Assembly: GCF_000296695.1 (NCBI RefSeq)
Contig: NZ_BAFK01000015.1
Coordinates: 1 to 64,000 of the forward strand
Reading direction: 5' to 3'
Source: Rheinheimera nanhaiensis E407-8
GTDB lineage: Bacteria > Pseudomonadota > Gammaproteobacteria > Enterobacterales > Alteromonadaceae
DNA length: 64,000 nt
Of the stretch, positions 1 through 64,000 are shown piece after piece. Each line of letters starts with the position of its first letter. Position 1 is the first letter of the stretch. The notes beneath the pieces were generated by a model, which made no database searches, was not told the origin of the DNA, and saw only the letters and a list, made by a program, of their open reading frames with translations. The position numbers and the translations under genes were made by a program.

Positions 1-14
1 GTGGCATGGCGCGC

Positions 15-42
15 ATTATAGGGTGTTTTAATTAGCCTGCAA
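15..42 (-). promoter_or_regulatory. rRNA-type promoter facing left, out of the window
   Basis: Read on the minus strand, a -35 TTGCAG (37-42) is followed after 16 bases by a perfect -10 TATAAT (15-20) and then a GC-rich stretch GCGCGCC, the discriminator type seen at stringently controlled rRNA promoters. In E. coli yrdA lies beside rrnD and is transcribed away from it, so a ribosomal operon immediately left of the window is likely. The rRNA genes are not in the window, so this rests on promoter architecture and synteny. Confidence 0.55.
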
Positions 43-150
43 GCGCTAAAGTGAGAAAATGTCGGTTTTTGTGATCGTTCGCAGAAAAATTGGTCGAAAC
101 GCGCTTTTTTAGTACATTTACTGCATAATAACTCTGCATTGGAGGACATT

Positions 151-684
151 ATGACGATACGAGCTTATAAAGGTATTATGCCGAAACTGGCAAACGGGGT
201 TTATGTAGATGAATCCAGTGTGTTGGTGGGCGATATAGCTATAGCAGAAGATGTCAGTATTTGGCCCTTGGTTGCTGCCCGCGGTGATGTCAATACTATC
301 CGCATAGGTGCCCGCACTAATATTCAGGATGGTTCGGTACTGCATTTATCCCGGCCAAGCCGCGGCAAGCCAGCCGGCTCCCCCCTGGTAATAGGTGAAG
401 ATGTTACCGTTGGCCATAAAGTGATGTTACACGGCTGTACGCTGGGTAATCGCATCCTGGTGGGTATGGGCGCTATCGTTATGGATGACGTGATAGTAGA
501 AGACGAGGTGATTATCGGCGCCGGCAGTTTAGTGCCGCCGGGTAAGCGGCTGCAAAGTGGCTACTTATATGTTGGCAGCCCGGCCAAGCAGGCGCGGCCG
601 CTGAATGATGCCGAAAAAGCCTTTTTAACTGAATCAGCAGCGAACTATGTAATATTGAAAAACGAGTATCTGGCTGAAGCTTAA
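151..684 (+). CDS. yrdA: Gamma-class carbonic anhydrase-like hexapeptide protein (YrdA family)
   Basis: This 177-residue protein has the left-handed beta-helix hexapeptide repeat pattern of gamma carbonic anhydrase-like proteins (for example residues VGDIAIAEDVSIWPLVAARGD) and conserved histidines in VTVGHKVMLHGC that would bind metal. Whether YrdA proteins hydrate CO2 is unresolved. The ATG at 151 is preferred over an in-frame TTG at 139 because GGAGG (141-145) sits five bases before it. Its stop overlaps the convergent stop of the DUF1488 gene by a few bases. Confidence 0.9.
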   Translation: MTIRAYKGIMPKLANGVYVDESSVLVGDIAIAEDVSIWPLVAARGDVNTIRIGARTNIQDGSVLHLSRPSRGKPAGSPLVIGEDVTVGHKVMLHGCTLGNRILVGMGAIVMDDVIVEDEVIIGAGSLVPPGKRLQSGYLYVGSPAKQARPLNDAEKAFLTESAANYVILKNEYLAEA

Positions 685-917
685 AGCCAGATCTCGCCTG
701 CTGTATTATAAGCGTCGTCCGCTATCGCCTGCTCGGCAGCGTCTTCCCAGTGAAAGGCATCAGCCTTTATCTGCTGTAAAAAGTTGTCAGGCGGCTGCTC
801 TGCTGGCAGTGGGATAAAGCAAGACACTTTTAAGCCGCTGACCAGACAGCTAAAACGCACCGCTTGTCTGGCGCTGTCTAGCACGAAATCATTATTAAAA
901 ATAAGCTGTTGGTTCAT
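681..917 (-). CDS. yrdB: DUF1488 family protein (YrdB-like)
   Basis: This small 78-residue protein matches the DUF1488 family, whose E. coli member YrdB also follows aroE. It has no recognisable catalytic motif and its function is unknown. The start overlaps the aroE stop by four bases (ATGA, read on the minus strand), so translation is probably coupled to aroE. Confidence 0.8.
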   Translation of the reverse strand: MNQQLIFNNDFVLDSARQAVRFSCLVSGLKVSCFIPLPAEQPPDNFLQQIKADAFHWEDAAEQAIADDAYNTAGEIWL

Positions 918-1732
918 ACTGCTTGTAACTGCTGCTGTAATAGCGCCAGTACCGGCGTCACGTCTGGTCGTTTGCCGCGCCAGAGATAGAAAGCTTCAGC
1001 TGCCTGCGCGACTAACATACCTAAACCATCAGCTTGCTGTGCTACACCCTGTTGCTGCGCCCAGTGCAAAAACGGCGTCGGCTTGGCGCCATATAACATA
1101 TCGTAGGCCAGTTGGCAGTGTTGCAAATGCCCGGCGCTGATATCGGGCCGCTCACCACTTAAGCCCGATGAGGTGGCGTTAATCACTAACGGGTAAGGCT
1201 GGCTGGGAATGTCGCCATAGCCGCACGCTGACACCCTGTGGTCAAAATTGATTGCTATCGCTTCTGCTTTACTCACAGTGCGGTTGGCCAGTACCAGCGT
1301 TGCCACACCGGCATCTAGTAAGGGGCCAATAGCGCCACGGCAGGCCCCACCGGCACCGAGCAGTAATACCGTTGCGCCCTGCAAATTAACCCCAAGCCGT
1401 TGTAAATCAGCGACCAGCCCAATACCATCGGTATTATCCCCACAGAGTTGGCCCGCACTATTAAAATATAAGGTGTTAACCGCGCCGGCTTGTTTGGCCC
1501 GCTCAGATAGCTGCTCCGCCAACTGATAAGCCTGCTGTTTAAACGGCACCGTCACGTTACCTCCCTTACCGCCGGCCGCAACAAACTGTTGCCAGCTGTC
1601 GGCAAAGCCATCCAGCGGTGCTAAAATGGCGTCGTACTGCAGTTGCTCACTTAATTGTGCAGCAAACTGCCGATGAATGACCGGTGACTTGGAATGGTTG
1701 ATCGGATGACCGAACACAGCATAGCGATCCAC
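914..1732 (-). CDS. aroE: Shikimate dehydrogenase (NADP+)
   Basis: AroE reduces 3-dehydroshikimate to shikimate in the chorismate pathway. The 272-residue protein shows the substrate-binding NHSKSP motif near the N-terminus, the NVTVPFK segment with the catalytic lysine (about residue 65), the GDNTDG aspartate (about 102) and the GAGGACRG dinucleotide-binding loop (about 126-133). The start is GTG; an in-frame stop lies not far upstream and no ATG fits. In relatives aroE follows tsaC or hemF directly, but here a globin gene on the opposite strand intervenes, so aroE needs a promoter inside or beyond that gene. yrdB follows with a four-base overlap. Confidence 0.95.
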   Translation of the reverse strand: MDRYAVFGHPINHSKSPVIHRQFAAQLSEQLQYDAILAPLDGFADSWQQFVAAGGKGGNVTVPFKQQAYQLAEQLSERAKQAGAVNTLYFNSAGQLCGDNTDGIGLVADLQRLGVNLQGATVLLLGAGGACRGAIGPLLDAGVATLVLANRTVSKAEAIAINFDHRVSACGYGDIPSQPYPLVINATSSGLSGERPDISAGHLQHCQLAYDMLYGAKPTPFLHWAQQQGVAQQADGLGMLVAQAAEAFYLWRGKRPDVTPVLALLQQQLQAV

Positions 1733-1737
1733 AACTG

Positions 1738-2184
1738 ATGCCCATAAAGAAGTTAGTGCAGATGATTGTTAATAAAAGCGGCGCAAATAGCAAGGCACAC
1801 CCAACACCCCAGCAAACACCTTATCAGCTGATGGGCGGCGAAGCGTCCGTACGCCACCTGGCTAACCGCTTCTACGACATCATGGAAACCGCACCAGAAG
1901 CGGCTGAGCTGTATGCTATTCATCCGCTGCCGTTAGATACGATCCGGCAGAAGTTCTTCGAGTTTTTATCGGGCTGGCTGGGCGGCCCGCCGTTATTTGA
2001 GCAAAAATACGGTCATCCGCGCCTGCGTGCGCGGCATTTACCTTTCACGGTTAACCAGCAGCTGCGTGACCAGTGGATGTTCTGTATGAACCAGGCACTG
2101 GATGAGGTGGTAGAAAACAACACGCTGCGTGAAGGCATTCGCCAGTCGATAGGCCAACTGGCGAGCCACATGATAAATTGTTAG
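1738..2184 (+). CDS. Group II truncated haemoglobin
   Basis: This protein of up to 148 residues has the 2-on-2 globin pattern of group II: tyrosine in the B helix (RFYDIM), the proximal histidine in RARHLPF and the G8 tryptophan in DQWMFCM. Such globins bind O2 or NO and are linked to oxidative or nitrosative stress. The start is uncertain: the ATG at 1738 has no clear ribosome site, and an ATG at 1762 preceded by AAGAAG may be real. It lies head to head with aroE (five bases between start codons) and tail to tail with hemF, so it interrupts the hemF-aroE arrangement. Confidence 0.85.
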
Positions 2185-3113
2185 CCTTCTAACCGCAGCC
2201 AATCCTGCGGTTTAAGATAGCGCTCGTACAATAATGCCTCAGCACTGCCAGGCGCTGGCTGATAGCCATATTGCCAGCGCACCAGTGGCGGCATTGACAT
2301 TAAGATAGACTCAGTTCGGCCACCGCTTTGCAGGCCAAACAAGGTGCCTCTGTCATACACCAGGTTAAATTCGACATAACGACCACGCCGGTACAGCTGG
2401 AACTGACGCTCCCTTTCACTATAAACAGCATCTTTACGTTTTTCGACTATCGGCAGATAGGCCGGAATAAAGGCCTCACCGACAGCACGCATTAACGCAA
2501 AGCTCTGCTCAAAACCTGGTTGGTTGAGATCATCAAAAAATAGCCCGCCCACACCACGGGTTTCGCCGCGGTGTTTTAAGTAAAAATACTCATCACACCA
2601 CTTTTTATACGCCGGGTAATACTCAGCGCCAAAAGGCTCTAACGCCGCTTTAGCAGTCTGGTGCCAGTGGATAACATCTTCTTCAAACGGGTAGTAAGGC
2701 GTTAAATCAAAACCACCGCCAAACCACCACACCGCCGGCTCGCCGGGTTTTTCTGCTATAAAAAAGCGCACATTGGCATGGGTGGTAGGTAAATACGGAT
2801 TATTGGGGTGGATCACCAGCGACACACCGCAGGCATTAAAACTGCGGCCGGCCAGCTCTGGCCGGTGTGCCGTAGCAGAAGCGGGCATATTGGCACCAAA
2901 CACATGGGAGTAATTCACGCCGGCTTGTTCAAATACCGCGCCACCGCTGAGTACACGGCTTTTGCCACCGCCACCTTCAGGGCGCTGCCAGGCATCTTCG
3001 ACAAACTGCGCTTTACCATCAGCGCTCTGCAGTGCTTGGCAAATACTGTCCTGCAAGTGCTGTAAAAACTGCTGCACGGCGGCCAGATGTTGCTGCGGTT
3101 GGTTCGTTGTCAC
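2181..3113 (-). CDS. hemF: Oxygen-dependent coproporphyrinogen III oxidase
   Basis: HemF oxidatively decarboxylates coproporphyrinogen III to protoporphyrinogen IX in heme synthesis. The 310-residue protein carries family signatures such as [14 protein letters not shown] (about residues 131-144) and RGGLFFDDL-type residues in [13 protein letters not shown], and has the usual length. The start is GTG with GGAG within the end of tsaC, one base upstream of it, so the two genes are translationally linked. The 3' end overlaps the convergent globin gene. Confidence 0.95.
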
Positions 3114-3114
3114 C

Positions 3115-3669
3115 TTAACTCCTTACAATATCGCCGGTCAGGGCATGACGAATTTGGCTGGGCTGGGTAGCGCCACCTAAAGCGCCGGGCACGATAGCCG
3201 CCAGCATAGCGCCTAAGCTGTGTTCAAGCTCGTCTTTATCGGTGATGGCAGGCTGACCGGATAAATTGGCACTGGTCGACACCAGGGGTTTGCCATAAGT
3301 TAAACAAAGTTGCTGCACCACCGGGTGCGCGCTGACGCGCACGGCGATGCTATCAAATTGCCCGGTTATCCACTTAGGCGCCGCTTGGCTGGCCGGCAGC
3401 ACCCAGCTGACGTGGCCAGGCCAGCTGGAAAAGATCTGATAGCGCTTTTCCAGCGGTATCGCGTTATCGTCAACATAGGGCAGCAGCTGCGAATAATTGG
3501 CTGCCACCAGAATAAGGCCCTTTTCCACCGGCCGTTGCTTGATCGCCAGCAGCGCCAGCACCGCGGCTTCGTTATCGGGATCACAACCTAAGCCATATAC
3601 CGCTTCGGTCGGGTATGCAATGACGCCACCGGCATTTAGCGCGTCAATAACAGCTTGATACAAAGACAT
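3115..3669 (-). CDS. tsaC: L-threonylcarbamoyladenylate synthase
   Basis: TsaC (YrdC) makes threonylcarbamoyl-AMP from threonine, bicarbonate and ATP, the first step of t6A modification at position 37 of ANN-decoding tRNAs. The 184-residue protein has the YrdC/Sua5 hallmark residues: [12 protein letters not shown] near the N-terminus, KQRP (about 46-49) and the [11 protein letters not shown] loop. It is the single-domain short form typical of gammaproteobacteria. It heads a left-facing unit with hemF. Confidence 0.95.
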
Positions 3670-3737
3670 AATGACCAGCCACTTTGGTTAAACACGGGAA
3701 AAACGCAGTTAAAATTTTCTTCAGCGCTGCAACTGGC

Positions 3738-3743
3738 TATAAT
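3738..3743 (+). promoter_or_regulatory. Likely -10 element of the purEK promoter
   Basis: A perfect TATAAT lies 47 bases before the purE start codon. The matching -35 region (about 3715-3721) is T-rich and poor. No convincing PurR-type palindrome was found, so purine control is not shown by the sequence. Confidence 0.45.
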
Positions 3744-3789
3744 AGCGCCTTCACGCGCTTAGTTCATCTCGTAGATAAGGAAACAATAG

Positions 3790-4281
3790 ATGCAAGTTGG
3801 CATTATCATGGGCTCGACGTCTGACTGGCCTACTATGAAGCACGCCGCTGATATGCTGGATAAATTCGGTATTGCCTATGAAACCAAAGTTGTTTCCGCA
3901 CACCGCACACCACAGTTACTGGCCGATTACGCCAGTACCGCCGCCAGCCGCGGCCTTAAGGTAATTATTGCCGGTGCCGGTGGTGCCGCCCACTTGCCGG
4001 GTATGGCCGCTGCGTTTACCAGCTTGCCGGTTTTAGGCGTGCCAGTGCAATCTAAAGCGTTAAAAGGGCTGGACTCGCTGCTATCTATTGTACAAATGCC
4101 CAAAGGCGTGGCGGTAGGCACCTTAGCCATTGGCGATGCCGGCGCTGCCAATGCCGGTTTATTAGCCGCGCAGATCCTGGCAACCCATAGCCCGGAGCTG
4201 ATGACCAAAATTGATGCCTTTCGTCAGGCGCAAACCGATATGGTGCTAAGTCAGCCCGACCCGTCACAGGTGACGTTATGA
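3790..4281 (+). CDS. purE: N5-carboxyaminoimidazole ribonucleotide mutase
   Basis: PurE (class I) moves the carboxylate of N5-CAIR to give CAIR in purine synthesis. The 163-residue protein has the [10 protein letters not shown] phosphate-binding N-terminus, the SAHRTP motif with the catalytic histidine (about residue 43) and [11 protein letters not shown] (about 60-70). It overlaps purK by ATGA and forms a bicistronic unit ending at the hairpin at 5420. Confidence 0.95.
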
Positions 4282-5411
4282 AGGTATTAGTGCTGGGCGC
4301 GGGTCAGCTTGCCCGCATGATGGCGCTGGCAGGCGCGCCACTGAATATCAGCATTAGTGCTTATGATGTTAACAGCGACAGCATAGTGCATCCGTTAACG
4401 CAGCAAAACTTAGGTAAAGGCCTGGCCAACGCCATTGCCGATGCCGATGTGGTGACCGCCGAGTTTGAGCATATCCCACTGCCGGTATTGGCGCAGTGCC
4501 AGCAAAGCGGCAAATTTTTACCCGGCGAAACCGCAATTAAAGCCGGCGGCGATCGCCGGCTGGAAAAAACGTTACTGGATGATGCCAAAGTACGCTCAGC
4601 CGCTTACCGGATTGTAAATAGCGAAGCAGATTTTCGGCAGGCCATTACCGCACTTGGCCTGCCATTAGTGTTTAAAAGCGCCTTAGCTGGCTATGACGGT
4701 AAAGGTCAGTGGCGGTTAAAACGGGCCGAAGATGCCACTGCCCTGTGGCAACAGCTGGACGCTTTTCTGTCTGCCGATCCCAGTCAGAGCATAGTGGCTG
4801 AGCAATTTATTCCGTTTTCGCGCGAAGTCTCCTTAATTGGCGCCCGCAATAGCCAAGGCGAGGTGCAGGTATATCCGCTAACAGAAAATCATCATGTTAA
4901 TGGCGTGCTGAGCGTTTCGTTAGCCGTTGCCGGTAACGAGCAATTACAACAACAGGCACAGCAGATGTTTACCGCTGTGGCTAATCAGCTTAACTATGTT
5001 GGTGTACTGGCGATTGAATTTTTTGACGTTAATGGCACGCTGCTGGTAAATGAAATAGCACCGCGGGTACATAACTCCGGCCACTGGACGCAGCAAGGCG
5101 CTGATGTATGTCAGTTTGAGCAGCATCTGCGCGCCGTTTGCGGCTTACCGCTGGGCAGTACGGCACTGGTACGCCCCAGCCTGATGGTGAATATTCTTGG
5201 CGAAGATAAGGTGCCAGAACAGATACTGACACTGCCGGGTTTACACCTGCATTGGTATGGTAAAACCAAGCGTGCCGGCCGGAAAATGGGCCATATTAAT
5301 TTATCCGGCGCAACCACTGCCGAGCTAAAAACCCGTTTTGAGCAGTTAATTAGTGTGTTACCAGAAGCGGCCTTTCCTGAACTGACGCAAATGGCTGCCA
5401 GGCTGAACTAA
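4278..5411 (+). CDS. purK: N5-carboxyaminoimidazole ribonucleotide synthase
   Basis: PurK is an ATP-grasp enzyme that carboxylates AIR to N5-CAIR for PurE. The 377-residue protein shows the N-terminal GAGQLARMM nucleotide-fold loop, the ATP-grasp body ([10 protein letters not shown], about residues 138-147; [13 protein letters not shown]) and the metal-binding [14 protein letters not shown] segment (about 257-270). Length is normal. It is translationally coupled to purE by a four-base overlap. Confidence 0.95.
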
Positions 5412-5419
5412 CACAGCTG

Positions 5420-5450
5420 ACCGGCGCTACTCTGGCGCCGGTTGTTTTAT
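5420..5450 (+). terminator. Rho-independent terminator after purEK
   Basis: An 8-bp stem (ACCGGCGC at 5420-5427 with GCGCCGGT at 5435-5442) with a 7-base loop is followed by TGTTTTAT. It overlaps the last bases of the convergent zinc-ribbon gene. Confidence 0.7.
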
Positions 5451-5969
5451 ACCGCAGCCTTTATCCGCACAAAATAACTGACCTTTTTTCTCGATCAGCA
5501 GAGCAACATGGCAGGCTACGCAGTGGCCAGCAACCGGCTTGTCGTTGAGTAAAAACTTACATTTCGGGTAGTTATCACAGCCCCAGAAATGTTTGCCAAA
5601 CTTGTTTACCCGCTCAGTTAGCTGCCCCTGCTTACACTTGGGACACGCCAGCTTTTCCGCTTCTGGCTGCTCGTCCTGTTCATGCACCACGAAATGACAC
5701 TCGGGATAGTGGGTACAGCCGATAAACATGCCATAACGGCCATTTTTTACTGCCAGTGGGTGATGACACTGCGGGCAAAGCTCAGAGTCTAATACTTTGA
5801 CAATAGTGGTTTCGTGTTGGTGTAACGCCTTAGTATAGTGGCAAGCCGGATAAGCACTGCAACCGAGAAAAGGCCCACTTTTGGACGACTTCATCACTAA
5901 CGGCTGCTGACATAAAGGGCAAAGCTGCTGCTGATGAGGCAGCGAAAACAACGCAGAATGGTCACTCAT
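5427..5969 (-). CDS. yrdD: Topoisomerase-type C4 zinc-ribbon protein (YrdD-like)
   Basis: The 180-residue protein is made of four successive zinc ribbons like those at the C-terminus of topoisomerase I. The first three have CxxC...Cx4-5C spacing (CPLC, CPQC, CPKC, each followed by GC.(x)YP.C); the last (CVAC...CADKGC) is more divergent. There is no topoisomerase catalytic domain, so it is a stand-alone nucleic-acid-binding protein. E. coli YrdD lies in the same cluster. Its cellular role is unknown. Confidence 0.85.
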   Translation of the reverse strand: MSDHSALFSLPHQQQLCPLCQQPLVMKSSKSGPFLGCSAYPACHYTKALHQHETTIVKVLDSELCPQCHHPLAVKNGRYGMFIGCTHYPECHFVVHEQDEQPEAEKLACPKCKQGQLTERVNKFGKHFWGCDNYPKCKFLLNDKPVAGHCVACHVALLIEKKGQLFCADKGCGIKQPAPE

Positions 5970-5984
5970 AAGGTTAAAGGCCGC

Positions 5985-6458
5985 TTAATGCAGCGGCCCT
6001 TCTGGTTCATCGAAAATTAAATCTTCCATCTGGGCATAAGCATTTTCATGCCCGGGCACATTAAATAACACCATCAGCACCACCCACTTCAAATCTTCCA
6101 GGCTGATGCTGCTACTGTCCAAGTCCATTACCCGGTCAATAACCATCTCCCGGGTCACCGCATCCAACACGTTGATCTGCTCTAAAAACAGCAGAAAGCC
6201 GCGGCAGTCTACATCCAGCTTGGTTTGCTCTGGCAGGCTGTAGATACGGGTAGCATTGGATATGCCTTTGGATAAATACGGCTTAACGTGACTTTCCTGC
6301 AGCGCAGACAGGTTGTCGAGCCATTTGAGCGCTTTAAAGATATCGTCGTCATGAAAACCTGCCCGGCTTAACTCTTTGGTAAGGTCGGCATGATTAACGT
6401 AAATGTCAGCTTCGTTGTGGATATAGTTTTCGAACAGATAAACGAGGATATCAAACAT
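5985..6458 (-). CDS. smg: Smg family protein (DUF494)
   Basis: This 157-residue acidic, helix-rich protein matches Smg/DUF494, found next to dprA in gammaproteobacteria. Typical sequence is [19 protein letters not shown] at the start. Its function is not established. It begins two bases after the dprA stop, so the two are cotranscribed. Confidence 0.9.
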
Positions 6459-6460
6459 AC

Positions 6461-7552
6461 TCAGGCACTCCTCACTTTTATGTAGCCACCAGGAACTGCC
6501 GCTACTGCACCAGCTAACTCCAGCTGCAGCAGCGCTATCGTTGCATCAGCAATCGCCATCCCGGCGCGCTGCGCAATAAGATCAACTGCGGTAACTTCAT
6601 CTCCTACGTTAGCCAACAACTGGCCGCCAAACAAGTCTGATTGCTGACTTTTTTCTGCCTCTACCTCATCTTTCAGACAACTTTTAGTAAAAAAGTGCCA
6701 TTCTTCCAGTATATCGGCCACACTGGTGACCAGTTTAGCACCTTGTTGAATAAGCTGATGGCAGCCTGCCGACTGCGGACTAAAGATGGAACCAGGCACA
6801 GCAAACACATCCCGGCTATATTCTGCCGCCAGATTGGCGCTGATAAGCGTACCGCTTTTTAAGCCAGCTTCCACCACTATAGTGCCGATACTCAAGCCTA
6901 CCACGATGCGGTTACGTTGCGGAAACCATTCAGCCCGCGGTTGTACATCAGGGAAATATTCCGACACCAGCGCGCCCTGACTGGCGATTTGCTCTGCCAG
7001 CGCTTTATTTGCTGCCGGATAAACCTGCTCTAAACCATGGCCTAGCACTGCTATGGTTAAGCCGCCAGCCTGCAGTGCGCCTTTGTGGCTTTCACTGTCA
7101 ATACCACGCGCCATGCCGCTGGTGATCAGATAGCCCTGCTGCGATAACTCAGAAGCAAAGCTTTGCGCCACCTTGCGTCCGGTTGGCGTAGGTGTGCGGC
7201 TGCCCACCATCGCCAACTGCTGCTGCGACAAAATAGTTGGGTCGCCTTTTACAAACAATAGCAAAGGCGGTTGCTTGGTTTGCTTTAACAGCGACGGGTA
7301 ACGTGGGTCTTGGTAGGTAATAATATGATGCAAGTCGCTTTGCGCCAGCCAATGCAAGGCTTTTTCTACTTTAGGGCTCGCCTCCTGTGTCAGCAGGTAC
7401 GCCTGTCGCTCGGTAAAACCAATGTTTTTCAGGGTGCTGGCCGGCAATTTTACCAGTTCAGCTAAACAGATATGCTCGCTCAGACGTTGGAACTTCAGGC
7501 CATCCTGGCCATGCACAGTGGCTAAAGCGAGCCAGTTGCGAAGGTCTTCCAT
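6461..7552 (-). CDS. dprA: DNA-processing protein DprA
   Basis: DprA binds incoming single-stranded DNA and loads RecA during natural transformation. The 363-residue protein has an N-terminal SAM-like helical region, the Rossmann-like core with [10 protein letters not shown] (about residues 117-126), the SGMARGID motif and the VYPAANKAL region, and a C-terminal winged-helix-like domain (about 300-363). It lies between a LysM protein gene (26 bases upstream) and smg. Confidence 0.95.
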
Positions 7553-7578
7553 GGCAAACTGGCTCCATCATGTTGCAG

Positions 7579-8688
7579 TTACAGGTTGGCTATCGTATCG
7601 CCCACCCGGATAGGTTGTTGTGTTTTAGTGACAATGCCGAAACTTAACCGCTCAGCCACTTTAAACACCATTAGCTCGCCCACTTTTTCCCGTGGCAGCA
7701 CTATGCTGTTATCACCAAAGCTTTTTAACGCTTTTTGCAGCTTGTTGGCATCTTCGACATACACCGGGCCATTTTTACCGTCGATTACAGTAGGTGAGTT
7801 GCGGTAAATACCCAGCATGTGGCCCGCTTTCAGCTCGTTTACGCTACCGCGGTTTAATACCACGATATCCCACTTAGAGAATTCACGCAGGTTAGCGGTG
7901 GTGTCTATAATGCTACCGCTGACATCAAACTCAGGCTTTTGCATAATAAAAAATGCGGGTAAGGCCTGGCCTTCCAGCGCTGGCATCAACCGGTCGCCCT
8001 GTTTAATTTCGCGTTTTACACTTAGTACGTTTAATGATGCGGCTTCTGTTGGCGACGCTTCCGTGGCTTCGCGCCCTGGCCTAAATGCACGGGCGGTAGC
8101 GATAAGAGTGGTTTCATAACCCAGCACTTCGCCATCGTCAGTGTTGATATAAGGCTTACCTTTGCGGTACACACCATAAGATGCGCCACTCTCTAATACG
8201 CCTTTGGCATAAATAATGTGGTCATTGACAGAGTTCTTCACATTGGCGTTTGAGCCAAGGATATACGGCAGCGCAGCAATTTGCTCGTCACTTAACGCCT
8301 GCTCAAAGGTCAGATAATGCCGAATCATACTTAGCGGCAAAGTACTTACCGCATCACCGCCTTTTAGTGTTTTACGGGCGGTTGGCGACAAGCGTTTGAC
8401 GTTTTCATTCACGCTCAAACGCGGCCGACCCTGCGCATCAAAGGTTAGTGTTAAGGTGTCACCCGGAAAAATTAAATGCGGGTTATCTACCTGCGGGTTC
8501 ATCTGCCATAACTGGGGCCAAAGCCAGGGCTCATTCAGGTACAGGGCCGAGATATCCCACAAAGTATCGCCCTTTTTCACCACATAGCTCGCAGGAGCAT
8601 CGTCGCGAATTTTTAACACATCCGCTACTACGTTAAAAAAGCCACTCATAACTAACAGAGTGACGACAGTTGCAATTTTTTTCAGCAT
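7579..8688 (-). CDS. LysM domain protein with signal peptide
   Basis: The chosen ATG (8688) gives a 369-residue protein with a signal peptide (MLKKIATVVTLLVMSGFF) and AAGGA-type ribosome site; an upstream in-frame GTG at 8730 lacks both. Residues about 33-80 form a LysM domain (YVVKKGDTLWDISALYLNEP, WPQLW), which binds peptidoglycan. The remaining 280 residues are not assigned by me. Homologues precede dprA in many gammaproteobacteria. It probably acts in the periplasm. Confidence 0.85.
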   Translation of the reverse strand: MLKKIATVVTLLVMSGFFNVVADVLKIRDDAPASYVVKKGDTLWDISALYLNEPWLWPQLWQMNPQVDNPHLIFPGDTLTLTFDAQGRPRLSVNENVKRLSPTARKTLKGGDAVSTLPLSMIRHYLTFEQALSDEQIAALPYILGSNANVKNSVNDHIIYAKGVLESGASYGVYRKGKPYINTDDGEVLGYETTLIATARAFRPGREATEASPTEAASLNVLSVKREIKQGDRLMPALEGQALPAFFIMQKPEFDVSGSIIDTTANLREFSKWDIVVLNRGSVNELKAGHMLGIYRNSPTVIDGKNGPVYVEDANKLQKALKSFGDNSIVLPREKVGELMVFKVAERLSFGIVTKTQQPIRVGDTIANL

Positions 8689-8811
8689 GCCTGCATCCTT
8701 GAGCTCGATCTTGTTGTAATTATTGCACACTAAGCTGTTAATACAGCGGATTAATGGCTAAAATTAAAACATACCACAACCTTTGAAACAAAGCATATTT
8801 TTGTAGGTGCT

Positions 8812-9327
8812 ATGGCCGTTTTACATGTTTTACATTACCCCGATGAAAGATTGCGCACTGTCGCCAAACCTGTTGACAGTGTTAATGCTGAAATTAAGCA
8901 ACTGGTCGCTGACATGCTGGACACCATGTATGCCGAGAATGGCATTGGTTTAGCCGCCACCCAGGTGAATGTGCATCAACGCGTCGTTGTGATCGATGTG
9001 TCTGAAGATCGTAATGAACCTATGGTGTTCATTAACCCGGAAATTATCAGCCGCAGTGGCGACACCAGCTATGAAGAAGGCTGTCTGTCGGTACCGCAAA
9101 GCTATGGCAAAGTTGAGCGTGCCGCCGAGATCACGGTGAAAGCCCTGGATAAAAACGGCAACCCCTTTGAATTAAAGGCTGATGGCTTGTTGGCGATTTG
9201 TCTGCAGCATGAGTTGGATCATTTAGTTGGTAAGCTGTTTATCGATTATTTGTCGCCGCTGAAACGTGAGCGGATCCGGAAAAAGCTGGAAAAAGAAGCC
9301 AAGATGGCGCAGCGCCACGCGCTGTAA
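8812..9327 (+). CDS. def: Peptide deformylase
   Basis: Def removes the N-formyl group from nascent proteins. The 171-residue protein has all three metal-site motifs: [14 protein letters not shown] (metal cysteine) and HELDH (two metal histidines and the catalytic glutamate). It heads the def-fmt-rsmB-trkA operon; fmt follows after 12 bases. Confidence 0.97.
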
Positions 9328-9339
9328 ACAGGAAACACT

Positions 9340-10296
9340 GTGACCTCTCCTCTACGTATTATTTTTGCCGGTACGCCGGATTTTGCCGCCAGGCATTTAC
9401 AAGCCCTGCTCGACGCCAACCATCAGGTGGTCGCCGTGTATACCCAGCCCGACCGCCCTGCCGGTCGCGGCCAGCAGCTGCAGCCCAGCGCCGTTAAGCA
9501 ACTGGCGCTGCAGCACCAGCTACCGGTGTATCAGCCTAAGTCGCTAAAAAAGCCCGCTGCCCAGGCTGAGCTGGCCAGCTTAAATGCCGATCTGATGATA
9601 GTAGTGGCCTATGGGCTGATATTGCCACAAGTGGTGCTGGACACCCCCAAATTAGGCTGCATTAACGTGCATGGCTCCTTGCTGCCACGCTGGCGTGGCG
9701 CGGCGCCAATACAACGGGCGATCTGGGCCGGCGATAGCACAACCGGCATTACCATTATGCAAATGGATGCCGGCTTAGATACCGGCGCTATGCTAAGCAC
9801 CGTCAGCTGCAGCATCAGTGACGATGACACCAGCACATCGTTGTACGATAAATTAGCGCAACTTGGCCCCAAAGCCCTGTTAGATGCGCTGTCACAATTA
9901 CCTCAGTTACAACAAGCCGCTATAGCACAGGATAACCAACTGGCGACTTATGCCGAAAAACTGCACAAAGACGAGGCCCTGCTGAATTTCAGCAAAGACG
10001 CCGCTGCTCTGGCGCGTGAAGTGCGGGCCTTTAACCCCTGGCCGGTCAGCTACCTGAGCCTGCCCCAAGGCAATATCAAAGTCTGGCAGGCACATAGCCT
10101 TAGCAGCCAAAGCGGCAAAGCAGCCGGCACGGTATTGTCGGCCGATAAAAACGGCATTGCCATTGCCTGTACTGACGGTATTTTCGTCATTACCCAATTA
10201 CAGCCGCCCGGTAAAAAACCGATGGCGGTGGCCGACTTTTTAAATGGCCGCGCTGACTGGTTAAGCCCCGGCCAGCAACTGAGCGGCACGCCATGA
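9340..10296 (+). CDS. fmt: Methionyl-tRNA formyltransferase
   Basis: Fmt formylates initiator Met-tRNA using 10-formyltetrahydrofolate. The 318-residue protein has the N-terminal formyltransferase domain with the [17 protein letters not shown] signature (about residues 108-124) and the catalytic aspartate in QMDAGLDTG, then a C-terminal tRNA-binding domain. The start is GTG with AGGAAA upstream. Its stop overlaps rsmB by four bases. Confidence 0.97.
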
Positions 10297-11609
10297 GCAG
10301 CAATGTGCGGGTACTGGCTGCGCGCAGCTGTTTTGATGTGGTCGATCAGGGCATGTCGCTGTCTGAGGTATTGCCCAAGGCTCAGGCGCAACTGGCTAAC
10401 CCTTTGGATAAGGCCCTGCTGCAGGAAATCTGTTTTGGTGTGATGCGCCAGTTGCCGCAGTTAGAGGCCGTCTGCAGTCAGCTGATGACAAAACCGCTGG
10501 TTAAACAACTGCGGCCGCTGCAGTTTTTGCTGTATGTCGGTATTTACCAGCTAAAGTTTATGCGTATTCCCGACCATGCTGCCATCAGTGAAACCGTAGA
10601 CGCCGCCCGCGAGCTTAAAGGCCAGTCACTGACTAAGCTGATTAACGCCATACTACGCAGCGTGCAGCGCCAGCCGGCGTTATTTCAGTTTGATACCGCT
10701 GCCGACGCGGTGAAATATAACCACCCCGGCTGGCTGATTAACCGTTTACGGCACGCCTACCCGCAGCAGTGGCAACAAGTACTTGCCGCCAACCAACAAA
10801 AAGCCCCGCTTTGGCTAAGGGTAAATACCCAGCGTATTAACCCCACCGACTACGCCGCTGCACTAACCCGCGCCGGCATTGAATACAGCCGGCCGGTTGC
10901 CGAGTTACCGCAAGCGATAAAACTGGCGCAGGCCCAGGAGGTGACGACGCTGCCAGGCTACGCTGAAGGCTGGTTTTCGGTGCAGGACGCTGCCGCCCAG
11001 TACGCCGCTACGTTGCTGCAGGTCAACGATAGCCAGCATATTTTAGATGCCTGTTGCGCGCCCGGTGGTAAAAGCTGTCATATTCTTGAGCTGGCCCCCA
11101 GGGCCAACCTGACTGCACTGGATAAAGATGCGAAACGGTTAACCCGGGTGGAGGAAAATTTAGCCCGGCTTGGTTTACAAGCCAAGGTGATAGCGGCAGA
11201 TGCCGCTCAGCCTGACAGCTGGTGGCAAGGCCAACTGTATGACCGCATTCTGCTGGACGTGCCCTGCTCGGCAACAGGCGTGATTCGCCGTCATCCGGAC
11301 ATTCGTTGGCTGAGAAAAAATACCGACATAGCACCGCTGTGTCAGCTGCAACAACAGATCCTGCAACAATGCTGGCGTTTGCTGGCACCGGGTGGTGTAC
11401 TGCTGTATGCCACCTGCAGCGTCTTGCCGGATGAAAACAGCGCGCAAATAACGCATTTTCTGCAGCACAACGCCGATGCCCGCTTAGACCCGCTGCCGCA
11501 GCAAAACGCCGGCACTGTCGGCTGGCAGCTGCTACCCGGCGAGCAGGATCTGGACGGTTTTTATTACGCCCGGCTGATTAAACTGCCAACACAGGGTGAG
11601 ACAACATGA
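10293..11609 (+). CDS. rsmB: 16S rRNA m5C967 methyltransferase
   Basis: RsmB methylates C967 of 16S rRNA with S-adenosylmethionine. The 438-residue protein has an N-terminal NusB-like RNA-binding domain (about 1-140) and a C-terminal methyltransferase with [12 protein letters not shown] (SAM site), [10 protein letters not shown] (PC motif) and LLYATCS, which carries the catalytic cysteine. Starts and stops overlap neighbours by ATGA on both sides. Confidence 0.97.
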
Positions 11610-12982
11610 AAATCATCATCTTAGGCGCTGGCCAGGTTGGCGCCACGCTGGCAGAGAATCTGGTTGGCGAGCAAAACGACATCACCATAGTCGACAGTAA
11701 CGTTGACAAGCTGCGGGCATTACAAGACCGCTTCGATTTACAGGTGGTGCATGGCCACGGCTCGCACCCGGATATCTTAAAAAAAGCCGGTGCCGAAGAT
11801 GCTGACATGGTCATCGCCGTCACCAATAGCGACGAGGTGAATATCGTCGCCTGTCAGGTGGCCTACAGTATTTTTAATACCCCGCTGAAAATTGCCCGTA
11901 TCCGTACCAATCAATACCTGAAATACCGCGATCAGCTGTTTCATAAAGATGATATGCCGGTAGATCATTTTATCGCCCCTGAAGCGCTGGTCACCAACTA
12001 TATTCGCCGTTTAATTGACTACCCCGGTGCCTTGCAGGTGGTGGAGTTTGCCGGCGGCAAAGTGAGCTTAGTGGCAGTGAAAGCCTATTACGGTGGTTTG
12101 CTGGTGGGCCACGCACTGTCCGCATTGAAAGAGCACATGCCCAATATTGAAACCCGGGTAGCTGCTATTTACCGCCGCGGCCATGCCATTAAGCCGCTTG
12201 GTACTACTATTATTGAAGCCGATGACGAAGTGTTTTTTGTCGCCGCGACCAAGCATATCCGCGCCGTGATGAGCGAGCTGCAAAAGCTGGAACGCAGCTA
12301 CCGGCGCATCATGATTGCCGGCGGTGGTAATGTCGGTTTTGGCCTGGCGCGGGCGCTGGAAAAAACCCACAGCGTTAAACTGATTGAACGGGGTAAAGAG
12401 CGGGCCGAGTTTTTGTCCAGCGCGCTGGATAACACCGTAGTGTATGTCGGTGATGCGTCCGATCCGGAGCTGTTAGAAGAGGAAAACATCGAGCAGGTCG
12501 ATGTGTTTATCGCCGTCACTAACGACGATGAAGCAAACATTATGTCGGCCATGCTGGCCAAGCGGATGGGCGCACAGAAAACCATGGTGCTGATTAAACG
12601 TGGCGCCTATGTTGACCTGTTACAGGGTGGCGAAGTGGATATTGCTGTCTCACCACAGCAAGCAACTATTTCGGCCCTGCTTACGCATATCCGCCGCGGT
12701 GATATTGTTAACGTCTACTCGCTGCGCCGCGGTGCTGCCGAAGCCATTGAAGCGATCGCCCATGGCGATAGCAGCACCAGTAAAGTGGTGGGCAAAGCCA
12801 TTGGCAGCATTAAACTGCCGCCGGGTACCACTATCGGCGCCATAGTGCGCGGCGAAGAAGTATTAATTGCCCACGACAGCACCGTGATAGAAACCGATGA
12901 CCATGTCATACTGTTTATGGTCGATAAAAAGCATATCGTTGAAGTAGAAAAGCTGTTCCAGGTCAGCGCTATTTTTATCTAG
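11606..12982 (+). CDS. trkA: Trk potassium uptake regulatory subunit TrkA
   Basis: TrkA is the cytoplasmic NAD(H)-binding gate of the TrkH/TrkG channel. The 458-residue protein contains two RCK units in tandem, each an N-terminal Rossmann fold ([15 protein letters not shown] at the start; [16 protein letters not shown] near 237) followed by a TrkA-C domain. It overlaps rsmB by four bases; its partner trkH faces it on the opposite strand. Confidence 0.96.
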
Positions 12983-12991
12983 CCTGGCGAG

Positions 12992-13018
12992 CCCGCCCCT
13001 GCCGGCGGGTTAATCTTT
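12992..13018 (+). terminator. Possible terminator between trkA and trkH
   Basis: A 6-bp GC stem (CCCGCC at 12992-12997 with GGCGGG at 13004-13009) is followed by TTAATCTTT. The stem is short and the T-tract broken, so this is moderate evidence. It lies ten bases after the trkA stop. Confidence 0.4.
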
Positions 13019-14461
13019 CCAGAATGCCGGTGTAAACAGCACCAACAGGGTGAATATCTCTAAACGGCCAAACACCATGGCAATGATCAACAACCATTTG
13101 CTGGCATCGGGAATGCTGCCAAAGTTAGCCGCCACTTCGCCCAGCCCCGGCCCCAGGTTATTTAAACAGGCAGCAGTGGCGGTAAAGGCGGTGATATTAT
13201 CCAAGCCGGTTAAGATCAGCAGCAGCATGATCACCACAAACACCAGCGCATAGGCGGCAAAAAAGCCCCACACCGCCTCGACAATACGATCTGCCACCGC
13301 GCGACGGCCCAGCTTAATCGCATATACAGCGCGCGGATGTATAAGGCGGTTTAGTTCACGTATCCCCTGTAAAAACAGCAGCAACACCCGCACAACCTTC
13401 ATGCCGCCGCCAGTCGACCCGGCGCAGCCACCAATAAAGCTGGAAAAAATAAGCAATATCGGCAGAAACAGTGGCCATGCTGCAAAGCCATCGGTGGCAA
13501 AGCCAGCGGTGGTAGAGATAGATACCGCCTGAAAGGCCGCGTGATTGAGTGCATCAGCCGTGGTGCTGTAGACATTGGTGTGCAACAACACCGCAAAGCA
13601 GATAAAAATCAGCGCAAACTGAATCGCTAAAAAGGCTTTAAACTCAGGATCACGAAAGTAAGTGCTCACACTTTTGCCGCGAATAGCGGCGAAGTGCAGC
13701 GGAAAGTTTACTGCACTTAACAACAGAAAAATCACGCAAATCGCGTTGATCACTGGGCTGTTAAAATGGCCGATACTGGCGTCATAGGTAGAAAAGCCAC
13801 CAATGGCCACGGTAGAAAACGCATGGCAAATAGCATCAAACCAGCTCATACCGGCCAGAGCAAACGCCAGCGCACAGGCCAGGGTTAACGCCAGATAGAT
13901 ATACCACAGGTGTTTGGCGGTATCGGCGATACGCGGCGTCATCTTATTGTCTTTTACCGGCCCGGGGGTTTCTGCGCGGTACAGCTGCATACCACCAACA
14001 CCAAGCATCGGCAGTATAGCTACTGCCAGCACGATGATACCCATACCGCCCAACCACTGCAGCTGCTGGCGATAATACAAAATGGCTTTGGGCAGAAACT
14101 CGATACCGGTCAGTACCGTTGCACCGGTGGTGGTAAGGCCGGAGAAGGCTTCAAACATGGCGCTGGCCAGGTTTAAGTGCGGGTTGCTGGCCAGCATAAA
14201 CGGAATGGCGCCCACCGCGCCCAGCACCGTCCAGAACAGCACGACGATTAAAAAGCCGTCCCGCACTTTTAGTTCAGCTTTATACTGGCGGTTCGGGTAC
14301 CAGATCAAAAAGCCGATAAACAAGCACAGCAGAAAAGACAGCATAAAGGGCACGCCAGCCCCGTCCTGATACCAGTAGGCGACAAACGCCGGCGGCACCA
14401 TGCTGATGCTGAAGATGGCGACCAGCAGGCCCAAAATACGGATTATCGAACGGTATTGCAT
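13010..14461 (-). CDS. trkH: Trk potassium uptake channel TrkH
   Basis: TrkH is the membrane channel of the Trk K+ system and works with TrkA. The 483-residue protein has about ten to twelve hydrophobic segments arranged as four pore repeats, with selectivity-loop glycines visible in SGLTTTGATV, AFSTVAIGGFSTYD, SISTTAGFATDGF and ACLNNLGPGLGEV. It is separated from pepQ by 17 bases, and these two were probably cotranscribed. Confidence 0.95.
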   Translation of the reverse strand: MQYRSIIRILGLLVAIFSISMVPPAFVAYWYQDGAGVPFMLSFLLCLFIGFLIWYPNRQYKAELKVRDGFLIVVLFWTVLGAVGAIPFMLASNPHLNLASAMFEAFSGLTTTGATVLTGIEFLPKAILYYRQQLQWLGGMGIIVLAVAILPMLGVGGMQLYRAETPGPVKDNKMTPRIADTAKHLWYIYLALTLACALAFALAGMSWFDAICHAFSTVAIGGFSTYDASIGHFNSPVINAICVIFLLLSAVNFPLHFAAIRGKSVSTYFRDPEFKAFLAIQFALIFICFAVLLHTNVYSTTADALNHAAFQAVSISTTAGFATDGFAAWPLFLPILLIFSSFIGGCAGSTGGGMKVVRVLLLFLQGIRELNRLIHPRAVYAIKLGRRAVADRIVEAVWGFFAAYALVFVVIMLLLILTGLDNITAFTATAACLNNLGPGLGEVAANFGSIPDASKWLLIIAMVFGRLEIFTLLVLFTPAFWKD

Positions 14462-14478
14462 GCCCCGCGCTCCTGCGC

Positions 14479-15849
<1,371 letters not shown>

Positions 15850-17763
15850 TTAATCTACCACGACCCCAATCTGCATCGTGGTCAGCGGCTTGAATACGTC
15901 GGTGGGTGTATTTAAGCGGATATTATAAATCTGGTAATACGCCATCACCGCTTTGACATATTCGCGGGTTTCACGGTACGGAATCGTTTCTACCCAGACA
16001 TCAGCCGGCACCGCGTAATCTTTCGGGATCCACTGTTTTACCCGGCTGTAGCCGGCATTGTAGGCCGCAGTGGCCATCAGCAAATTGCCATCGTTGCGTT
16101 TGCGTAAATAATTCAGATAATCGGTGCCGTAATCAATATTGGTGGCCGGGTGATACAGTTGGGTCAGTTGCACCGGCTTTTTCGCAATTTGCCGGGCGGT
16201 AGCCGGCATTAACTGCATTAAACCGCGGGCACCGACCGGCGAGGCGGCATCGGCCATAAAGGAGCTTTCACGCCGGGCTATCGCCATAGCCCAGCCTTTG
16301 TCGATATCAGCCTTAGCCGCAAACTGGCCAATTTCGGCCTGAAACGCCAGCGGGAAGCGCAGTTCAACATCGTCCCAGTAGCCAACATCGGCCAGCGAGA
16401 AAATAGCCCGCTCGTACCACTGTAATTGATGCGCCAGCTTGGCCGAAACCAGCTTTTGCTGTTCATCCGAGGTATTTTGCAGGTGGTTCCACTCGCGCCG
16501 CGCCTCGGTTAACCGCCCCAGTGCCAGCCATTCCTGTGCCCGTCTTACGGCCGGGTGCTGCTTTAAACTGGCCAGCTCCTGCTCCGACACCTTTACCGGC
16601 GCATGCGCCAGGCTGGGTGGCAGCCCCAGCTTAGCGGCAGCCATAAAACCATAAAAGTGACGCTGCAGTGCCAGCTGCTCTAACAGCGGCTGGGCTTTAT
16701 CTGTCATGCCCTGCTGCTCATAAGCACGGGCCAGCCAGTAGCGCCAGCTGTTGTCTTGTTGCAACTCGGCCGGAAAGGCCTCAATTACCCGCTGCACTTT
16801 GGGCCAGTCCAGCTGCGCCAGCGCATGGCTAACCTGCCAGTGCGCCAGCGTTTGGTCCAGCAGCTCTACCGGCAGTGTACTCAGCCAGTTGTCGGCCTCG
16901 GCTTCGCCTTTACTGGCCAGGGCGATGGCAAACTGACGCTGCACATCCAGGCGCTGCGCGGCGGTAAAATACGGATCGTTAACAAATTTCTGCCATACCG
17001 TCAGCGCTTGTTTGGGGCTGCGCCAAATAAGCCGTTTCAGGCCATAGGCCAGCACATCACGCTCCTGCACTTTTTTTAGCGGGAAGAACCTGGCACCGGC
17101 AATCACCGTCGGGTTACGCCGGGTTTGCTGGTACATGTCGGCCAGATACTGTTGGTCGGCTGGCAACTGGGTTTTTAAATAAGAAATTAAGCTGGCATCA
17201 CCGCCTTCGGCTGCCAAACGGATACGCTGCCACACTCTTTCAGGCGTTTGCTGGCCGGCTTTACGCCAGGCGCTGAATAATGGGTCGCAAGCCTTGGGCT
17301 GTGATTTACCTACCACCCAGAGTTTACTCACCTGTGGCCATAGCTTGGCGCTATCGGCGTCCTTTGCGGCCAGCTTAAAACGCAGTGCCAGGCACTCCAG
17401 TTCAGCATCACTTGAGCCAGGATAGTTAGCCAGATAGGTAGTCGCTTGCTGCCGCCTGGCCAGATCCAGCAGCCAAGGCTTACGTAACGGCCAGTCCATC
17501 GGCGTTTTTTCGTATTGTTGTAAAAAGCTGGCAATACGCTCATCGGCCGTTAAAAACTGCTGCAACCGCCGCTGCTGCAAATAGGGCTGCAGCGGATAAT
17601 CGGCAAATTTTTCCAGCAGCTTTTGTGCCTGCTCATACTGCAGGCTGCCAATCTGACGTTCAGCCTGTAAAAATTCATTACGTAACGCTGCCTCGGAAGA
17701 CACCGACGCCGTCGCCAACGGCATCAGGAGCAGGTTACTCAACATTAAAACCAGTCGTTTCAC
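15850..17763 (-). CDS. slt: Soluble lytic murein transglycosylase
   Basis: This enzyme cleaves the glycan strand of peptidoglycan to 1,6-anhydromuramyl ends in the periplasm. The 637-residue protein has a signal peptide (first about 20 residues, ending ATAS), a long alpha-superhelical U/L domain, and a C-terminal SLT domain with the catalytic glutamate in RRESSF (about residue 483), followed by GARGLMQLMPATA and AAYNAGYSRV. The start is GTG with GAGG upstream. Confidence 0.93.
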   Translation of the reverse strand: MKRLVLMLSNLLLMPLATASVSSEAALRNEFLQAERQIGSLQYEQAQKLLEKFADYPLQPYLQQRRLQQFLTADERIASFLQQYEKTPMDWPLRKPWLLDLARRQQATTYLANYPGSSDAELECLALRFKLAAKDADSAKLWPQVSKLWVVGKSQPKACDPLFSAWRKAGQQTPERVWQRIRLAAEGGDASLISYLKTQLPADQQYLADMYQQTRRNPTVIAGARFFPLKKVQERDVLAYGLKRLIWRSPKQALTVWQKFVNDPYFTAAQRLDVQRQFAIALASKGEAEADNWLSTLPVELLDQTLAHWQVSHALAQLDWPKVQRVIEAFPAELQQDNSWRYWLARAYEQQGMTDKAQPLLEQLALQRHFYGFMAAAKLGLPPSLAHAPVKVSEQELASLKQHPAVRRAQEWLALGRLTEARREWNHLQNTSDEQQKLVSAKLAHQLQWYERAIFSLADVGYWDDVELRFPLAFQAEIGQFAAKADIDKGWAMAIARRESSFMADAASPVGARGLMQLMPATARQIAKKPVQLTQLYHPATNIDYGTDYLNYLRKRNDGNLLMATAAYNAGYSRVKQWIPKDYAVPADVWVETIPYRETREYVKAVMAYYQIYNIRLNTPTDVFKPLTTMQIGVVVD

Positions 17764-17836
17764 TGCGATAACCTCAATAACATCACCAAAAAAGCAAAAT
17801 ACACCTATAGTTACTGCTGCACGTCGCCAACCAATT

Positions 17837-17850
17837 CAAACATGCGTTTA
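17837..17850. promoter_or_regulatory. Candidate PsrA-type operator upstream of fadBA
   Basis: CAAAC (17837-17841), four bases, then GTTTA (17846-17850) fits the CAAAC-N(2-4)-GTTTG form of PsrA operators except for the final base. PsrA represses fatty acid degradation genes in several gammaproteobacteria. Whether this organism has PsrA is not seen here. Confidence 0.4.
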
Positions 17851-17897
17851 AATAACGGTTGAATTTTTTAAGAAACCGCGACACACTGAGCAAGACA

Positions 17898-17914
17898 ACC
17901 TCATCGTACCAGTT
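17898..17914 (-). promoter_or_regulatory. Candidate FadR operator upstream of fadBA
   Basis: Read on the minus strand the 17 bases are AACTGGTACGATGAGGT. The left part matches the FadR consensus (AnCTGGTcnGAC) closely and strongly resembles the E. coli fadB site. It is centred about 47 bases before the fadB start, where FadR binding would block transcription until acyl-CoA releases it. Confidence 0.55.
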
Positions 17915-17952
17915 GCGAAAAACCCTAACATACGCGACCAAGGAGCACCGTT

Positions 17953-21286
<3,334 letters not shown>

Positions 21287-21332
21287 TTCGAGCGGCCATA
21301 AGCTGGCAGCAATAAACACAATCGCATAGAAT

Positions 21333-21359
21333 AAGGGCCGTTTTTACGGCCCTTTTTAT
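21333..21359 (+). terminator. Terminator after fadBA
   Basis: An 8-bp stem (AAGGGCCG at 21333-21340 and CGGCCCTT at 21347-21354) is followed by a run of T. The loop is six bases. This is a strong intrinsic terminator 46 bases past the fadA stop. Confidence 0.85.
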
Positions 21360-21365
21360 TCGCTT

Positions 21366-21397
21366 AAAATGGGGTCAGAGTACTGCGACCCCATTTT
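21366..21397. repeat. REP-like palindrome containing GGGGTCAGAGTA
   Basis: An 11-bp perfect stem (AAAATGGGGTC at 21366-21376 and GACCCCATTTT at 21387-21397) encloses AGAGTACTGC. The GGGGTCAGAGTA motif is, as I recall, common in repeats linked to REP-associated tyrosine transposases in gammaproteobacteria. No second copy was noticed in the window. It lies 14 bases before tusA and may also act as a second terminator. Confidence 0.5.
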
Positions 21398-21411
21398 TTA
21401 CCGGAGTAACG

Positions 21412-21660
21412 ATGGAAGATATGTTTAGCAGCGCAGATCAAACCCTGGATGCCTTAGGCCTGCGCTGCCCCGAGCCGGTCATGATGGTGCGGCTGCAACT
21501 GCGTAAAATGCAGGTGGGTGAAACCTTACTGATTATCGCCGACGACCCGGCCACCACCCGCGATATCCCGGCATTCTGCCGCTTTATGGATCATGAGTTA
21601 GTCGGCAGTGATACGGCTGAACTGCCGTATAGGTATGTGGTGAAAAAAGTTAGCGGCTAA
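21412..21660 (+). CDS. tusA: Sulfur carrier protein TusA
   Basis: TusA accepts persulfide sulfur from IscS and passes it on for 2-thiouridine formation in tRNA and other thio-cofactors. The 82-residue protein has the diagnostic [11 protein letters not shown] segment with the active cysteine (about residue 19). GGAG precedes the ATG. It is monocistronic and separated from fadBA by two hairpins. Confidence 0.93.
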
Positions 21661-21666
21661 CTTCTT

Positions 21667-21972
21667 TCAAGCCAGAATCTGTAAGCCATTTTTTGCTACC
21701 AGATTCAATAATTTCATTGATGGGCCGTTTGGCTTTTTCTTCCCTTGCTCCCACTTCTGCACTGTCGATGTGCTGGTATTCAAATAAGCCGCAAACACCC
21801 CCTGACTGGCTTTATTGCGGGTACGAATTTGTTTAATTTGTTCAGCGGTAAATTCTTCTACAACCGGCAGACATAAGGCTTCTATCTCACGCAAGGTGGT
21901 ATCTTTCATTACCCCGGCGTTATAAAAATCCTGCGCCGTTTCCTGCACCATATCCAAAATTGATTTATTCAT
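21667..21972 (-). CDS. HigA-type helix-turn-helix antitoxin
   Basis: This 101-residue protein has a C-terminal Xre-type helix-turn-helix (GVFAAYLNTSTSTVQKWEQGKKKP, about residues 57-80) and an N-terminal region typical of antitoxins placed after RelE/HigB-like toxins. It should neutralise the upstream toxin and autorepress. The gene starts eight bases inside the toxin gene, giving the toxin-first order of higBA loci. Confidence 0.85.
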   Translation of the reverse strand: MNKSILDMVQETAQDFYNAGVMKDTTLREIEALCLPVVEEFTAEQIKQIRTRNKASQGVFAAYLNTSTSTVQKWEQGKKKPNGPSMKLLNLVAKNGLQILA

Positions 21973-22336
21973 CTGCGTTTACCTCAAATAATGCGCCAGC
22001 TTCCAGCAGACTATTAATTTCAGTATCACTGTAATTCAGCAAATCACTAGCCAATATCTTCAAAGCTTTGAGTTCAGTAGCAGTTATATTGGCTTTAGTG
22101 TTTTTACTAAAGCCATAAACAAAGAACGCCTTGTCAGCAAACCGGTATGCTATCAAGGTTCTGCCGCCACTACTTTTGCCCTTAGTCGTTGCGACACGCT
22201 TTTTAAAAACACCGCCGCCTAAGTCTGCATCAATCAGCCCTTGTTCCATCTCCGCAATCGCCGCTAAAAGCGTTTTGCCTGTCAGCCCCTCTTTGCTTGC
22301 CCATTTTGCAAAAACTTTGTTTTTAAATACCCGCAT
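21965..22336 (-). CDS. RelE/HigB-like toxin
   Basis: The 123-residue basic protein resembles RelE/HigB-family mRNA interferases of the Gp49-like type (N-terminal RVFKNKVFAKWA, then GGRTLIAYRFADKAFFVYGFSKN). Such toxins cut mRNA on the ribosome. The ATG at 22336, preceded by AAGGA, is preferred over an in-frame TTG at 22342. A promoter lies 27 bases upstream. Confidence 0.85.
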   Translation of the reverse strand: MRVFKNKVFAKWASKEGLTGKTLLAAIAEMEQGLIDADLGGGVFKKRVATTKGKSSGGRTLIAYRFADKAFFVYGFSKNTKANITATELKALKILASDLLNYSDTEINSLLEAGALFEVNADE

Positions 22337-22362
22337 TAGCAATCCTTGCTATGAACGCAAAA

Positions 22363-22390
22363 AGTATAACATTTAGTGCTATATTTTCAA
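22363..22390 (-). promoter_or_regulatory. Promoter of the toxin-antitoxin operon
   Basis: On the minus strand a -35 TTGAAA (22385-22390) and -10 TATACT (22363-22368) are separated by 16 bases. It lies 27 bases upstream of the toxin start codon. Confidence 0.6.
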
Positions 22391-22700
22391 TCTGTGATAT
22401 CTAAACATCAGGACTGCGGCTTTAAACTTATTGACGCACAAATACCCGGCAAGTTTTCTGCTGTCATGCCTGGCTACAGGAAGCCAGCAGATGAGCTGAG
22501 TTTGGCTCTTTCGGCATCATCAGTCTTACCTGGTCAATCCAATTGGCATGGCCGGGATTTAAGCAACACACCGTATGCGCTGCGGTTGCAAGCCAAACTA
22601 ATCTACACCCTTTGTTACAATTGCCCGCTTAGCCTTAGTTGAAAGTGGCAAAAAGTGCTCATAACTTAGGTAAAAGTGATGCTGATAAGGATAAACATGC
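22391..22700. other. Gene-free stretch between toxin-antitoxin operon and an orphan membrane gene
   Basis: No convincing gene was found. An open frame on the plus strand (22376-22642) has no ribosome site and no recognisable family. A short inverted repeat (CTGGCT and AGCCAG near 22470) is present. The stretch may be a decayed remnant brought with the neighbouring accessory genes. Confidence 0.4.
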
Positions 22701-23126
22701 ATGCTATGGCAGTTAATAAAAACGTCTAACACCGCCAAGGTGGTGTTGCTGGTTATCATTGCCGCTTTAGTCTGGTGGTTTAATTGGTATGCTGCCGTGG
22801 GCTTATTGGTGCTGCTGTTTGCAGATATCGCAGTGATGTTTGGCTTTACGCCCCGGCACAACGGCGATTACGTTTACAGCAAAGATATACTGTCGCTTTT
22901 TTCACTGCAGGGCGACAAACTGCGCGTGGGTATGGAACAAGGTGATATCAGCGCAATTGAACAGATAAAACTGTTTGAGCAAGATCAGTTTGGTTATATC
23001 GACTTTTCGCTCAATGCTGAGCTGCAGGTAAGGTATAAATTTCCGCTACAGCAGTATCAGCCATTGCTGCAGTGGTTACAGCAACAGATGCCAGAGACAA
23101 ATATTACAGCTGGCTTTAACAGCTAA
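22701..23126 (+). CDS. Small membrane protein of unknown function
   Basis: The 141-residue protein has one long or two short hydrophobic segments (about residues 10-45) and a soluble C-terminal half with glutamine-rich stretches (PLQQYQPLLQWLQQQMPE). I do not recognise a family. AAGGA lies nine bases before the ATG. The codon pattern resembles its host neighbours. Confidence 0.7.
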   Translation: MLWQLIKTSNTAKVVLLVIIAALVWWFNWYAAVGLLVLLFADIAVMFGFTPRHNGDYVYSKDILSLFSLQGDKLRVGMEQGDISAIEQIKLFEQDQFGYIDFSLNAELQVRYKFPLQQYQPLLQWLQQQMPETNITAGFNS

Positions 23127-23204
23127 TGCATACCAACTTTAGCACTTGGCGGACAGGGCGCAGAGTATCTGCCCCATCCGACCAGCCTGCCGCTGTTACC
23201 TACT

Positions 23205-23414
23205 TTAAGGTGTTTTGTTTAACGTAAAGATCTGCTCTACCGGTACATTAAAAAAACTGGCCAGTTTCAGCGCGATAACCACTGATGGCGTAAAACGGCC
23301 AGTTTCTACTGTGCTAATGGTTTTACGTGACACCCCTATAGCATCTGCCAACTCAGTTTGTGACAGCTGCCGGGCGCCGCGTAGCGCCGCTATAGTATTG
23401 CTCAGCTCGTCCAT
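23205..23414 (-). CDS. Xre-family helix-turn-helix regulator
   Basis: This 69-residue protein is almost only a helix-turn-helix domain (SQTELADAIGVSRKTISTVETGRFTPS, about residues 19-43), like the compact regulators that control an adjacent membrane protein. The ATG at 23414 with GGGAGGA upstream is preferred over a longer frame. It overlaps the preceding gene as TAATG. It is the natural candidate to bind the three repeats at 23906-23963. Confidence 0.85.
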   Translation of the reverse strand: MDELSNTIAALRGARQLSQTELADAIGVSRKTISTVETGRFTPSVVIALKLASFFNVPVEQIFTLNKTP

Positions 23415-23890
23415 TAGCCATCCTCCCCGCCTCGTAACAGGTATAACACCGTGCCACTCCATAGCAGCGCGCCGATGATTAGTAACGCTAACGAGTAGTT
23501 AGCCATATTAAACCATTGTGAGAGGCCATCATCTCTAGCCACTATATCGCCCAGTAAAAAGCCGGCTACCAGCACTAACAACACTACATACAAGGTTAGG
23601 GTGTTCGCTTTGTGGTTGGTATCGCGGGCAAACTCATCACTGTATAAACCCAGCATTTCCCGCCAACCATGGGTAAAGATTTTGTATTTGCTGGTCCAAC
23701 GAATAGAGTAAATAACAAAGCCTAATGCCGTTATAATGACCGCGCTTGACACCAGCCCCTGATAACTCAGCGCCAATGATTCCGCGATATTGTTGGTTAG
23801 TACTGCGGCGAACATGGCTGCCGCCCAAAGCGTGGTATAAGCGCCGTATTTAAGCGTTTTGATTTGTTGCTCTGCGTTCCATTTTTCCAT
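23414..23890 (-). CDS. Four-helix inner membrane protein paired with Xre regulator
   Basis: The 158-residue protein has four hydrophobic segments (about residues 15-35, 43-62, 100-118 and 133-153) with a charged cytoplasmic loop between the second and third. I do not recognise a specific function. Membrane proteins of this kind often precede small Xre regulators in bacteria. The ATG at 23890 follows a T/G-rich leader that contains the operator repeats. Confidence 0.75.
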   Translation of the reverse strand: MEKWNAEQQIKTLKYGAYTTLWAAAMFAAVLTNNIAESLALSYQGLVSSAVIITALGFVIYSIRWTSKYKIFTHGWREMLGLYSDEFARDTNHKANTLTLYVVLLVLVAGFLLGDIVARDDGLSQWFNMANYSLALLIIGALLWSGTVLYLLRGGEDG

Positions 23891-23905
23891 TTTGCACCTC
23901 ACATT

Positions 23906-23963
23906 GATACCCTAGGGTTTCAATATATAACCTTTAGGTATCATTATGCAACCCTAAGGTATC
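23906..23963. promoter_or_regulatory. Triple operator and promoter of the membrane protein-Xre operon
   Basis: Three near-identical 14-bp sites occur: GATACCCTAGGGTT (23906-23919), AACCTTTAGGTATC (23929-23942) and AACCCTAAGGTATC (23950-23963). The first is inverted relative to the others. Starts are 23 and 21 bases apart, about two helical turns. On the minus strand a -35 TTGCAT and -10 TATATA/TATATT flank the middle site. This fits cooperative autorepression by the encoded Xre protein. Confidence 0.7.
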
Positions 23964-24061
23964 AAAGTTGTCGTAACAAAATATTACGGTTTCCCTACCT
24001 CTCAACACCACTCTGTACCGCCTATACCAAAATCAGCTGCTCCTCTACGCTGTTGTTACAA

Positions 24062-24088
24062 AAAAGCCAGCATCAAGCTGGCTTTTTC
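24062..24088 (-). terminator. Terminator after glyS
   Basis: A perfect 11-bp stem (24062-24072 with 24078-24088, core GCCAGC/GCTGGC) has a 5-base loop and A/T tails on both sides. It lies 17 bases past the glyS stop and could work in both directions. Confidence 0.8.
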
Positions 24089-24104
24089 ATTTTATTTCAA
24101 ATAG

Positions 24105-26162
24105 TTACTGCAAAACGGAAATATCCGCCACTTGCAGGAACAACTCGCGCAGTTGCTTTAACAATGCCTGGCGGTTGGCCCTTACAGCGGCGTCATCGGC
24201 ATTTACCATCACCTTGTCAAAGAAGGTATCGATCACCTCACGCATGGCTGCTAAGTGCGCCAGGCCCTCGGCGTAGCTGTGCTGGCCCGCTTGATAGGCC
24301 TGCTCCGCTACTATGGCTTTATGCAGTGCCTGCTCGGCGTCTTCCTGTAACAGTGCAGCATTAACCGTAGTGGCAATAGCGCCCTCTACTTTGGCCAGAA
24401 TATTGGCTACCCGCTTATTCGCTGCAGCCAGTGCAGCCGCAGCTTCCAGTTTACGGAACTCTGCCACCGCTTTTACCCGGCGGTCAAAATCGCTGGGGTT
24501 AGTTGGCCGGCGCGCTAACACCGCCTGAATAACATCGACGCTATAGCCTTCGCTTTCATACCAAGCGCGGAAACGGCCCAACATAAATTCCAGCACGTCT
24601 TCGGCAACGTTGCTGTTGGTCAGCTTAGTACCAAAGCTTTGCTGGCTAAAGGCAATGATATCAACCAGATCCAGTGGCAATTGCTTGTCGACCATAATCC
24701 GTAGCGCACCTATCGCCGCGCGGCGCAGTGCGAACGGGTCTTTATCGCCTTTCGGTGCCTGGCCAATGCCAAAGATCCCGACCAGCGTATCCAGCTTATC
24801 GGCAATCGCTACCGCTGCGCCTTCTAACCGGCTGGGCAGCTGATCACCGGCAAAGCGCGGCATATATTGCTCGTTCAGCGCTAACGCGACCGCTTCATTT
24901 TCGCCATCGAGGCGGGCATAGTGCATCCCCATAATGCCCTGCACTTCCGGGAACTCGCCCACCATATTGGTCATCAGGTCGGTTTTCGATAACAAACCTG
25001 CACGTTCTGCCGCGGCGACATCGGCACCGATTTTCGCTGCGACAAAACCTGCTACTTTGCTAATGCGCTCAGACTTTTCCGCCAGCGTGCCCAGTTGCTG
25101 CTGGAATAACACGGTTTTCAGGCTATCTAGCCTGTCGGCCAGTTTTTGCTTGCGATCGGTATTAAAGAAGAACTGGGCGTCGGATAAACGCGGCCGCACC
25201 ACTTTTTCGTTACCGCTGATAATCTGCTGCGGATCTTTGCTGGCGATGTTGGCAACAAAGATAAACTTATTCTGCAGCTTGCCGTGGCTATCCAGTAGCG
25301 GGAAGTACTTCTGGTTATCTTTCATGGTAGAAATTAACGGCTCTGCCGGCACCTGCAGGAAGCTTTCTTCAAAGCTACCCACCAGCACTACCGGCCACTC
25401 CACCAGGGCGGTGACTTCTTCCAGTAAAGCATCGTCCATCAGCGCTTTACCCTGCAACGCTAAAGCCGTTTTCTCTACTTCTGCTGCAATAAAGGCTTTA
25501 CGCTCGGCAAAGTCGGCGACGACAAAGGCACTACGCATACTGGCCAGGTATTCATCGGCATGGTTAATGGTGACTTTTTCCGGCGCATGAAAACGATGGC
25601 CATGGGTGAAATTAGCACTGCTACGGCCCAAAATAGTGGCGGGCACCACGTCACGGCCAAACAACATAATAATAGTGTGTACCGGGCGGATAAACTCGGC
25701 GGTCGAGTTACCCCAGCGCATTGGCTTGGCAATCGGCAATTTCGCCAATGCCTGCTGTACCACCTCGGGCAATAAGCTCACTGTTGCTGCACCGGCTACT
25801 TTGGCTTTATGCAGTAACCAGGCACCTTTATCGGTTTGCAGCTGTTCCGCCTGTTCAACCGTAATACCACAACCCGCCGCCCAACCTTGCGCTGCTTTGG
25901 TCGGTTTGCCGTCGGCATCAAAGGCTGACGCTAAGGCAGGGCCGCGCTTTTCTACCACTTTATCCGCTTGTTGCGCTGCCAGAGCGTTAATACGCACGGC
26001 TAAGCGGCGCGGTGCGGCGTACCAGTGCACATCGCTGTGGCTAAGTTCCAGTTTGGCCAGCTCGGCCTGCAGGTTATCCGCGAAGGCGGTAGCTAAGGTT
26101 TTCAGCGCCTTAGGTGGCAGCTCTTCAGTACCAATTTCAACAAAAAAATCTTGCGCGCTCAT
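24105..26162 (-). CDS. glyS: Glycyl-tRNA synthetase beta subunit
   Basis: GlyS is the large tRNA-binding subunit of the bacterial alpha2beta2 glycyl-tRNA synthetase. The 685-residue protein starts with the family-typical [20 protein letters not shown] and ends with an anticodon-binding region (DALR-like). The ATG at 26162 preceded by GGAGG is chosen over an upstream frame running into glyQ; it overlaps the glyQ stop as TAATG. Confidence 0.96.
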
Positions 26163-27085
26163 TAGGCCTCCTGCTTCGCACTGTTGGTATTTTTGCACAG
26201 CGGGAAACCCAGTTTTTCACGCGCGGCATAGTAAGCTTCAGCACAGGCTTTGGCCAGGGTACGTACCCGCAGAATATAGCGCTGCCGCTCGGTCACCGAA
26301 ATAGCATGACGCGCATCCAGCAGGTTAAACGCATGCGAGGCCTTCATCACTTTTTCATAGGCTGGCAAAGCTAACCCCTGCTCAATGAGGTACTGGCTTT
26401 CTTTTTCGCACTGGTCAAAGTAAGCAAACAGTGCTGCTACATCGGCATGCTCAAAGTTATAAGTGCTCTGCTCTACTTCGTTCTGATGAAACACATCGCC
26501 GTAAGTGACCCGGCCTAAAGGGCCGTCAGTCCAGACCAGATCGTAAATGGAGTCGACGCCCTGAATATACATGGCCAGCCGCTCTAAACCGTAAGTGATC
26601 TCACCGGTAACCGGGCGGCATTCTAAACCACCCACTTGCTGGAAGTAGGTAAATTGGGTCACTTCCATGCCGTTTAGCCACACTTCCCAGCCCAGGCCCC
26701 AGGCGCCCAGCGTCGGCGATTCCCAGTTGTCTTCGACAAAGCGGATATCGTGTACCAGGGTATCGATCCCCAGCTCACGCAATGAGCCTAAGTACAGCTC
26801 CTGAATATTGTCTGGTGATGGTTTTAAGATCACCTGAAACTGGTAGTAATGCTGCAGGCGGTTTGGGTTTTCGCCATAGCGGCCATCGGTGGGCCGGCGG
26901 CATGGCTGCACATAGGCCACATTAGTCGGCTCAGGGCCCAAGGAGCGTAAAAAGGTCATCGGGTGGAAAGTACCGGCGCCTACCTCTAAATCCAGCGGCT
27001 GCACTATTACGCAGCCCTGACGCGCCCAGTAATCCTGCAGGGCTAAAATCAGGCCCTGAAAGGTTTTAATATCGTATTTATGCAT
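26162..27085 (-). CDS. glyQ: Glycyl-tRNA synthetase alpha subunit
   Basis: GlyQ is the catalytic class II subunit that activates glycine. The 307-residue protein begins with [18 protein letters not shown] and contains [24 protein letters not shown], the family signature. Coupled translation with glyS is likely from the one-base overlap. Confidence 0.97.
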
Positions 27086-27111
27086 GCGCTGTTAACTCGC
27101 TAAAATGACAC

Positions 27112-27146
27112 AGGGGCCGCAGCCCCTTGGTAATTAATGGTGTTGG
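27112..27146 (-). terminator. Possible terminator after gyrB
   Basis: AGGGGC (27112-27117) pairs with GCCCCT (27122-27127) around CGCA. Read on the minus strand the stem is followed by TGTCATTTT. The T-tract is weak. It separates the dnaA-gyrB operon from glyQS. Confidence 0.4.
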
Positions 27147-30666
<3,520 letters not shown>

Positions 30667-30669
30667 AGC

Positions 30670-31773
30670 TTACAAGCGCATTGGCATAACAACGTAACTG
30701 GCGCCGCTGTTACCGACGCCTTCCACTAAAGCACTGGAATTGGCGTCATTTAAATGCAGCTGCACCAGATCGGTGGTCAGGGTATTTAGCACGTCCAGCA
30801 AGTAGCCAACGTTAAAACCAATTTCTAGCCCGTCACCCTGATACTCTACTTCGATGATCTCTTCGGCCTGTTCGTGCTCAGGGTTGTTCGCTACTATTTG
30901 CAGCTCGTGACTGGCCAGGGTAAAGCGCACGCCACGGTATTTTTCGTTCGACAAAATAGAGGCGCGGGTGCAAGCGTCTTTTAACATACTGCGATGGGCG
31001 GTAACTAATTTAGTGCTGTTGCGTGGCAGTACCCGGCGATAATCGGGAAAACGACCATCTATCAGCTTGCTGCTAAAGACAAAATTACTGTCCGTCAGGC
31101 GAATATGGTTCTGGCCTAAACTGAGCGTCACCAGCTGTTCGTCACTGGCCAACAGCCGCATAATTTCCAGCACGCCTTTACGTGGAATAATAATTTGCTT
31201 TTGCTGCGCTGTCAGGCCCGGCAACTCCAGGTTACTCAGTGCAAGACGATGGCCATCAGTGGCGACAGCTTTTACACTGCCATTGTCTACTTCAAACAAC
31301 AAACCATTTAGGTAGTAGCGCACATCCTGGTTCGCCATCGAAAAGGCGGTATCGTCCAGCAGTTTACGTAGTTGCGCCCGGCTTAGCTGAATATCCACCT
31401 CGCCCTGCCAGCTTTCCAGGTTAGGGTACTCAGCCGCGCTGAGTGTCGATAAGGTAAACTTGGTTTTGCCACTGCTTAAAATACAATTATCACCCTGCAG
31501 CTGCACGCGGATATCAGACGCCTCCGGCAGGCTACGGCAAATGTCCAGCAGCTTTTTGGCCGGCACGGTAACACGGCCGGGGCTTTGCACTGTTAAGCCC
31601 TCAGTGGTGGCTACCAGCTCGACTTCCAAATCCGTACCGGTCAGCGATAAACTGGCATCACTAACTTCTACCAGCACATTAGATAAAATTGGCAGCGTGT
31701 GACGGCGCTCAATAGCACCAGACACCATTTGCAGTGGTTTAAGTAAGGCGTCTCTGTTAATGGTAAATTGCAT
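30670..31773 (-). CDS. dnaN: DNA polymerase III beta sliding clamp
   Basis: DnaN is the ring-shaped processivity clamp. The 367-residue protein begins MQFTINRDALLKPLQMV and ends with the clamp C-terminus SYVVMPMRL, which contributes to the client-binding pocket. It lies 12 bases downstream of dnaA. Confidence 0.98.
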   Translation of the reverse strand: MQFTINRDALLKPLQMVSGAIERRHTLPILSNVLVEVSDASLSLTGTDLEVELVATTEGLTVQSPGRVTVPAKKLLDICRSLPEASDIRVQLQGDNCILSSGKTKFTLSTLSAAEYPNLESWQGEVDIQLSRAQLRKLLDDTAFSMANQDVRYYLNGLLFEVDNGSVKAVATDGHRLALSNLELPGLTAQQKQIIIPRKGVLEIMRLLASDEQLVTLSLGQNHIRLTDSNFVFSSKLIDGRFPDYRRVLPRNSTKLVTAHRSMLKDACTRASILSNEKYRGVRFTLASHELQIVANNPEHEQAEEIIEVEYQGDGLEIGFNVGYLLDVLNTLTTDLVQLHLNDANSSALVEGVGNSGASYVVMPMRL

Positions 31774-31785
31774 GAGCCAGTCCCT

Positions 31786-33153
31786 TTACGATGACAAGGT
31801 GCGGATTAAATTCTGAAAATCTTCTTTTATTTCGTGTGTTTCTTCTTTTAGCGACTCAATTTTACGGCAGGCATGTAGCACCGTTGTATGGTCGCGCCCG
31901 CCAAAGGCATCGCCAATTTCCGGTAAGCTGTGGTTGGTCAGCTCTTTTGATAACGCCATCGCCATTTGCCGTGGCCGTGCCACTGAACGCGAGCGCCGCT
32001 TCGACAGCAAATCGGCCACCCGGATTTTGTAATACTCCGCTACCGTTTTTTGAATATTCTCAATGGTGACCAGCTTATCTTGCAGTGCCAGCAAATCGCG
32101 CAGCGCTTCACGGACAAAATCTATGGTAATGGGCCGGCCGGTAAAATTAGCGTTGGCAATAACCCGGTTTAGTGCCCCCTCTAATTCACGCACGTTAGAG
32201 CGCAGCCGCTTGGCAATAAAAAACGCCACTTCTTCCGGCAGGCGGATCTGGTTCTCATGGGCTTTGCGCATCAGGATCGCCACCCGGGTTTCCAGCTCTG
32301 GCGGCTCGATAGCGATAGTCAGGCCCCAGCCAAAGCGCGATTTTAACCTGTCTTCCACGCCGTCGATTTCTTTCGGATAACGGTCGCTGGTTAGGATGAT
32401 CTGCTGATTGCCTTCGAGCAAGGCATTAAAGGTATGGAAAAACTCTTCCTGCGAGCGCTCTTTATTGGCGAAAAACTGAATATCATCGATTAGCAACGCA
32501 TCGACCGAGCGATAATAACGCTTAAACTCTTCTATCGCATTGTTTTGTAACGCTTTTACCATATCCTGCACAAAGCGTTCCGAATGCATGTAAATTACTT
32601 TGGCATCTGGCTTCTTGGCTAAAATACCGTTACCCACCGCGTGTAATAAGTGGGTTTTACCCAAACCGGTGCCGCCGTAAATAAATAGCGGGTTGTACGC
32701 TGTACCGGGGTTATCGGCCACTTGCGACGCAGCGGCCCGCGCTAACTGGTTTGATTTACCCTCAACAAAGTTAGTAAAGGTGTAATTGGCGCGCACATTG
32801 CTGGTAACGATGGTTTTCGGCGCCGGCTCAGGGCTGTCTTTGGCGACAGTTTCCACCGGCGTGACCGCCAGCGGCGCAGGGGCTTTTACGCTACTGCGGC
32901 TATTGCTTTGGCTGGAGCCGACATCAAACTTAAGCCGCGGCGCATCGTCGCCACAGTAATCGTGGATCAACTCCAGGATCCGGCTGAGGTATTTTTCGCG
33001 TACCCAATCCAGTACGAAACGGTTAGGCGCGTATAAGGTAAGCCCAGTGTCAGAACTGTCAGCTTGCAGTGGGCGGATCCACATACTGAAATGCTGTGCC
33101 GGTAACTCGGCTTGCAGCGCTTGCAGGCAATTTTGCCAAACGGACTGATACAC
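31786..33153 (-). CDS. dnaA: Chromosomal replication initiator DnaA
   Basis: DnaA opens oriC. The 455-residue protein has the four usual domains: N-terminal DnaB/DiaA-binding domain, a variable linker (about 90-125), AAA+ domain ([19 protein letters not shown]) and the DNA-binding domain with [15 protein letters not shown]. The start codon is GTG, as in E. coli, with GGAGAGAGG upstream. Confidence 0.98.
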
Positions 33154-33731
<578 letters not shown>

Positions 33732-33749
33732 TCAGCGGTTAGCCGCTGA

Positions 33750-34118
33750 GTGGTCAGCCTGAAATTCGGCAGGGAGTTACGACTGTTAACTCCCAGTCAG
33801 TTCGACAATGTGTTCCAAAACCCGTTTCGGGTGTCTTCCCCGCTGTTTACTATCCTGGTTAAAGCCAATCAACTGCCGCATCCCCGATTAGGCCTTACTA
33901 TCGCTAAAAAACGTGTTAAATTAGCCGTGCACCGCAACCGTATTAAACGTTGTGTGCGTGACAATTTTCGTTTGCATCAACATGAGTTGCCTGGCGTCGA
34001 TTTGGTACTGATGGTGAAGGGTGACATTAGCAATACCGCTAATGATGAGTTACATAGGCAACTGGAAAAGTTATGGCGCAAAATCGCTCGCCAATACACC
34101 GCGCAGCAATCAGCTTAG
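33750..34118 (+). CDS. rnpA: Ribonuclease P protein component
   Basis: RnpA is the protein cofactor of RNase P, which matures tRNA 5' ends. The 122-residue protein has the family segment [11 protein letters not shown] near the start and the RNR motif in [16 protein letters not shown] (about residues 58-73). The start is GTG. yidD starts 46 bases before its end. Confidence 0.95.
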
Positions 34119-34336
34119 TGTTACTGCTGCTTAAAGGCTACCAGAAACTGATTAGCCCGCTGTTTGGCCCCAGCTGCCGTTTTCAGCCGACCTGCTCCCA
34201 TTATGCTATTACCGCCGTTGAGCGTTTTGGTGTGCTCAAAGGCAGTTGGTTAGCAGCGAAACGTTTATTAAAATGTCACCCCTTACATGCAGGCGGTGAT
34301 GATCCTGTTCCTGAAAAGCACAATGAGAAAAGCTAA
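34073..34336 (+). CDS. yidD: Membrane protein insertion efficiency factor YidD
   Basis: YidD is a small amphipathic membrane-associated protein that helps YidC-dependent insertion. The 87-residue sequence contains the signature [22 protein letters not shown] and [10 protein letters not shown]. It overlaps rnpA by 46 bases and lies three bases before yidC. Confidence 0.93.
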
Positions 34337-34339
34337 GCC

Positions 34340-35977
34340 ATGGAATCACAACGTAGTTTATTAGTTATTGGTCTGGCACTGGTCAGTTTTTTACTCTGGC
34401 AGCAGTGGAATATTGCTAATGCGCCGCAGCCGGTGACACCGGTAGCCGAGGTTAGCCCAAACAGCGCTACCAGCTCTGCTGATTTACAGCTGACGACTGC
34501 TGACACCGAGCAGCCGGCAGCCACAGTAACCGCCAGTGCCCGCACGATCGAAGTCAGCACTGACGTGTTTAACCTGAGCATCGACAGCCGTGGTGGTGAC
34601 ATTGTTGCGCTAACCCTGCCCGACTTCGAACTGGAAAAAGGTAAAGCCGAACCTTACCCGTTGATGCGTCGCTTACCCGGCTTTGAGTATGTGGCACAAA
34701 GTGGCCTGATTGGCCGTGATGGCCCGGACGACAGCCGTAATCCACGGCCGGTTTATAGCGCAGCGCACACCAGCTACCGTATGGCCGAAGGTGCAACGGA
34801 GCTGGTGGTGCCATTAACCTTTAACCACAATGGCTTACAGGTAGAAAAGCGCTTTATTTTTACCGCCGGCCAATATGATGTCCGGGTAGAATATTTACTG
34901 CATAACCAAAGCACTGAAGTGAAAACCGTACAGCCGTATCAGCACCTGGTGCAAAGCATTGATAACGGCGAAAGTACCAGCATGATGATGCCGATCTACC
35001 GCGGCGCCGCCTTTGGTACCAGCTCAGAGCGCTACAACAAATATGCGTTTGACGACATGCAGGAGAAAAACCTGCTCGAAGCTACGACCGGCGGCTGGGT
35101 TGCCATGCTGGAGCACTATTTCGTATCGGCCTGGGTACCGGATCAGCAAGCTGATAACCAACTGTATAGCCTGGTACGCAATGGCCAGGGCGTAATTGGC
35201 GCCAAAGGCCCGGCAGTGAATATCGAGCCAGGCGCCACGGTAACACTGGGTAGCACCTTTTACGCCGGCCCGAAAACGCAGGACAACCTGGCCAAATTAG
35301 CCAACGGCCTGGATTTAACGGTGGATTACGGCTTTCTGTGGTTTATCTCGCAACCGCTGTTCTGGTTACTGACGCTTATCCAAAGCGTGGTAGTGAACTG
35401 GGGTGTGGCCATTATTATTATTACGCTGATTGTTAAAGGCTTAATGTACCCGCTAACCAAGGTGCAGTACGAGTCGATGGCCAAGATGCGTAACTTAAAG
35501 CCGAAAATTGACGAGCTGCAGGCCCGTTACAAAGACGACCGGCAGAAGATGGGCCCGGCCATGATGGAGCTGTATCGCAAAGAGAAAGTAAACCCTATGG
35601 GTGGCTGCTTACCGATGCTGATCCAGATGCCGATTTTCCTGGCACTGTACTGGGTATTTGTCGAAAGCGTTGAGCTGCGCCACGCGCCCTTTATGCTGTG
35701 GATCACCGACTTGTCGGCGCAAGACCCCTACTATGTACTGCCGGTGCTGTTTGGTGCCAGTATGTACCTGATGCAAAAGCTGACGCCCATGCAGGTGACC
35801 GACCCAATGCAGCAGAAGATCATGATGTGGATGCCGGTGGCGTTCTCTGTGTTCTTCCTCTGGTTCCCAAGTGGTCTGGTATTGTACTGGTTTGTGAGTA
35901 ACCTGATCTCTCTGGCGCAGATGTTATACATCTACAAAGGTATGGAAAAGAAAGGCTTACATACGAAAAAGGCGTAA
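34340..35977 (+). CDS. yidC: Membrane protein insertase YidC
   Basis: YidC inserts inner membrane proteins alone or with SecYEG. The 545-residue protein has an N-terminal signal anchor (LLVIGLALVSFLLWQQW), a large periplasmic beta domain, and the conserved C-terminal five-helix core (from about 345) with NPMGGCLPMLIQMPIFLALY. Length is normal for gammaproteobacteria. Confidence 0.97.
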   Translation: MESQRSLLVIGLALVSFLLWQQWNIANAPQPVTPVAEVSPNSATSSADLQLTTADTEQPAATVTASARTIEVSTDVFNLSIDSRGGDIVALTLPDFELEKGKAEPYPLMRRLPGFEYVAQSGLIGRDGPDDSRNPRPVYSAAHTSYRMAEGATELVVPLTFNHNGLQVEKRFIFTAGQYDVRVEYLLHNQSTEVKTVQPYQHLVQSIDNGESTSMMMPIYRGAAFGTSSERYNKYAFDDMQEKNLLEATTGGWVAMLEHYFVSAWVPDQQADNQLYSLVRNGQGVIGAKGPAVNIEPGATVTLGSTFYAGPKTQDNLAKLANGLDLTVDYGFLWFISQPLFWLLTLIQSVVVNWGVAIIIITLIVKGLMYPLTKVQYESMAKMRNLKPKIDELQARYKDDRQKMGPAMMELYRKEKVNPMGGCLPMLIQMPIFLALYWVFVESVELRHAPFMLWITDLSAQDPYYVLPVLFGASMYLMQKLTPMQVTDPMQQKIMMWMPVAFSVFFLWFPSGLVLYWFVSNLISLAQMLYIYKGMEKKGLHTKKA

Positions 35978-35979
35978 CA

Positions 35980-36100
35980 CGGCGCCACAAGCAAGGGCAA
36001 GGTGTCATCATGCAGCAGCGACAAGGATGTCGCGGAGATTGAGACAGTACAGGGATGTGCTGTCGAAAGCGGCGAAATGATGATTTCCTTGCCCGCGCCG
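35980..36100. ncRNA. Folded 121-base element between yidC and mnmE
   Basis: The outer arms pair: CGGCGC (35980-35985) with GCGCCG (36095-36100), GGGCAAGG (35995-36002) with CCTTGCCC (36087-36094), and GTCATCAT (36004-36011) with ATGATGAT (36077-36084). Inside are two hairpins: GCGACA/TGTCGC around AGGA (36018-36033), and an 8-bp stem around AGGGAT (36043-36064). The result is a multi-branched fold with GGA in both loops. It may be a structured RNA or a palindromic miniature element; no copy was noticed elsewhere in the window. Confidence 0.5.
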
Positions 36101-36110
36101 TTAAACCTTA

Positions 36111-36141
36111 AGCCTGTCGCATTATGCTGACAGGCTTTTTC
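36111..36141 (+). terminator. Terminator of the rpmH-yidC operon
   Basis: AGCCTGTC (36111-36118) pairs with GACAGGCT (36129-36136), with a 10-base loop and a following TTTTTCC. It ends 16 bases before the mnmE start. Confidence 0.75.
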
Positions 36142-36157
36142 CATTAAGAGGCAACGC

Positions 36158-37534
36158 ATGTTTACTACCGACACCATCGCCGCACTCGCTACCGCCCCCG
36201 GCCGCGCCGGTGTGGGTATTATCCGTATTTCAGGCCCGCACACCAAAGCGGTGGCACAAGCCATACTGCACCGCATTCCCAAGCCACGCTATGCCGAGTA
36301 TCTGCCGTTTTTTGACAGCAGCAAACAGGTGCTGGATCAGGGCATAGCGCTGTATTTCCCCGGCCCCAATTCCTTTACCGGCGAAGATGTGTTAGAGCTA
36401 CAAGGTCACGGCGGCCCGGTGCTGTTGGATATGCTATTAAAACAGGTATTAGCCCTGCCCAATGTACGCATTGCCCGCCCCGGTGAATTTTCCGAGCGTG
36501 CGTTTTTAAATGACAAACTGGATTTGGCCCAGGCCGAAGCCATTGCCGACTTAATTGATGCTTCAAGCGAACAGGCGGCACGCAGCGCTATGCAATCCTT
36601 GCAGGGTGAGTTCTCCCGCCATATCCACGAGCTGGTAGAAAAAGTGATTCACCTGCGCATGTATGTTGAAGCGGCAATTGACTTTCCGGATGAAGAAATC
36701 GACTTTTTATCTGACGGCAAAGTTGCTGCCGATTTAGCCGAGATCATCGACTATCTGGCGCATGTGAAAAAGCAGGCCACCCAGGGCAGTATTTTGCGCG
36801 AAGGTATGAAAGTAGTGATTGCCGGCCGGCCTAACGCCGGTAAATCCAGCTTACTAAATGCCTTAGCTGGTCGTGAAGCCGCTATTGTTACCGACATTGC
36901 CGGTACCACCCGTGATGTGCTGCGTGAACATATTCATATCGATGGCATGCCGCTGCATATTATTGACACTGCCGGCCTGCGCGAGGCTACCGATCAGGTC
37001 GAGCAGATTGGTATAGCGCGCGCCTGGCAAGAAATTGAACAGGCTGACCGGGTGCTGTTTATGGTGGATGGCACTACCACCGATGCGACCGATCCGCACG
37101 ATATCTGGCCCGACTTTATTGACCGCTTGCCCGAAGGCTTAGGCGTTACCGTGATCCGCAATAAAGCCGATTTAACCGGCGAGCTGCGCTCTGCACAGCC
37201 AACAGCGGATACCGCCGCCAAAGCGCCGGTGTATCGCATTTCGGCCAAAACCGGCGCCGGTATTGATGCGCTGCGCGAGCACTTAAAGCAATGTATTGGC
37301 TTTGACAGCAGTGTCGAGGGCAGCTTCCTCGCCCGCCGCCGCCATTTAGATGCACTGGATCGCGCCGCCGAGCATTTAGCCATCGGCCAGGAGCAACTGC
37401 ACAGCTATATCGCCGGCGAAATCCTGGCAGAAGAGCTGCGCTTAACCCAGCAGCACTTAAATGAAATTACCGGCGAGTTTAGCTCAGACGATTTACTCGG
37501 CAGGATTTTTAGCTCGTTTTGTATCGGGAAGTGA
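36158..37534 (+). CDS. mnmE: tRNA modification GTPase MnmE
   Basis: MnmE works with MnmG to install the 5-carboxymethylaminomethyl group at U34 of certain tRNAs. The 458-residue protein has the N-terminal folate-binding domain, a G domain inside a helical domain ([15 protein letters not shown]1, DIAGTTRD G2/G3 region, NKAD G4) and the C-terminal CIGK with the essential cysteine. The gene is intact, including the last bases, which form the SGI1-type attachment core. Confidence 0.97.
37517..37534 (+). other. attL: Candidate attL core at the 3' end of mnmE
   Basis: The last 18 bases of mnmE, TTTTGTATCGGGAAGTGA, correspond to the position and general sequence of the 18-bp core used by SGI1-family integrases, and int begins 202 bases further on. 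The matching direct repeat (attR) is not found before 64,000, so the right end lies outside. Assignment is from known SGI1 biology plus position. Confidence 0.6.
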
Positions 37535-37736
37535 AGTAGCTCATCAATCAGAGAAACGTGGTAAAACCTTTCAAAACACATCAAAATAAGTAATTGTTTT
37601 TAATGGTTATTATTCATTTTTTGTTGCGAAACGGTTTTACTGCATTTCACATGCTTTTGCTCCGCTTTGCTAAAAATTGATCCCTATTTACTCCCAGGTT
37701 AGAATTTTGGAGTAATGGGAGCAAAAAGGAGCGGAG

Positions 37737-38951
37737 ATGAAGGTATCAGTAAACAAGCGTAATCCTAACTCGAAAGGGCTTCAGCAACTTAGACTGGTGT
37801 ACTACTACGGTGTTGTTGAAGGGGAAGATGGCAAAAAAAGACCAAAGCGCGACTACGAGCCATTAGAGCTCTATGTCTATCAGAGCCCAAAAACTCAAGC
37901 AGAACGCCAGCATAATAAAGAGATGTTGCGTCAGGCCGAGGCTGCGCGGTCAGCCAGACTGGTTGAATCTCACGCCAACAAGTTCCAACTTGAAGACCGG
38001 GTAAAGCTTGCTTCGAGCTTTTACGAGTACTACGACAGATTAACTTCCACCAAGGAGTCAGGAAGCACCTCAAACTATTCAATTTGGGTTTCAGCGGGCA
38101 AACATCTTCGAAGCTACCATGGGAGAGCGGAACTTACTTTTGAGGAAATTGATAAAAAATTCTTGGAAGGGTTTAGGAAATATCTTCTGGAAGAACCTCT
38201 AACGAAATCTAAATCCAAACTTGCCAAAAACACTGCCTCTAGTTATTTCAACAAAGTCAGAGCCGCCCTGAATGAAGCATACCGAGAAGGCATCATCAGA
38301 GATAACCCTGTCCAGCGGGTAAAAAGTGTCAAGGCGGAAAATACGAAACGAACCTATCTCACTCTGGATGAAGTTCGGGCAATGACAAAGGCAGAGTGTC
38401 GCTATGATGTTTTGAAGCGGGCGTTTCTTTTTAGCTGCACGACAGGCTTGAGATGGAGCGACATCAATAAGCTTACTTGGAGTGAAATAGAGGAATTCGA
38501 ACCCGGTCATTATCGAATTATATTTGACCAGCAAAAACTCAAGAACGGAGGCAATTCTCTTGTATATCTGGATTTGCCAGATTCAGCGGTTACGCTTCTA
38601 AACATTCAAAATAGGAAAGGGCCTGATGATCGAGTCTTTGTTGGCCTAAAGTACAATAGCTATATGAATGTGGCTCTATTGCAATGGGCTATGAGAGCAG
38701 GCATAACCAAACACGTTACTTTTCATGCTGGTAGGCATACCTTTGCTGTAGCCCAACTTAACCGTGGTGTTGATATTTATTCTCTCTCTCGGCTTCTTGG
38801 ACACTCAGAGCTAAGAACAACTGAAATTTATGCAGATATTCTCGAAAGCCGCAGAGTAACAGCAATGAGGAGCTTTCCCGATATCTTTGAAGAACAAGCA
38901 AAAGAATTTGGATCTTGTTGCCCTCACTGTGGTCAGCAAGCAACCCCTTAG
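37737..38951 (+). CDS. int: Tyrosine integrase of the mnmE-specific island
   Basis: This 404-residue protein should integrate and excise the element. It has an N-terminal DNA-binding domain, a SAM-like core-binding domain (about 95-185) and the catalytic domain with arginine in TTGLRW (about 238), HAGRH (about 330) and the tyrosine in TEIYADI (about 364) after LLGHSELRT. A C-terminal CCPHCGQQ tail has paired cysteines. Length equals the SGI1 integrase closely. AGGAG precedes the ATG. The 3' end overlaps xis by four bases. Confidence 0.92.
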   Translation: MKVSVNKRNPNSKGLQQLRLVYYYGVVEGEDGKKRPKRDYEPLELYVYQSPKTQAERQHNKEMLRQAEAARSARLVESHANKFQLEDRVKLASSFYEYYDRLTSTKESGSTSNYSIWVSAGKHLRSYHGRAELTFEEIDKKFLEGFRKYLLEEPLTKSKSKLAKNTASSYFNKVRAALNEAYREGIIRDNPVQRVKSVKAENTKRTYLTLDEVRAMTKAECRYDVLKRAFLFSCTTGLRWSDINKLTWSEIEEFEPGHYRIIFDQQKLKNGGNSLVYLDLPDSAVTLLNIQNRKGPDDRVFVGLKYNSYMNVALLQWAMRAGITKHVTFHAGRHTFAVAQLNRGVDIYSLSRLLGHSELRTTEIYADILESRRVTAMRSFPDIFEEQAKEFGSCCPHCGQQATP

Positions 38952-39316
38952 GATGCTCTGCGGCCACGACGAGAGCCTGTAATATAGGCTGCAACATCTT
39001 GATGAATTTCATCTTGGGACTTCACTCTGTTCGTTTCAAGCCACGCCTGAAGGTCTGATCGTTTAATTAGAACTCTATTCCCTCCCGGTTTAGTAAACGA
39101 TACTCGTTTTTCATGAGTCAAACGGTAGATGTAGGAACGTTTGGCTCCAATGTAAGCCGCCGCCTCATCAACAGTCAGATACTCTTTATCAGACGGTGGT
39201 AAGCTCGACTTATTGCCGTCACTCCCAGCATTCTCAACAACTTGAGCTAGCAACATTTTTATCTCTGCCATCTCATTCCTCAAGTTTTGTAACAGTTCGC
39301 TTTCTTGTGCTGTCAT
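38948..39316 (-). CDS. xis: Excisionase with MerR-like helix-turn-helix
   Basis: The 122-residue protein has a short predicted coiled coil at the N-terminus (LLQNLRNEMAEIKMLLAQVVEN) and a winged helix-turn-helix of the excisionase type (YLTVDEAAAYIGAKRSYIYRLT, about residues 46-67, then RVLIKRSDLQAWLE). In SGI1 the gene in this position directs integrase towards excision. It is convergent with int and lies 79 bases downstream of an activator-type box, suggesting induced excision. Confidence 0.85.
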   Translation of the reverse strand: MTAQESELLQNLRNEMAEIKMLLAQVVENAGSDGNKSSLPPSDKEYLTVDEAAAYIGAKRSYIYRLTHEKRVSFTKPGGNRVLIKRSDLQAWLETNRVKSQDEIHQDVAAYITGSRRGRRAS

Positions 39317-39394
39317 CGCATACCTACTTCATTGGCAACCCTCTCAATGACTGCAATTTTATGGGTGCCCGTTGAGAAACCTCCGCTCTGAAAG

Positions 39395-39409
39395 TGCCCT
39401 TTTTGGACA
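39395..39409 (-). promoter_or_regulatory. Activator box upstream of xis (AcaCD/SgaCD-like)
   Basis: TGCCCTTTTTGGACA lies upstream of xis; 33 bases further in the direction of xis is TAAAAT, a plausible -10. The same box recurs upstream of other left-facing units. In SGI1 the IncC activator AcaCD controls xis; the factor assignment here is inference. Confidence 0.6.
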
Positions 39410-39427
39410 ACTCGGCTTACTTTCTGG

Positions 39428-39447
39428 AACTTTCACATGTGAAAGTT
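39428..39447. repeat. 20-bp perfect palindrome, copy 1
   Basis: AACTTTCACATGTGAAAGTT, preceded by GG. It lies five bases past the rep stop, before the xis activator box. Identical copies are at 41265 and 52113. Confidence 0.9.
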
Positions 39448-39451
39448 TTGC

Positions 39452-40693
39452 TTATTCTTTTAAAGGCCAATCAACGGGCCTGGTTGAGAGGTCTTCGGAA
39501 TGAACATCCCTAGTTTTGGCGTCATCTGACTTCAAATCACCACCGAGGAGGGACGATTCTTGTTGGCCCCTGCGGGGGGCAGGTATCTGATGTACACCAT
39601 GCTTAACAGCTTTGGGGGCCATAACAACCTCATCTAAGCTGATGACATTCGTTGAGCTTTCGGAGACTTCGTTGCAGATATGGCGATACTTGGCCACCGT
39701 TTGTCTGGATAGCTTGGCGAGCTTTGCTATGGCTGTTTGAGTAAGCTTCAAGCCCTGTTGCAATAACTGCCTGCAAGCAGCCCGTATCCGTGATTCCGTG
39801 GACTTCTGGCGAACCTCATGAGTACGCTTGGCCGACAATCTCTGACGTTCTCGCAGCGGTAGGGAGCTATCAAGTCGCATCATCCCCCGATGGCATCGAC
39901 TGGAGCCGGTATAGCGGTCCCACGTCCATCTGGCGACGCTTTTGACCGTGGCTTTGACCTGTGCTGCTGTTAGATTCATGTCAAAGCCACGAAGCCTGAA
40001 ATTGTTCTTATTAAAGGCGTAGGCTTCCAGCAGCCGGTTAAAGGAACCAAAGTTCCCCTGCTCACGTTCACGGTTGACGATTGAATAAGCGTAGAAACGC
40101 AGCTCCTCGAACAACAGGCAATGCCGTGAGTGCGCCACGGCATCAAGGTTGGGGCCAGAGCTCCACAAGGGCTTAACAGCCAAATCAACGTAATCGGCCA
40201 GTTCGCCCAGATCATAGATTGAATGGTGGATCTCCCAGGTATTCCACCACGGATGCCCCGGTGTTTTTGCGACCGGACCGCTGTAGGACGGATCAGCGCA
40301 CAACCGGGCCGCCATAGCCTCGTATACGGCTTTCATGAAGGCGATAGGCTTGGAGCGGGCGTTTTCGGTTGTGCAAACAGGGGGAATGGCGTAATAAAGG
40401 TGCGGGTGACCATTCTTGCGGTTACTGACGATGATATTGGGAGCGGGGAGTCCTTCGTCCTCCCAGATTAACGGGTTGGAGTGATCGAGGTCGAAGACCA
40501 ACCAGGAAACCATGCCTGGACGATTGACCTGCATATAGGGATAACGGATGGCATACTCGCGGGGCCTGATCCTGGCAGCCGTTTTATTGTCACTGCATCG
40601 CGGTAAGTATGGTGCTTCCGATAAAATCCGGTGGAGTGCCGTACCTTGTTGAAAATACCGACCGGAATCGGCAGTGGAAACTGCTACTTTCAA
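39452..40693 (-). CDS. rep: Replication initiator protein of the element
   Basis: The 413-residue protein resembles replicase/primase-type Rep proteins (ColE2 Rep and PriCT-like): WLVFDLDHSNP (about 64-74, acidic metal motif), NGHPHLYYAIP, then a helix-turn-helix (LTQTAIAKLAKLSRQTVAKYRHI, about 315-337). It corresponds to the rep gene that lets SGI1 replicate outside the chromosome. The start is TTG with a strong GGGAAGGG site and no alternative ATG, which suggests deliberate weak initiation. An antisense RNA candidate covers its leader. Confidence 0.8.
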   Translation of the reverse strand: MKVAVSTADSGRYFQQGTALHRILSEAPYLPRCSDNKTAARIRPREYAIRYPYMQVNRPGMVSWLVFDLDHSNPLIWEDEGLPAPNIIVSNRKNGHPHLYYAIPPVCTTENARSKPIAFMKAVYEAMAARLCADPSYSGPVAKTPGHPWWNTWEIHHSIYDLGELADYVDLAVKPLWSSGPNLDAVAHSRHCLLFEELRFYAYSIVNREREQGNFGSFNRLLEAYAFNKNNFRLRGFDMNLTAAQVKATVKSVARWTWDRYTGSSRCHRGMMRLDSSLPLRERQRLSAKRTHEVRQKSTESRIRAACRQLLQQGLKLTQTAIAKLAKLSRQTVAKYRHICNEVSESSTNVISLDEVVMAPKAVKHGVHQIPAPRRGQQESSLLGGDLKSDDAKTRDVHSEDLSTRPVDWPLKE

Positions 40694-40773
40694 TGTACCC
40701 TTCCCTTCGCTTGATTCTGAGCGGCCACGGGAAGTCGAAAGTCACCTTGAACTGGAATTCCCAGTGAGCAAGG

Positions 40774-40802
40774 TTGCAGATAGCTAACTTATGGCGTACA
40801 TT
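40774..40802 (+). promoter_or_regulatory. Candidate promoter of an antisense RNA to rep leader
   Basis: TTGCAG (40774-40779), 17 bases, TACATT (40797-40802). It faces right, opposite to rep, and leads into two hairpins and an intrinsic terminator. Confidence 0.45.
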
Positions 40803-40808
40803 ATTTAT

Positions 40809-40912
40809 ACGCATTGGCTTCCCAAGCCATGTGCTGAATGCTTTGCGGAGCGCCAACTCATCAGCATTCAACAACCGCTTACCAGACCCGGCCCAGTGCC
40901 GGGTTTGTTGTT
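40809..40912 (+). ncRNA. Candidate antisense RNA controlling rep
   Basis: Downstream of the promoter the plus strand folds into a hairpin TGGCTT/AAGCCA (40815-40829), a larger one TGAATGCT/AGCATTCA (40835-40870), then a terminator stem ACCCGGC/GCCGGGT (40886-40904) with TTGTTGTTTT. No protein gene on this strand needs that terminator. The RNA would be complementary to the rep mRNA leader, like RNAI of ColE2-type replicons. This is inference from structure. Confidence 0.5.
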
Positions 40913-41131
40913 TTAATGCTGGTTCTTCTGTATCCAGTCCCGAACTTCTGTGGCTCTGTAACGAACTTGGCGAGACACTCTTACCGGGCGAGGAAAGTCG
41001 CCTTTTTTTGAAAGGCGATTGAGGGTGACATGAGAAATCTGGAGCAAGTCAGTTACTTCTCGGATAGTAAGAAGCCGTAACTCTGCGTTGGTATGGTCTA
41101 AACCAATATTGATATTTTGTGAGCTGTTCAT
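40913..41131 (-). CDS. AlpA-family DNA-binding protein
   Basis: The 72-residue protein is mainly a MerR-like helix-turn-helix of the AlpA type (LTIREVTDLLQISHVTLNRLSKKGDFPRP, about residues 21-48). It occupies the position of S004 in SGI1, upstream of rep and probably cotranscribed with it. Its ribosome site GGGGA is part of a 9-bp inverted repeat (41137-41145 with 41166-41174), so initiation may be masked. Confidence 0.75.
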   Translation of the reverse strand: MNSSQNINIGLDHTNAELRLLTIREVTDLLQISHVTLNRLSKKGDFPRPVRVSRQVRYRATEVRDWIQKNQH

Positions 41132-41136
41132 TCGAA

Positions 41137-41174
41137 ATCCCCATCTTCTTGGATATTGCTAATACGATGGGGAT
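41137..41174 (-). promoter_or_regulatory. Inverted repeat masking the AlpA-gene ribosome site
   Basis: ATCCCCATC (41137-41145) and GATGGGGAT (41166-41174) are perfect 9-bp complements 20 bases apart. In the left-going mRNA the GGGGAT ribosome site, six bases from the ATG, would be paired with the upstream arm. It may alternatively be a protein operator. Confidence 0.5.
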
Positions 41175-41213
41175 ATTCTTAATCTGTTAGGGCTTAAAGC
41201 AGAGCGCTCAAGT

Positions 41214-41228
41214 TGCCCTTTTGGGGTG
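41214..41228 (-). promoter_or_regulatory. Activator box upstream of the AlpA-rep unit
   Basis: TGCCCTTTTGGGGTG, a variant of the recurrent box, lies 83 bases before the AlpA-like gene start. TTAAGA, a possible -10, follows 31 bases further in the transcription direction. Confidence 0.5.
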
Positions 41229-41264
41229 TAAAAGTAAGAAAACTTGCCTTATCTTTCTGCCCGG

Positions 41265-41284
41265 AACTTTCACATGTGAAAGTT
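41265..41284. repeat. 20-bp perfect palindrome, copy 2
   Basis: AACTTTCACATGTGAAAGTT, preceded by GG and followed by C. It lies in the gap between the traN stop and the AlpA-gene promoter box. Confidence 0.9.
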
Positions 41285-41307
41285 CTAGGCCCCTCCGACA
41301 CAGCAAA

Positions 41308-44097
41308 CTACTGCTTACCATCCCAGTCTGGAAAGATCTCGGACGCCAAGTCGCGCCGTGCCTTATCGACGTCGATGCCGTTCAAGCGTTCCAGTGTTCT
41401 CTCCTTGGTATTCTTACGACTACCGTCAATGTTGAAGTCGCTACCGTTGCCGGTAAGGCTGTCGAGGTTTAGCGAACTCGGGTCCGGAAACTTGCCGTTC
41501 TGTTGCAGGATGCCAAGCCACTCATCTAGGTTCACCTTGCTCCAGTCGATCTCTGCTATTTTGTCCAACGGGATGCCACCACACTGAGGGTTCTTCGGAT
41601 CACCAAAGGACTGACCCAGTTGAGGCCGAACTTGCTCTTGGATGATACGAGACAAGGGCGAGTTGAAGCAGCAGTATGCCTCTCGCTTCTCGACACAAGC
41701 ACCAAGAACTTTCGACTTGCAGTACGAGCCGACATAGGAGCAGTTCTTGAGAGCCCTCTTGGCGTTCATGGTGAACTCATCTTCCTCGCATTTGTAAACC
41801 ATCTGGATCATGACCATCGCCACGACATAGACCGTATATATTGTCATCGCTGTGCTCAGCCAAGTGGCAGCGCTTTCCATCATTCCTTCCTGAGCCATCT
41901 TACCAGCGCCTCCGGCAGCCGCCTCCTGAGTGGCAGCATCCTGCCCAAGTCCTTTCATGATGTCCGCCATGACCTCTTTAACCTGCTCGGTCAGTTGGTC
42001 CATCAATTCATCAATAACCTGCTCTACCGGTTGATAGAAGGAATCAACTGCGCCGGAGATATTCTCGATATAGCTGGTGAAAGGTTTGGTTATTTCGGTC
42101 CAGCCTTGTAAGACGGGCTCACGCAGGATCTGGTAAGCGCCTTTGATTGAATTACCGTTCTGGAGTCCCATCACTGCACCGTCCAGCTTTGGTACTGCCA
42201 TGATCAGGTTAAGGTAGTCGGCTAGCGAAATGTTAGATGGCTTCTCGCAGCAATCAGATACACCTCCTACAGCTATTTTGCATTCACCAGCCTCCCCTGC
42301 GAATGCTGAACATACGACGTTCTCATCACCAGTTGGATTCTTGTCCCCATCTTGTCCAGTACAGCTCATATCCTGGGTCATAAACTGAGCCGCATTGAGA
42401 AGAGCTGTGGCACGGGCAAAGTCAGTGCTTTGGGTCTTTGACACATCGAGACAATCATCCCCCATGCAGCGGATAGGCCCTCCACACTGGTACTCGGTCT
42501 CCTTTTCAAGCGTTGGCACAGCCACATCGGAGCCGCAATCGTAGGTATCTTCATGCACATAGCAGGTACCGGATGCGCCCTCGGCCCCATCCACGCACTT
42601 AGAGCTGATAAAACCGCACTGCGGGTTATTCTCGAATTCAGTACAGCTATTGAGATTACCGCCCGAGTTGACCGGGCAATGAGTTTCCCCCTGGGGATCG
42701 GTCCAGCAGTCCATTTGCCCTTTGTAGAAGTCGTAGTCAGCTTTGACCCGCACCTTTTTGCAGAGCTTTGGAATGCCTGGCAGGGGTGACGGCTTGAGTT
42801 GTGATTCACAAACCTTGATGCCATTGATAACAGTGCAGCCAGTAGTATCGGTCGGGTTATCAATGCAGGTAATTTCCCCTTGAGCAAATCCGTCGGCTAC
42901 GCCCTTGGCCGAATCCATACAGCTCTGCGGAGACCATTCATCCTTGGTAATGGCTTTGGATGGGTCATAACGGAGCTTAATGCGGCCATAGCCTTCACCT
43001 TCCCCGGTTACTGAAACCCGGATCTTGAATGTAACGACATCACCATTTTTCACATTCTTGAAATAGGGTGTGACATCAACATTTGGGTTCCGCTCCCAGC
43101 TCGTGGAAAGCTCACATTTACCAGCAGTTTCAGGAGGGAAGTTTCCATTCGGGCCAGACCACACCTTAGCCTCTTGGCCGGATTTACCGACCCAAACCTG
43201 CATATAGTCGTCCCACTTCACATATTCAAGCGTCGCGGAAACGATGGCGTCCGGGTTGCTTACCTGGACACGAGTGTATTCCTCATAGATTTTGCAGTTA
43301 CCTGCCCAATAGTCATCCCCGACTTTACCAATCCAGAGCTCTGTACATCCTTTGCCACAAGACTTGAGGTTGTATGGACCGTCATAGTGCTTCACTACAG
43401 AGGCATCGTAATCATGAACCACTTCGCAATCAGCGCTTTGGTCAACAACGCGCTGGCATCGCTCATACTCAGGAACATGAGTATTGATAGCGTTCTGGCT
43501 GATGGTTGTTTCGGCAGAGCAATCTCCAAACCCATCAGCAATGAGGTCCATGTCCTCGTAGGTCTTTTTGCTCAAGTTCAGTATCGGGTCCTTACTGAAA
43601 TCTGGACGTGAGCGGTTAGCTGCATCGAGGAGTACTTTGTAGGCAGCGCCTGAGATGGATGGATCGGCGCTATTCGCGTCGGACCAAAGAGCCCCCTTGG
43701 CGCTGTTGCCCACGTCGTCCATATCGTCGCCGGAATCATAAATACCCTGGAGCATGTCAACATCGGGTTTGTTGGCATCCGGGAAATAGTAGCTATCGGG
43801 TTGACCGTCACCACCGCTGGTACCGGGAAACAGGTCATTCACATTGATCTGGCTTCCACCATTCATCTGGAATTGACCGTCTTTCAGCGTCGGCATCGAG
43901 ATCGTGCCGTTTTGGACCGAACCCGAGTTGGCTCTGAACGAATTGGCTAGGTCCTGCCCAAAGGTCTGAGCTTCTTTCCCAACAGAGGAAATATCCGGAT
44001 TCTGACCGTCGGTGGCGTATGTATGGATCGGCAGCATCGACATTGTGACCGTCAGCAGCAAGGCCACTATTCTCATGAAGAGTGTTTGGTTTCTCAT
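41308..44097 (-). CDS. traN: Mating-pair stabilization protein TraN
   Basis: TraN is an outer-membrane, cysteine-rich adhesin that stabilises contact with the recipient during F-type conjugation. The 929-residue protein has a signal peptide (about 1-28, ending TYA), a large cysteine-rich central part (for example YRC-type spacing in DCSAETT, GCTELW, CYVHEDTYDCG, SDCCEKP), and C-terminal TraN signature cysteines (CSYVGSYCKSKVLGAC, YCCFNSPLSRIIQEQ). SGI1 encodes its own traN that substitutes for the helper plasmid's. An SD-masking hairpin precedes the start. Confidence 0.9.
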   Translation of the reverse strand: MRNQTLFMRIVALLLTVTMSMLPIHTYATDGQNPDISSVGKEAQTFGQDLANSFRANSGSVQNGTISMPTLKDGQFQMNGGSQINVNDLFPGTSGGDGQPDSYYFPDANKPDVDMLQGIYDSGDDMDDVGNSAKGALWSDANSADPSISGAAYKVLLDAANRSRPDFSKDPILNLSKKTYEDMDLIADGFGDCSAETTISQNAINTHVPEYERCQRVVDQSADCEVVHDYDASVVKHYDGPYNLKSCGKGCTELWIGKVGDDYWAGNCKIYEEYTRVQVSNPDAIVSATLEYVKWDDYMQVWVGKSGQEAKVWSGPNGNFPPETAGKCELSTSWERNPNVDVTPYFKNVKNGDVVTFKIRVSVTGEGEGYGRIKLRYDPSKAITKDEWSPQSCMDSAKGVADGFAQGEITCIDNPTDTTGCTVINGIKVCESQLKPSPLPGIPKLCKKVRVKADYDFYKGQMDCWTDPQGETHCPVNSGGNLNSCTEFENNPQCGFISSKCVDGAEGASGTCYVHEDTYDCGSDVAVPTLEKETEYQCGGPIRCMGDDCLDVSKTQSTDFARATALLNAAQFMTQDMSCTGQDGDKNPTGDENVVCSAFAGEAGECKIAVGGVSDCCEKPSNISLADYLNLIMAVPKLDGAVMGLQNGNSIKGAYQILREPVLQGWTEITKPFTSYIENISGAVDSFYQPVEQVIDELMDQLTEQVKEVMADIMKGLGQDAATQEAAAGGAGKMAQEGMMESAATWLSTAMTIYTVYVVAMVMIQMVYKCEEDEFTMNAKRALKNCSYVGSYCKSKVLGACVEKREAYCCFNSPLSRIIQEQVRPQLGQSFGDPKNPQCGGIPLDKIAEIDWSKVNLDEWLGILQQNGKFPDPSSLNLDSLTGNGSDFNIDGSRKNTKERTLERLNGIDVDKARRDLASEIFPDWDGKQ

Positions 44098-44098
44098 A

Positions 44099-44131
44099 GC
44101 ATAGCTCTCAATAAAATCTTGAGAGCTATGC
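44099..44131 (-). promoter_or_regulatory. Perfect 13-bp hairpin over the traN ribosome site
   Basis: GCATAGCTCTCAA (44099-44111) and TTGAGAGCTATGC (44119-44131) pair around a 7-base loop one base upstream of the traN ATG. In the mRNA the only Shine-Dalgarno-like stretch, GAGAG, lies in the 3' arm. There is no T-run, so it is not a normal terminator. Confidence 0.65.
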
Positions 44132-44166
44132 TATTCGGCTGAAGTAATAAACCTCCTACGCCAAAC

Positions 44167-44181
44167 TGCCCAATTGCGGAA
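44167..44181 (-). promoter_or_regulatory. Weak activator box upstream of traN
   Basis: TGCCCAATTGCGGAA is the most diverged member of the recurrent box. It lies 70 bases before the traN start, and about 33 bases from a possible -10 (TAGCAT). Confidence 0.35.
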
Positions 44182-44183
44182 AA

Positions 44184-44726
44184 TCACGCGGCTTTACTCT
44201 TATCGGCGACGCAAAAAGGACACTCGACGCAGGTCCTTTGGTTGACCGAGGTAAAGTACGTGCATTCACAATTATCGCACTGCTCAAGCATTGCATCACC
44301 ACATCTGAGCTCAGATGCCAAACACCAGGCATCAGTGATATCGAAAGGAGCCCATCGAGCTCCTTTCATACCAGGAACTTCCTTGCGAATAGCGTGATAC
44401 ATACGAAATGCCTTGTTCAAGGCTTTGATATCAATCGATCTGATTACGTCCTCACCACCAATATTGCGGTAAAGCTGCATCAGCAGTGACGCCTGAATCT
44501 TGGAGGTGTGACTGTGAATAAGCGTGGCCCCGCCACGGAAGGTACGTGATCTGCGCTCCAGCTCGTATCCGTCGTTTTCGATGTCCTGATATAACCTGCG
44601 TACCTGTTTGTACGTCAGTCCCGTCTCGATCATGATGATTTTGGTGATGTAGCCAGCCAAGGCCATGTGGCGTGCAGCTATCCATCGGCCTAGCCACCCT
44701 GATTTATAATCCGTGCTTTTCTCCAT
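44184..44726 (-). CDS. sgaC: FlhC-like transcriptional activator (SgaC-like)
   Basis: The 180-residue protein resembles FlhC-family activators such as AcaC and SgaC: helix-rich N-terminal region (RHMALAGYITKIIMIETGLTYKQVRRLYQDI) and a C-terminal four-cysteine zinc site (CDNCECTYFTSVNQRTCVECPFC, cysteines only partly shown here). It normally works as a hetero-complex with an FlhD-like partner and would activate the tra and xis promoters. No FlhD-like gene is seen next to it; a 62-residue membrane protein gene occupies the upstream position. Confidence 0.8.
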   Translation of the reverse strand: MEKSTDYKSGWLGRWIAARHMALAGYITKIIMIETGLTYKQVRRLYQDIENDGYELERRSRTFRGGATLIHSHTSKIQASLLMQLYRNIGGEDVIRSIDIKALNKAFRMYHAIRKEVPGMKGARWAPFDITDAWCLASELRCGDAMLEQCDNCECTYFTSVNQRTCVECPFCVADKSKAA

Positions 44727-44728
44727 TG

Positions 44729-44917
44729 TCAGGCTTCCTTGCTATTGGCGAACAAATTTCGGTATTGCATCCACAACGCTGCAATCACTATTGGAAGAGC
44801 TGCCGCGTAAAGCCAATCGCTTCGCTCCACCCCGTCAAGCGTAATCAGCGACGCGATAGACAAGGAAAAGAGGGCGGCAACGAACCAGACCAGTTTGTTT
44901 TTCTTGGTGTTCTTCAT
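44729..44917 (-). CDS. Small membrane protein upstream of sgaC
   Basis: The 62-residue protein has two hydrophobic segments (about residues 9-27 and 35-50). GGAG lies seven bases before the ATG at 44917. The gene ends two bases before sgaC, so they are cotranscribed. No family is recognised. Confidence 0.6.
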   Translation of the reverse strand: MKNTKKNKLVWFVAALFSLSIASLITLDGVERSDWLYAAALPIVIAALWMQYRNLFANSKEA

Positions 44918-45088
44918 CACATATCTCCTACGATAAAACTAGGGTTTCAATTCCTTTCTATCACGAAAGTTCAGATATGCAATGCCAAGCACTGTGTTTT
45001 TTTACAGTATCATTTTTTGATACTTTGAAGACTTGCAGTTTCAGGTAATAATGAAATATTGGTCATAGAATGACCGGAGGTATTCAAT

Positions 45089-45349
45089 ATGAAACGTATA
45101 TTTGGATGGAGCATAGTGCTGGCAACTTTGTTCGCTGCATACAAAATTGCTGGAAACGGAGGGCTTATTTTGTCCTTAATTCCATTAACTATTCTTATCG
45201 CCATTTTTGCGAATAGACATCCCAGAGACGCGGGTTCACAAGGTGTCAATTTTCAGGAATCGGTTAACTTTGATGACCAGGAAGACGTTAGTCTTCCCAT
45301 TCCTGATACTTCGGATACAGGGTCTGACTGGCGGGGAATACCTTATTGA
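45089..45349 (+). CDS. Small membrane protein divergent from the sgaC operon
   Basis: The 86-residue protein has two N-terminal hydrophobic segments (about 4-20 and 24-43) and an acidic C-terminal tail. A perfect GGAGG (45076-45080) precedes it, just after an inverted repeat GGTCAT/ATGACC (45061-45075). Another inverted repeat AGTATCA/TGATACT (45006-45024) lies further upstream and may be an operator between the divergent units. Confidence 0.6.
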   Translation: MKRIFGWSIVLATLFAAYKIAGNGGLILSLIPLTILIAIFANRHPRDAGSQGVNFQESVNFDDQEDVSLPIPDTSDTGSDWRGIPY

Positions 45350-45397
45350 AAGAACTTGCGTTACGCAGCGTCTTTCCTGTCAGTCTTCCCCGCCGGT
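45327..45397. repeat. Long inverted repeat between convergent genes
   Basis: ACTGGCGGGGAA (45327-45338) and TTCCCCGCCGGT (45386-45397) are complementary except for one G-T pair, 47 bases apart, with an inner hairpin TGCG-TTA-CGCA. It covers the end of the 86-residue gene and the end of the gene at 45400. It may serve as a transcription barrier. Confidence 0.5.
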
Positions 45398-45399
45398 GA

Positions 45400-45756
45400 T
45401 TAACCTTCAACTCGAAGGATTAGTTTGCCATCCCTGCAAGCCAGTGCAGGGTGGCGCTGGGCTCGACTAAGCCATCCTCTCAATAAATGCTGACAAATAC
45501 CTGTTTCCCTACTGGCGACCTTTAAGGCTTCAGCGCTGGTCACCAGGGCATCAGCAGCTCGCTCCACTGGAGTTACAAGCCAATCCCCGTGGCCTTCCAA
45601 CATCATCAGTTTCAGCGTATTGATAACCAAGGTCGGAGTAATAGGACCGCAAACTTTATGAGCCTCCAACAAGCTATCCATGCTTGCCCATACCAGTTCC
45701 AATTCGTCCTGAAGCTGGCGTTCCCGAAGTTTCAGTTGGACCAGTGCCGTATTCAT
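45400..45756 (-). CDS. Hypothetical protein following traG (S010 position)
   Basis: The 118-residue, mostly helical protein (N-terminal LVQLKLRERQLQDELELVWASMDSLLEAH) has no recognised domain or membrane segment. It overlaps the traG stop by ATGA, so it is coupled to traG. SGI1 carries a gene (S010) in this place. Confidence 0.65.
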   Translation of the reverse strand: MNTALVQLKLRERQLQDELELVWASMDSLLEAHKVCGPITPTLVINTLKLMMLEGHGDWLVTPVERAADALVTSAEALKVASRETGICQHLLRGWLSRAQRHPALACRDGKLILRVEG

Positions 45757-48700
45757 GAACCACCTCCTTGCTTAACTGCAAAATAGCGCGAAACTGGAGC
45801 CAGATAACCCCCGGCCTGCTCTCGTCCGGCTCCAGCAGCTGACTCAATGATATCCGCTGTTTTGTTGGCCAAGGCGTCATCGCCCATTTCACTCCGGAGT
45901 TGAGCCCGATATTCCTGTTCCTTTCCATCGCTTGCGCCCAAGATGGACGAGGCAAACAACCGTGCACCCGCATCCGAATGGAGGCCATGCTCTTGTATCG
46001 CGGTCTGCATGGCCAAATTACGAAACTCATCTCCGTACTGCTGCACAAAGGCCTGTGCATGCTCTGCACCTGCTTCGCTCGCGCTAGCAAGCGCTGCCGC
46101 GAAGAACATTCCACGCTCGCGAACCGACATGCCCTTGGCCGCCTCGGATAGATCCGATTTTCCAGTGAGCCATTCCTTGGCTGCATAGAAACCGGATACG
46201 CCTGCTCCGATAATGTCCCTACCCAGGTTGGCCGCACCAGTAGCCAGGAATCCTGGAAGGCCGTACTGATCTTTGATGTACTGATCTCCCTTATGTGCGT
46301 CGGCAATAAACTGATCACGCTGCTCGGGCGTCATCCGTGCCAGTTGGTTCATCGAGTTGGCAAAGTCATTTGAGAATCCATCCATGGCCGCCCCTGAGCC
46401 GCCAACGATCTTGTCGAAGAATCGACCAGCCCCTTCAGACGAAGCAAAGATATTGGATGCGGTGGATGGTTCTACATTGGAGTTCATTATCTGCGTTCTC
46501 AGTGACCCCAATCGCTCATCCTGGAACGACTCCTTTTGATTGGCATGAACGTCCTGTACTCGGCTCATATTCTTGTCATGCTGCTGGAAAACCGCCTTTT
46601 CACTAGGCACACTGCCATAGGCTTGGGTACGCTGCCTCTCGTTCATACGACTGGGATCTTGGAGTTGCAGGGTGTTGGAAAGGCCGGTGATTGCCGGAGC
46701 TTGCTGGACAAGCAACTGGTTCTCGTTAAACCGCCCCACACCCTGTGTGACGACACCACCAGTAGCCGCCGAGATAGCCTCAGCCGCAACAGCCTGCTCG
46801 ACTCCCTTGCCTGAATTCAAAAGCGCGTATATTTGTCCACCGGCTAACGCCTGCGCGGAGTCCATTCCCAGTGCCTGATAAAACCGTGCTTTTTCGGCAG
46901 CGGCCTGACGAGTCTCTGGCGACGCCATACGCATTCCATTCTGTAACATGGTGCTTGCGGCTGGACTACCGACGGTAGAGGCCGCCAATGCCCGCATATC
47001 CATTTGACTAGCCGTGCCAATTGAACTTTGAGCGGAGGAAAGGCGCTGATACGTATTTTGAGCGCTAACGGCTTGTGTCGCGGATTGGGAAAGTTGCTCG
47101 CGTTGTTCCTCACCCAATGAATTGGTGAACCGCTGGCCTGACTCAGTGTTGGTTTGTCGCGCCAGATCTTGGGTCAACGCTGCGGAATCATCCTTGGAAA
47201 AGCCCAAATTCTTTGCCAGTTTATCCAGATCCGTGGTCAGTTGCTGACGCTGATCCATCGTTCTGGACTCAGCAGATCCCGAAACATCTCCCTGTACTTT
47301 CAATGGTGCGTCTTTGCCAACTGCTCCTGACTTCGCAGCGATTCGACCTATTGGCCCACCAATCACCGCAGCAAGCTTACCTGCATCAACTGATCCTGAA
47401 GCCTTCATAGCTATGGCACCAGCTATGGCATCAGTGTGCGTTTCGGACAAACCGTACTGTCGTGCGTAATCCTGAGCCTGACCGTAAATTGCCTTGGCCT
47501 GACTCGAATCGGATGCCCTAAGAGTTTGGCCCAACCCCTGCAACCTGGCGTAGCTCTGTTCAGCCGATGCCCCGGAGAAAACCGAGTTTGATAGCTGTTC
47601 GGAGAAATTCCGCGTAGCTTGGGCAGATGCGGCCTGGCTGCTGCTAACCACTGAACTCAGGGTTTGTCCGATGTTCACCTTATCGACAAGCGACTCAGCT
47701 CCTGAGGCCATGGCACCACTGAACTGGTTATACGAGAACGCCGGTTGGCCTTTCATTACCGGATCTTGCTGCAGAAGATCAGGCGTTTGCATTTTCTCGT
47801 TTACGTGGTCGCCGCCGTTGATGCGCGAGGCTAGGCTGGTAAAGGCATAGGTGCTACCAGTGACGATGAACAAGGAAATGATCGGCGTAGCAGCGGCCAA
47901 CATCCCACCCGTTGCGATCCAGTGTTGCAGCACGTCACCTGTCGATGACAGCGCATACATAGAGTCCAGCCCGGAGCTACTCAGGCTGGACATCTCCTTG
48001 GATGCCGCCGTGTGAACAAACAAGTTGATAATGGACAGAACTGGCATCCAAAGCTGAATCCAAAGGATGGTCTGTACATATTTGCCCGCCAGTTGGAGAC
48101 CAAAACTCCCCATTACGATGATAAAGGCAATGATCGGAGTGATCGCGTAGATGAACCCTTCGAAGAAGGTCAACATTGGGCGAACCACCGTCATGAACAT
48201 GGACTGTTCCGCCGCCCACTGGGTATTCCTCTGCTGAATGGCCTGGTTAATCATCAGCGCGGAGCCGTAGTCCTGTAAGTCCTGATAGCGACCAGCGGCA
48301 GCCTCGTAGTAAAGGGGTTCCAGCACGGCAGCCTTCAAATAATCGATGGATGATGTTGTCGAAGCTCCCATGGCTTGCAGCGAATCGCCGATTTTGGTGA
48401 TCGCGTCATCGCCGGCACTGGTATCGATTCCCAGCAAGTTGTTCAAGGCATCAACCACCACAGGGCTATTCAAGTTTTCAGTGGCGTTACTGATGGCGAC
48501 CCAACCGTCAGTACAGGTGTAATCGGCTCCATCGGGGTTAGATACTGAGAGATAAAGACGAGTCCCATAAAGTTGTGAGTTAAACCGAAGCGCTGTGTCT
48601 GTTGGACGATTCATGAGTTCATCCAAGGACATCAATCTGAGGTCAACCTTGGTTAGAGTGCATTCTCGGATGTAGTTGTTCCAGGAAAGGCGCACATCTA

Positions 48701-49196
48701 CGTATCCACCGCCATTGGCAGCATTGAGGGCGGTGAAGACTCCGGTATCATAAGCTCTTCTGCGAACATCATTCAGCAGCTTCAAAGTCTCCGAGAAGTG
48801 GCTTTCCGTGACGTTAGGTACGATAACCCCATATCCGGTCTCGAAAAGGTTGGTAATGGTGTACCCAACATTGGAGATCATCCCCCCCGCAAAGCCAACC
48901 AATAGCGGGACGTTGGCAACGACACGCACCTCGCCTGTATAGGCGTCTTCAATAGTCACGGTCGTTGTGGGACCAAAAGAACAGGCATAGATGAGCCATC
49001 CCAGCAAAACCTGCTGGAAGTTGATCTGTCGAGCCCCCTGAAAGACAGACTGAATACAAATGATGAGCACTCCGAGTAACAAGCCAATGCTGACCATTTT
49101 CTCGAAGTCCCCGGTACCAGTAATCATGGATACCGCAATCAGGATTTGCTCCAGAAATGCGGAGTCACCGATCGAATGAATTGAAAAAGCTCCCAT
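45753..49196 (-). CDS. traG: Conjugative mating protein TraG
   Basis: TraG of F-type systems acts in pilus assembly through its membrane N-terminal half and in mating-pair stabilization and entry exclusion through its periplasmic C-terminal half. The 1147-residue protein has N-terminal hydrophobic segments (about 30-90 and 335-455) and a long Q/S/A-rich soluble C-terminal region with a coiled-coil look. In SGI1 the island's TraG replaces the helper's and evades its exclusion. It lies 12 bases after traH. Confidence 0.9.
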   Translation of the reverse strand: MGAFSIHSIGDSAFLEQILIAVSMITGTGDFEKMVSIGLLLGVLIICIQSVFQGARQINFQQVLLGWLIYACSFGPTTTVTIEDAYTGEVRVVANVPLLVGFAGGMISNVGYTITNLFETGYGVIVPNVTESHFSETLKLLNDVRRRAYDTGVFTALNAANGGGYVDVRLSWNNYIRECTLTKVDLRLMSLDELMNRPTDTALRFNSQLYGTRLYLSVSNPDGADYTCTDGWVAISNATENLNSPVVVDALNNLLGIDTSAGDDAITKIGDSLQAMGASTTSSIDYLKAAVLEPLYYEAAAGRYQDLQDYGSALMINQAIQQRNTQWAAEQSMFMTVVRPMLTFFEGFIYAITPIIAFIIVMGSFGLQLAGKYVQTILWIQLWMPVLSIINLFVHTAASKEMSSLSSSGLDSMYALSSTGDVLQHWIATGGMLAAATPIISLFIVTGSTYAFTSLASRINGGDHVNEKMQTPDLLQQDPVMKGQPAFSYNQFSGAMASGAESLVDKVNIGQTLSSVVSSSQAASAQATRNFSEQLSNSVFSGASAEQSYARLQGLGQTLRASDSSQAKAIYGQAQDYARQYGLSETHTDAIAGAIAMKASGSVDAGKLAAVIGGPIGRIAAKSGAVGKDAPLKVQGDVSGSAESRTMDQRQQLTTDLDKLAKNLGFSKDDSAALTQDLARQTNTESGQRFTNSLGEEQREQLSQSATQAVSAQNTYQRLSSAQSSIGTASQMDMRALAASTVGSPAASTMLQNGMRMASPETRQAAAEKARFYQALGMDSAQALAGGQIYALLNSGKGVEQAVAAEAISAATGGVVTQGVGRFNENQLLVQQAPAITGLSNTLQLQDPSRMNERQRTQAYGSVPSEKAVFQQHDKNMSRVQDVHANQKESFQDERLGSLRTQIMNSNVEPSTASNIFASSEGAGRFFDKIVGGSGAAMDGFSNDFANSMNQLARMTPEQRDQFIADAHKGDQYIKDQYGLPGFLATGAANLGRDIIGAGVSGFYAAKEWLTGKSDLSEAAKGMSVRERGMFFAAALASASEAGAEHAQAFVQQYGDEFRNLAMQTAIQEHGLHSDAGARLFASSILGASDGKEQEYRAQLRSEMGDDALANKTADIIESAAGAGREQAGGYLAPVSRYFAVKQGGGS

Positions 49197-49208
49197 GTCA
49201 ATTCTCCC

Positions 49209-50645
49209 TTAGTTCGTGCTGGGAGGATTGGACAAAGTAGCAAGCATGTATTTTTGCTTACGGATGTTGTCCAGAAGACTGTTGTATTTTTCTATCTGGC
49301 GGGCCAGATCTCCGTACTGGGATGACAAGATGGCGTATTCAGAACGGACTTGTTGCTGAGACTGTGACAGTAGTTCCAGCGCCTCCTTCTTGTAAGGAGA
49401 TTCACTGTTCGCCAAGGAGATGCGGGCCGCCCGGAAGAACTCTTCTGTAAAGCTGTACATCATGGTCAAGGCGATGGCTCCTGAAGATTCCGTGGCGAAC
49501 AGCGTCGCGCCATCGCGGGAGAGAACCGACAGGTTTCGGATGATGGTGCCTACGCCATTGGGGAGATTGGAAACAAAAGCCTTTTCTGCCCCGGTGAGTG
49601 TTCCGGAGTTTGTCGCATACTTGTAGATGACGCCAGGCGTGGAACTCGTTCCCAACAGCATGTCGGTAATCTTATTTTTAATTCCCTTCAGTTCTACTGA
49701 TTTGGTGCCAGAGCCTCCAGAACCAGCCTCAAGACAGTTATTCGTGTCGCTACCACAAGAATAGATTTCTACTGTTCCGCCAAAGATGAGATCGCTAAGC
49801 GTAATTTTATTTCCGGGAAGAGATTGGATGGGATTGGTTTTCGACCCGGAACTAGAGGAGTTAGGATCATCTACAAGATCTCCAATGATAACAGTACCGG
49901 TCAATGACATGATTGCTTCCAGCAATGTATTGTCTCCATACTGAAACCATGATGCGGCACCATTCTTCTTAAATTGCTTCCAAAGAATGTTCCCAATTTG
50001 CTTTTCATATTCTTGCGGTGCATTTTGCTTGGTCGTTTCCGGAGCAGATACACCATCCTTTTCGCTGGTTGCCGAGAATATATCCTCATATAAACCTATT
50101 GCTGCCGACTTAATAATCCCCCCTGTTTTTTGTGCAACATCCAGCGACGACGCGGGATTGGTCACAAGCCCTTGCGCAAGCTGACAGGAATTACTTAAGT
50201 GTTGATTGAGCTCCTGAACTTTCTTCTGGAAGTTCTCAATCCATTTAGCCCCGTCTGGGAAAACATTATCGAGAGCAAGCTGGAACGCATAACCCTTCGC
50301 ATTTGCCGCAACGGCCCTCATTAGCTGGACAATCTGATCAGCGTTAACAAAAGATAAAGACCCACCAAATAAATCCACACCACCACATCCAGCCTTCCAA
50401 GAAGGAGGGGCGAAACTCACTAGGTTTTCATCGAATATCTTCGTTTTGGATGTTAATCGCCCCCCAGAAATCACCCCTCGGCGCTGAGTCTCGTAAACGC
50501 CTGGTGGAGTAGTGTTGCTCATCTCGTTAAATAGCTTGTCCATCTGTGCTTGTAGTCCATTTGCGGCAACGTTGGCAGATGCCAAGGTCGCCGTAACGGA
50601 AAGAGAGACAAGAAGTATCTTTAAGGACTTTTTCTTATGACTCAT
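49209..50645 (-). CDS. traH: Conjugative pilus assembly protein TraH
   Basis: TraH is a periplasmic protein needed for F-type pilus assembly. The 478-residue product starts MSHKKKSLKILLVSLSV with a signal peptide cut near ANVAANG, and has TraH-typical sequence GCGGVDLFGGSLSFVNADQI and a C-terminal coiled coil (QSQQQVRSEYAILSSQYGDLARQIE). The ATG at 50645 with GAGGT five bases upstream is preferred over a longer frame lacking a signal peptide. Confidence 0.9.
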   Translation of the reverse strand: MSHKKKSLKILLVSLSVTATLASANVAANGLQAQMDKLFNEMSNTTPPGVYETQRRGVISGGRLTSKTKIFDENLVSFAPPSWKAGCGGVDLFGGSLSFVNADQIVQLMRAVAANAKGYAFQLALDNVFPDGAKWIENFQKKVQELNQHLSNSCQLAQGLVTNPASSLDVAQKTGGIIKSAAIGLYEDIFSATSEKDGVSAPETTKQNAPQEYEKQIGNILWKQFKKNGAASWFQYGDNTLLEAIMSLTGTVIIGDLVDDPNSSSSGSKTNPIQSLPGNKITLSDLIFGGTVEIYSCGSDTNNCLEAGSGGSGTKSVELKGIKNKITDMLLGTSSTPGVIYKYATNSGTLTGAEKAFVSNLPNGVGTIIRNLSVLSRDGATLFATESSGAIALTMMYSFTEEFFRAARISLANSESPYKKEALELLSQSQQQVRSEYAILSSQYGDLARQIEKYNSLLDNIRKQKYMLATLSNPPSTN

Positions 50646-50717
50646 TTCAACCTCAATTTGCGGATAGTCGTTGGCTCCAGAGTAACCAGCGATAATCGGC
50701 AAACCGAACGCTGTAAG

Positions 50718-50732
50718 TGTCCATTTTGGGCA
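50718..50732. promoter_or_regulatory. Activator box between traH and the lipoprotein gene
   Basis: TGTCCATTTTGGGCA is, read on the other strand, TGCCCAAAATGGACA, the clearest match to the xis box. It is 73 bases from the traH start and could serve traHG, and perhaps also the divergent lipoprotein gene. Confidence 0.6.
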
Positions 50733-50873
50733 TCCTCTTACTAAATGTAGATAAACCTCATTAACTTTGTACGTTCAGAACATATTTCCATTTTTTTCAA
50801 GAAGATGCCTGCATGTTGTTGCGTTTTTGAAGACCTATGGCAACCTAATCCAATTGCTATAGGAGAAACCTCA

Positions 50874-51749
50874 ATGACGAAGAAATTAACAGTAATAATT
50901 CTTGCAGCCGGACTGGCCTCAGGCTGCGCAACGACGACAAACAGCTACCAATACAAGGGAGACCATAGCCGCGCCTACAACTTAGCCCAGGCCGGAGGCC
51001 TGTACGACGCAAGGGATTACGACATCCCCAGGGATCAGCGAGACGGTGTTATCAGCAAGGGATGGGATGTAACGGGTGACGCACTGCTGTTCAATTCCGG
51101 ACATGGGCTTGGATTGGACTGGGGCAAGTCACTAGGCTTGGGCTTGTTGACCAGTGCCTTTGCACCAAAGGGCGTTATGGAGCGAGACAGCGTATTTGGC
51201 TGGCTTCCGGAAACAAAAGCAGGTAATGCCAGAGAAGCCTGGGAACTGATGTCGAGTACTCTGCTCGATGGTATAGAGAAGACCTTACGGAAAGCGAATG
51301 TCAAATATGTTGTCGATAACAGGAACCTGCATCAGGACTTTCCTCTAATGTCGGAGTACATTTTTTCCTCGGTGCGAATTGTCGATCCCGAACATGGTTG
51401 CCCTGACTGGGAAAGTGCCAATCGAGACTATGACCAATCCTGTTACGTGGCCACGACCGTGTATGCCCCCACGGAAGAGCCACGAAAAGTGCCTGATTTC
51501 CTGATGGCCGGGCAAAATGGCTATGGCTTCTACGCAAATGATGAAGCGGATTACTCCCGCATAAAGGTGAACATCCCCAAAGGTTCCAACTTGGACAAGA
51601 ACCAGTTGCTTGCAGGCATCAGCTATGAGCTTCCATCCTGGGCATTCATCTTTGTTGCATCGCAAAAGCTGGATACTGACGGCTACACGGCACCGGTGAT
51701 CCTGACAACAGGGAAGGCCGAACTATTCATCACGCCGGATCAAGGATGA
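50874..51749 (+). CDS. Predicted lipoprotein (S013 position)
   Basis: The 291-residue protein has a lipoprotein signal ending ASGC, with the lipidated cysteine at about residue 18. The rest is not recognised. GGAG lies eight bases before the chosen ATG. It is transcribed divergently from traH and overlaps the next gene by ATGA. Its product is probably in the inner or outer membrane and may work with the downstream protein. Confidence 0.75.
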   Translation: MTKKLTVIILAAGLASGCATTTNSYQYKGDHSRAYNLAQAGGLYDARDYDIPRDQRDGVISKGWDVTGDALLFNSGHGLGLDWGKSLGLGLLTSAFAPKGVMERDSVFGWLPETKAGNAREAWELMSSTLLDGIEKTLRKANVKYVVDNRNLHQDFPLMSEYIFSSVRIVDPEHGCPDWESANRDYDQSCYVATTVYAPTEEPRKVPDFLMAGQNGYGFYANDEADYSRIKVNIPKGSNLDKNQLLAGISYELPSWAFIFVASQKLDTDGYTAPVILTTGKAELFITPDQG

Positions 51750-52180
51750 GCGTGTGGCATGATGCCCTGGAGATCGGTCTGCTTCATTTGGAGGAGACCG
51801 GCCTCTACTGTGATGGCATGACGTATGTGATCAGCCACCTGCTTCGGAAAGGCGGCATTCCCCACCGGTGCTTCATAGGCTATGTGAAAGACGAGAAACG
51901 TGGCGACCTGGTAGCGCCGCATTGCTGGGTAAAACTGGAGGGAGATGGTGATTGGGTTGTCGATCTCCGACTACGCACTTGGTTGGGAGATGATGACGAG
52001 GTACCTCATGGTGTGTTTCAAACGACTAAGTGGTCACGGTTCACTTATAAGGGAGAGCCTATGGTAGACATCAAGATGGACGAAGAGATAGTTGCTGCCA
52101 TGACCGATGGAAAACTTTCACATGTGAAAGTTCCTGAACGCAACGATTACTCAGTACCGTTTTTACGGGATTTGTTATAG
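51746..52180 (+). CDS. Transglutaminase/papain-like fold protein
   Basis: The 144-residue protein shows a possible cysteine-histidine-aspartate triad in transglutaminase order: C22 in LYCDGMTYVIS, H59 in APHCWVKL and D73 in WVVDLRL. This suggests a peptidase or amidase-like enzyme; it is an inference from pattern and spacing. It is coupled to the lipoprotein gene. The coding sequence contains copy 3 of the 20-bp palindrome. Confidence 0.6.
   Translation: MSVWHDALEIGLLHLEETGLYCDGMTYVISHLLRKGGIPHRCFIGYVKDEKRGDLVAPHCWVKLEGDGDWVVDLRLRTWLGDDDEVPHGVFQTTKWSRFTYKGEPMVDIKMDEEIVAAMTDGKLSHVKVPERNDYSVPFLRDLL
52113..52132. repeat. 20-bp perfect palindrome, copy 3, inside a gene
   Basis: AACTTTCACATGTGAAAGTT, followed by CC, lies in frame within the transglutaminase-like gene and encodes part of GKLSHVKVPE. 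Confidence 0.9.
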
Positions 52181-52254
52181 AGGTACAAACTTCCAAAAGT
52201 CACCACAGTAAAAAATGCCAGTAAGCTCAGCATTCCTATTGTAAAAGCGTCCAT
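52147..52254 (-). CDS. Small single-helix membrane protein (35 residues)
   Basis: The frame encodes a product starting MDAFTIGMLSLLAFF with one transmembrane helix and a short basic tail. GGGAG lies about six bases before the ATG. It overlaps the 3' end of the preceding plus-strand gene by 34 bases. Conservation is unknown. Confidence 0.45.
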   Translation of the reverse strand: MDAFTIGMLSLLAFFTVVTFGSLYLYNKSRKNGTE

Positions 52255-52315
52255 CTAGCTCTCCCAATCATTCGGTTCTATACTCTAACTTTACATCATT
52301 AAACGGTATATTCCA

Positions 52316-52471
52316 GTGGCAAAAACACTAGACCAGATCTTGGAGCATGAGAAGCCAGAAATTGTAGCCGAGGCCAGACGCAAGGCATCAGAGATGCTCC
52401 GCCTCTTGGATGAGCAAACGGCCAAGCAGGATAATGAAACCGATTCAGTAGATTCCTATCACCAGAAGTAG
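52316..52471 (+). CDS. Short helical protein, GTG start (51 residues)
   Basis: The product starts MAKTLDQILEHEKPEIVAEA and is charged and helical. No ribosome site is obvious, but a strong terminator directly follows the stop, which supports a real transcript. The N-terminus resembles that of some short Xre-type regulators; no helix-turn-helix is complete. Confidence 0.45.
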   Translation: MAKTLDQILEHEKPEIVAEARRKASEMLRLLDEQTAKQDNETDSVDSYHQK

Positions 52472-52504
52472 CAAAGGGCCAGACAAGCTGGCCCTTTGCT
52501 TTTC
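52471..52504 (+). terminator. Strong intrinsic terminator
   Basis: A perfect 12-bp stem (52471-52482 with 52488-52499, core AAAGGGCCAG/CTGGCCCTTT) with a 5-base loop is followed by TTTTC. It is convergent with the genes at 52512-53372. Confidence 0.9.
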
Positions 52505-52511
52505 TCAGTAA

Positions 52512-52781
52512 TTACATCACTAAGTACGGTTCATCGTTGTCGCTTTCAGCTATCGTCAAGTCAATAGTGAAAGTGATATCGATGCGCTCAACAGTCCGAT
52601 TACACTCACGAGCATACTCATCCTGCAGGCTTTTAAACAGCGCTTCAGCTTCATCATGAGAAGTAGCTTCTACTGTTTCAACAGCCAACTCACCTTCTTT
52701 TTCAGTGTAGTTAACCCCACGATAATACACGCGGCCACACACATCGAATTGATGGATCTCTGTTTGATTTTGTCCCAACAT
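52512..52781 (-). CDS. Hypothetical acidic protein
   Basis: The 89-residue protein is predicted to be alpha/beta with no membrane segment. The ATG at 52781 is preceded by GGAG six bases upstream. It is the last gene of a left-facing unit. No family is recognised. Confidence 0.6.
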   Translation of the reverse strand: MLGQNQTEIHQFDVCGRVYYRGVNYTEKEGELAVETVEATSHDEAEALFKSLQDEYARECNRTVERIDITFTIDLTIAESDNDEPYLVM

Positions 52782-52858
52782 ATTAATTCTCCAAAAGTTT
52801 AATAGCCGGGACTTAGCCCAACCGGGCAAAGCACCCGGTTGGGTTATTTAATTAGGGA

Positions 52859-53044
52859 TTAGGCTTCAGGCATGTTGCGTATAGTGAAGGACTCACAAAC
52901 ACCATGCCCGTAAAGCACTGCATTTCCCTGGGGATTTTGTTCCAAAAACTTGCGCGTGGCTTTGAGAGCTGCCCTATAACCAGCATCAGAAGGCTGATAC
53001 TCTCGCGTTCGCTTTTTTTGGTTTGTCAGAATCAGTCGATACAT
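52859..53044 (-). CDS. Hypothetical small basic protein
   Basis: The 61-residue protein (MYRLILTNQKKRTREYQPSD at the start) has no recognised domain. GGGAG lies at a normal distance from the ATG. It lies between the membrane protein gene at 53372 and the acidic protein gene, in the same direction. Confidence 0.55.
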   Translation of the reverse strand: MYRLILTNQKKRTREYQPSDAGYRAALKATRKFLEQNPQGNAVLYGHGVCESFTIRNMPEA

Positions 53045-53054
53045 AAAATCTCCC

Positions 53055-53372
53055 TCATCTTTGAGCTGACAATAATTTCCTGGTGGAACCTATTACAGCG
53101 CGTTCTGCAACCAGCTCCCCCTCAAGCGGAGCGCATTCGACAGCATCGGAGACTCTAGGTTGATGGCTACCGGAGGTAGCTTTCAACCATTCACCACACA
53201 ATGAACTGCTATTAGTTACCAATGGGCTGACGACCCGTACAGGCCGCGTTTTTATCAATGATCGATATGCCAGAATCGAAGCCTTATTTAGTAGTTTGGC
53301 GACAATCGTAGCCCCGAAAGCAATAACGCCCACGGTAACAATCATGATCAAAACGAACGTAGAAAAGTACAT
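53055..53372 (-). CDS. Small membrane protein (S018-like position)
   Basis: The 105-residue protein has one N-terminal transmembrane segment (about residues 4-26) and a polar remainder. GGAGG precedes the ATG at 53372. It is the first gene after an activator box 180 bases upstream. In SGI1 the gene left of mpsB is also under AcaCD control. Confidence 0.6.
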   Translation of the reverse strand: MYFSTFVLIMIVTVGVIAFGATIVAKLLNKASILAYRSLIKTRPVRVVSPLVTNSSSLCGEWLKATSGSHQPRVSDAVECAPLEGELVAERAVIGSTRKLLSAQR

Positions 53373-53551
53373 AAACACCTCCAATTAGTTGGAATTGAAG
53401 GGGTTACACCGCATAACCGGTGAACCCCGGTTACGGGATAAATTGATAAAATGCTGTTTGTTTTCGGCGACCAGCTATCGCACATACTCAGCACGGAGCT
53501 GAAGTTGATTCAAATTTAACAGCTCATTTCTGAATCGACACGCGCTGTATT

Positions 53552-53566
53552 GGCCCTTTTTGGGCA
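53552..53566 (-). promoter_or_regulatory. Activator box upstream of the 53372 unit
   Basis: GGCCCTTTTTGGGCA is another copy of the recurrent box. TTAAAT, a plausible -10, lies 31 bases downstream in the transcription direction. Between box and first gene is a leader of more than 100 bases with no gene. Confidence 0.55.
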
Positions 53567-53629
53567 CATTTAAACAAAGCAGCGAACGGAAGGTCTTATT
53601 AAGGAATATGACATAGGCGTAGATGGCTT

Positions 53630-53926
53630 TTAATCAGCAGAGCCGGTGTTTTTTGGGCGCGGAGGCTCTCCAGGACGGTTAAGTAATTCCCACAAGAGTC
53701 GGAACGCATAAAAATGATCCCGCAATGTCGTGGTACTCAATCCTTGATGCCTTGTGTAATACCGGTGGATATGAGCTCTTCCAATTTGTGATGGTGCGTT
53801 GACTCCTTTTTCATTGGCGGCAATATCGTTTAGAGCCGCAATTAGCCTTTTTACCATAGCTCGTCGAGCTGTCTTCCCCCCATGCCGCACATAAACATGG
53901 CTTCTTTCTCTTACCCATTTTTCCAT
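53630..53926 (-). CDS. mpsB: Mobilization accessory protein MpsB-like
   Basis: The 98-residue basic protein follows mpsA after three bases and ends RPKNTGSAD. Sequence resembles the N-terminal SAM-like part of phage integrases (HIHRYYTRHQGLSTTTLRDHFYAFRLLWELL). In SGI1 the equivalent protein assists MpsA at oriT. The ATG at 53926 with GGGG upstream is preferred over TTG at 53929. Confidence 0.7.
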   Translation of the reverse strand: MEKWVRERSHVYVRHGGKTARRAMVKRLIAALNDIAANEKGVNAPSQIGRAHIHRYYTRHQGLSTTTLRDHFYAFRLLWELLNRPGEPPRPKNTGSAD

Positions 53927-53929
53927 CAA

Positions 53930-54895
53930 TTACCCCAAATAACTATTTGTCACATCGATGCGACCGTGACCCAATTCCAAAGCCACTTCAGATCTGATTT
54001 CTTTGTCCAGCATTTTGGCGTGAGCTACTGATACTCCAAGTTCTTTGGCTAAATATTCATAGTGCTCTCGCCCATGTTTAACACCTGCTTTTACCGGGCA
54101 ATCAGCACGCATCAAAGTTTTGTAGCGCGTTTGAGCGTAGTGGTGCCGTTCGCCGTGGAAGTTCACCGGATGGCGGCCGATCTCCCGGTAGGCTTCTTGC
54201 CTGAACTCACGATAATTCTTCTCGGCGGGGATCATGCTGCGGCCATCCTGTATGGCGGCGGCTCGCTGGAGTGCCGTAATTTGAGCATCACTGGTGATCG
54301 GAACAGTTCGTGCCCGGCCCCCCTTGGTGCCATCTTTTATGCTCACGGAGCCAGTTTTCTCGGCCTCTCTTAGTGCTCTGGCTGCATCCAGCTTGGCCGA
54401 TTCCTCGAACCGCAGACCGAAATTACGCTGTAGTTCCAGCAAAGTCCCAAGGCGCTCGGAGGCTGCCTCCATTGCGGCATTATGGGAAACATCCGAAACA
54501 CTTCGGTCGCCAGAGGCTATACCTGAGCGCTTTGGAAGTCCCCCCTCGGAGACAGGATCTACACGTACCTGTCGGTCGCCGCGCGCAATCTCCATCACCC
54601 GGTTCACTGCGCTCAGGTAGTTCTGCGCCGTGGATGGAGCAATTTCGCCCCGCTCGTAGCGATCATTAAGGTGCGCCGCATAAGCGACCAAATGAGCCTT
54701 TTCTATATCCCGCAATTCCTTTATGCCCTGTTCGGACTTAATCCAAGCGCTAAAAACGCTCCATCGGTCATGAATAGTGGCTATGGACTGAAAACTCTTC
54801 ATCCCCTCCTTGAGAGCGTTCAGGGCAGCCTTGTTTATATCTCGACTACGAAGGCCAAAATTCCGTGAATCCGGATTAGTCCGCTCTGAACGCAT
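53930..54895 (-). CDS. mpsA: Tyrosine-recombinase-like mobilization protein MpsA
   Basis: The 321-residue protein has the fold pattern of a tyrosine recombinase: core-binding domain (about 45-130), arginine in GLRFEESAKLD, HGERHHYAQ in place of HxxRH, and LGHGRIDVTNSYL with a terminal tyrosine. In SGI1, MpsA is an atypical relaxase-like protein needed for conjugal mobilization from the adjacent oriT. Length and gene order agree. An ordinary recombinase role cannot be excluded from sequence alone. Confidence 0.8.
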   Translation of the reverse strand: MRSERTNPDSRNFGLRSRDINKAALNALKEGMKSFQSIATIHDRWSVFSAWIKSEQGIKELRDIEKAHLVAYAAHLNDRYERGEIAPSTAQNYLSAVNRVMEIARGDRQVRVDPVSEGGLPKRSGIASGDRSVSDVSHNAAMEAASERLGTLLELQRNFGLRFEESAKLDAARALREAEKTGSVSIKDGTKGGRARTVPITSDAQITALQRAAAIQDGRSMIPAEKNYREFRQEAYREIGRHPVNFHGERHHYAQTRYKTLMRADCPVKAGVKHGREHYEYLAKELGVSVAHAKMLDKEIRSEVALELGHGRIDVTNSYLG

Positions 54896-55020
54896 TGTTC
54901 CCCCTAACTCTGTTAATCAAAATTGTTATTTTGTTGGCCCGTCCGTATCCGGTGGTAAGTGAAACGCAGTTTTTTAATTAGCTCTGCATGCTAAGGCCAA
55001 CGTTGGGATCTTGCCCAAAC
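54896..55020. other. oriT: Candidate oriT upstream of mpsA
   Basis: In SGI1 the transfer origin lies just upstream of mpsA. This stretch holds a hairpin CAAAAT-TGTT-ATTTTG (54918-54933) and a 10-bp palindrome CCAACGTTGG (54997-55006). No nic site can be identified by eye. Confidence 0.45.
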
Positions 55021-55170
55021 ACAGGACAGTTAAACCCGATGTCCACGGTCATTAATTACGAACTGTACTGCTATGGAGCGAACTGCTCATTCCATTGGCT
55101 GGTCTGTTCCGACGGAACAAACTGCCAGCAGATCCGGCTGGTACTGTCGTGTCATTCTTTGGAAAGGAAA

Positions 55171-55319
55171 GCGCGAAGCGCGCCAACCGCCGAAGGCGGT
55201 ATAATTCGCGCACATTCGTGCGCGGTGCGAAAGCCTAGAGCCCTTGAGGCTCAAGGCTTCCGTCGGGGGCTCTACCCCCGTCTCTGTTTACGCCTACGGC
55301 GACAGAGACGGGGTGGAGC
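55171..55319. repeat. Cluster of five consecutive hairpins
   Basis: GCGC-GAA-GCGC (about 55171-55181), ACCGCC-GAA-GGCGGT (55186-55200), CGCGCAC-ATTC-GTGCGCG (55207-55224), nested AAGCCT/AGGCTT with GAGCC/GGCTC (55231-55259) and a long stem 55269-55287/55302-55319 closing on CGCC-TAC-GGCG. Each has its own sequence, so they are not copies. The density suggests a folded single-stranded origin or a structured RNA. Confidence 0.65.
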
Positions 55320-55510
55320 ATCGAGCAAGTTGGGTATTCCAACACTCGTCCTGATGTTGAGGGTGGTCCTCTTTGGTTTGGCAGCTCGGAATCGAGTACC
55401 AAGGACACGATATTGCTTTGAGCAAAATCGCGGTATGGAAGCCTGTTAACTTGTGCAATACACAAGCACAGGCAGCAGCATAACGCTGCAAGCATAATGA
55501 TGATAAACAT
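55235..55510 (-). CDS. Possible small cysteine-rich membrane protein
   Basis: From the ATG at 55510, preceded by GGAGG, the product begins MFIIIMLAALCCCLCLCIAQ, a hydrophobic cysteine-rich segment. The frame then continues through the large hairpin (55269-55319), which makes the C-terminal half doubtful. Only the start signals support it. Confidence 0.4.
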   Translation of the reverse strand: MFIIIMLAALCCCLCLCIAQVNRLPYRDFAQSNIVSLVLDSELPNQRGPPSTSGRVLEYPTCSMLHPVSVAVGVNRDGGRAPDGSLEPQGL

Positions 55511-55863
55511 CGAGTTTTCCTCCGGGGAGATTGTTATAGATGGAGGAATGCCCATAGGGGACAGTCCCCCTGAGGGTTACGAAATGAAGGCAATCGCCTT
55601 AGTTTTGCAGAATGCTGTTTGAAGGCCAGCTACCAAAAACACTTTATATATTAATCAAACAGATAGAGCCGTCAAGCCCACCGTAAAGTCGCTTTACGGT
55701 GGCTTTTCAGTATCTTCTAAGCTCTGAGAATAAGCATCCACAAATCAAGAAGTCGCTTTTTGATTGGTTTTCAATGGTGGCACAGTAGATCTCAGTTCAA
55801 TCTTTAAAGTAAAGTATCCAAAAGCGACTTTTGGATGCTGTTTAGATGTTTAACCGGGCCTAG
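55511..55863. other. Non-coding stretch with three hairpins sharing AAG-TCG-CTT
   Basis: No gene is seen. Stems are CCACCGTAAAG with CTTTACGGTGG (55678-55702), AATCAAGAAG with CTTTTTGATT (55743-55765) and ATCCAAAAG with CTTTTGGAT (55816-55836). All have the triloop TCG or its complement CGA. The last, read on the minus strand, lies 28 bases past the helicase stop and probably ends the gajAB mRNA. Confidence 0.65.
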
Positions 55864-57519
55864 CTAGATGGCTATTACGTAGCCCAAATACTCAGTTTGA
55901 GGGGTTCGTGCGGTATCCCATCTTTTATGATAATTAGCAGGTCTATCTCGCTCTTTTGCGTATGTAAGAACAAGCCGACGCTTGGCACGCGATACACCAA
56001 CAAAGAAAGCACACCGATTAGCATCTTGATCCCCAAAGAATATTTCGTTCTCAACGGCCATAATTATCGTTGAGTCGAACTCCAATCCTTTGCTCTTATG
56101 GATAGTCAGAATACGCACAGCCTGATCATCAGAGAAACGAGTCAAGGCTTGAGGCAAATCGGGGGTAAGTTCAAGCAATTCTTCAATGTGCGCTTTGGTA
56201 TCTCTCACAACTTCACCTAACCTAGCATGTGACTCATAGTCAGGCGAGAGAGCAACAAGAGTCTCCATTCCTATTTTCTTCAGAAAGCTACACACAGAAT
56301 CCCACCATCCCGAAAACGGCTCATCCAACAGCTCGGTCATGGTGATGATTTTTCTCTGCTCCTTGAAGAAGCGTTGGAAGCTTTGCCTAGCGCTAGACTG
56401 CACCTCATCATCAGCAAAGGGAATCAATTGATTCATAAGCCGAATCCAAGCTTTGGGCTCTCGCTGGCCGTAGAGGCAGGACAAATAGTCAACAACGAGC
56501 CTCGCGGCAGGTTCGACAGTAATATCCTGCATCTCCTGCTCGTTCCGGTACGGTATTCCCCTAACTTCCAATGCCGCCATCAAGTGGTTGGCATAAAGAT
56601 CTAGTTGTTTGGACACTAATACGGCAATTTCGGACAACGGAACCTTTTCATTTCTTATCCACCCGGCAATTAAATCGGCCAAATACTCAGCTTCCCCCTG
56701 TGCATTCTCGAATTGCCACGCGAAAACCTCTCCCTCCTCACCAGCAAGTTGGTGATCTGGCATAACGGAAGCTGGATCAAGCACACGAATTATCTCGTTC
56801 TGCATCCGAAGCAGGCGTGGTTTTGAACGAAAGTTTCGGTACATGTTTAGTGGTACGGCTGAAAAATCCTTAGCGAACGTTTGGAAAATTCCGTCCAAAG
56901 CTCCTGCCCATCCCATGATTTTCTGCTTGGTGTCACCGACAGCGGTAAGACGAATGCTTGTACTTTGGAAAGCTACCTTAACGAGTTCATATTGCTGATC
57001 CGTACAGTCTTGGAATTCATCCAAGAAAACATCGCTGTAAGTTTGGCGTATGGCATTTCTTGCGACAGCAGAGGCCTTGAGAATTTGAATTGCTAGCGGC
57101 ACAAGATCATGAAATGTAATTTGCCTTCTTGTGACTTTTCTTTCGCCAATCGAATAATCCATATCCAGAGCATCATTACCAGTAAGCACTACTCGGAAGC
57201 GATCAATAATACGCTTTGCAAACGCATGAAATGTGTAGCTATCAAAACGGGAAGCCAATTCTTGTCCACAGCGTCGCTGGATTCGCTCCTTCAAGTTTTT
57301 GCTGGCGTCAACTTTGAAAGAAATAGCGAGTATTCTCTTCGGATAACGGCAGGTTCCGGTTCGGAGGAGGAAGTCAGCTCGCTGTGCAAGCATTTCCGTC
57401 TTGCCCGCTCCCGGCCCCGCAGTCAGTGCAAGACAGCGCGCTTCTTCCTTCGCAGCCAGCAGAGCATTGGGTTCAAGTGTTAGCCCATCCGAAGGCAACC
57501 ATGCATCTACAGCAATCAC
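55864..57519 (-). CDS. gajB: UvrD/Rep-like helicase (Gabija GajB-like)
   Basis: The 551-residue superfamily 1 helicase has Walker A TAGPGAGKTEM (about residues 33-43), motif II DVFLDEFQDC (about 170), motif III TAVGDTKQKIMGW, motif V HKSKGLEFD and motif VI FVGVSRAKRRLVL. It follows an OLD-family gene with a four-base GTGA overlap, the arrangement of Gabija defence systems, where GajB senses or unwinds DNA for the GajA nuclease. The start is GTG. Confidence 0.85.
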   Translation of the reverse strand: MIAVDAWLPSDGLTLEPNALLAAKEEARCLALTAGPGAGKTEMLAQRADFLLRTGTCRYPKRILAISFKVDASKNLKERIQRRCGQELASRFDSYTFHAFAKRIIDRFRVVLTGNDALDMDYSIGERKVTRRQITFHDLVPLAIQILKASAVARNAIRQTYSDVFLDEFQDCTDQQYELVKVAFQSTSIRLTAVGDTKQKIMGWAGALDGIFQTFAKDFSAVPLNMYRNFRSKPRLLRMQNEIIRVLDPASVMPDHQLAGEEGEVFAWQFENAQGEAEYLADLIAGWIRNEKVPLSEIAVLVSKQLDLYANHLMAALEVRGIPYRNEQEMQDITVEPAARLVVDYLSCLYGQREPKAWIRLMNQLIPFADDEVQSSARQSFQRFFKEQRKIITMTELLDEPFSGWWDSVCSFLKKIGMETLVALSPDYESHARLGEVVRDTKAHIEELLELTPDLPQALTRFSDDQAVRILTIHKSKGLEFDSTIIMAVENEIFFGDQDANRCAFFVGVSRAKRRLVLTYAKERDRPANYHKRWDTARTPQTEYLGYVIAI

Positions 57520-59444
57520 TCGGGCAGCTCCGCAAGCTTGGCTATCACGGCATCTGCAAGTCGTCCAAATGATTTTGGTATATTAGACAGTAAATTCTTG
57601 TCACTAATTTGAGCCAAGGCATCTATATGCGCAGTGGGCTTGCTGCCCAATTTGAATCGCTTATGGTAAGTATTAAATAGCTTTCTTTCTTTTAGAGAAT
57701 ATTGCTTAGGATTATGATGAGAGTTTCCGAGAACCGCTTTAACAGTTGAAACTGTAGGTGCCTTGTAGTTTTCCTTAGAGTATTGTTCAGGAAAGGCTAA
57801 TAACATTGAAAAATCTAAATCTAACGGCTCAGAAAAAAATATATTTTTCTTTTCAAGCTCTTTAAATAGATCCTTTGTACCATCTTCAAAAAAATGGTGA
57901 GTTCGGATAGGTATAGACTCATCATTCCAGGCTGAAATTATCCATGTATCAGGTAATGCATGAGCTGGAGTCAACTTTTTCAGTTGGTCATTTACATATT
58001 TAATACGCCCCCAACCACCATTATGTCTTGATACATCGAGATCCAGAAGCGTTATGTATGGAATCTCAAGCGCAGATAGCAGACGCCAAAAATGGTTAAC
58101 ATGTCTTCCTCCCAAGGGAGCAACCGTCACCGCAGATTCATCAACAGGTACCCCTTTCGCACTGAAAATACGTGGTAACACTATTTCTTCGCTATCCCCT
58201 TCACCCAAAACAACCAAACGTGAGAAGTAGATTTCAGGGAATGCTTGGACAGCCTCACGTACAAACTTGTGCGCTTCATCTTTTCTAGAGGGCAATTGGA
58301 TTTTCGTAATTTTTGATTGCCGGGTTTCGGTAAGTCGAAGATATCGAATATATTCCGGATCGACACGTCGCAACATCGACGGAGCATGCGTAGCAATTAG
58401 GGCCTGAGCATCTTCGTTGCTCGTCATTGAGTTAAGAGCGCTAACAATTCTTCCCAAATAGTGAGGTGAGAGGCTGTTCTCTGGTTCCTCAAGGGCTATT
58501 AAAGTAAAGACTGGCGGACGCAACTTTTCAGGGTCAAAAGAGTCGTCCTCACCGGCAAGGACAGCACGACCAACAGCTTGAGATGAGAGAACCAACGATA
58601 GATAGAGCATCGACTTCTGACCGTCACTGAGTCGAGAAAAATCGACAAGATTGTCATCATGTCCAGGCGAGAATGATACGGACAAATGACGAAGCAACGC
58701 CTCGATCTCAGATGCCACAAAAGTAATCTTGGGATCTGTAAAGTAGCTACCTTTATGAAGAGTGCTCCATGTTTTCTTCAGGTGGGCACTAAAAGCATTG
58801 ACCGATGGATTAGCAGCCAAACTCTCGCTAATCTGGTCGGTGAACCCTTTGACCTCTTCTCGTTCATTTTCCCAGTTCACGGCACGTAGCAATCGGCCAA
58901 GCAGCGCGTTCGTTCCGTATGCAATGTGGTCAGTCGGATCTCTTCTTGCGGGCAGATAGTGGACTTGTATGTGATTTCGTTCAGACCTGGGAACCGTTTG
59001 AGGATTTAGAGGTGAACCATCCGGGCCAGCTTCAAGCACATACACAAAAGTCTCATCGATATCCCCATCCAGGCCCATAGTGGCACTTAGGCGATATCGT
59101 ACCCGAGGAATTCCGTCAGGGTCATCAAGGCGCATGTGACTGAAATGGGGAGCAACGGTCGAGTTATCTTCTTCATCCTCCAACTCGGGGAACACGAAGT
59201 CCGCCTCAATCCATAACTGCCTTTCTTCGGGCGCTTCTTGTTCATCGTGCGGGACATGGAAGTCTGAGCGCTGAATACGGCGTAATGATGGATCAAATGC
59301 AAACAGTCGGCACAAAGCCTGGAGTGCAGCAGTCTTGCCTGACCCGTTGGGGCCAATCAGATAGGTAATATTTTCCAGTGTCAGTTCTGTTGGTTCAGCA
59401 CCAAAACTTTGAAAATTTGATATCCGAATACTGTGCAGTTTCAT
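57516..59444 (-). CDS. gajA: OLD-family ATPase-TOPRIM nuclease (Gabija GajA-like)
   Basis: The 642-residue protein has an SMC-like ATPase domain (Walker A GPNGSGKT at 31-38, signature LSDGQKS, Walker B TLIALEEPENSL) and a C-terminal TOPRIM domain (LVVLGEGDSEEIVLPRIF, then LLDLDVSR). GajA in Gabija nicks DNA when NTPs fall during infection. Pairing with a UvrD-like helicase supports Gabija, but general OLD-helicase pairs also exist. The ATG at 59444 is preferred over TTG at 59456. A promoter and inverted repeat lie upstream. Confidence 0.85.
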   Translation of the reverse strand: MKLHSIRISNFQSFGAEPTELTLENITYLIGPNGSGKTAALQALCRLFAFDPSLRRIQRSDFHVPHDEQEAPEERQLWIEADFVFPELEDEEDNSTVAPHFSHMRLDDPDGIPRVRYRLSATMGLDGDIDETFVYVLEAGPDGSPLNPQTVPRSERNHIQVHYLPARRDPTDHIAYGTNALLGRLLRAVNWENEREEVKGFTDQISESLAANPSVNAFSAHLKKTWSTLHKGSYFTDPKITFVASEIEALLRHLSVSFSPGHDDNLVDFSRLSDGQKSMLYLSLVLSSQAVGRAVLAGEDDSFDPEKLRPPVFTLIALEEPENSLSPHYLGRIVSALNSMTSNEDAQALIATHAPSMLRRVDPEYIRYLRLTETRQSKITKIQLPSRKDEAHKFVREAVQAFPEIYFSRLVVLGEGDSEEIVLPRIFSAKGVPVDESAVTVAPLGGRHVNHFWRLLSALEIPYITLLDLDVSRHNGGWGRIKYVNDQLKKLTPAHALPDTWIISAWNDESIPIRTHHFFEDGTKDLFKELEKKNIFFSEPLDLDFSMLLAFPEQYSKENYKAPTVSTVKAVLGNSHHNPKQYSLKERKLFNTYHKRFKLGSKPTAHIDALAQISDKNLLSNIPKSFGRLADAVIAKLAELPE

Positions 59445-59473
59445 CCTTGCCTTCAACTCCTAGAAGTATTTTC

Positions 59474-59525
59474 TTGTCTTAAAATAAGACAAAGGAAATT
59501 AAACTCATGGCTTTTGGTAACTCAA
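59474..59525 (-). promoter_or_regulatory. Promoter and inverted repeat upstream of gajAB
   Basis: On the minus strand TTGAGT (59520-59525), 16 bases, TTTAAT (59498-59503) form a promoter that starts inside the end of the protease gene. Just downstream is an inverted repeat TTGTCTTA/TAAGACAA (59474-59481 and 59485-59492), which could bind a repressor or fold in the leader. It gives gajAB expression separate from the protease operon. Confidence 0.5.
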
Positions 59526-62065
59526 GTTACAATTTCTATTGCGACCTGATTTTCTATTGCAACTTCAATCTGATTCTCTATTACAGAGTAAATATCAACA
59601 CTCTCATCAGGTACTTCAATACTAATAAGAAGGCTAAACCGCACTCTATTTTCCCACCGCTCTTCTGCAGTTTTATATTTCCACCATCCACCTACTGGAA
59701 AAATAGCTATAGTATGCATATCAGCTAAATCTTGAGCACTACCAGTCCAGTGATCTGAATGAATTGAACCTCTTGTTCGAAGTTGACTCCCTAAAAACCA
59801 CCCATCATTGTCACCTTCTGGTCCATCGTAATCATCCATATTTGCTAAACCATTAATGTAAGAACGGAAGTTAGCAATTGATTGACCAGGTCTGATAGTT
59901 TCAAACCTTAAACCATGAGATTGATAGCTATATCTTGTACGATAACCTCTCCTACCAGGATTAGGTTCTATGAAGTAAGATAAAGTAACTTTGAGTTTAA
60001 CTTCTAACTCTGGCGGCAAATTTTGCAATTCCGCGAGAGGCCAGGGTAACTGATAAAGTTTCATTTGATTTAGTCTAGGATCAGATGACGCATTAGCATC
60101 TTGGGATTTGATAAATGGCTGAATTTCGCCCTCAGCGATCAAAGTAAGCGCATGGTCAGCACTATATCTGGCTCTATCAATGTTTGTTACACCATACCCA
60201 ACCGTACGCAATAATGTTTCTTTTGCTACTTTAGGACTATGTACTGCACTTAATAAACCAAATCGTTCCATCATTCGTGGAGTCCACTCCGCAGAGTGAA
60301 TTATCAAACCTCGTATAGTCTCGGGCCAAAGTTCAGGATACTCAGCTGTTAACTGAGCCGCACATCTCGAGACTAACGCACACGCAGCGCTTGTATCACT
60401 ACCCCGCTCAAAAACCTGACCGGTAGTTTTTCCTGATGTTGTTAATAATCCAACAGTATCTTCATTACTGAGTTCAGTCTTATCAGGTGACAAAAGTCGA
60501 TTACCACCTTCGGCAACTACATCTGGCTTAAATGGTGCTTGCTTTCTCCACGCCCAATTCACCGAAGAACGACTTGATGGAGCAACATCACCCGCCATTG
60601 CAAATGGTGACCAACCTTCAAAATATGGATCATCATTTGTGGTCATTTCTGTATATGCCCCAACAGTAATAGCATTCCATGCTTGAGCTGGATCTTCTAT
60701 CTGCGCGAGATTGACTTGATCCCAGTAGTCTTGGTCAGGACGAATATCTAAGTTGTTACCGGCAGAAATAACAAAAAGTCTCCGCTTTCCATCTTGCATA
60801 CCAGAAGTGAATTGATCAATTTCTGCAGACCATGAAGAAGGTCTGCCACTTTCTCTCTCATGATCAGACGTAACAGCAAGGCTATATACTCTATTTATAT
60901 CAGGCCTATCTACTTCAAGTTTGGATGCTGTTCCTACCGTTATAGCCCCATATAAAAAGGGATCATTGTTGCCTTGCGGAGGTAAAATTCTTGCTGACTC
61001 AATAACATGTGATAGTTGGATAGCGCTATTTCCTAAAACGACATCCATCAAATTTCCAAATGCTGCAAGTCCTGCCTGCAAAGAACCATGCTCATTAAAC
61101 GGCGCTAGTGCTTGATATTGATCGTATTTGGGCCAATCAGGATCCCAAGAAACAGAAAAATCATCACAGCACACTTTACTTAACAGCATGTTATTGTAAT
61201 TAACACCAGTATCCAGTATTGACACACTGGTTGTTATATTATCTGAAAGAGATACTCGATCAGAAATACTCTTCAGCCACTCTTGTTGCTCTTTTGGTGA
61301 AGAGCTAATGATGGGAACTGGTGTCTCCTTCGCTTTCCGAATTTCTTCTAAATTTGAAATTAATTCAGGAGCTTTCTCTAGTTTGTTAACTGAGGCTTTA
61401 ATAAGAACAACAAAAGAATTGAAAAATGATAGAGATGTGTTTCCTAAGCGACCATCAACTCTTTCAGCAAGAGACTCTGCTATTTTTTTAACGTCGTCTA
61501 CGGTGTTACTTTTCAACCATAATTCCCACCAAACATCAAGATTCTTATCTGCAGGAAATAACTCTATAGGATCTGTCCAAAATGACTCCAAATTTGCAAG
61601 CCTGATCTCGGAAATGCTATCTATTAACGTATGATTTCGAGGAAAAGAAACGCCTTCCTTATTTGGTTTTCCATCTTTCTGAGGGTCTAAATACTGTTGT
61701 ATTTTTTTAAGGAATGTATCACGTTTATCTTCGGGTATAAAAACTAACGCGAACTCTCTATCTCCTCTCATCTGGCAAGAACAGAGTTTAAAATCTCTGT
61801 TATCTAAACTATCTAATGGGAGCTTGCATCCATTAACTCCGATAATTTCAACATAAATACCAGAATCATCTGTGATAGGATTAATTTGTTGTTTTCTTTT
61901 TTGTTCGTAAGCATTTATTAAATTCTGATATAAACCAGCCAAATAACTTCCATGTTGGTTTCTATCTCGACTAGGAACACCTGAATTTCGACCAGGCCTT
62001 TTAGATTTAAAAGGTTCGTCAATGAAAAACCGAGCCACATCTAAATGCTTCCTTTTAGAAACCAT
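59522..62065 (-). CDS. Large subtilisin-like serine protease paired with AAA+ ATPase
   Basis: The 847-residue protein contains an S8 peptidase domain with aspartate D285 (SILDTGVN), histidine H326 (NEHGSLQAG), oxyanion asparagine N437 (ISAGNN) and serine S559 (GSDTSAAC). Residues 1-270 are an unrecognised N-terminal domain and about 650-847 a C-terminal domain. There is no signal peptide, so it is cytoplasmic, unlike most subtilases. It lies 20 bases after the ATPase gene. ATPase-subtilase pairs are found in mobile islands and are suspected defence modules; mechanism unknown to me. Confidence 0.85.
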   Translation of the reverse strand: MVSKRKHLDVARFFIDEPFKSKRPGRNSGVPSRDRNQHGSYLAGLYQNLINAYEQKRKQQINPITDDSGIYVEIIGVNGCKLPLDSLDNRDFKLCSCQMRGDREFALVFIPEDKRDTFLKKIQQYLDPQKDGKPNKEGVSFPRNHTLIDSISEIRLANLESFWTDPIELFPADKNLDVWWELWLKSNTVDDVKKIAESLAERVDGRLGNTSLSFFNSFVVLIKASVNKLEKAPELISNLEEIRKAKETPVPIISSSPKEQQEWLKSISDRVSLSDNITTSVSILDTGVNYNNMLLSKVCCDDFSVSWDPDWPKYDQYQALAPFNEHGSLQAGLAAFGNLMDVVLGNSAIQLSHVIESARILPPQGNNDPFLYGAITVGTASKLEVDRPDINRVYSLAVTSDHERESGRPSSWSAEIDQFTSGMQDGKRRLFVISAGNNLDIRPDQDYWDQVNLAQIEDPAQAWNAITVGAYTEMTTNDDPYFEGWSPFAMAGDVAPSSRSSVNWAWRKQAPFKPDVVAEGGNRLLSPDKTELSNEDTVGLLTTSGKTTGQVFERGSDTSAACALVSRCAAQLTAEYPELWPETIRGLIIHSAEWTPRMMERFGLLSAVHSPKVAKETLLRTVGYGVTNIDRARYSADHALTLIAEGEIQPFIKSQDANASSDPRLNQMKLYQLPWPLAELQNLPPELEVKLKVTLSYFIEPNPGRRGYRTRYSYQSHGLRFETIRPGQSIANFRSYINGLANMDDYDGPEGDNDGWFLGSQLRTRGSIHSDHWTGSAQDLADMHTIAIFPVGGWWKYKTAEERWENRVRFSLLISIEVPDESVDIYSVIENQIEVAIENQVAIEIVT

Positions 62066-62085
62066 ATAATTCCCTTATATACTTT

Positions 62086-63075
62086 TTATTTGTTATTACC
62101 TGACTGCCTTCTAGAAAAGGCCTTTAACAGTGTTTCACTTGTTATTTTTGCATTAAAATTCAAAACAGCTTCTTTAGCTGCATCTTCACAAGATCGGGTA
62201 ATCTCAGCAGAGCTCAAACCATTTGCAGCTTCAGCAACCATCCTCCAATCAAAATCATCGGTATCGAAAAGCGATAGACGGTTTTGAATAAGAAGGCATA
62301 TTTGATCAAATTTTGGTTTTTCAAACTTAATGATATCATCAAATCTTCTATAAAGCGCTTGGTCTAGTAACTCTGGATGGTTTGTAGCTGCAACAATAAT
62401 ACTCTCTGATGCATCTTGCTCTACAAACAACAAAAATGAGTTTAACACCCTACGAATTTCCCCAACATCATTGGGTGCACCTCGTTGAGTTCCTATAGCA
62501 TCAAATTCGTCAAAAAGATAAACAGCTCTTGTTTGCCTTATATGATCAAAGATCAAACGCAACTTTGCAGCAGTCTCTCCCATAAAACGTGTAATAAGAT
62601 TATCTAGGACGATTGTATAAAGAGGTAATTTTAACTCTGTTGCCAACATAGATGCAGACATTGTCTTACCAGTTCCAGGAGAACCAGTAAAAAGAAGTTT
62701 TCTACGCGGCTGCAAACCAAACTGACTGAGTTTGTCCTTCTGACGTTGTTCTAATATCACCTTCTCCATACGTTCTTGCATGTCATCAGAAAGAACAAGC
62801 TCATTAAGACGAACACTGTGTGGCGTGAGCTCTAATAGACCTTTTAACTCACTTTGATTCTGTTGCGCAAAAGGTATAGTTCTAGACGATGCTAGACCCA
62901 GCTTATTGGTAGAACGCTGAGATTTCTCAACAAGATTTTTAATATCGCTCGCAAGCTTATTATGCCCCTGTCGAGCTTCTTTGGCAGCAACCTGAAGGGC
63001 AACAGAGTAAAAACGCTGATCGTCACGTTCAGCGTGACTCTTTAAAAGCGCTTTTAGTTGTTCCGCAGTAGCCAT
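62086..63075 (-). CDS. AAA+ ATPase, partner of the subtilisin-like protease
   Basis: The 329-residue protein has an N-terminal helical region (about 1-90) and one AAA+ domain of the FtsH/p97 class: Walker A GSPGTGKT (131-138), pore-loop region ITRFMGETAAKL, Walker B VYLFDEFDAIG (185-195), sensor 1 AATNHPELLD and arginine finger RRFDD (about 243-246). It lacks a protease domain, and the adjacent S8 protease may be the catalytic unit it feeds or controls. It is the first gene of the pair. Confidence 0.9.
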   Translation of the reverse strand: MATAEQLKALLKSHAERDDQRFYSVALQVAAKEARQGHNKLASDIKNLVEKSQRSTNKLGLASSRTIPFAQQNQSELKGLLELTPHSVRLNELVLSDDMQERMEKVILEQRQKDKLSQFGLQPRRKLLFTGSPGTGKTMSASMLATELKLPLYTIVLDNLITRFMGETAAKLRLIFDHIRQTRAVYLFDEFDAIGTQRGAPNDVGEIRRVLNSFLLFVEQDASESIIVAATNHPELLDQALYRRFDDIIKFEKPKFDQICLLIQNRLSLFDTDDFDWRMVAEAANGLSSAEITRSCEDAAKEAVLNFNAKITSETLLKAFSRRQSGNNK

Positions 63076-63111
63076 TATTCAATCTCCATAAGACGGGGCA
63101 ACTTTACCAAC

Positions 63112-63141
63112 TTTATACAATAAAGTCTGTGTAGTATGACA
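63112..63141 (-). promoter_or_regulatory. Possible promoter of the ATPase-protease operon
   Basis: On the minus strand TGTCAT (63136-63141), 18 bases, TATAAA (63112-63117), about 36 bases before the ATPase ATG. The -35 is weak. Confidence 0.35.
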
Positions 63142-63153
63142 GGGTTTAAGCAC

Positions 63154-63738
63154 TTAATCCCCTCTAGAATTTTGTACACTCACCACCCCTACATGATTAT
63201 AAATAGTCGTTCTAGATACACCATATCGCCTAGCAACATCAGATACAGGAATAGAACCATCTTTGAGTAATGCCCTAATCTCCCTGATATCTTTTTTCTG
63301 TAACTTTGGCTTCCGCCCACCCAAGCGCCCGCGAGCTCTTGCGGCTTCCAATCCCGCCTTAGTACGCTCGCTAATCAAATTTCGCTCAAATTCAGCCAAA
63401 GCAGCAAACACATGAAAAACCAGCTTTCCAGAAGCACTGTTCGTTTCAATCTGTTCTTGTAGGCTCAGAAATCCAACCCGTCGCTCATCAACCAGATGGG
63501 TAACAACGTTCACTAAGTCTGCCAAACTACGACCTAACCTATCTAGCCTCCAAACGACCAACGTATCCCCAGGTCTAAGAGCCTTTAAGCAGTTATCCAG
63601 TTCGGGTCTAGCGGCATTCTTCCCACTGGCCTTGTCCTCGTAAATGATCTCGCAACCAGCAGCAGCCAACGCATCTCTTTGCAAATGCAGGTTTTGATCG
63701 TCGGTTGAAACTCTGGCATAGCCAATCTTTTGATTCAT
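63154..63738 (-). CDS. Serine recombinase, resolvase/invertase family
   Basis: The 194-residue protein has the catalytic serine S11 in YARVSTDDQN, the WRLDRLGRS segment, the long E helix (FAALAEFERNLISERTKAGLEAARARG) and a C-terminal helix-turn-helix (VSDVARRYGVSRTTIYNHV). It could resolve dimers or cointegrates or invert DNA. SGI1 carries a resolvase gene (resG) at the right side of its backbone. Confidence 0.9.
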   Translation of the reverse strand: MNQKIGYARVSTDDQNLHLQRDALAAAGCEIIYEDKASGKNAARPELDNCLKALRPGDTLVVWRLDRLGRSLADLVNVVTHLVDERRVGFLSLQEQIETNSASGKLVFHVFAALAEFERNLISERTKAGLEAARARGRLGGRKPKLQKKDIREIRALLKDGSIPVSDVARRYGVSRTTIYNHVGVVSVQNSRGD

Positions 63739-63945
63739 GTACGTTTTTTTAACATAGAATTTTATACAAGTATTTTAACAAATTTATAGATTAAATTCCA
63801 ACCAAATTGCTAAGTTATGAACTGTTAAGAAAATGGTGGTTTGTTGAACAAGAAAATAAAAGCTCGGCTCTTTCTCTGAAAAACTTGATCTATATAAATA
63901 ATCATATATAGTTCTATGTATAGTTAATCCTATGGAGGTATTAAG
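63739..63945. other. AT-rich gap before the last gene, with a promoter
   Basis: No gene is seen. TTGATC (63885-63890) and TATAGT (63907-63912), 16 bases apart, form a rightward promoter for the gene at 63946. A crossover site for the adjacent recombinase could be here but none is evident. Confidence 0.5.
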
Positions 63946-64000
63946 ATGCCAGTAACTATTAGCATTTCCGATGATGTGTACCGCAGATTGGAAGCGTTGG
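63946..64000 (+). CDS. Start of a probable antitoxin gene (cut by window edge)
   Basis: The visible 18 residues are MPVTISISDDVYRRLEAL, typical of ribbon-helix-helix or VapB-type antitoxins. GGAGG lies seven bases before the ATG. Only the first 55 bases are in the window, so the family and its toxin partner cannot be fixed. Confidence 0.55.
   Translation, partial: MPVTISISDDVYRRLEAL

Follow-up and report, generated by a model that had tools for sequence, protein, structure and literature searches.

Centromere sites of IncC plasmids and of SGI1

The parS centromere of IncC plasmids is the palindrome TTTCACATGTGAAA with AAAC/GTTT flanks and is bound by the plasmid-encoded ParB (Muranyi et al. 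2024, PMC10954446). Plasmid R55 carries 14 copies, four of them inside genes, and the core count per IncC/IncA plasmid is 7-14, with 5 in a deletion derivative. In EMSA, ParB shifted all three sites tested and left the bare 14-bp core unbound, so the flanks matter. The island SGI1 contains two parS sites, DR1 before S004 and DR2 before traH, at spacings of 25 and 10 bp from AcaCD boxes. These sites hijack the partition system of the helper and destabilise it, leading to helper loss. One SGI1 parS site stabilises an SGI1 mini-replicon once ParA and ParB are supplied, and mutation of the DR1 site, near PS004, lowers SGI1 copy number (Muranyi et al. 2024, PMC10954446). Three and four chromosomal parS copies were described in two strains, for which the authors draw no link to SGI1-related elements in the portions of the paper covered here (PMC10954446).

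SGI1-family islands have a syntenic backbone, int-xis-rep-S004-traN-sgaC-traG-(traH)-mpsA (PMC9035990), and AcaCD and the FlhDC of SGI1 act at a core published as GCCCAAAATGGGC (PMC5058578). KorB of the IncP plasmid RK2 resembles the IncC protein in that a KorB-domain ParB both partitions and regulates, which makes it a model for nearby promoters (PMC10954446, PMC11790492), whereas its operator differs, consisting of 13-bp palindromes (PMC10954446). Clamp sliding, another point on which KorB can be compared, is not reported for IncC ParB in the literature covered.

An SGI1-family island in Rheinheimera nanhaiensis

The window considered here is the first 64,000 nucleotides of contig NZ_BAFK01000015.1 of R. 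nanhaiensis E407-8. An SGI1-family island occupies the trmE 3' end, at about 37520-64702 of the contig; its right end lies beyond the window, where a second copy of the direct repeat, with one mismatch, is found at contig 64688-64702. Pfam and protein comparison revealed the syntenic gene order, with an SGI1-like backbone from int to the resolvase. The names S004, S013, S014, sgaC and mpsA were assigned by position and similarity, mpsA with 98% identity to the gene of an SGI1 fragment in addition to its place. The features needed below are the following.

36158-37534, forward strand: trmE (mnmE), insertion site (TrmE_N, MnmE_helical)
37520-37534, forward strand: left end of the island at the trmE 3' end, direct repeat TGTATCGGGAAGTGA, located by sequence
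38948-39316, reverse strand: xis-like HTH_17 gene (PF12728), named by position
39428-39447, no strand: parS-type palindrome copy 1, exact match, in the rep-xis gap before the presumed xis promoter
39452-40693, reverse strand: rep (Replicase and PriCT_1; PF03090, PF08708)
40913-41131, reverse strand: S004-like AlpA/HTH gene (PF05930, PF12728)
41265-41284, no strand: parS-type palindrome copy 2, exact match, in the traN-S004 gap, the slot of SGI1 DR1
41308-44097, reverse strand: traN, neighbour of copy 2
50805-51749, forward strand: S013-slot gene without a Pfam family, 25% identical to the gene in the corresponding slot of the SGI1 fragment L143
51746-52180, forward strand: S014-slot transglutaminase-like gene holding copy 3 (PF01841, E 0.00024, 21.8 bits, below the cut-off of 23)
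52113-52132, no strand: parS-type palindrome copy 3, exact match, within the 3' end of the transglutaminase-like S014 gene, translated as L-S-H-V-K-V
52316-52471, forward strand: sci candidate of 51 aa with a GTG start, named by place and length as in PMC10954446 and not by comparison with a Sci sequence

The SGI1 fragment used for comparison (L143, OX345320.1) is a 20-kb linear record labelled as a Salmonella plasmid that resembles SGI1 from traN to a subtilase gene. The right part of the island is 93.5% identical to it at the DNA level over 52171-61250, and the left part is more diverged, with protein identities of 77% for traN (573/929 residues), 52% for traG and 61% for traH. The sci candidate, about 180 bp past copy 3, shares 51/51 residues with a gene of the same record. 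The 93.5% match starts at 52171, about 40 bp past copy 3 and ahead of sci, which places a mosaic boundary beside the site. TraN (41308-44097) and the FlhC-like activator (44184-44726) are 85% and 90% identical to proteins of an IncC plasmid. No resistance protein was recognized by name among the 18 distinct island proteins run against Pfam. A megablast of 37700-55500 against 5426 Escherichia coli genomes yielded no near-identical copy: 94 genomes match, none over more than 80% of the query, and the best 20 of these 94 all cover the same 45 bp.

Three palindromes of the IncC parS type

The 20-mer AACTTTCACATGTGAAAGTT occurs in three exact copies in the window (39428-39447, 41265-41284 and 52113-52132), as an earlier note on this DNA had reported, and the neighbours it had named are also the right ones: rep and xis, traN and the AlpA-like S004, and the interior of the transglutaminase-like reading frame. 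Its view that such a repetition cannot be due to chance is in keeping with 0 copies in 100 dinucleotide shuffles, and the 3.99-Mb host assembly contains no fourth copy, even with up to two mismatches allowed. The 14-bp core TTTCACATGTGAAA is likewise found in the whole assembly at the same three places only.

A full-text literature search with the core led to a single paper, on the IncC centromere (Muranyi et al. 2024, PMC10954446). The core and the flanks of all three sites fit the published parS. The inner flanks AAC and GTT are present in all three copies, right-hand GT included. The extension GGAACTTT is shared by copies 1 and 2 and AAAGTTC by copies 2 and 3, the two-and-two pattern noted previously, and copy 1 on the reverse strand has 24 bp in common with copy 3 (AAAAC-core-GTTCC). 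None of the three copies matches the full 22-bp consensus: copies 1 and 3 deviate at one outermost base, in one arm, and copy 2 at two, the outermost base of both arms. The IncC plasmid used here for comparison, NZ_CP048797 (150000 of 151684 bases covered; R55 is the plasmid studied in print), encodes a KorB/ParB_N protein (30210-31391) and has 13 copies of the core. Judged by their sequence, the palindromes belong to an already described class, IncC parS, and ParB would be predicted to bind all three.

Among the functions proposed for the 20-mer in the earlier note, partition is the one that stands, the site being an IncC parS bound by the ParB of the helper and not by an island protein (PMC10954446); a regulatory role is backed in part, by the lower SGI1 copy number after mutation of the site at PS004. 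The binders suggested in the note, the AlpA-like, Xis and SgaC-like proteins, gain no support from the present analysis. Copies outside this type of element, which the same note regarded as telling against its reading, do literally exist, on the IncC plasmid and on other contigs. These copies identify the function rather than refute the reading.

Copies 1 and 2 and the neighbouring promoters

Copies 1 and 2 come after the stops of rep and traN, where transcription terminators or RNA hairpins could be expected; their z values in RNA folding are -2.4 and -3.6, and on the forward strand a T-rich stretch comes after copy 1. However, any palindrome will fold by its very structure, the stem lacks a following T-run in the reading direction of rep or traN, and copy 3 lies within a gene with z = -1.4. 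The 17 terminator-like sites listed for 39000-53000 include none of the three copies. On the basis of this listing and of the folding the terminator reading was rejected, leaving it the slightest of chances.

The same two copies precede the xis and S004 genes, and palindromes fit dimeric HTH proteins, so that they might be operators for a regulator encoded by the island, namely the AlpA-like S004, Xis or the FlhC-like activator. This is very improbable. The same core is present 13 times on the IncC plasmid and core sites are bound in print by the plasmid ParB (PMC10954446), AcaCD and the FlhDC of SGI1 use another core (PMC5058578), and copy 3 is located within a gene.

Three AcaCD-like cores were placed in the window.

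39396-39408, reverse strand: AcaCD-like core GTCCAAAAAGGGC with 2 mismatches, the presumed activator site of Pxis
41215-41227, reverse strand: AcaCD-like core with 3 mismatches, the presumed activator site of PS004; a weak match by itself, assigned because it lies upstream of S004
50719-50731, reverse strand: AcaCD-like core with 1 mismatch, the presumed activator site of PtraH; in contrast to SGI1 DR2, no parS adjoins it

The motif alone is at chance level (29 occurrences with up to three mismatches in the window, against 28.5 expected), and the boxes therefore rest on position and on a control comparison: of the 156 distinct sites in the loci used, 37 have an AcaCD-like core no more than 70 bp away, versus 42 of 825 control places. 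At copy 1 the box is 22 bp from the 14-bp core, hence 18 bp from the 22-bp site, and at copy 2 it is 36 bp from the 22-bp site. In SGI1-type relatives the distances are 29 and 14 bp when measured from the parS core, and 25 and 10 bp when measured from the 22-bp site, the latter equal to the published SGI1 spacings (PMC10954446) and different from the 18 and 36 bp of the window.

The copy inside the S014-type gene

The S014 protein is 49% identical to its IncC plasmid homologue (137/144 residues) and 44% identical to the product of the SGI1-fragment gene (109/144 aligned). The plasmid homologue carries a parS core at the same near-3' place (L144:4541), and in the 42 bp surrounding it the plasmid and window sequences agree at 40 positions.

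At this place the core-bearing S014-type genes encode LSHVKV or ISHVKV, and copy 3 could accordingly be a mere by-product of a conserved peptide LSHVKV with no DNA site behind it. The other genes argue against this, and very little credence can be given to it. SHVKV is absent there from eight aligned core-less genes (L032, L041, L065, L083, L110, L114, L115 and L143) and from four distant plasmid homologues. Where residues under the core are identical their codons agree in every pair (5/5, and 4/4 with L144), against 30-48% elsewhere in divergent pairs. Most of the aligned S014 genes come from contigs fetched for the palindrome, which makes the codon and peptide comparison circular for them. 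Two genes retrieved by protein search, one from an IncC plasmid (L197) and one from a Pseudoalteromonas plasmid (L198), also carry the site; they are the two examined of 40 listed protein matches with at least 43% identity. The proposal of the earlier note that an in-frame copy reflects selection on the DNA is thus supported by homologous genes, with this caveat of sampling.

A plasmid origin of the S014 gene was considered and is not claimed. A 16-row tree that includes the parS region places the eight site-bearing genes on one side (97/98); once the parS region is removed and four distant rows are added, the tree leaves the window gene unplaced and requires three changes for the group. The support for such an origin depends on the parS region itself.

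ParB and the distribution of the sites

No IncC-like ParB is encoded in the host assembly: the single match, at 36% identity (E 1.8e-15), lies beyond the island and is presumably the chromosomal ParB. An island without ParB is as expected of a parasite of a helper, and SGI1 shares this feature. Compared with the IncC/IncA parABS of R55 and NZ_CP048797, the island thus has the sites without the IncC-like ParB.

The sequence also occurs outside this element: among the matches listed, the 18-mer is found in at least 117 stretches on at least 74 contigs. Of 394 sampled genomes of the order, eight contain the 20-mer with up to one mismatch, four of these exactly, the genome under study counted. By record name the 18-mer stretches belong to 67 genomes, of which 65 were searched for IncC ParB, Heimdallarchaeota L080 and L134 being left out. 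Among the matches listed, an IncC-like ParB (50-100% identity) is present in 12 of these 65 other genomes and absent from 53, which show weaker matches of at most about 39% or none. Both situations thus exist in this listed set: sites accompanied by their ParB and, in the larger number of genomes, sites that lack it. For most of the 53 an SGI1-type island is not established, and draft assemblies may miss plasmids.

Sixteen of the ParB-less genomes have island-type genes by a site: 12 contain two cores, four contain one and none contains three. Two of them (G762 and G774) have their two cores on separate contigs, and for some (e.g. L027, L072), where an S004-like gene was the sole island-type gene recognized, island status is putative. 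The other 37 have one core (20 genomes), two (8), three (4), four (2), or six, seven and ten (one each). Three sites were considered as a record number and this was dropped, since nine of these 37 have three or more; the rarity of three sites is limited to genomes with SGI1-type genes, and three cores are unusual among SGI1-type relatives only. In the nine genomes with three to ten cores, a non-IncC ParB may use the same site.

Several of the other occurrences have an organization of their own. Two to four cores per genome are spaced by about 2.09 kb (2.08 in some) in L093, L106, L071/L112, L067 and L051/L127 (Shewanella, Vibrio, Proteus) and in G301, and those searched lack an IncC-like ParB. 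The shared spacing points to another element type, and these sites probably belong to a second kind of mobile element using the same parS. In L106 and L112, a site has an AcaCD-like core at a distance of 27-28 bp. A contig of Marinobacter vinifirmus (L082:1-8000) has six cores in 8 kb, with ten genome-wide and no IncC-like ParB. The 18-mer is also present in Heimdallarchaeota MAG contigs (L030, L073, L080, L120, L134), the flanks of L120 and L134 being the same on opposite strands. A viral source was rejected: the 18-mer is on one viral contig, 0 of 19 window proteins match 7 kb of it, and no S014 relatives were found in viral contigs. In a viral contig (L022:1-2000), a short TCCGATAA/TTATCGGA motif is repeated very many times within 2 kb in both orientations.

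Comparison with the SGI1 layout

The island resembles SGI1 (PMC10954446) in the core and inner flanks, the location at trmE, the copy in the traN-S004 slot and the sci candidate. The SGI1 fragment, too, has a core directly past traN (L143:1427), and the two nearest relatives (L058/L110 and L077/L032) show the SGI1 layout with its published spacings of 25 and 10 bp. The window departs from this two-site arrangement at PS004 and PtraH: the S004 slot is occupied, the site at PtraH is absent, and extra sites lie before Pxis and in S014, making three copies versus two. The flanks of copies 1 and 2 are unlike those of DR1 and DR2, and descent from the SGI1 repeats is therefore unsupported. Overall, this is a known kind of site in a new layout, with one copy more than SGI1 and two in other places; the literature covered on SGI1-family islands and IncC parS contains no report of a three-site island.

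Proposed role of the sites

The three palindromes are very probably mimics of the IncC/IncA parS in a ParB-less island of the SGI1 family, serving both partition by the ParB of a helper and destabilisation of that helper. An IncC-like plasmid would be the helper that mobilises the island. Upon its entry, the KorB-type ParB of the helper would load on the three sites, and the excised, replicating island would be partitioned by the helper ParA/ParB. The extra sites would at the same time compete for the partition machinery and destabilise the helper, an effect to which the sci candidate close by would be expected to add. Partition and disturbance of the helper are proposed here by analogy with SGI1, where they were shown.

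Situated before the AcaCD-like boxes of xis and S004, copies 1 and 2 may give ParB a means of tuning excision and replication as well. Such a control of xis and Pxis is modelled on the effect of DR1 (PMC10954446) and on KorB as a regulator (PMC11790492). A more tentative extension, which we consider possible but doubtful, is that the parS at Pxis lets the helper ParB gate excision and replication, and that centromere DNA, rather than function, dictates the end of the S014 protein at a place common to helper plasmids, a plasmid-type gene thereby acting as an island centromere beside sci.

These observations suggest that centromere mimicry extends beyond clinical SGI1 to environmental relatives, and that the number and position of the sites are free to change while some of them stay beside AcaCD-type promoters. 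The copy in the S014-type gene suggests a centromere imprinting a peptide, and the copy before Pxis raises the question of whether the partition protein of the helper also controls excision.
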